IMG/VR virus record: IMGVR_UViG_3300008339_000377
Span: 1 to 27,715 of that record
Source: a virus
DNA length: 27,715 bases
Strand: one strand, 5' to 3'
Below the pieces are notes generated by a model. The model saw only the letters and a program-made list of their open reading frames with translations, was not told the DNA's origin and did no database searches. The translations under genes and the position numbers were made by a program. Shown here one piece after another: positions 1 to 27,715 of the stretch (position 1 is its first letter; each line of letters begins with the position of its first letter).

Positions 1-36
1 TGGAATGATAATTTTAAAAAATCTGAAAGTAAATAG
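1..36 (+). CDS. 3' end of an upstream gene (partial)
   Basis: The first frame reads eleven codons (WNDNFKKSESK) and ends in TAG at 34-36. This could be the C-terminus of a gene starting outside the window. In T4 the gene before the tail tube gene encodes the tail sheath (gp18), so a sheath protein would fit, but eleven residues cannot show it. Another frame stays open to about base 72, so the choice of frame is uncertain. Confidence 0.35.
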   Translation, partial: WNDNFKKSESK

Positions 37-53
37 AAAAATTTTTCAAGTGA

Positions 54-61
54 TATTTATA
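54..61 (+). promoter_or_regulatory. TATTTATA motif, candidate late promoter for tail tube gene
   Basis: TATTTATA lies 34 bases before the tail tube start. The 12-mer GTGATATTTATA at 50-61 recurs exactly at 15131-15142, upstream of another transcription unit. An A-rich run follows, as at the other copies. Promoter function is inferred from recurrence; T4 late promoters have the AT-only octamer TATAAATA, which differs from this motif. Confidence 0.45.
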
Positions 62-95
62 ATAAAAAAATAAACGAAAATTAAATTAAAATGAT

Positions 96-584
96 ATGGC
101 TGATTTATTAATGAGAATGCCAATACCTTACGAACCGAAGAGACAGAACAGGTTTATTTTGAGATTTCCTTCTACTTTGGGGATTAACGAGTGGTTTGTT
201 GAAACAGCATCAAGACCTAAATTAACGATAGCTTCTACGGAGATTCAATTCTTAAACACTTCTACATATGTTGCTGGCCGTTTTACTTGGGGTGAGATAA
301 GTGTTAAATTTAGAGACCCTATTGGTCCTTCAGCATCTCAAGCTTTAATGGAATGGGTTCGTTTATGTGCAGAATCTGTAACAGGTCGTATGGGTTATGC
401 TGCTGGTTATAAGAAAAATGTTGACTTGGAAATGTTAGACCCAACAGGAGTTGTTGTAGAGAAATGGATATTAGAAGGTGCTTGGTTAATGAATGTTGAC
501 TTTGGTTCATTGGCTTATAACAGTGACGCAATTGCTGACATCACGGCAACTTTGAGACCTGACCGTTGTATATTGGTATACTAA
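96..584 (+). CDS. 19: Tail tube protein, T4 gp19-like
   Basis: This 162-residue protein matches the T4-type tail tube subunit (gp19, 163 residues) in length and layout. Stacked hexamers of this protein form the inner tube through which DNA passes, surrounded by the sheath. Visible family features are an N-terminal segment leading into RFILRFPSTLGI, a central strand-rich part (TWGEISVKFRDP), a helix around MEWVRLC, and a C-terminal half with VDLEMLDPTG and WILEGAWLMNVDFG, the paired strands typical of tube proteins. The ATG at 96 is chosen because the ATG at 91 runs into a stop after a few codons. There is no Shine-Dalgarno sequence; the leader is A-rich. The chaperone and tape measure genes follow, the usual tail-gene order. 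The assignment is secure at family level. Confidence 0.9.
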   Translation: MADLLMRMPIPYEPKRQNRFILRFPSTLGINEWFVETASRPKLTIASTEIQFLNTSTYVAGRFTWGEISVKFRDPIGPSASQALMEWVRLCAESVTGRMGYAAGYKKNVDLEMLDPTGVVVEKWILEGAWLMNVDFGSLAYNSDAIADITATLRPDRCILVY

Positions 585-605
585 AATAAAAAAATATATT
601 TTATT

Positions 606-637
606 AATCCACGTAATAGTTATTGCGTGGATTTTTT
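606..637 (+). terminator. Rho-independent terminator after tail tube gene
   Basis: An 8-bp perfect stem, AATCCACG (606-613) with CGTGGATT (626-633), has a 12-base loop and runs into six T residues (632-637). It lies 22 bases after the tail tube stop, so it should separate this highly produced protein from the next gene. Confidence 0.8.
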
Positions 638-662
638 GTTTATTAAAAATACTTCCATACTA

Positions 663-670
663 TATTTAAA
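663..670 (+). promoter_or_regulatory. Degenerate TATTTAT-like motif before chaperone gene
   Basis: CTATATTTAAAATAAAA at 660-676 resembles the TATTTAT-plus-A-run elements seen before other structural genes, with TATTTAAA at 663-670. It sits just after a terminator and 16 bases before the next ATG, where a promoter would be needed. The match is imperfect. Confidence 0.3.
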
Positions 671-686
671 ATAAAAAGTAAATAAT

Positions 687-1445
687 ATGGAACAAAATGT
701 TTTTGAAGCGGGACAACAAAATTTTAATTTACCACACGATATCGTATCATTACCTAGTGGGGGTATTTTTTATAAGTCAAAGAAAAAATCTATCAAAGTT
801 GGGTATTTGACAGCATCTGATGAGAACTATTTAATTGGTTCATCTCAAAGTGGTAGAGAAAATATTATAATGACATTATTAAGAAATAAAGTTTATGAAC
901 ATGATTTAAGACCTGAAGAATTGGTTGAGGGTGATGTGGAAGCAATTCTTATTTATTTAAGAAACACTTCATTCGGACCTGAATATGGTATGAGATTAAT
1001 TGACCCTAAAACAAATAAAGTTTTTGAACATACTGAAATTTTAGATGAAATCACAATTAGACAACCAAAAGTTCAACCCGATTCTGATGGTTTATACACA
1101 ATGATATTACCACGTTCAGGTAACACCCTTAAATTAAGACCATTAACTTTCCACGATTCCTTAGAATTAGAAAGAATGGCGGACCAATATCCTGTAGGTA
1201 GAATCGCTCCAAAGATAACATGGAGATTAAATAAATTAATACATTCAGTTGACGGGAATGAAGATAGAAATTTTATTTCACAATTTGTTGAAACATTACC
1301 TATTGTTGATTCAAAAGAAATCAGAACGTTTATGAGAGAAAATCAACCTTCATTAGATTTATCTAGAAGAACAATCGCCCCGTCAGGAGAAGAGGTAATA
1401 TTTGATATTGCCTTTGGGGTGGAATTTTTTCGTCCTTTCTTCTGA
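687..1445 (+). CDS. Tail assembly chaperone / gp26-gp51-like baseplate protein
   Basis: This 252-residue protein resembles the T4 gp26/gp51 family. T4 gp51 (249 residues) helps assemble the baseplate hub and gp26 is a hub component. Supporting features are the N-terminal LPSGGIFYKS, the helical middle (LLRNKVYEHDL..., AILIYLRNTSFG), the domain around LRPLTFHDSLELERMA, and the C-terminal DIAFGVEFFRPFF motif, which resembles the strand ending in aromatic residues in that family. It lies between the tail tube and tape measure genes, the position of the lambda G-type tail chaperone. Its last codons overlap a second frame that continues to 1587, suggesting programmed frameshifting. The stop is TGA at 1443-1445. 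Family placement is likely; the exact T4 counterpart is not settled. Confidence 0.7.
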   Translation: MEQNVFEAGQQNFNLPHDIVSLPSGGIFYKSKKKSIKVGYLTASDENYLIGSSQSGRENIIMTLLRNKVYEHDLRPEELVEGDVEAILIYLRNTSFGPEYGMRLIDPKTNKVFEHTEILDEITIRQPKVQPDSDGLYTMILPRSGNTLKLRPLTFHDSLELERMADQYPVGRIAPKITWRLNKLIHSVDGNEDRNFISQFVETLPIVDSKEIRTFMRENQPSLDLSRRTIAPSGEEVIFDIAFGVEFFRPFF

Positions 1446-1587
1446 ATATAATAAAATTTTAATTGACGAATTTTATTATTTAGCAAAACTCCTACATATT
1501 TCATATTCGGATTTTCTAAAAATTCCGACATATATGAGAAAATACCTGATAAACAAATTAGTTGAAGATAGTACCCCAAAAGAGTAA
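1402..1587 (+). CDS. Downstream frame of tail chaperone (probable frameshift extension)
   Basis: This frame lies +1 (equivalently -2) relative to the chaperone gene and is open from 1399, just after a TAA at 1396-1398, to the TAA at 1585-1587. The only nearby start is a TTG at 1402, and the first codons are merely the other reading of the chaperone's end. The meaningful part begins at about EYNKILIDEF and holds a compact helical motif ending LINKLVEDSTPKE. That pattern (a lysine- and aromatic-rich helix pair with a conserved proline, SDFLKIPTYMRKYL) resembles C-terminal extensions of tail-assembly chaperones. It is most likely made as a fusion to the upstream protein by ribosomal frameshifting in 1425-1445. 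It could instead be a separate small protein, but no good start or ribosome site is visible. Confidence 0.55.
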   Translation: MILPLGWNFFVLSSEYNKILIDEFYYLAKLLHISYSDFLKIPTYMRKYLINKLVEDSTPKE

Positions 1588-1599
1588 AATTTTTTGGGG
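1574..1599 (+). terminator. Hairpin at the end of the chaperone extension, possible weak terminator
   Basis: CCCCAAAA (1574-1581) pairs perfectly with TTTTGGGG (1592-1599) across a 10-base loop that contains the stop codon of the extension frame. Only two T residues follow, so strong termination is doubtful. It could instead stabilise the mRNA end or insulate the tape measure transcript. Confidence 0.4.
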
Positions 1600-1604
1600 T
1601 TAAC

Positions 1605-1612
1605 TATTTATT
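1605..1612 (+). promoter_or_regulatory. TATTTATT motif, candidate late promoter for tape measure gene
   Basis: CTATTTATTATAAAA at 1604-1618 places the TATTTATT core 15 bases before the tape measure ATG, directly after the preceding hairpin. The spacing matches that at 3472 (14), 15135 (14) and 26834 (13). Function is inferred from recurrence. Confidence 0.5.
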
Positions 1613-1627
1613 ATAAAACAAAAAACT

Positions 1628-3457
1628 ATGGCGGAAGAAACAGAAAGTTTTATGGATGACTTCGGAAAAAAGATTAAAGAAGTTCTTGATTCCGTTGGTG
1701 TGGTATTTAAATCAAATATTGACCCAAGTAGAATTACTGCGGTCATGGAAGAACTTGATGTACAAGCAAGTAAGGTCATTGCAACTTTTGGTCAAGGTAG
1801 AGAAAATATTGTCGGTATTAAACAAGCAATGGCTGATGCCGTTGTGAGTGTTAAGGCGTTAGGAGGTAGTTTCCAAGACGTATTAGATACTCAAAATAAT
1901 ATTGCTAATACTTTAGGTAGAAACTTGGTATTAGCATCTGATTCATATAAAGATTTATACGCCGCAGCCGAAGCGTCGGACCAATCATCGTCAACTATTG
2001 TTGAATCATTTAAAAATGTTGGTATATCAGTTTACGACTCATCAAAACAAATTGAGGGGATTTTGAATACCGCTAGAGAAATAGGTGTTAGCGGTTCTTT
2101 AGTGACAGGGGAAGTTTTAAATAATATGGACTTATTAAATAAGTACACATTTCAAGGAGGAGTTGATGGATTAGCGAAAATGGCCGCACAAGCGGTTAAC
2201 TTAAGGATTAATGTTAATGCGATTGGTGCGACTTTAGATAAAGCATTTAATCCTGAATCCGCAATTGAAATGGCCGCAGCAATGCAAAGATTAGGAGCAA
2301 CACAATCTGATTTATTAGACCCACTTAGATTAATGGATTTAGCTCAGAATGACCCTGCTGAACTACAAAATCAAATTGCGGAAATGTCAAAACAATTTGT
2401 TGAATTGAATGAAAAGGGACAATTTGAAATTATGCCAGGAGCCAAAAGACAAATGAAGGAGATTGCTGACGCTATGGGTATGGATATATCTAACTTAACC
2501 AAAATGGCGATTGGTAGTGCGGAACTTGAAGATAAAATGTCTAAGATTAGTTTCCCTGATACGTTTACTGAAGAACAAAAAACTATGATTGCCAATATGG
2601 CCGAAATGGAGGGTGGTGAATATAAAATACAACTTGGTGGTGACAAATTAGGAATCGCTGAAGCGATAGAAAGATTAAAGTCAGGAGGTGATGATGCAAT
2701 GCAAGATTTAATGGATTCTGCAAAACCTAAGACTCTTGAAGAGTTAACAAAAGAACAATTGGGTTATACGGCAGCAATGAAAGCCTCATTAAGTACGCTT
2801 GAAGACAGAATTCCATATGCAATTGCGAGTATGAGAGGCGTTAGTCAAGGTCAAACCAAATTAATGAAAGGTACTGAAGCAGTGACTGGTGCGTTTGATA
2901 CCGATGCTCTAAGTGTTAAAACAATTAGAAATCAGTTTAACGACCTTTATGAAGGAGTAAGTGGCTCAATAAGTCAAAATGGGATTGACTTTGAAAATTT
3001 AAGCGATAGTATCAATAAATTTGGTGATTATTTTAATACATCATTTACTGAAAGTTTTAAAAATTTAGATGAAAAAGTTAATGAAGCGGTTGGTTACAAA
3101 ATAACAGAAATCCTAAAAAAAATGGATGAATCTTTAAATATTGGTACTAAATCTACAGAAACTAAAACTGAAACCCCTACGGCAACCCCAATTCAGACTG
3201 TTACTACCACACCACCAACGAGTACGAATAACAATTTGGCGGTAAATAATTTAAATACAACAACCACTGAAAACAAAACCAATACAAATGTTAGTGAAAA
3301 TAAAAACATTTCACAAATAACTTTAGACATAAATGTTAATTCAAGTAATGTTGATAAAGATAAGGTAATAGAAATAATTAGTAGAACTGAAGTTGTTCAA
3401 GCAATCAATTCTGAAATCAAAAAACTTAATACAACTAACGGTCTAACAACAACATAA
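1628..3457 (+). CDS. Tail tape measure protein, gp29-like
   Basis: This 609-residue protein is close in length to T4 gp29 (590 residues), which sets tail length inside the tube. Residues 1-500 read as mostly helical, Ala/Met/Glu/Lys/Leu-rich sequence without cysteine. Segments such as GGVDGLAKMAAQAVNLRINV and ESAIEMAAAMQRLGATQSDL (about 180-230) are typical of tape measure proteins of large contractile phages. A Thr/Asn/Pro-rich linker (about 515-570) precedes a short C-terminal domain (ISQITLDINVNSSNVDKDKV and after). It follows the tail tube and chaperone genes, the expected order. The ATG at 1628 has an A-rich leader and no Shine-Dalgarno. By the usual tape-measure relation its length suggests a tail of roughly 90-100 nm, which is an inference. 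The role is well supported by context and composition. Confidence 0.75.
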   Translation: MAEETESFMDDFGKKIKEVLDSVGVVFKSNIDPSRITAVMEELDVQASKVIATFGQGRENIVGIKQAMADAVVSVKALGGSFQDVLDTQNNIANTLGRNLVLASDSYKDLYAAAEASDQSSSTIVESFKNVGISVYDSSKQIEGILNTAREIGVSGSLVTGEVLNNMDLLNKYTFQGGVDGLAKMAAQAVNLRINVNAIGATLDKAFNPESAIEMAAAMQRLGATQSDLLDPLRLMDLAQNDPAELQNQIAEMSKQFVELNEKGQFEIMPGAKRQMKEIADAMGMDISNLTKMAIGSAELEDKMSKISFPDTFTEEQKTMIANMAEMEGGEYKIQLGGDKLGIAEAIERLKSGGDDAMQDLMDSAKPKTLEELTKEQLGYTAAMKASLSTLEDRIPYAIASMRGVSQGQTKLMKGTEAVTGAFDTDALSVKTIRNQFNDLYEGVSGSISQNGIDFENLSDSINKFGDYFNTSFTESFKNLDEKVNEAVGYKITEILKKMDESLNIGTKSTETKTETPTATPIQTVTTTPPTSTNNNLAVNNLNTTTTENKTNTNVSENKNISQITLDINVNSSNVDKDKVIEIISRTEVVQAINSEIKKLNTTNGLTTT

Positions 3458-3471
3458 AATACATTATAGTC

Positions 3472-3479
3472 TATTTATT
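3472..3479 (+). promoter_or_regulatory. TATTTATT motif, candidate late promoter for tube-initiator gene
   Basis: GTCTATTTATTAATAAAA at 3469-3486 has its core 14 bases before the ATG at 3494, in the only short gap between the tape measure and the next gene. It is the same arrangement as at 1605 and 15135. Confidence 0.5.
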
Positions 3480-3493
3480 AATAAAAAAACAAA

Positions 3494-6400
3494 ATGCCTG
3501 AAAGTCCATTATCATTCGCGTCAACATCTACGTTTAGAAATACTTTAATGGCTAAAAATTTAGCTCAATATACTGTTGTGGGGAATTACACACCACCAAC
3601 AGGTCCATTGAATTATGAAATTGTGTTGGGTGATAGTAATGTTATTGATTCACCAAACAATTTAAATCAAACATACCCTGACCAATTATATCCACTTAAT
3701 GAATATGGACCTGATGGGGGGTACAACTTAACTATTGATTTTAATGGACCACCATTACCTGTTGACTCAAATCAAGGACCGTATAATCCTAATCCTGACC
3801 AAAGTCAGTTAATAACATTAAATGGTTTATATATAACAGGACCGTATATTATAAATGATTATTCCCCTGAAAATGGATATAACTACGTTTATGGTGTTAC
3901 TGATACAATCAACCCAGGTCAGATACATTTACCATATGTAAATAGTTTTGTCGCATCAAGTTACTCACCGTATTCAATACTATCAAGTGATAACCCAACG
4001 GGAAGTGACGGTTCATTATCTCAAGATTCGTATATTGCTCAATTAGGAGCAGCACAACTACAAAATTTATTTGAAGATAGAATCAATTTAGAAATTTATC
4101 AAAGTACTGTAGGTGCTGTAAATTTAAATACGTTACAAGACCCTTTTGAAGCTGCATTGATAGCTACAGGTCAACAACCATTAATCTATAGAAATTGGAG
4201 GATTACGGTACCTGAAAACTCAATTGTTGCGGCCTTAGACTTTGCAACTAGATTAACAGGGTCTTATTGGCCCGTATCATTAATACCTGGTGACTATTAC
4301 GATGAGAATACTAGCAATGGTTTACAATCAAACCAAACTTCTAATGCGTTAAGTACGGTTAATCAATTAACGGGTGGATTATTAGGTCCGATACTGAATA
4401 TCAATAGAAACCCCTCACAAATATTTTTAGCTAACACAGGTAATGGACAAAGGTCAGCATTATTCGCTAACCTACATTATAATAGATATTCACCTAATTA
4501 CAATAATGAGTTTGGAGGGGCCTTGGGTGTTATTCAGGGATTAGTGAATGTGGTAAATAATGTTGTGAATCCTAATGGGACCATAACAAGTAGTTATTAC
4601 GTAGGTAGTAGTAATGCTGAACCTTCACAAATAACAAGTCCAGCTAACCAAATACCAATTAATTCATTTGGTCAACAAAATCCGTCACCTGTTTATGGTC
4701 CTTCTGAATTGGGTCAATTATATGAAGGTAATATTGATAATATTAAGTTTGGTTTAGCGGGTATATCATCTGAAAATGGTGGGGGTATTGATGGTCAATT
4801 TATATGGACTTCACCAAAATACAAAAGTAATGCTGGATTTAAAGCAACACCTGGTGGGGGTAGTGGGAGTAAAGATGATGACTTTAATCAAATTAGTTCT
4901 CAGTATCAAAGTAATGAATCAACTAATCTTGAATATAAAAAAGGTTCAATATTAGATAATACTCAAAAATTAATTGATTCTGCGGATAATGTTACGGGTA
5001 TCTCAAGATTAAAACACGTAGGTAATGCGATGAACCAAGTTTCAAAGGTATTCCACGATGGTTACAAGGAGATGACAAAAGGTTCTCAAGTGGTTTCATA
5101 TAAAGATAATACAACAGGTAACGAAGCGGGTATTGAATATTGTAGAGTTTTTACCAAAGACACACCTTATTACACTTTCGCTGACTTACAAAAAACTGAT
5201 GGTATAACTACTTCAGGTAGACGTTTTAGTTATTCTATTTTAGATAATACTTACAATTTGAATATTGCTCCACTTAAAAATCCTGGGTCAACCAATATTG
5301 TAAAAAATGAGAAGGGTGATTTTTATGCCAAGAAATATATGTTCTCAATTGAGAACTTGGCTTGGAGAACATCAAGTAGACCTGGTTTTACTTATGATGA
5401 ATTACCTGTTTGTGAAAAAGGCCCTAATGGTGGTAGAGTTATGTGGTTCCCTCCTTATGAATTAAAATTTAGTGATACTAGTCAGGCCGATTGGAACCCA
5501 ACAAATTTTATAGGTAGACCTGAACCAATATATACTTATAAAAATACAAGTAGGTCAGGACAGTTAAGTTGGAAAATAATTGTGGATAGCCCTTCAGTAA
5601 TGAATATTATTGTTGACCAACAATTAAAAGGTGCTAGTACCGAAAGAGTAAATTCAATTTTAGAATCATTTTTTGCGGGATGTGTAAAATTTGACATATA
5701 TGAATTGGCTAAAAAATATAACACAATACCTGTATCCGAATTACAACAAATACAAGAGGCGTTAAATAATCCAAGATTAACTGCTGAAGAATTAGCGGGA
5801 ATTAAAGCTTCTATACCTGCAGACAATACCGATGTTGTTGGTAACATGGCTAATAGTACTGGAGGTGGAGGTGGAGATAAGGCAAAAACTGAAGACACTT
5901 CAGTTCAGGAGTTTGAACAAAAATACTTGGATTTTGCATTTTATTTTGAAAATGATATGCCAGGTCCGCACAATTCAACTAGTAATACCACCACTGAAAA
6001 TTATCAATCACTTTATGATACATATGTAAGTCAAACGAATATTGATTCTTACCAATCAAAGGCTAATTCGGTATTTAAAACTGATAATGGTGAATCTAAA
6101 ACAACAGGATTTTTTGATACTGTTATAAAAAGTAATTTTAAAAATATTGCTGAAGGTGATTCTAATTTTATAAATGATTCTATAAAATTATTAGAAAAAG
6201 GTTATGGACCTATAAGTATTGAAATGGTTGGTTCGGCTTCTGCGGTGGCGTCTGAAAATTATAATAAGGCGTTATCTAATAGGAGGATTGATTCAATAAA
6301 GAAGTTTTTTAGTTCTAAAGGTCTTGAAAAATATATTACTGAAGGTAAGTTTAAAGTTACCTTAGAACAAGGTGCTGGTGAAAATATTGTAATACCTAAG

Positions 6401-8548
6401 ACATCGGTTGAAATTGGGTCAGGTACTACTGAAGTTACCACAACTGATTCTGGTGTTGGAAATGACGTGGATTGTACTAAGTTACAATTTCCTGATACTT
6501 CAGTTGCACAAAATAACTCAACAAATAGAAGTATCGCTAGAATTAATTCAACAAGTGCAATGGCATGTCGTAGAGTTAAAATTAAAAACATTAAGGTTAA
6601 TGGTTCAGCAACTAATGAAAAAATAGATGAACCTGTAGTTATTGATGAGAAAAAAGAAGACGATATTGTTATAACCCCAATTAAACCTACACCACAAAAA
6701 ACAATATCTACTGAACTTAAAAAAGGGTTAAGTAAAAAAATATTAAGAAGTTTACTATCTGAATGTGATTATTTTGAAATGATTAAGGAAAACGAGCCTA
6801 TGGTGTATAAATCATTCTCAGAGAAAATAAAACATTTCAATCCTGCGTTTCACTCAATGACTCCCGAAGGTTTAAACTCTCGTTTAACATTCTTAAATCA
6901 ATGTGTGAGACCTGGTGAAACAATTCCTGTGATAGGCCCTGACGGTAAACCAAAATATAATGATTCAGTTAATACTGCGTTTGGGGCTCCACCTGTATTG
7001 GTATTAAGAATAGGTGATTTTTACCATACTAAAATAATTCCCGATAACGTAAGTTTTAGTTATGAACCATTAATTTATGACATGAACCCTGAAGGTATTG
7101 GGGTTCAACCAATGATGGTTAATGTATCACTAAGTTTTAAAATGATTGGTGGTATGGGGTTAAAAGAACCTGTTGACCAATTACAAAATGCGTTATCATT
7201 TAATTACTACGCAAATACTGAAATATACGATGAAAGGGCGGTATTTACCGAAGACACATCGGCATTAGATAAAGAAGTGTTTGACGCCATTTTAGCAGCA
7301 CAACCAAATGGTAAAGCAAATAATAATGTGTCAAATCAATCAAATGGTGGTGAAACAATAGGTCAGATAAAGAAAACAGTACCAGTTACTACACCACAAT
7401 TTACTGGTGAAACGGGTGAAATATTTTACCAAAAAGTGATGGATAATTTATATGATACCAATAAGTCATATTTTGAAAACATAACGAATCAATTAGAAAA
7501 AATATTATTACAATATAATAATGGTGTTTTACAAATGGTTAACTCAAAAAGACAATATACTAAAGGTAATGTTAAAAATGAATCAGGAAATGCGGAGTGT
7601 GAAATATATGGAAAACCTGATTTAACCAATTCAAATGAGTTATTTGATTTAGTTAGGTTAGGTATTAATAATAATAGTAATCCGATTATACAAGAACTTT
7701 TTTTACAGGGATTTTCACCTAGTGTTGCTGAGTTTGTGATACTTAAACAAAATATGATTCAGTACATTGATACTTTGCAAGGTGATTTTGATAGTGGTTT
7801 AGCTACTATTAATCAAGATATTGTTGGACAAGAAAATAATTTAATAAGTTTAATTGCGCAATTAAATAGTGTTGCGGATAAGACTGATGGTAAAATAGTT
7901 GGGAATAAAGTCTTTATATACAACATTAGTGGGTCAACGGCTCAAGGGGCGGTTAGCTCAACTAGTGTAGGGGTTAGTAATACATATGATGAGTTTATAA
8001 AAGATTATAAAACTTTACCTACTTCACTTAATTCTTATATTAAATTATTGACCGATAATAAAGTGTTAACTAAAGACTATACTTCGGTTGGAGTTTTTAA
8101 ACCTGCAACAGATAAGATTGGTGAAACATCAATACCCTTAAGTTTCTTTATGGTAATGGCTAGAGTGTTTACTGATAAAAATAAATTACAAGATTTTAAA
8201 AATTTTGTAATTAGCGGTCCTTTAGTTAATTATAAAACACCTAAAGATTTAAGAAAATCATTTGATAAAGCTTGTGATGAATTGGCTAAAAATTATGAAA
8301 AAGAACTAAAAGCTGAAGAAAAGAATTTTGAGAAGTTTAAAAAGAGTGACGGTTATAAACCATATTTAACAGGTATTGATAAATTAATGTACCCTAAAGG
8401 TAAAACCAGAAAGTTTAATTTTACAACACAGAAAGATGAAGTTAAATTCCCTCAACAAGAAAAATATATAAAAGATATTTATGGGACAGTTCCTTATGGT
8501 GATAAGGCCAATGATAAAAATACGTTTGATGGTAAAATAAATTTATAA
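3494..8548 (+). CDS. Giant tail-tube initiator/baseplate protein with OmpA-like domain
   Basis: This 1684-residue protein appears to be a fusion of baseplate-centre elements. Residues 1-160 are Pro/Gly/Asn/Tyr-rich and low in complexity. Residues 178-275 (DSYIAQLGAAQLQNLFEDRI, then SYWPVSLIPGDYY) form a segment common in structural proteins of large Bacteroidota-type phages. Residues about 650-700 (PYELKFSDTSQ..., FIGRPEPIYTYKNTSRSGQL) and about 1164-1255 (PPVLVLRIGDFYHTKIIPDN, IGVQPMMVNVSLSFKMIGG) resemble tail-tube-like folds of initiator/cap proteins such as T4 gp48 and gp54. Between them, residues 813-1030 look like an OmpA C-terminal domain: LDFAFYFENDMPGP, EMVGSASAVASENYNKALSN, LSNRR at 927-931, and the closing ACRRVKIKNIKV at 1024-1035. 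The C-terminus is helical and Lys-rich. Its stop overlaps the next start (TAATG). Baseplate location is well supported; the split into gp48/gp54-like parts is inference. Confidence 0.65.
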   Translation: MPESPLSFASTSTFRNTLMAKNLAQYTVVGNYTPPTGPLNYEIVLGDSNVIDSPNNLNQTYPDQLYPLNEYGPDGGYNLTIDFNGPPLPVDSNQGPYNPNPDQSQLITLNGLYITGPYIINDYSPENGYNYVYGVTDTINPGQIHLPYVNSFVASSYSPYSILSSDNPTGSDGSLSQDSYIAQLGAAQLQNLFEDRINLEIYQSTVGAVNLNTLQDPFEAALIATGQQPLIYRNWRITVPENSIVAALDFATRLTGSYWPVSLIPGDYYDENTSNGLQSNQTSNALSTVNQLTGGLLGPILNINRNPSQIFLANTGNGQRSALFANLHYNRYSPNYNNEFGGALGVIQGLVNVVNNVVNPNGTITSSYYVGSSNAEPSQITSPANQIPINSFGQQNPSPVYGPSELGQLYEGNIDNIKFGLAGISSENGGGIDGQFIWTSPKYKSNAGFKATPGGGSGSKDDDFNQISSQYQSNESTNLEYKKGSILDNTQKLIDSADNVTGISRLKHVGNAMNQVSKVFHDGYKEMTKGSQVVSYKDNTTGNEAGIEYCRVFTKDTPYYTFADLQKTDGITTSGRRFSYSILDNTYNLNIAPLKNPGSTNIVKNEKGDFYAKKYMFSIENLAWRTSSRPGFTYDELPVCEKGPNGGRVMWFPPYELKFSDTSQADWNPTNFIGRPEPIYTYKNTSRSGQLSWKIIVDSPSVMNIIVDQQLKGASTERVNSILESFFAGCVKFDIYELAKKYNTIPVSELQQIQEALNNPRLTAEELAGIKASIPADNTDVVGNMANSTGGGGGDKAKTEDTSVQEFEQKYLDFAFYFENDMPGPHNSTSNTTTENYQSLYDTYVSQTNIDSYQSKANSVFKTDNGESKTTGFFDTVIKSNFKNIAEGDSNFINDSIKLLEKGYGPISIEMVGSASAVASENYNKALSNRRIDSIKKFFSSKGLEKYITEGKFKVTLEQGAGENIVIPKTSVEIGSGTTEVTTTDSGVGNDVDCTKLQFPDTSVAQNNSTNRSIARINSTSAMACRRVKIKNIKVNGSATNEKIDEPVVIDEKKEDDIVITPIKPTPQKTISTELKKGLSKKILRSLLSECDYFEMIKENEPMVYKSFSEKIKHFNPAFHSMTPEGLNSRLTFLNQCVRPGETIPVIGPDGKPKYNDSVNTAFGAPPVLVLRIGDFYHTKIIPDNVSFSYEPLIYDMNPEGIGVQPMMVNVSLSFKMIGGMGLKEPVDQLQNALSFNYYANTEIYDERAVFTEDTSALDKEVFDAILAAQPNGKANNNVSNQSNGGETIGQIKKTVPVTTPQFTGETGEIFYQKVMDNLYDTNKSYFENITNQLEKILLQYNNGVLQMVNSKRQYTKGNVKNESGNAECEIYGKPDLTNSNELFDLVRLGINNNSNPIIQELFLQGFSPSVAEFVILKQNMIQYIDTLQGDFDSGLATINQDIVGQENNLISLIAQLNSVADKTDGKIVGNKVFIYNISGSTAQGAVSSTSVGVSNTYDEFIKDYKTLPTSLNSYIKLLTDNKVLTKDYTSVGVFKPATDKIGETSIPLSFFMVMARVFTDKNKLQDFKNFVISGPLVNYKTPKDLRKSFDKACDELAKNYEKELKAEEKNFEKFKKSDGYKPYLTGIDKLMYPKGKTRKFNFTTQKDEVKFPQQEKYIKDIYGTVPYGDKANDKNTFDGKINL

Positions 8549-8871
8549 TGGGTAGACAATATTATAATAGATATAATAATTTTATTTTAAATGGGGAACA
8601 AACTGTTGTTCCTTATATCACTCTACCGAGTAAGAGTACTGATAAAAGATATGTATATAAAGTTGCTCAAACAAGATTAGATAAATTATCTCAGCAATAT
8701 TACGGAGCGCCTTATTTTGGTTGGTTAATTTTAGTGGCAAATCCATTGTATGGAGGACAAGAATGGAGTATTCCTGATGGTTCTATATTGACAATTCCAT
8801 TTCCTTTAGTAGCTTCATTACAAGATTATAAAAATACATTAGACAACCACTTCTTCTATTATGGTAGATAA
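8548..8871 (+). CDS. 53: Baseplate wedge protein with LysM-like fold, gp53-like
   Basis: This 107-residue protein carries one clear domain at about residues 39-88. VAQTRLDKLSQQYYGAPYFG is followed by WLILVANPLYGG, then IPDGSILTIPFP. This is the LysM-like arrangement found in the T4 gp53 family (196 residues in T4) and in small LysM proteins encoded next to hub genes of contractile tails. In these systems the domain joins hub and wedges; direct sugar binding is not implied. The start overlaps the stop of the upstream gene (TAATG) and its end overlaps the hub gene by 11 bases, so the three genes are probably translationally coupled and made in matched amounts. Family assignment is good; the direct equivalence to gp53 is probable. 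Confidence 0.75.
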   Translation: MGRQYYNRYNNFILNGEQTVVPYITLPSKSTDKRYVYKVAQTRLDKLSQQYYGAPYFGWLILVANPLYGGQEWSIPDGSILTIPFPLVASLQDYKNTLDNHFFYYGR

Positions 8872-11800
8872 AATAGAAAACATTTTAGTTGAATTTGATT
8901 ACAACAACATTATTGTCGTTGACCCTAATAAAGTGGTTGACTTAGATGGTAATGTCAAAGAAAGATTTGTAAAACAGGAAGATTTAGTGATGTACGCTAA
9001 TTTAGAGTGTAAAGTATTACCAAGAACTAAGTTAGCGGTAGGTTCAGCAACTGATGATGCTATACAAACTGTATCAATCGCATCAATCAATTTTTTGAAT
9101 CCTGGTAATAAAACATTTATGGATAACGCCTATACCGATGAGATAACAGGTAAAGATACTATTCAAGGTAAAGGTGTTAATCAGGTTACTCAAAAACAAA
9201 TACAAAATCCTAAAAAAAGTGATGATTGGTATCTTAGACAAACATTATCTTCAGGGGGTAAAGACGGTGCAACTGACAATGGATTATTAGGGATAACTAA
9301 TATTTCAATCAATCAAAACCTATCTTTTATGCCAACCATTGATATCCAACTTGAGGACGTTAAAGGGAGGGCATTATTTGAAGGTGGTGATAATTCCCCA
9401 TACGCCGCATTTTTTAATTTACCATACCCTTTATTTAATTTAACTATTAAAGGTTTTTATGGGAAGGCGATAAAGTTGGCGTTAATGTTACAAACATTCA
9501 CCACTAGATACGATTCAAATGACGGTAATTTTAAAGTAAGTTTAAAATTTTATACTTACAAATATACTATTTTAAGTGAGATTACTATGGGTCACCTTAT
9601 TGCAACACCCCATATGTACAAATCAAGGTTAAAAGTTCAAACACAACAAGGAGGACCATCACAATTTTCTAAAATAGATAATCAAATAGTTGAAAAGGGT
9701 TATCAAAAAATTAAAGAAATGTATAATGAATATAAATCAAAAGGTTTAATACCTAATGATTTTCCTGAATTAACCATAGTTCAATTAAGAAATAATATTG
9801 AAAACTTTGTTAAAAATATTTTAGACTCGTTTACAAAACAAAATTTAGACCCAATTACTAATATTGATGATTATCAGGGAAAATTAAATGATTTTGAAAA
9901 AAAGGTTTTTCTATTTGTATCTGAAGGTAAGGGTTCTTGGTTTGACCAAAATATGGATAAAGTTAATTTCCTTGTCCTAAACAACGGTGATAAAATATAT
10001 ACGTTCAAAAAAGAGTTAGATAATAATAATGGTCAAGGTAAAATTAATGCTAAATCTGACCTTGATAAATTAATTACTGAATATAAAACAAAACTTTTAG
10101 AAAATAAGACCGTTGGTAAAGATGGTTCTTATACGATTAATGGTAAAACTAAAAAAATATCTATTCCTTTTAATATTAATAAAGAAACGTTTGGAGTTAC
10201 TGTAACACCTAACGATATTAAATGGACCGAAACTTATAGACAAGTAAAAAAAGTTAAAACAGAACCTACCGACGATGAATTAACTAAATTTAAAGACAGT
10301 TATAAATTTATAACTACTGAATGGTATAGATTTGAAGGTGTTAGTTCTTTTATGGACTTGACTGGTGTTATGGGTAAACAATTAAAAGTTTTTAGAGAGG
10401 AAATTGAAACTGAATTAACAATTGCGTTATCCGATTTATTACAAAGTAAAGATAATGGAATAGGGTTTGTACCTAATATTAGAAATGTTTTAGCGGTTAT
10501 ATTTGCCAATGGTGAGGCTTTTTTACGTTTAATGGATGAAGTTCACTATAAGGCTTGGCAAGTAAGAGAGGATAAATACAGAAAAGAAGCAATATTTGAT
10601 AAAGAAGTGTCAAGTGCTAGTCCTGATAATTTGGATTCGGGAACTGACGAAACTATTCCGATATATCCTTGGCCTCAATATATTGTATCAACTCCAGGTG
10701 AGAATGGTCAAGAAAAATTTGAAATACAATATCCTGGTGATTCTAAATTTGTTAGTAAAACAAAAGGGTATCTTTATGATGTTTGGCCTGAAGTAGAATT
10801 TGTTGAAGAATTTATTAGAGGTTATGTGGAAAGAACCACACCTCCTGCGGACCCAACCGCTGGTAATGATGAGACAACCGAAACTCAAAGAGTTTCATTT
10901 AATGCAATTGAATTCCCAACAACCGATGAAATCTTTTCAAATAAGGAGGAGGTTAAATTTATTTATGAAATATATGAAAGATTATTGGTGTATGATTACT
11001 ATACTAGATTAAGTCGTGTATATAATACCAATGAAGTTGATTCTATGGTCCAAAGCATTGCGGAAGCTGAGAGTGAAAACATACTTAAAAGTTTATCTAA
11101 TACAAATACGTTCTTAATTAAAACTCTAAAGGATTATAGTATTAACTCCGCTAATTTTTTATTAATATTAAGACATATCTCAAATGGAGGTACAGGACTT
11201 AATTGGCAAAATTTTATTAGAGGTATTTTTAATACGGTGTATATTAAGAATTTTGTAGATAATAATAGTTTTGATATACTTAATACTCAAGATTTTATTT
11301 CATCACCAATACCACTAACATCATTAAATAGTGAAAATAATTTAATTAAATATTTAACGGGGTCAACAACCTCAAATAAAGTTGATTTTACTGACTTATA
11401 CCCTTTTAGTAATTACAATTGGATTTTTAATAACTTGGCTAATGGAACCACCATATCAAGTATTGAATCCGCATTTAATACAACAAAAATATTAAATTAT
11501 GATGTTAGTAATAAAATCATTTCAAATTTTACACAAACTGATACTAAAGACCAAAAAAGACCAATTACTAATTTTGTGTGGAAAGAGAATGTTTTACCAT
11601 ATAATCCTGATATAAATCTAACATTAAAATCTTTTTATCAATCAAGAACGTATAAAAAACAGTTTTTAACTGAAGGTAATTTAAATTATTTAAATTATAG
11701 TGGTAATGTAACACCTAACCAAAGTGTTTCAATATTGAATACACCTTATTTTGTGAATGCCGTCCAAGAAGGGGTTGATAAATTTAGAAATTTTGATGAA

Positions 11801-14800
11801 TATCCATACAAGGTTCCTGCATACTTATTTTTAAATAGTTTACCTTTAGGTACGTTAAGAGAAAAATATAAAACTTACGAATCTAATTCACAAACTGATT
11901 TAGACTATATTTTTGCCACATTAAAAAAATTCGGTGCTATACATCGTTTACCATACGCTTGGATTCTAAAGTTAGGTTCGGTATGGCATAGATATAAAAC
12001 TTATGTTGAAACTAATGTTGATATACTAACACCTTCTTGGTCAGGATTTAATTATGTTAATAATTTTGACCCTGTAACTAATAACCCGACTAAAGATTAT
12101 GCTCTAACAATCAATGGTGGTAATTTTGATATTATATTAGAAAAAAATACAACAATTGGGGTTGATACCTCATCATTAATAAACGTTGGGTTTTATCCAA
12201 AAATGGTAAACGACTTTAACGTTTTTTATCAGGGATTTGAATTACTTTCGGGGTACACATCTGTTGATGTGCAAAATGCAATAACTTCAGGTTTAACATT
12301 AACATATGTATCTGAAGCGTTAATCGCTAAGTCACAAAATACTATAGGTAGTACCACGGCATCAACAAGGGATATAACTATAATACCTTGGAGTGTTTAT
12401 GTAAAAACATTTGATAATAATAGTTTTTATTTAATGCCTTCAGAAGGTTCATTAATTAACCAAACTATTGAAGAATGTTTTACATCTGAATCACAAAAAA
12501 TTGAAGTCACTGGTAATACCTCAATTTATAATGGTTCAGTTAGGTCTTTTTGGGCAGCACCTAACTATGGATATTTTGATGTTAATAAAATAGTAAAACC
12601 AACACCATTACAATATCTTAAACAAGTATTTTCAGGACAATCCGACCAAGAAAATTTCTCACTAAATTCTAGCTCAACAGGGTATACTGATATAAGTGAG
12701 ATGTTTACAGTATTTGAAAAAAATATTTTGGATAAGTTTGAACAAGAGTTTTTAAATTATTCTAAATCAGTATATGACACATTAAATGGTGATTATTTAA
12801 ATAATTTCCAGTCAATGATGAGAGAAATTGCTAAAGTACCAACACAAACAGGCAGTACTAATTACGATTTAGTTTTAAATATACAGGAAAAACAAAAAAC
12901 CAATATTAATAGTTTAATCAAAAACTTTTTAGAATTTGATAAATATATTAAATACGGTAATCCAAGTGGGTATGATAAAAAACTATTTTACACATTTTCT
13001 CAATTAGATGTTGTTGACCCATATGGTTGGTCTAATTACACAACACTAACACCAAATGCGTTACCTTATAATGGTGGGGGTATTACATTATCACAATCTA
13101 AAACAAATAATCCTGATGCTTGGAAAGCTTTAGAAACATACATAGGGTTCTCAACACTAAATAAATTAACGTATAGTAGTAATGGGTCTTATATTACAGA
13201 TTTCTTTATTGATTGTAATGTAGCATTTACTGAAGATAATGTGGTTACTTTTGCACCAATAATTAAACTCTATGCCGCTCAAAAATCTAAAGATAATACA
13301 TTAACATATGGTAAATTTATTACAGATATGACATTGTATTTAAATAATATTGATAGTTTCCAAGATAAAGTGATTAATAATTTAATGACAATCTTAAATA
13401 AACAATTACCTAATGTTAATAATAGTCCTGAGGCATTAGTCTCTTCTGACTTACAAGGACCTCAAAGTAAAGTTGAGTTATGGGAATCATTTAAAGCTAT
13501 AAATGATAAATGGATTTCGGGTAACGACTTTAAAGTTAAAACGTTATTTGAGGATATATTATTACTTGATAGGGCTAGTAGAAATATTGGTGATAAAATA
13601 TTAGTTGATGTTTATAAATTAAAAAATAGATTACAAAATATAATGGATTCACCTAAAGTGAGTATGTTAGTTTTTGTACAAACCATATTACAAGAGAATA
13701 ATTTTGTTGTTCATAATTTACCATCATATGTGAATTTTTATAATGTTCAAGATGTTAGTAAAAATCCTAAACCAAAACCTGAAGGAACATTAGAGTTTGC
13801 TAATACTTTATTTGGGACATTTTTAAATGTTGATTATAGAAATTCGGGGCCTAAAATGGTTTGTTATTATGCAGGTAAACCTAGTGAACAGTTAGATTTA
13901 AAAAATAATGTTGATTACCGATATAGAAACGACGCCTTTGATTTAAGAAGGTCAAGTGATAACCCATTAAATGAAAATTTAGTTGGTAAAAATGACTGGG
14001 ATAAATCAAACAAAGTTGTTGGATTTAATGTTGACATTGGTCCCCAAAATCAATCCATATTTTATGGGTTTATGGTTGACCAACAAAATTCTCAGTCTAC
14101 CGCTGAAGCCTTAGAAGTTATTAATCAAATGGCTAATCAAGCGGGAAATAGAGGAGGAAGTACACAGAGTGTGTCCCTATATAATTTGTATAAAAATAGA
14201 AGTTATACTTGTACTATTAGTATGATGGGTAATGCTCTGATACAGCCAACAATGTATTTCAACTTAAGACACGTACCAATGTTTAGTGGGCCCTATATGA
14301 TTCAAACTGTTGGTCATACAATTTCGCCAGGGTCGTTTGAAACTATTATCACAGGTATCAGACAACCAACGGCTTCTTTACCTAAGATTGAAAATTATAT
14401 CCAAACTTTAAAAAATAATTTATTACAAAATATTATTGAAAATAATAAAAAAGATAAAGAGGCTAAAGATAAACAAAATAAAGACGCAAGTGGTACCACG
14501 CAATCACAACAGGCTAAAATACAAGCAATTACTGGTGGCGACAAATCATTAACTCAACCACAAACTTGTACTCCGTCATCACCTTATAACACTTATTATA
14601 ATATAACACCAACTGTTTATGATGAAACATTTAGTTCTGTTAAAAGTGAGTTATCTAATGTGATTGTGGTAAGTAATGTTGATGGGTCTAAATTAAAATA
14701 CGTAATATTTGCGGCGTTATATGTTGAATCAGCTAACGGTAATCTCAAGTTTACTGCGTATGAAAATAATTTTGCGGGAGTAACGTTAACGTCAAAATGG

Positions 14801-15124
14801 GGTAGTGTTGAAACATATTTTAATAATAATAAACAATTTTTTTGTCAGACATCAGAAGGAGATAAAACAACTTTACCTTATGCTGTCTTTGATGATTTGT
14901 TTAATCATTTAAAGTTTTTAGTGGGTAGATGGAAAGATAGGATGACCTCTGATGTTGAAGTTAGTGCCCAATCAATTGCAAAATTTTTAATACTAAATAA
15001 TGTTACAATAAATGGTCCTAACACTAAAGATATAAGTGTCTATAATTCATACGATAGTACTAGATTAAAAAATCTTGAAACCAAAGTTCAAAAAGCTATT
15101 GATATTTATAACGCAACAAATTAA
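8861..15124 (+). CDS. Giant baseplate hub protein with C-terminal peptidoglycan hydrolase-like domain
   Basis: This 2087-residue protein is read as the hub at the tail tip. An N-terminal region (about 148-258) contains NLSFMPTIDIQLEDVKGRAL and FNLPYPLFNLTIKGFYGKAI, then strands consistent with a tube-like hub fold. Residues 260-1750 are long and unassigned, rich in Asn, Thr and aromatics. Residues 1781-1840 (CTISMMGNALIQPTMYFNLR, SGPYMIQTVGHTISPGSFET) match the C-terminal pattern of gp27/gpD-type hub proteins. A Lys/Gln-rich linker then leads to residues about 1900-2087, where LYVESANG with Glu1956, NNFAGV, a tryptophan and PYAVFDD resemble lysozyme-like glucosaminidases. The active site is therefore proposed as Glu1956. 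In T4 the equivalent lysozyme is on the gp5 spike; here it is fused to the hub. Start ATG 8861 overlaps the preceding gene. Hub role is likely; catalysis is inferred. Confidence 0.65.
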   Translation: MVDKIENILVEFDYNNIIVVDPNKVVDLDGNVKERFVKQEDLVMYANLECKVLPRTKLAVGSATDDAIQTVSIASINFLNPGNKTFMDNAYTDEITGKDTIQGKGVNQVTQKQIQNPKKSDDWYLRQTLSSGGKDGATDNGLLGITNISINQNLSFMPTIDIQLEDVKGRALFEGGDNSPYAAFFNLPYPLFNLTIKGFYGKAIKLALMLQTFTTRYDSNDGNFKVSLKFYTYKYTILSEITMGHLIATPHMYKSRLKVQTQQGGPSQFSKIDNQIVEKGYQKIKEMYNEYKSKGLIPNDFPELTIVQLRNNIENFVKNILDSFTKQNLDPITNIDDYQGKLNDFEKKVFLFVSEGKGSWFDQNMDKVNFLVLNNGDKIYTFKKELDNNNGQGKINAKSDLDKLITEYKTKLLENKTVGKDGSYTINGKTKKISIPFNINKETFGVTVTPNDIKWTETYRQVKKVKTEPTDDELTKFKDSYKFITTEWYRFEGVSSFMDLTGVMGKQLKVFREEIETELTIALSDLLQSKDNGIGFVPNIRNVLAVIFANGEAFLRLMDEVHYKAWQVREDKYRKEAIFDKEVSSASPDNLDSGTDETIPIYPWPQYIVSTPGENGQEKFEIQYPGDSKFVSKTKGYLYDVWPEVEFVEEFIRGYVERTTPPADPTAGNDETTETQRVSFNAIEFPTTDEIFSNKEEVKFIYEIYERLLVYDYYTRLSRVYNTNEVDSMVQSIAEAESENILKSLSNTNTFLIKTLKDYSINSANFLLILRHISNGGTGLNWQNFIRGIFNTVYIKNFVDNNSFDILNTQDFISSPIPLTSLNSENNLIKYLTGSTTSNKVDFTDLYPFSNYNWIFNNLANGTTISSIESAFNTTKILNYDVSNKIISNFTQTDTKDQKRPITNFVWKENVLPYNPDINLTLKSFYQSRTYKKQFLTEGNLNYLNYSGNVTPNQSVSILNTPYFVNAVQEGVDKFRNFDEYPYKVPAYLFLNSLPLGTLREKYKTYESNSQTDLDYIFATLKKFGAIHRLPYAWILKLGSVWHRYKTYVETNVDILTPSWSGFNYVNNFDPVTNNPTKDYALTINGGNFDIILEKNTTIGVDTSSLINVGFYPKMVNDFNVFYQGFELLSGYTSVDVQNAITSGLTLTYVSEALIAKSQNTIGSTTASTRDITIIPWSVYVKTFDNNSFYLMPSEGSLINQTIEECFTSESQKIEVTGNTSIYNGSVRSFWAAPNYGYFDVNKIVKPTPLQYLKQVFSGQSDQENFSLNSSSTGYTDISEMFTVFEKNILDKFEQEFLNYSKSVYDTLNGDYLNNFQSMMREIAKVPTQTGSTNYDLVLNIQEKQKTNINSLIKNFLEFDKYIKYGNPSGYDKKLFYTFSQLDVVDPYGWSNYTTLTPNALPYNGGGITLSQSKTNNPDAWKALETYIGFSTLNKLTYSSNGSYITDFFIDCNVAFTEDNVVTFAPIIKLYAAQKSKDNTLTYGKFITDMTLYLNNIDSFQDKVINNLMTILNKQLPNVNNSPEALVSSDLQGPQSKVELWESFKAINDKWISGNDFKVKTLFEDILLLDRASRNIGDKILVDVYKLKNRLQNIMDSPKVSMLVFVQTILQENNFVVHNLPSYVNFYNVQDVSKNPKPKPEGTLEFANTLFGTFLNVDYRNSGPKMVCYYAGKPSEQLDLKNNVDYRYRNDAFDLRRSSDNPLNENLVGKNDWDKSNKVVGFNVDIGPQNQSIFYGFMVDQQNSQSTAEALEVINQMANQAGNRGGSTQSVSLYNLYKNRSYTCTISMMGNALIQPTMYFNLRHVPMFSGPYMIQTVGHTISPGSFETIITGIRQPTASLPKIENYIQTLKNNLLQNIIENNKKDKEAKDKQNKDASGTTQSQQAKIQAITGGDKSLTQPQTCTPSSPYNTYYNITPTVYDETFSSVKSELSNVIVVSNVDGSKLKYVIFAALYVESANGNLKFTAYENNFAGVTLTSKWGSVETYFNNNKQFFCQTSEGDKTTLPYAVFDDLFNHLKFLVGRWKDRMTSDVEVSAQSIAKFLILNNVTINGPNTKDISVYNSYDSTRLKNLETKVQKAIDIYNATN

Positions 15125-15134
15125 AAAATGGTGA

Positions 15135-15142
15135 TATTTATA
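15135..15142 (+). promoter_or_regulatory. TATTTATA motif, candidate late promoter
   Basis: GTGATATTTATATAAAAA at 15131-15148 shares an exact 12-mer with the element before the tail tube gene and lies 14 bases before the ATG at 15157, immediately after the hub gene stop. This is one of the clearest pairs supporting a phage-specific promoter. Confidence 0.5.
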
Positions 15143-15156
15143 TAAAAACGTATATT

Positions 15157-15381
15157 ATGAACACGAAATTAATATTAGATAATTACTTAGGTAAGAATAC
15201 TAAGACAACGGAAAAAGATATGGGTGACGGTACTAAACAAGTATGTGATTTAGATACTGGTGATTGTTACACTATTAGAATGAAAGATGGATTAATTGAG
15301 AGAGTTGATAACACTCTTAATAAGAACAAAAAAATTCAAGTAGAAACTAAGAATGGAGTTAAACAATTATTAAATGGATAA
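15157..15381 (+). CDS. Small protein of unknown function
   Basis: This 74-residue protein is not recognised. It is hydrophilic and Lys/Asp/Asn/Thr-rich, with no membrane segment or signal peptide. A central CDLDTGDC motif (two cysteines six residues apart around acidic residues) lies within alternating short strands (KQVCDLDTGDCYTIRMKDGL), suggesting a small beta-hairpin protein. It follows its own TATTTAT element, so it is probably expressed late, and its end overlaps the next gene by 8 bases, suggesting coupled translation. A minor virion or assembly role is possible but is only inferred from position. Confidence 0.6.
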   Translation: MNTKLILDNYLGKNTKTTEKDMGDGTKQVCDLDTGDCYTIRMKDGLIERVDNTLNKNKKIQVETKNGVKQLLNG

Positions 15382-16081
15382 GGACATGAAGATAGATGTT
15401 AAAATTTTAAATGAGTTAAAAAGGTATAACTCAATCAATAATTACATTATGGAGCAAGATGCCGAATTACCTCCACCACCCGCTGGTGATGTACCACCAC
15501 CTGATGCAGGAATGGCACCCCCAGCACCTGATGCAGGAATGGCGCCTCCAGCACCTGATGCAGGAATGGCTCCTCCATCACCTGAAGCTGGTGCGGCACC
15601 TACAGGTCCTGTTGATGTTGCAAATGACCCTGACGTTGAAAAACTTGATGATAAAAAAGAAGAAAGTGATAAAGAAGAGTTAGAAATAACTGACTTAGTT
15701 AAATCACAAAAAAATGTTGAACAAAAACAAGAAGAATATTTTGAACAATTATTTGACCATTTAGGAAACCTTGAAAATAAGTTGGGTGAAATGGATAGTA
15801 TTGTTAACAAACTTAATGATTTAGAAGCTAAGATTGAAAAATATAGAACAAAATCACCTGAAGAAAAATTAGAACTAAGGTCTTTAGATTCGGGACCATT
15901 TAATCAAAAACTAACAGATTATTTTGAAGACAAAGAAGAAGACTTTGAAAAATTAGGGAGAGATGAATATATTTTAACAAAAGATGAAGTTGAAGAATTT
16001 TCACCTTCCGATATTAAACGTTCTTTCAGAAATTTTGAGGAGGACGAAACTGACTTGAATAACTTTAAACGACTACGATAA
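15374..16081 (+). CDS. Acidic Pro/Ala-rich repeat and coiled-coil protein, unknown function
   Basis: This 235-residue protein has three parts. A short N-terminal helix (DVKILNELKRYNSINNYIME) comes first. A Pro/Ala/Gly-rich segment follows with three tandem PDAGMAPPA units (residues 43-69) and a degenerate fourth. The rest is a highly acidic, helical, coiled-coil-like tail (about 90-160) with Lys/Glu-rich sequence to the end. IME at residues 25-27 fits the loose (I/L)-x-E rule of T4 prohead protease sites, so the N-terminus might be a cleaved capsid-targeting peptide; this is speculation. The start may be ATG 15374, overlapping the previous gene, or ATG 15386. It is the last gene before the terminator that separates structural and replication genes. 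It could be a virion, scaffold-type or assembly protein. Confidence 0.65.
   Translation: MDKDMKIDVKILNELKRYNSINNYIMEQDAELPPPPAGDVPPPDAGMAPPAPDAGMAPPAPDAGMAPPSPEAGAAPTGPVDVANDPDVEKLDDKKEESDKEELEITDLVKSQKNVEQKQEEYFEQLFDHLGNLENKLGEMDSIVNKLNDLEAKIEKYRTKSPEEKLELRSLDSGPFNQKLTDYFEDKEEDFEKLGRDEYILTKDEVEEFSPSDIKRSFRNFEEDETDLNNFKRLR
15500..15580 (+). repeat. Three tandem 27-bp coding repeats
   Basis: Three adjacent units at 15500-15526, 15527-15553 and 15554-15580 begin CCTGATGCAGGAATGGC and encode PDAGMAPPA, PDAGMAPPA and PDAGMAPPS. Differences are mostly at third codon positions. A diverged fourth unit (PEAGAAP) follows to about 15601. The array is in frame, so copy number can change without breaking the gene. 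Confidence 0.9.
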
Positions 16082-16086
16082 AAAAA

Positions 16087-16110
16087 AAACGGGTTTCGGC
16101 CCGTTTATTT
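16087..16110 (+). terminator. Rho-independent terminator before gp32
   Basis: AAACGGG (16087-16093) pairs with CCCGTTT (16100-16106) around a 6-base loop and is followed by ATTTT. A run of nine A residues precedes it, immediately after the stop of the upstream gene. It separates the late structural operon from the replication genes. Confidence 0.8.
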
Positions 16111-16155
16111 TGACTGACATATTTGACTGACAATAATTTTAATATTATACTTTAG
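16109..16155 (+). promoter_or_regulatory. Tandem TTTGACTGACA repeat with Bacteroidota-like promoter elements
   Basis: TTTGACTGACA occurs at 16109-16119 and again at 16122-16132. Each copy starts with TTTG, like the -33 element of Bacteroidota promoters. TTTG at 16109 lies 21 bases before TAATTTTA (16134-16141), and TTTG at 16122 lies 22 bases before TACTTTAG (16148-16155). Each downstream box matches TAnnTTTG at 7 of 8 positions or better. Two overlapping promoters, or one promoter plus an operator, would suit tight control of gp32. AT-rich DNA makes chance matches possible for the downstream boxes; the 11-bp repeat is less likely to be chance. Confidence 0.5.
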
Positions 16156-16176
16156 TAAACTTTTAATTTAATATAT

Positions 16177-17034
16177 ATGGCGACAAACAGTTTAGACGCA
16201 GTACTTGCACAGTACGAGAAATCACAACAGTCGGGGAATTACACCCCAAAAATGTCACAAGAAGACAGAATGAAGAAATACTTCGCAGCTATCTTGGACA
16301 AGAATGAGAAACAAGGTCAGAAAAGACTAAGAATTCTCCCAACTACAGATGGTTCTTCACCATTTAAAGAAGCGTGGTTCCACGAAATCCAAGTGGACGG
16401 ACAATACGTAAAGTTGTACGACCCTGAAAAGAACGACAACGAGCGTTCACCTCTTTCCGAAGTTTATGAAGAGTTAACATCAACAGGAAAAGAAAGTGAT
16501 AAAAAACTTGCGGCTGATTACAGAGCTCGTAAATTCTACATTGTTAAAGTTATTGACCGAGATAACGAACAAGACGGAATTAAATTCTGGCGTTTCAAAC
16601 ACAATTACAAGAATGAAGGTGTGTTGGACAAAATTATCCCAATTTGGAGAGCAAAAGGAGATATCACCGACCCTGATAAAGGAAGAGATATTATCCTTGA
16701 GTTGACAAAGGCTAAAACCCCTAAAGGAAAAGAGTATACTGTTATCCAAACGGTTATGTATGATGACCCAACACCTGTACATGAAGACAAGGAAACTGCT
16801 GATACTTGGGTTAATGATGAATTAACTTGGAGAGATGTGTATTCTAAAAAACCTGTTGAGTATTTGGAAGCAATTGCTAACGGACAAACACCAAAATGGG
16901 ATACGGTATTAGGTAAGTATACTTACGGTGATTCATCCGTATCTGAAGAATCATTTGGTGGAGGTTCTGCAAAGGTAGAAACTTATGTTGACCCACAAGC
17001 GGATGATGACGCTGACGAGGAATTACCATTCTAA
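16177..17034 (+). CDS. 32: Single-stranded DNA-binding protein, T4 gp32-like
   Basis: This 285-residue protein corresponds to T4 gp32 (301 residues), which coats single-stranded DNA during replication, recombination and repair. A basic N-terminal part (to about 50, KNEKQGQKRLRILP) leads into the OB-fold core with FKEAWFHEIQVDG, RARKFYIVKVIDRDNEQDG and IKFWRFKHN. Conserved late-core motifs are IIPIWRAKGD and DIILELTKAK. The tail is Gly-rich and acidic and ends DDDADEELPF. Two features are unusual. There is no cysteine at all, so the zinc site of T4 gp32 (His64, Cys77, Cys87, Cys90) is absent. The final residues also mimic the acidic tip of bacterial SSB proteins. Six of eight Phe codons are TTC, against 3 of 19 in the tape measure gene, consistent with high expression. 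The gene stands alone between two terminators. Confidence 0.88.
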   Translation: MATNSLDAVLAQYEKSQQSGNYTPKMSQEDRMKKYFAAILDKNEKQGQKRLRILPTTDGSSPFKEAWFHEIQVDGQYVKLYDPEKNDNERSPLSEVYEELTSTGKESDKKLAADYRARKFYIVKVIDRDNEQDGIKFWRFKHNYKNEGVLDKIIPIWRAKGDITDPDKGRDIILELTKAKTPKGKEYTVIQTVMYDDPTPVHEDKETADTWVNDELTWRDVYSKKPVEYLEAIANGQTPKWDTVLGKYTYGDSSVSEESFGGGSAKVETYVDPQADDDADEELPF

Positions 17035-17048
17035 TTGATTATTTTTAC

Positions 17049-17078
17049 GATAAACCCCTAAATGGGGTTTATCTTTTT
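17049..17078 (+). terminator. Strong terminator between gp32 and uvsX
   Basis: GATAAACCCC (17049-17058) is the exact complement of GGGGTTTATC (17064-17073), a 10-bp stem with a 5-base loop, followed by five T residues. With the terminator upstream, it makes gp32 an isolated, separately controlled unit. Confidence 0.88.
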
Positions 17079-17101
17079 ATTAAATATTAATACATTTATT
17101 T

Positions 17102-18103
17102 ATGGCTATTAAGAAAAAAGAAATATCATTAGATTCTATTAAAGGTAAGTACTCTACCAAAACTAAATACAAAGACGAATCATATTATAATTGTGGTGAA
17201 GCATTCTATGAGGCGTGCGGATTACCTGGACCTGTGATGGGTGGAATTAATATGTTTTTGGGACACTCAAACTCGTCTAAAACAACCGCAATGATTTTGG
17301 CGGCCGCTGATGCTCAAAAGAAAGGACATTTACCCGTATTCATTATTACTGAAAAAAAATGGTCTTGGACACATGCAGTTGAATTGGGGTTAGAAGCGAA
17401 TCAAACTGAAGAAGGTGATTGGGATGGAATGTTCATTTTCAATGACTCGTTTGATTACATTGAACAAGCAACTGACTTTATTAATGAAATTATTGACGCA
17501 CAAGAGAAAGGTGATATCCCATATAATTTATTATTTTTGTGGGACTCAGTTGGTTCAATTCCTTGTAAGATGACATTTGATGGTAAAGGGGGTAAACAAC
17601 ATAATGCAGCGGCTTTCGCTGACAAGATTGGTATGGGGTTACACTCTCGTATATCTAAATCAAAGAAAGAAGATTACCCATATTACAATACAATGGTAGT
17701 TGTTAACCAACCTTGGGTAGAATTACCTGACAATCCATTTGGACAACCTGAGATTAAAGCCAAAGGTGGTGAAGCGTTGTGGTTGGCATCGGCATTGGTA
17801 TTCTTGTTTGGTAATCAGAAGAAAGCGGGAATCAATCACATTACCGCAACCAAAAATGGTAGAACGGTGTCATACGCAATTAGAACAAAAGTTTCTATCT
17901 TGAAAAACCATGTGAATGGTATTTCATTTAAAGATGGAAAGATTATTGCGGTCCCACAAGGTTATATCAAGGATGATAAAACTGCGTTGGATAAGTATAA
18001 GAAAGAATATTCCGATTATTGGAATAAAGTATTAGGTGGTGAAGGTGACATCAAGTTTAAAGACGAGTTAGTACCAACAGCCGAAGAAGAATTTGAAGAT
18101 TGA
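17102..18103 (+). CDS. uvsX: Recombinase UvsX (RecA-like)
   Basis: This 333-residue protein is a RecA/RAD51-fold strand-exchange ATPase like T4 UvsX (391 residues). In T4, UvsX works with gp32 and UvsY in recombination-dependent replication and repair. The Walker A loop is GHSNSSKTT (residues 54-62), where the second glycine of the usual motif is a serine; T4 UvsX also departs from the consensus at this point. Walker B is LLFLWDSVG with Asp148. An EKKWSWTHA segment (84-92) follows the first core strand, and VVVNQPWVELPDN with the later GGEALWLASALVFLF corresponds to the L1/L2 DNA-binding region and following core. The ATG at 17102 has no Shine-Dalgarno; TACATTTA at 17091 resembles a TAnnTTTG box close to the start. 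It precedes the 5' nuclease gene by 25 bases. Confidence 0.87.
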   Translation: MAIKKKEISLDSIKGKYSTKTKYKDESYYNCGEAFYEACGLPGPVMGGINMFLGHSNSSKTTAMILAAADAQKKGHLPVFIITEKKWSWTHAVELGLEANQTEEGDWDGMFIFNDSFDYIEQATDFINEIIDAQEKGDIPYNLLFLWDSVGSIPCKMTFDGKGGKQHNAAAFADKIGMGLHSRISKSKKEDYPYYNTMVVVNQPWVELPDNPFGQPEIKAKGGEALWLASALVFLFGNQKKAGINHITATKNGRTVSYAIRTKVSILKNHVNGISFKDGKIIAVPQGYIKDDKTALDKYKKEYSDYWNKVLGGEGDIKFKDELVPTAEEEFED

Positions 18104-18128
18104 TTGTAGAACCATTTAATGGTAAAAA

Positions 18129-19127
18129 ATGACAAAAACCCTATTAATTGACGGGAATAATTTATTTAAAATAGGATTTCACGGTGTTAAAGAATTTTAT
18201 CACGAAGGAAGACACGTTGGTGGGATTTGGCATTTTTTAAATACCGTCAGACGATTCATTGAAGAACAAAATTTTGATAAAGTAGTAGTGTTTTGGGATG
18301 GGGAGGATAACTCCTCATCTCGGAAACTATTATACCCACAGTACAAAGAAAATCGTAGAGTTTATAAAAACTTTAATGAAGAATCTTATCACGAACAAAG
18401 ACAAAGAATCAAACAATATTTGGAAGAAACATTTGTTAGACAAATTGATATCCCAAACAACGAAGCCGATGATTTAATATCTTATTATTGTCAAATATCA
18501 GAAGATGAAACTAAAGTTATTTTTTCAGATGATAAGGACCTTACACAACTTATTTCAGACAAAGTAAGTATCTACTCCCCATCACAAAAGAAAGTCTATA
18601 AGAAGGGAGATAAAATCAAAATAGATAACATTGAGATACCTCATCAGAATGTGGTAACATATAAAATCTTGTCTGGTGATAAGTCAGATAACATTGATGG
18701 TATTTATTACCTTGGTGAGAAAACTTTCGTTAAACTATTCCCTGAAATACTTGAAAATGAAGTTTCTGTTACCGATATTTTAACAAAGGCTGAAGGTCTT
18801 TTGAAGGAAGATAAAGATAATGCCGCATTAAAAAACTTGTTAAGTGGTAAAACTAAAAATGGAATCTTTGGGGATGAGTTTTTTGTAATTAATGAAAAGA
18901 TTGTTGATTTGTCAAACCCTTTAATAACAGATGATGGAAAAGAAATAGTGGAACTTTATCACACAGAAACCTTAGACCCTGAAGGTAGGGGGTATAAGAA
19001 TCTGATGAAAATGATGATGGAAGATGGATTATTCAAATACCTACCAAAAAGAGATAATGAATGGGTTAATTTCTTGAAACCCTATTTAAAATTAGCTAGA
19101 AAAGAAAAAAGAAAGTTTAAAAATTAA
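18129..19127 (+). CDS. rnh: 5'-3' nuclease, T4 RNase H-like (FEN family)
   Basis: This 332-residue protein belongs to the phage RNase H / flap endonuclease family (T4 Rnh, 305 residues), which removes RNA primers and 5' flaps from lagging-strand fragments. Metal-binding acidic motifs are in order: LLIDGNN with Asp8, VVFWDGED with Asp57, NNEADDLISYY with Glu112, Asp114 and Asp115, FSDDKDL with Asp134, Asp135 and Asp137, and ILSGDKSDNIDGI with Asp184 and Asp187. The last motif and the residues after it form the helix-hairpin-helix-type DNA-binding region. Sequence after about 230 is less conserved and basic at the end. It is in the same transcription direction and close to uvsX and gp41, as expected for replication genes. 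The assignment is secure at family level. Confidence 0.88.
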   Translation: MTKTLLIDGNNLFKIGFHGVKEFYHEGRHVGGIWHFLNTVRRFIEEQNFDKVVVFWDGEDNSSSRKLLYPQYKENRRVYKNFNEESYHEQRQRIKQYLEETFVRQIDIPNNEADDLISYYCQISEDETKVIFSDDKDLTQLISDKVSIYSPSQKKVYKKGDKIKIDNIEIPHQNVVTYKILSGDKSDNIDGIYYLGEKTFVKLFPEILENEVSVTDILTKAEGLLKEDKDNAALKNLLSGKTKNGIFGDEFFVINEKIVDLSNPLITDDGKEIVELYHTETLDPEGRGYKNLMKMMMEDGLFKYLPKRDNEWVNFLKPYLKLARKEKRKFKN

Positions 19128-19131
19128 AATT

Positions 19132-19584
19132 ATGAAAGAGCAAACGACTACAAAATTGGAATTCTTGATGAAAGTGAACAACAACATTATTGTTCAAAGG
19201 TTATTTAACATCAAAGACTATAACCCAAAGGCTAAGGCGTCAATTGAACTATATAATCTAATCAGAGAGTTTAAAATTGATTTGGAGAAAGAATTGAAGA
19301 TGAAAACCGCAACATATATGTTAGATAACATATATGAAATTATGAACAATCCTGCGATTTTAGATACGTCATATACTGACGGTCCTGAGTCTTTTAGTGT
19401 ATATATTAAAGAAGGTGACAAGACAATTTGTCATAGAGAATTTGATGCTAAAATATACCCGCCTAAGATAAGATATACCGTGGATGTACGCCCACACCTA
19501 AAAAACTTACTTATGTCTTTGACTGACATTTTTTCATCTAAAAATTTAACTTACAAATATCTTGAAGTTAGTCTTGGGGCGTAA
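19132..19584 (+). CDS. Replication-cluster protein of unknown function
   Basis: This 150-residue protein is not recognised. It appears to be a soluble mixed alpha/beta protein: an N-terminal helix-strand pair (EFLMKVNNNIIVQRLFNIKD), a long amphipathic helix (KASIELYNLIREFKIDLEKE, ELKMKTATYMLDNIYEIMNN), a strand pair (SFSVYIKEGDKTICHREFDA), and a closing helix-strand. No nucleotide-binding, zinc or membrane motif is visible. It lies between rnh, 4 bases upstream, and the helicase gp41, 28 bases downstream. In T4, small accessory proteins such as the helicase loader gp59 (217 residues) and DsbA/gp33 are encoded beside rnh and gp32, so an accessory role in replication is plausible. No sequence similarity to any of these can be claimed. 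Confidence 0.7.
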   Translation: MKEQTTTKLEFLMKVNNNIIVQRLFNIKDYNPKAKASIELYNLIREFKIDLEKELKMKTATYMLDNIYEIMNNPAILDTSYTDGPESFSVYIKEGDKTICHREFDAKIYPPKIRYTVDVRPHLKNLLMSLTDIFSSKNLTYKYLEVSLGA

Positions 19585-19592
19585 TATTTATG
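19585..19592 (+). promoter_or_regulatory. TATTTATG motif before gp41 helicase gene
   Basis: TATTTATG at 19585-19592 overlaps the end of the orphan gene region (stop at 19582-19584) and lies 20 bases before the helicase start. It resembles the structural-gene motif, but this gene is not a structural gene and no A-run follows at the usual distance. It may be a chance match in AT-rich sequence. Confidence 0.25.
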
Positions 19593-19612
19593 ATATATTA
19601 AGGTAAAATTAT

Positions 19613-21013
19613 ATGAGTTCTAAGAAAAATTTTGATTATTTAGGTAGCAGTTTTCAGCTACAATTATTAAACCAAATTATTGTTGATAAGGATTTTGCGA
19701 GGTCCATAATTGATGTGATTGAGGTTAGTTATTTTGAGAACAAATACTTCAAATTAATTATGCAAATGATTAAGGAGTATTACTCAAAATACGAACATAC
19801 ACCAACATACGACACATTGGAACAGATTACAAAATCTGAATTACAACAAGAGTTGGCGTCTAAAATGGTTATTGATACCATTAAAAAAATTAAAGAGGTT
19901 CCCGTTGAAGGTGGGGACTTTGTACAAGACAAAGCAATGAAGTTTTGTAAACAACAAGAACTTCAAAAGGTAATGAACAAAGCTCAAAAAATCATTGATG
20001 GTGGTGAGTTTGAAAACTACGACAAAGTAGAACAATTAGTAAGAACCGCATTACAAGTTGGGGAGAGAGAAGATGGTATGCAAGATGTCTTCTCTGAGTT
20101 GGAAGAGGTGTTGAATGAAGATTACAGACACCCAGTCCCTATGGGAATTGCAGGTATTGACAGATTGTTAAAAGGTGGTTTGGCTAAAGGTGAAATTGGT
20201 GTCGTGTTGGCACCAACAGGTGTGGGTAAATCAACCTTACTTACAAAAATCTCAAACAATGCATTTAATTTAGGATATAATGTCCTTCAAATATTTTTTG
20301 AAGATAACCCTAAGATTATCCAAAGAAAACACATAACTTTGTGGACTAAAGTTCACCCTGATGAATTGTCAGTTAAAAAAGATGAGGTTATGACTAAAGT
20401 GAAGGAGATAAAAGATAAGATGGAAAACAAACTTATCTTGAAAAAATTACCTTCGGATACTATGAGTATGTTACAAATCAAAAACCAAATCAGAAAAATG
20501 ATTGCTGACGGAACAAAGATTGATATGGTTCTTTTAGATTATATTGATTGTGTTCTACCTGACAGACAAAATGGTGATGAGTGGAAATCTGAGGGTTCAG
20601 TAATGAGGTCTTTTGAAGCGATGTGTCATGAACTTGACTTGGTAGGTTGGACGGCAACACAAGGTAATAGAAGTTCTATTTCATCTGAGGTTGTAACCAC
20701 AGACCAAATGGGTGGGTCAATTAAGAAAGCACAAGTGGGTCACGTTATCATATCGGTAGCAAAAACACTACAACAAAAGGAGATGAAGTTGGCAACTATT
20801 GCCATCACTAAATCTCGTATTGGTGATGATGGTGTTGTTTTTGAAAACTGTAAGTTTGATAACGGGATGTTGGAAATTGACACTGAAACATCAGTAACAT
20901 TCTTAGGTCTTGAAGAACAACAAGAGGAAAGAAACAGACAACGAATCAAGGATTTGATGGAAAGAAGAAAAGAAAAGAAAACTAACGAAAACAAAGAAGA
21001 TAAATCGGAATAA
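19613..21013 (+). CDS. 41: Replicative DNA helicase, T4 gp41-like (DnaB family)
   Basis: This 466-residue protein is a DnaB/gp41-type hexameric 5'-3' helicase that drives fork unwinding and works with primase. T4 gp41 has 475 residues. The N-terminal third (1-150) is helical, the linker region precedes [20 protein letters not shown], and the RecA-like motor follows. Walker A is APTGVGKST (200-208), with Ala in place of the usual first Gly. Walker B is [10 protein letters not shown], with the segment [20 protein letters not shown] before the core Q-x-N motif (TQGNRSS, SMGG-like [10 protein letters not shown]). [12 protein letters not shown] is the family's DNA-binding/arginine-finger region. 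The tail (435-466) is charged and Lys/Glu-rich. The stop is followed by the nrdB ATG one base later, indicating one mRNA. Strong assignment. Confidence 0.88.
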
Positions 21014-21014
21014 T

Positions 21015-21962
21015 ATGGAAAAAATACTTAAAGAAAACCCTGGTAGGTTCGTTATTTTCCCAATTGAACACAATGACATTTGGGAATTCTACCAACAACA
21101 TCAAGCGGCGTTTTGGACCGCTGAAGAAGTAGACTTAACTGATGATATTAGAGATTGGAATAAATTGTCTGAAAATGAACAATATTTTGTCAAAAATGTG
21201 TTATCATTTTTTGCCGCTTCTGATGGTATTGTTAATGAAAACTTGGCTGAGAACTTCTATAGAGAGGTACAGTACCCTGAAGCTAAGTTCTTCTACGGAA
21301 TGCAACTTGCTATGGAAAACATTCACTCGCTGATGTATTCTCTTTTAATAGATACTTATATTAATAATCCGAAGGAAAAAGATGAATGTTTCAACGCAAT
21401 TGATAGGTTACCAGCGGTTCAGAAGAAAGCGAAATGGGCACTTGATTGGATTGAAAACGCATCGTTTCAGGAGAGATTGGTGGCCTTTGCAGCGGTTGAA
21501 GGGATATTCTTTTCAGGTTCTTTTTGTTCAATTTTTTGGTTAAAGTCAAGAGGTGTTATGCCAGGTTTATGTAACGCTAATGCTCTTATCTTTAAAGATG
21601 AAAACTTACATTGTGATTTTGCAATTCATTTGTTAAACCACCATGTTGAGAACAAACCAAGTGAGAAAAGAATTAAAGAAATTTTGTTATCGGCTTTGGA
21701 AATTGAGAAGGAGTTTATCACTGAATCATTACCTGTATCATTGATTGGGATGAACTCTAACTTAATGAAACAATATCTTGAGTTTGTGGTTGATGGATTA
21801 CTTGTTAAATTTGGATGTAAAAAACAATTTAATGTTGAACAACCATTTAAATTTATGGAACAGATTGCGGTTGAGACAAAAGGTAATTTCTTTGAATCAA
21901 GAACTGTGGAGTACCAAAAAGCAAAACTGAACGAAACTATTACTTTTACGGACGATTTTTAA
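21015..21962 (+). CDS. nrdB: Class Ia ribonucleotide reductase small subunit NrdB
   Basis: This 315-residue protein is the R2 subunit, which holds the di-iron tyrosyl radical used to make deoxyribonucleotides; it acts as a complex with NrdA. Metal ligands are all present: Asp40 in FWTAEEVDL, Glu101 and His104 in MENIHSLMY, Glu162 in [10 protein letters not shown], and Glu196 and His199 in KDENLHCDF. Tyr108, seven residues after Glu101, is the expected radical tyrosine, so this is a conventional, apparently active iron/tyrosyl type. The C-terminal peptide (TITFTDDF) is the expected R1-binding tail. The gene starts one base after the gp41 stop and is followed by nrdA after 18 bases. No intron or homing endonuclease interrupts it. 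Strong assignment. Confidence 0.94.
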
Positions 21963-21980
21963 TAAAAGATTTATTTAATT

Positions 21981-24392
21981 ATGATGTCATTACGAATTAA
22001 AAAAAGAGGTGGAGATGAGGTCTCATTTAATCCACAAAAAATTTACAATAGGGTTAAAAGAGCCTCAAAAGGATTGAACGTCAATTCAGATGAGATTTTT
22101 ATCAAAGTAATAACTTCAGTTCCAACTGAAGGATTTATTACAACAAAGGAGTTGGATAAATTGGTATACGAAATTGCGGCTTCATTTACTGGTAGTCATC
22201 ACGACTATTCAAGATTAGCATCCTCCGTGGCTATTTCTTCATATCACAAAGATACTAATGAAAGTTTTTCTATTACAATGAAACGACTTAACGATGAAGG
22301 AGTTGTTCACAATGAATTAATTAGAAAAATAGATGAGTATGGTGCTGAAAAAATTGATTCAGTTATCAATCACGAAAACGATTATCAGTTTGATTACTTT
22401 GCTTGGAAAGCATTACAAGAGATGTATTTACTTAAATTACCTAATGGTAAGGTAATTGAGAGACCTCAACACATGTATATGAGGATTGCTTTATGGGTTA
22501 CAGAATCTTATGAAGAGGCAATGGATTACTACACATCGTTATCAGAACAAAGAATCTCAAAAGCAACCCCAATCATGATTAATTCAGGAACTTTGATTCC
22601 TCAATTAGCGTCTTGTGTATTACATTACAACAATTCGGATTCAAGAAATGGGTTATTGGGAACTATGAATGATATATCTACTTATTCATCTGATGCTGCG
22701 GGTATTGGTCTTTGTATGTCAAACCAAAGAAGTAAAGAAAGTCGTATTACGACATCAGGTGGATATGCTGGAGGGTTGTTAAAATATCTTAAAATTGTAA
22801 ATGAATCATTGAGATTCTTTAATCAACAAGGTAGGAGACCTGGTAGTGCCGCTATCTATATTGAACCTTGGCATAAAGATATTTTTGACCTATTGGATAT
22901 CAAAAAGAACACTGGTAAAGAGGAATTAAGAGCGAGAGATTTGTTTACGGCACTATGGATTCCTGACAATTTTATGAGGGCGGTAAAGAGTAACGAGGAT
23001 TGGTATTTGTTTTGCCCTAATGATATTCTTAAATCAGGTATTAAACCACTACAAGAATGTTATGGTGATGAGTATGAAGAAAATTATAGAAGAGCGGTTG
23101 AATTAGGTTTAGGTAAAAAAGTTAAGGCTCAAGAAGTTTGGAATAAAATTATTGAATCCCAAGTAGAAACAGGTGTTCCTTATTTATGTTCTAAAGATAA
23201 CGCTAATAAGAAAACGAACCATCAAAACATTGGGGTTATTAAACAGTCAAACTTGTGTAATGAGATTTACCAATATACTGATGAGGAAACTACGGCAATC
23301 TGTACATTATCATCAATGGTATTGAAGAACTTCATTATTGATGGTAAATTTGATTTTAAATTATTACATAATGAAGTTAGAAAAGTTGTTAAAACACTTA
23401 ACAAAGTGATTGACATCAATAGTTATTCAACCGAGAAAGGACGTAAAGGTGGTTTAGAACAAAGAGCAATTGCGATTGGAACGCAAGGTCTTGCAGATGT
23501 ATTCTTTATTATGGATTATATGTTCACATCTGAACAAGCAAGACAATTGAATAAAGATATCTTTGAAACAATTTATTTTGCAGCTATTACCGAAAGTATG
23601 GAATTGTGTAAGTCAGGTAAATATAAACCTTATGATTTCTTTAATGGTTCACCAATGTCAAAAGGTATTTTCCAATTTGATATGTGGGGATTAACTGAAA
23701 GTGATTTGTTTTGGGATTGGTCACAACTTAAAGAAGATGTTAAGAAATATGGGGTTTGTAACTCACTATTCACGGCTCAAATGCCTGTTGCATCTTCGGC
23801 TAAGATAACAGGTTCATATGAAATGACTGAACCCGCACACTCAGCTATTTTTAACAGACGAGTTGTTGGAGGTGAAATTATGATTGTTAACAAATACTTA
23901 ATTAATGACTTTGAAAAGATTGGTATTTGGGGTGAAGACTTAAAGAACGAAATCATATTCAACGAAGGGTCAATTCAGAATATTAATTTTAATAACTATT
24001 TGGACCAAGAAGATAAAAAGTATAATTTCAAAGTTAAAAGAATTGAACACCTAATTAAAAAGTATAAAACTATTTGGGAGATTTCACAACGAGAATTAAT
24101 TGATATGTGTGCGGATAGGGCTCCATTTATTGACCAATCACAGTCAATGAATATATATATGTCAAATCCAACACTATCAAAAATTACCTCATCTCATTTC
24201 CATTCATGGGAAAAAGGATTGAAAACTCTTTGTTATTATGTAAGAACAAAGGCAATATCAACGGGGGCTAAACATTTGGCGATAGATGTTTCCAAAATGG
24301 AAAAACCCAACAAAACAGAAAAACCTACTGTTGAGGTTTTACCACAAAAACCTACGGACTCTGAGTTTGAATGTTTTGGATGTTCGGCATAA
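21981..24392 (+). CDS. nrdA: Class Ia ribonucleotide reductase large subunit NrdA
   Basis: This 803-residue protein is the catalytic R1 subunit, reducing ribonucleoside diphosphates. An ATP-cone regulatory domain (about 1-95, RIKKRGGDEVSFNPQKIYNR) is followed by the ten-stranded barrel. Catalytic residues are intact: Cys212 in LASCVL, the radical centre NLCNE with Asn424, Cys426 and Glu428, Cys441 in AICTLSS, and the radical-transfer pair Tyr752-Tyr753 in CYYVRT. The mobile C-terminal pair Cys798/Cys801 (ECFGCSA) accepts electrons from glutaredoxin or thioredoxin. Conserved substrate-site segments such as GRRPGSAAIYIEPWHKDIFD are present. The start at ATG 21981 is followed directly by a second ATG. 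A terminator follows the gene. No intron is seen, unlike some T4-like relatives. Strong assignment. Confidence 0.95.
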   Translation: MMSLRIKKRGGDEVSFNPQKIYNRVKRASKGLNVNSDEIFIKVITSVPTEGFITTKELDKLVYEIAASFTGSHHDYSRLASSVAISSYHKDTNESFSITMKRLNDEGVVHNELIRKIDEYGAEKIDSVINHENDYQFDYFAWKALQEMYLLKLPNGKVIERPQHMYMRIALWVTESYEEAMDYYTSLSEQRISKATPIMINSGTLIPQLASCVLHYNNSDSRNGLLGTMNDISTYSSDAAGIGLCMSNQRSKESRITTSGGYAGGLLKYLKIVNESLRFFNQQGRRPGSAAIYIEPWHKDIFDLLDIKKNTGKEELRARDLFTALWIPDNFMRAVKSNEDWYLFCPNDILKSGIKPLQECYGDEYEENYRRAVELGLGKKVKAQEVWNKIIESQVETGVPYLCSKDNANKKTNHQNIGVIKQSNLCNEIYQYTDEETTAICTLSSMVLKNFIIDGKFDFKLLHNEVRKVVKTLNKVIDINSYSTEKGRKGGLEQRAIAIGTQGLADVFFIMDYMFTSEQARQLNKDIFETIYFAAITESMELCKSGKYKPYDFFNGSPMSKGIFQFDMWGLTESDLFWDWSQLKEDVKKYGVCNSLFTAQMPVASSAKITGSYEMTEPAHSAIFNRRVVGGEIMIVNKYLINDFEKIGIWGEDLKNEIIFNEGSIQNINFNNYLDQEDKKYNFKVKRIEHLIKKYKTIWEISQRELIDMCADRAPFIDQSQSMNIYMSNPTLSKITSSHFHSWEKGLKTLCYYVRTKAISTGAKHLAIDVSKMEKPNKTEKPTVEVLPQKPTDSEFECFGCSA

Positions 24393-24409
24393 GAAAAAAA
24401 TAACTTACA

Positions 24410-24437
24410 AAACTCTCGGCACTGTCGGGAGTTTTTT
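24410..24437 (+). terminator. Rho-independent terminator after nrdA
   Basis: AAACTCTCG (24410-24418) pairs with CGGGAGTTT (24426-24434), including one T-G pair, around a 7-base loop. A run of six T residues begins within the stem's last bases and is followed by more AT-rich sequence. It ends the replication and nucleotide block before baseplate genes resume. Confidence 0.82.
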
Positions 24438-24447
24438 ATTTTATATG

Positions 24448-24455
24448 TATTTATT
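24448..24455 (+). promoter_or_regulatory. TATTTATT motif before gp25
   Basis: GTATTTATTGAAAA at 24447-24460 lies 30 bases before the gp25 start, just past the nrdA terminator. A second copy, TATTTATA at 24474-24481, is only 4 bases from the ATG. The first is the better promoter candidate, at a distance like that before the tail tube gene. Confidence 0.4.
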
Positions 24456-24485
24456 GAAAATATTATAACATTATATTTATATAAT

Positions 24486-24941
24486 ATGGCAGATGGGATT
24501 ACATATGGTATAAATTTTCCTTTTAGAGATTCGTTTGATGGTAAATATTTGGATTTATCTGTTACCAATGACGAAGAAATCAGGTCTAATTTAATTCACC
24601 TTTTATTAACAAGAAAAGGTACTAGATATTATTTACCTGATTTTGGAACTAGATTATATGAATTTATTTTTGAACCATTAGATGGTCCCACATTTTCCGA
24701 CATTGAATCTGAAATTAGAGACTCGGTTGAACAATATATACCTGAATTAAAAATAACTAATATATCAATTAAAGCCGCTTCAGAAGGTGAAGAAGATAAA
24801 GGAACATTTATTGAAAATGATGAACGAGTATTTAGAGTACCTGGAATATCTGAAAAAGAACATACCGCAAAAGTTAGGATAGATTATATTGTTACTAACG
24901 AAGCATTTAACGCGAGTGATTTCGTGATTATTAACATTTAA
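24486..24941 (+). CDS. 25: Baseplate wedge protein, T4 gp25-like
   Basis: This 151-residue protein belongs to the gp25/GpW-like family that sits where the sheath joins the baseplate and starts sheath polymerisation. The signature region is residues 35-70: NLIHLLLTRKGTRYYLPDFG then TRLYEFIFEPLDG, including the FEP core at 62-64 characteristic of gp25 proteins. The C-terminal half has an acidic insertion (EGEEDKGTFIENDER) before the last strands, slightly longer than T4 gp25 (132 residues). It starts after the nrdA terminator and lies 4 bases before gp6, its usual partner; gp25 and gp6 interact in the T4 wedge. No Shine-Dalgarno sequence is seen. Strong assignment. Confidence 0.88.
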   Translation: MADGITYGINFPFRDSFDGKYLDLSVTNDEEIRSNLIHLLLTRKGTRYYLPDFGTRLYEFIFEPLDGPTFSDIESEIRDSVEQYIPELKITNISIKAASEGEEDKGTFIENDERVFRVPGISEKEHTAKVRIDYIVTNEAFNASDFVIINI

Positions 24942-24945
24942 AATT

Positions 24946-26784
24946 ATGGCAAATAAAAAAATATCGTATACAACTAGAGATTTCCAATCAATTAGGACTG
25001 AGTTAGTTAATTTCACTAAAATTTATTATCCTGATTTAGTTGAAAATTTTAATGACGCTTCGGTATTCTCAGTATTACTTGATTTAAATGCGGCTGTTAC
25101 TGACAACCTACAATTTAATATTGACAGAAGTATTCAGGAGACGGTATTACAATACGCACAACAACCATCATCAATCTTTAATATTGCAAGAACTTATGGT
25201 TTAAAAATACCAGGTCAAAGACCTTCTGTTGCATTAGTTGATTTCTCAATTACGGTACCAGCATTAGGTGATAAAGAAGATTTAAGATATTGTGGTATAT
25301 TAAGAAGAGGGTCACAAGTTAATGGTGCGGGGCAGTCATTTGAAACTGTATATGATATTGATTTTGCGTCACCTACTAATTCCGAAGGTTATCCTAATAG
25401 ATTAAAGATACCTAATTTTAATTCAGATAACAAGTTAGAAAATTACACTATTGTTAAACGAGAAACCGTTGTTAATGGAACCACAAAAGTATTCAAAAAA
25501 GTAATAACGGCAAATGATGTAAAACCATTTTATGAGTTATTTTTACCTGAAAAAAATGTTTTAGGTATTACAAGTGTTCTATTAAAAGACGGAACTCAAT
25601 ATACTAATGTACCAACACCACAAGAATTTTTAGGGTTAGATAATAGATGGTATGAGGTTAGTGCATTAGCTGAAGATAGAGTTTTTGTTGAAGACCCCAC
25701 TAAAGTATCTGATAAACCTGGTATAAAGGTTGGTAAATACATACAAACAAGTACTAAATTTATTACAGAATATACACCTGAAGGTTTCTTAAAAATGACA
25801 TTTGGTGGAGGTAGTCAATCGGCGGATGAACAATTAAGAGAATTTGCTAGAAATGGATTTAAATTAGACTTATATAAGTATTCTAATAATTTAGCGTTAG
25901 GAAGTACTTTAAAAGGTAACTCAACTTTGTTTATACAATATAGAGTTGGTGGTGGAACTGGTAGTAATTTAGGTGTTAATGTTATTACTCAAATTGGAAC
26001 TGTTTCTTTCTTTGTAAATGGACCTTCACAATCATTTAATACTACGGTAGTTAATTCACTAAGTTGTACTAATGTTACTGCTGCAATTGGAGGCGCTAAT
26101 TTCCCAACAATGGAGGAGGTTAGAAATTTGGTCGGATTTAACTTTTCATCTCAAAAAAGAGCCGTAACGGTTAACGATTATGATTCATTAATTAGAACAA
26201 TGCCTTCACAGTTTGGGGCACCTGCTAAAGTTGCCATCACAGAAGAAAATAATAAAATAAAAATACAAATGTTGGCGTATGATGAGTCAGGTAGTCTGAC
26301 TGAAATCCTATCAAATACGTTAAAAAATAATGTTGCCAATTACCTTTCAAATTATAGAATGATTAATGACTATATTTCTGTTGAATCTGCTAATGTTATT
26401 GATTTAGCTTTAAACATTGATGTGGTGTTGGATAACAGTCAGACTCAGGGAGCCGTTATTTCACAAATAATTAATTTAGTTTCTGATTATTTTGACCCAA
26501 TTAATTTACAAATGGGTCAAAATGTTAATATATCTGAAATTAGAAAAGAGATTCAAAATCAAAATGGGGTTATTAGTGTATCTGACATTAAAGTCTTTAA
26601 TAAGGTTGGTGGACAATATTCATCATCCCAAACATCCCAAAGATATATTGATAGCACAACTAAAGAGATTGAATTAATTGATGACACAATATTTGCGGAA
26701 CCCAATCAAACTTACCAAATCAGGTACGCAAATAAAGACATTAATGTTAGAGTTAAAAATCTATCTACCGTTAATTTCAGTTGA
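24946..26784 (+). CDS. 6: Baseplate wedge protein, T4 gp6-like (gpJ family)
   Basis: This 612-residue protein is close in length to T4 gp6 (660 residues), which forms the dimeric iris-like wedge ring of the baseplate; the phage P2 gpJ and type VI secretion TssF-like proteins are distant relatives. The N-terminus holds the family pattern: YTTRDFQSIRTELVNF, DASVFSVLLDLNAAVTDNLQ and IARTYGLKIPGQRPS. Later conserved pieces are FGGGSQSADEQLREFAR, FIQYRVGGGTGSNLGVN and RAVTVNDYDSLIRTMPSQFG, the last being the typical gpJ-like C-terminal domain. The C-terminus (about 460-612) is made of strand-rich domains. It follows gp25 after 4 bases, so they are probably translated together. Strong assignment at family level. 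Confidence 0.87.
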   Translation: MANKKISYTTRDFQSIRTELVNFTKIYYPDLVENFNDASVFSVLLDLNAAVTDNLQFNIDRSIQETVLQYAQQPSSIFNIARTYGLKIPGQRPSVALVDFSITVPALGDKEDLRYCGILRRGSQVNGAGQSFETVYDIDFASPTNSEGYPNRLKIPNFNSDNKLENYTIVKRETVVNGTTKVFKKVITANDVKPFYELFLPEKNVLGITSVLLKDGTQYTNVPTPQEFLGLDNRWYEVSALAEDRVFVEDPTKVSDKPGIKVGKYIQTSTKFITEYTPEGFLKMTFGGGSQSADEQLREFARNGFKLDLYKYSNNLALGSTLKGNSTLFIQYRVGGGTGSNLGVNVITQIGTVSFFVNGPSQSFNTTVVNSLSCTNVTAAIGGANFPTMEEVRNLVGFNFSSQKRAVTVNDYDSLIRTMPSQFGAPAKVAITEENNKIKIQMLAYDESGSLTEILSNTLKNNVANYLSNYRMINDYISVESANVIDLALNIDVVLDNSQTQGAVISQIINLVSDYFDPINLQMGQNVNISEIRKEIQNQNGVISVSDIKVFNKVGGQYSSSQTSQRYIDSTTKEIELIDDTIFAEPNQTYQIRYANKDINVRVKNLSTVNFS

Positions 26785-26808
26785 TAATTTATTTTTATTC
26801 ATAATCAT

Positions 26809-26824
26809 CTATTTTTAAAAATAG
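26809..26824 (+). repeat. 16-bp perfect palindrome in the gp6-downstream gap
   Basis: CTATTTTTAAAAATAG is its own reverse complement. It lies 25 bases after the gp6 stop and 10 bases before a TATTTATG motif. It may be an operator, or a weak AT-only hairpin; such palindromes arise readily in AT-rich DNA. Confidence 0.5.
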
Positions 26825-26833
26825 TATATAAAC

Positions 26834-26841
26834 TATTTATG
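26834..26841 (+). promoter_or_regulatory. TATTTATG motif, candidate late promoter for the last gene
   Basis: AACTATTTATGTTAAAAG at 26832-26849 has its core 13 bases before the ATG at 26855. It shares the C-TATTTAT core and downstream A-run with the elements at 1605 and 3472. Confidence 0.5.
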
Positions 26842-26854
26842 TTAAAAGATTATT

Positions 26855-27715
26855 ATGTCAAATTCTTATAGGATAAGAACAACACCTGGGGTAGATAAAT
26901 CAATTAAAGTATTAATAGACCAAGAATTTGAGTATCTTGAGATATTATCTCTTAAAATATTAAAAGACCAAATCTACACAAGACAGTGCTCAGATTATGG
27001 TGTGGTTATTGGTCGTATTAGCGTTAATAATGGTCTTGGAATTCCTAATGCGAAGTTATCTGTTTTTATTCCTTTAAGCGAAGAGGATTCAACAAATCCA
27101 ATAATATCAGAAATTTACCCATATAAAACTGTTACAGACCAAAATGAAGATGGGTATAGATATAATTTATTACCATATATACCATCATATAACGGACACG
27201 TACCTACAGGAACATTTTTTGAAAGGGATGATGTTATTTTAGACCAAACATTAATTGAAGTTTATGACAAATATTATAAGTACACCACAACAACTAATGA
27301 TAGTGGTGACTTTATGATATTCGGTGTTCCCACTGGTGAACAAACTATTTTTGTTGATATTGATTTGTCCGATATTGGTGAGTTTTCTCTATCACCAAAA
27401 GATTTAATAGACATGGGGGTTACTACTGAGGCAATGGTTGATGGATTTAATTTTAAAGCGTCAACCAATTTAAATTCACTACCTCAGATAGTTTCATTTT
27501 CACGAAACATTCAAGTAGAGCCATTATGGGGGGAGCCTGAAATATGTAATATAGGTATAACTAGAACTGATTTTGATATAACTAGGGAAACTAATGTACA
27601 AATAACACCATCGGCTATTTTTATGGGTTCAGTAATTTCTGATGTTGATATGTCCGCAATTAAAACGGGGTGCAAAGTTAATAAAAAAATGGGGAATCAA
27701 TGTTCTCTAATAACA
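26855..27715 (+). CDS. Large baseplate/tail protein with carboxypeptidase-regulatory-like domain (partial)
   Basis: The reading frame is open from ATG 26855 to the window edge (287 codons, no stop), so the C-terminus is missing. Residues 43-80 (CSDYGVVIGRISVNNGLGIP then NAKLSVFIPLS) and 140-175 (KYTTTTNDSGDFMIFGVPTG, QTIFVDIDLSDIG) form the split halves of a beta-sandwich like carboxypeptidase-regulatory or transthyretin-like domains, with the T-x-D-S-G-x-F pattern. An inserted segment (LLPYIPSYNGHVPTG) lies between them. After the domain come SFSRNIQVEPLWGEPEICNI and more strand-rich sequence. It follows gp25 and gp6, where T4 encodes large wedge proteins gp7 and gp8, so a peripheral baseplate role is likely. 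It is not shown to be homologous to either. The ATG is favoured by the TATTTATG element 13 bases upstream. Confidence 0.7.
   Translation, partial: MSNSYRIRTTPGVDKSIKVLIDQEFEYLEILSLKILKDQIYTRQCSDYGVVIGRISVNNGLGIPNAKLSVFIPLSEEDSTNPIISEIYPYKTVTDQNEDGYRYNLLPYIPSYNGHVPTGTFFERDDVILDQTLIEVYDKYYKYTTTTNDSGDFMIFGVPTGEQTIFVDIDLSDIGEFSLSPKDLIDMGVTTEAMVDGFNFKASTNLNSLPQIVSFSRNIQVEPLWGEPEICNIGITRTDFDITRETNVQITPSAIFMGSVISDVDMSAIKTGCKVNKKMGNQCSLIT

Follow-up and report, generated by a model that had tools for sequence, protein, structure and literature searches.

An OmpA-like domain within a baseplate protein of uncultured T4-like phages

Gene organization of the locus

The window analysed here is the whole 27,715-base viral DNA of the IMG/VR record IMGVR_UViG_3300008339_000377, in which tail and baseplate genes flank a block of replication and nucleotide genes (all coordinates given below are on the plus strand). 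The tail and baseplate set consists of a gp19-type tube protein, a T4_baseplate protein, a wedge subunit, gp25 and gp6; for the gp6 gene, the nearest cultured phage is Flavobacterium phage immuto, with 26.5% identity. The gp19-type tail tube protein is encoded at 96..584 (PHROG tail tube protein, E=8.6e-28; Pfam Phage_T4_gp19, E=9.3e-6) and a baseplate hub-type protein at 687..1445 (Pfam T4_baseplate, E=3e-8; PHROG baseplate hub, E=5.7e-11). A 609-aa protein (1628..3457) gave no confident family match with Pfam and PHROG, and we place it in the tape-measure position from its location. It is followed by the gene of interest (3494..8548), an ORF of 1684 aa encoding a baseplate protein with an OmpA-like domain in the T4 gp48/gp54 slot, for which 49 distinct full-length sequences were aligned and 207 relatives with both conserved halves were found. 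The next gene (8548..8871) codes for a baseplate wedge subunit (PHROG, E=9e-6), which we take to be the gp53 equivalent from its position and our own reading of it.

A 2087-aa protein (8861..15124) is probably the hub protein: the same gene order is found in a distant relative, locus L160, and the role is assigned from position. The C-terminus of this protein (window 14462-15121) gave a very weak Pfam Glucosaminidase match (E=0.26) and, going by this match, might act as the wall-degrading enzyme of the tail. Between the hub-type gene and gp25 (window 15374-24392) lie replication and nucleotide genes, including those for gp32 and a RecA/UvsX-type protein and, judged by eye, for an exonuclease, a helicase and a ribonucleotide reductase.

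The core order is thus tube, T4_baseplate-like protein, long helical protein, OmpA-domain protein, gp53-like protein and large hub-type protein. It recurs in L160, with a few extra ORFs between the tube and T4_baseplate-like genes. L160 (2-17969) is a contig filed as Prochlorococcus sp. AG-409-L21, a single-cell assembly, and probably represents an infecting or co-sorted phage; its baseplate cassette is the same, and the OmpA-like domain in it is more compact. The view of the initial annotation that the domain sits in a baseplate protein is borne out by the adjoining gp19, gp53 and hub genes.

Identification of the OmpA-like domain

The domain covers approximately residues 803-1036 (5900..6601) and was recognized by Pfam OmpA, by profile matches to PDB chains, by a confident AlphaFold2 model and by Foldseek. 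The motifs on which the initial annotation had based its proposal are all present, within one residue of where it had placed them: FAFYFENDMPGP from residue 814, MVGSASAVASENYNKALSN from 911, LSNRR at 927-931, KKFFSSKGL, and ACRRVKIKNI at 1024-1033. The latter (6563..6592) is the closing strand, counterpart of the OmpA closing NRRVE strand as judged from an OprF alignment that runs through the closing rrve segment. A low-complexity insertion had also been noticed ahead of the last strand, and we find there residues 973-985 with pLDDT <50, in a region that is gap-rich among the relatives.

Pfam OmpA was the sole Pfam match of the whole ORF (E=0.007, residues 895-953), and single-sequence scores of 17.1-20.6 bits remained under the curated cut-off of 27.2 bits. 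Across the family the signal was stronger. Pfam OmpA matched 42 of the 49 close-family domains at E<=0.1 (best 1.3e-6) and 36 of 63 diverse members at E<=0.01 (best 6.2e-10), and one member, L234, reached 33.5 bits, above the curated cut-off. Since a single-sequence search of the domain against PDB gave weak matches, a few of them OmpA, we used profiles. The close-family profile detected almost exclusively OmpA-family chains (best E=1e-5). With a profile of the 63 diverse members, some fifty PDB chains were matched, nearly all from the OmpA family, with E=2.4e-10 for OprF and about 1e-8 for Pal, and the OprF alignment extended to the closing RRVE strand. Moreover, of 60 bacterial genomes, 57 contained matches to the 63-member profile, and the Pfam OmpA model picks many of the same sites. 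The family membership proposed at the outset was therefore recovered by profile search in this region.

Structure prediction pointed in the same direction. In an AlphaFold2 model of residues 540-1262, the OmpA region had pLDDT values mostly of 75-95, whereas the remainder of the model was poor; the domain modelled alone reached a pLDDT of 88.4 and a pTM of 0.87. In Foldseek searches of PDB with both models, the C-terminal domain of PorE (6top) came first, followed mostly by OmpA-family structures, and nearly all of the best 50 fold matches of the domain model were OmpA-family or OmpA-like. Individual scores were modest (best E 3.6e-3 for the longer model and 0.13 for the domain alone; TM-score to the target mostly 0.4-0.5), perhaps owing to the two long insertions of the domain. 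The OmpA fold predicted by the initial annotation is thus supported by a confident model and by its structural neighbours, though not by high individual scores. In BFVD, the best match was A0A6J5L6C4 from an uncultured Caudovirales phage (E=4.8e-4, TMq 0.53, 24% identity over 212 columns).

We conclude that the domain is almost certainly homologous to the OmpA/Pal/MotB C-terminal domain. A chance likeness of motifs on an unrelated alpha/beta fold, for which the sub-threshold single-sequence Pfam scores and the modest Foldseek E-values could be cited, is highly improbable and in practice refuted by the Pfam matches across the wide family (with L234 above the cut-off), the PDB profile match through the closing strand, the matches in bacterial genomes and the OmpA-like character of nearly all best fold matches.

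Flanking segments of the carrier protein

Two variable linkers enclose the domain. The first, Gly/Thr-rich (residues 775-802, 5816..5899), has the highest column entropy in the whole protein (2.3-2.6 bits) and pLDDT values of about 26-36; the second, Pro/Lys/Glu-rich (residues 1037-1072, 6602..6709), has column entropies up to 2.46 bits and a low pLDDT. On the outer side of each linker lies a conserved segment: residues 540-735 (5111..5698), with a beta hairpin at 655-670/679-698 in the AlphaFold2 model (pLDDT 42-68 there), and residues 1073-1262 (6710..7279), with strands at 1180-1191/1206-1218.

We propose that these two segments are the first and second halves of a tube-like fold. In the model they form two beta hairpins, of low confidence as is everything outside the OmpA-like domain. 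Foldseek searches with the 540-1262 model returned NF5 baseplate/tail tube, diffocin, AFP and PVC baseplate chains with low to middling probability. In hhalign comparisons of both halves with T4 gp48, gp54, two immuto proteins and the gp19-type protein of the window, all probabilities were <1%, and no sequence link was found between the two halves themselves. As to genomic position, comparison with the T4 order places the gene beside tape-measure, tube, hub and wedge genes, as in a gp48/gp54-type slot. The reading of the flanks as tube-initiator folds in the initial annotation thus agrees with the gene order and, weakly, with the structure, but not with any sequence similarity to T4 gp48 or gp54. 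From synteny and weak fold matches we infer that the carrier is a 'tube-end protein'; the name is to be read as such a deduction, given the lack of a sequence match to T4 gp48/gp54 and the weakness of the tube-fold matches.

Distribution and evolution of the domain

A first scan of viral contigs, in which 80 loci down to about 40% identity were kept, and two further scans with divergent members, which gave many more loci, indicate a family of hundreds of matching stretches in public viral metagenomes. Both conserved segments are present in 207 metagenomic relatives (141 distinct inserts), of which 200 have the OmpA signature, 6 have a degenerate one and 1 has none. The exception, L222, carries instead a 99-residue low-complexity linker (residues 698-796 of frame 4227-7307), and its 102-kb contig showed no OmpA domain elsewhere. 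The domain is therefore not indispensable throughout the family. Among seven long phage records, six have the domain, solely in the baseplate protein and once per record; the seventh is that of L222.

Pairwise distances of the domain and of the flanks are correlated (Spearman 0.75; none of 500 permutations as high), indicating that the two were inherited together. By this comparison of sequences, the domain is co-inherited with its carrier across a large family of uncultured phages and evolves much faster than the flanks (median identity 0.19 for the domain versus 0.55 for the flanks). When the 1684-aa protein and two relatives were searched against 50,697 phage records, a collection from which near relatives may be left out, no match was obtained. 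Likewise, profiles of every part detected nothing in the two related phages immuto and Mel-JY01, and the domain of a divergent relative had no match in plasmids and phages.

Two contigs deserve a comment as assemblies. In the near-identical contig L004 (3546-8436), the 1684-aa ORF is broken into two overlapping frames, which is a frameshift or a sequencing error. In L159 (1-1743), a contig of a Holophagaceae MAG, a phage baseplate fragment continues in frame into a fragment that by eye is MurB-like and adjoins cell-division genes (FtsZ-like); this is likely a chimeric assembly.

Residues of the diaminopimelate pocket

In Acinetobacter baumannii OmpA, diaminopimelate is contacted by Asp271 and Arg286 (PMC5974059). 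In TagL, the contacts are Asp486, Asn494, Leu497 and Arg501, and mutating Asn494, Leu497 or Arg501 abolishes wall binding (PMC8253398). Mapped by spacing, these sites correspond to Ser916, Asn924, Leu927 and Arg931 of the phage protein. Clustering at 70% identity gave 83 representatives for comparison, all but one with the domain. The Arg shared by OmpA and TagL (Arg931 codon, 6284..6286) is Arg in 81 representatives, Gln in one and a gap in one; Leu927 (6272..6274, TagL Leu497) is kept in 77/83 and Asn924 (6263..6265, TagL Asn494) in 69/83. At the site of the diaminopimelate-binding Asp (Ser916 codon, 6239..6241), Ser is found in 72 representatives, Gly in 5, Thr in 4 and Asn in 1, and Asp in none of the 82 that carry the domain. 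Ser is invariant at this site in a clade of 49 members.

The initial annotation had asked whether the Asp and Arg that bind diaminopimelate are preserved: the Arg is (81/82 representatives), but the Asp position holds Ser916 in this protein and lacks an Asp throughout the family. Its suggestion that the domain may contact the cell wall cannot be supported by homology, as the Asp is never present, although Asn924 and Leu927 are kept as well. The domain belongs to the OmpA family by homology, yet it is not to be classed as a peptidoglycan-binding OmpA domain, because the defining Asp was tested for and is absent.

Near the end of the domain we also noted a conserved pair of Cys residues, both invariant in the close family: Cys994 (6473..6475), Cys in 59/82 representatives, and Cys1025 (6566..6568), within the closing strand, Cys in 56/82. 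They possibly form a disulfide or a metal site. A CxxC motif occurs in the inserted region of 18/82 representatives.

To place the Ser, we considered a sample of cellular OmpA domains drawn from a single phylum, that of the Holophagaceae MAG to which L159 belongs. A regular-expression count also caught unrelated reading frames, and we retained only entries in which the motif G[HYF][TAC] could be made out. At the Asp site, Asp predominates in these domains, with Cys in several of them and Ser in a few. The Ser-type motifs, GFASSDG, GFASADG, GFASAEG and GYTSSVG, are among the best matches of the phage profile; they fall into GFASxxG (L285, L287 and L288) and G[YH]TSSVG (L286 and L269). Like the phage domain, the Ser-type cellular domains have Ser at the Asp site and equal spacing to N..L[SA]..R; unlike the phage baseplate insert, they belong to bacterial proteins. 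The phage domain thus resembles in its motifs an existing Ser-type branch, and the change from Asp to Ser need not have arisen in the phage. Loss of the Asp alone was rejected as proof of a structural reuse of the fold, since Ser or Cys is found at this site in some OmpA domains of cellular origin. We know of no function for Ser-type OmpA domains, and the uniform loss of the Asp in the phage family draws attention to this little-studied branch in bacteria.

Possible functions

We find an OmpA-homologous domain inserted between two variable linkers of a conserved baseplate protein in the gp48/gp54 slot. In T4, gp48 and gp54 lie between hub and tube, in six copies each, and on tail contraction the hub, located at the tip of the tube, is driven into the periplasm (PMC3004832). 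By analogy, about six copies of the domain might encircle the tail tube at its distal end and enter the periplasm with it; if the T4 comparison holds, six OmpA-type domains could reach the wall on flexible tethers. Each would be a tethered ligand-binding module whose Ser-type (Asp-less) pocket makes contact with the stem peptide of peptidoglycan or with some other ligand in the periplasm, and this contact, made while the tube tip crosses the wall, would steady the tip.

We tentatively favour such a tethered module, with a changed pocket and probable contact with the wall or another periplasmic ligand, over a structural reuse of the fold that is nearly level with it. Our preference comes from a pocket that appears frozen on a fast-changing domain between variable linkers: Arg, Leu, Ser and Asn are constrained despite a domain identity of 0.19, and the matching Asn, Leu and Arg are needed for wall binding in TagL (PMC8253398). 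The correlated distances of domain and flanks, the location suggested by gene order and by the T4 hub and tube, and the existence of cellular domains with Ser at the Asp site (L285-L288, L269) are all consistent with it. However, the Asp that contacts diaminopimelate is missing from every representative, which argues against the classical ligand geometry, the best-kept pocket residues could serve folding, L222 does without the domain, and the place on the tube is deduced, with a model of low confidence outside the domain.

The structural alternative, only slightly less credible, is that the OmpA fold has lost contact with the cell wall and serves to dock the tube-end ring onto proteins of the wedge or sheath. 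Such a use has a precedent in T4 gp53, which has a LysM-type fold in structural use. The absence of the diaminopimelate-binding Asp from all representatives, the strict gene order beside the gp53-like wedge gene, including in a distant marine relative, and the presence of one domain per phage record, always in the baseplate protein in the records searched, would fit this possibility. On the other hand, the domain has diverged much more rapidly than the flanks (0.19 versus 0.55), unlike a tight interface with conserved partners, and it is set on variable linkers with its pocket residues nevertheless kept.

A change of ligand seems improbable, though less so than the absence of homology dismissed above. 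The pocket would then hold, for example, a periplasmic protein of the host, or another protein of the phage by its C-terminus or an acidic side chain, with the Arg acting as a carboxylate clamp. Retention of the Arg in 81/82 representatives with the Asp replaced by Ser speaks for this reading, as does the invariant Ser of the close family, which suggests a changed rather than a decayed pocket, but we found no candidate partner.

The boldest version of the favoured module is that a large T4-like environmental lineage fastens its tail-tube tip to the host wall during injection, with a pocket that recognises the wall without the usual aspartate. We consider it doubtful as a whole. If true, this fastening would be an aid to penetration not described for phage tails in the literature that we searched.

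Implications and comparison with known systems

Wall-anchoring OmpA domains fix bacterial secretion systems and flagellar motors, and here a relative of them is built into a phage injection machine. The phages that carry it are a widespread group of uncultured T4-like water phages, and the family is abundant in public viral metagenomes. Should it bind the wall, the domain would reveal how these phages keep the tube tip in place during penetration; otherwise it would add to the examples of a fold for wall binding that has become part of a baseplate. In a search of open-access papers, we met with no account of a phage baseplate protein that contains an OmpA-like domain. OmpA is mentioned in connection with Leptospira prophages, but there for a lipoprotein that is absent, which has no bearing on the present domain.

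Phage proteins with an OmpA-like domain and a weak fold match are R9ZWT8 of Cellulophaga phage phi17:2 and a protein of virus sp. ctML55. However, both are short (327-338 aa) and have no insertion in such a baseplate protein. PHROG 7897 also matches the OmpA-like domain by sequence. A0A6J5L6C4 is uncharacterised in UniProt and is probably a member of the OmpA-domain baseplate family.

As for T4 gp48 and gp54, the carrier occupies a like slot, in that it follows the tape-measure position and has tube, hub and wedge genes as neighbours; however, it has 1684 aa, compared with 320-364 aa for the T4 proteins, and shares no detectable sequence similarity with them. PorE of type IX secretion, the top Foldseek match, keeps the Asp in a SHAD motif, displayed as 'saDrkg' in the close-family profile match, and is a cell-envelope protein, unlike the phage baseplate carrier. 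Finally, homology at the profile level to the OmpA/Pal/MotB C-terminal domain (PF00691; OprF, Pal, TagL and PorE) runs across the phage domain, which in its predicted structure shares the first strand, the long helix after the GxxS loop and the closing RRV strand, and which keeps Asn, Leu and Arg of the diaminopimelate pocket. It differs in the replacement of the Asp, mostly by Ser, in the long insertions that follow the first strand and precede the last one, and in its location inside a baseplate protein instead of an envelope protein.
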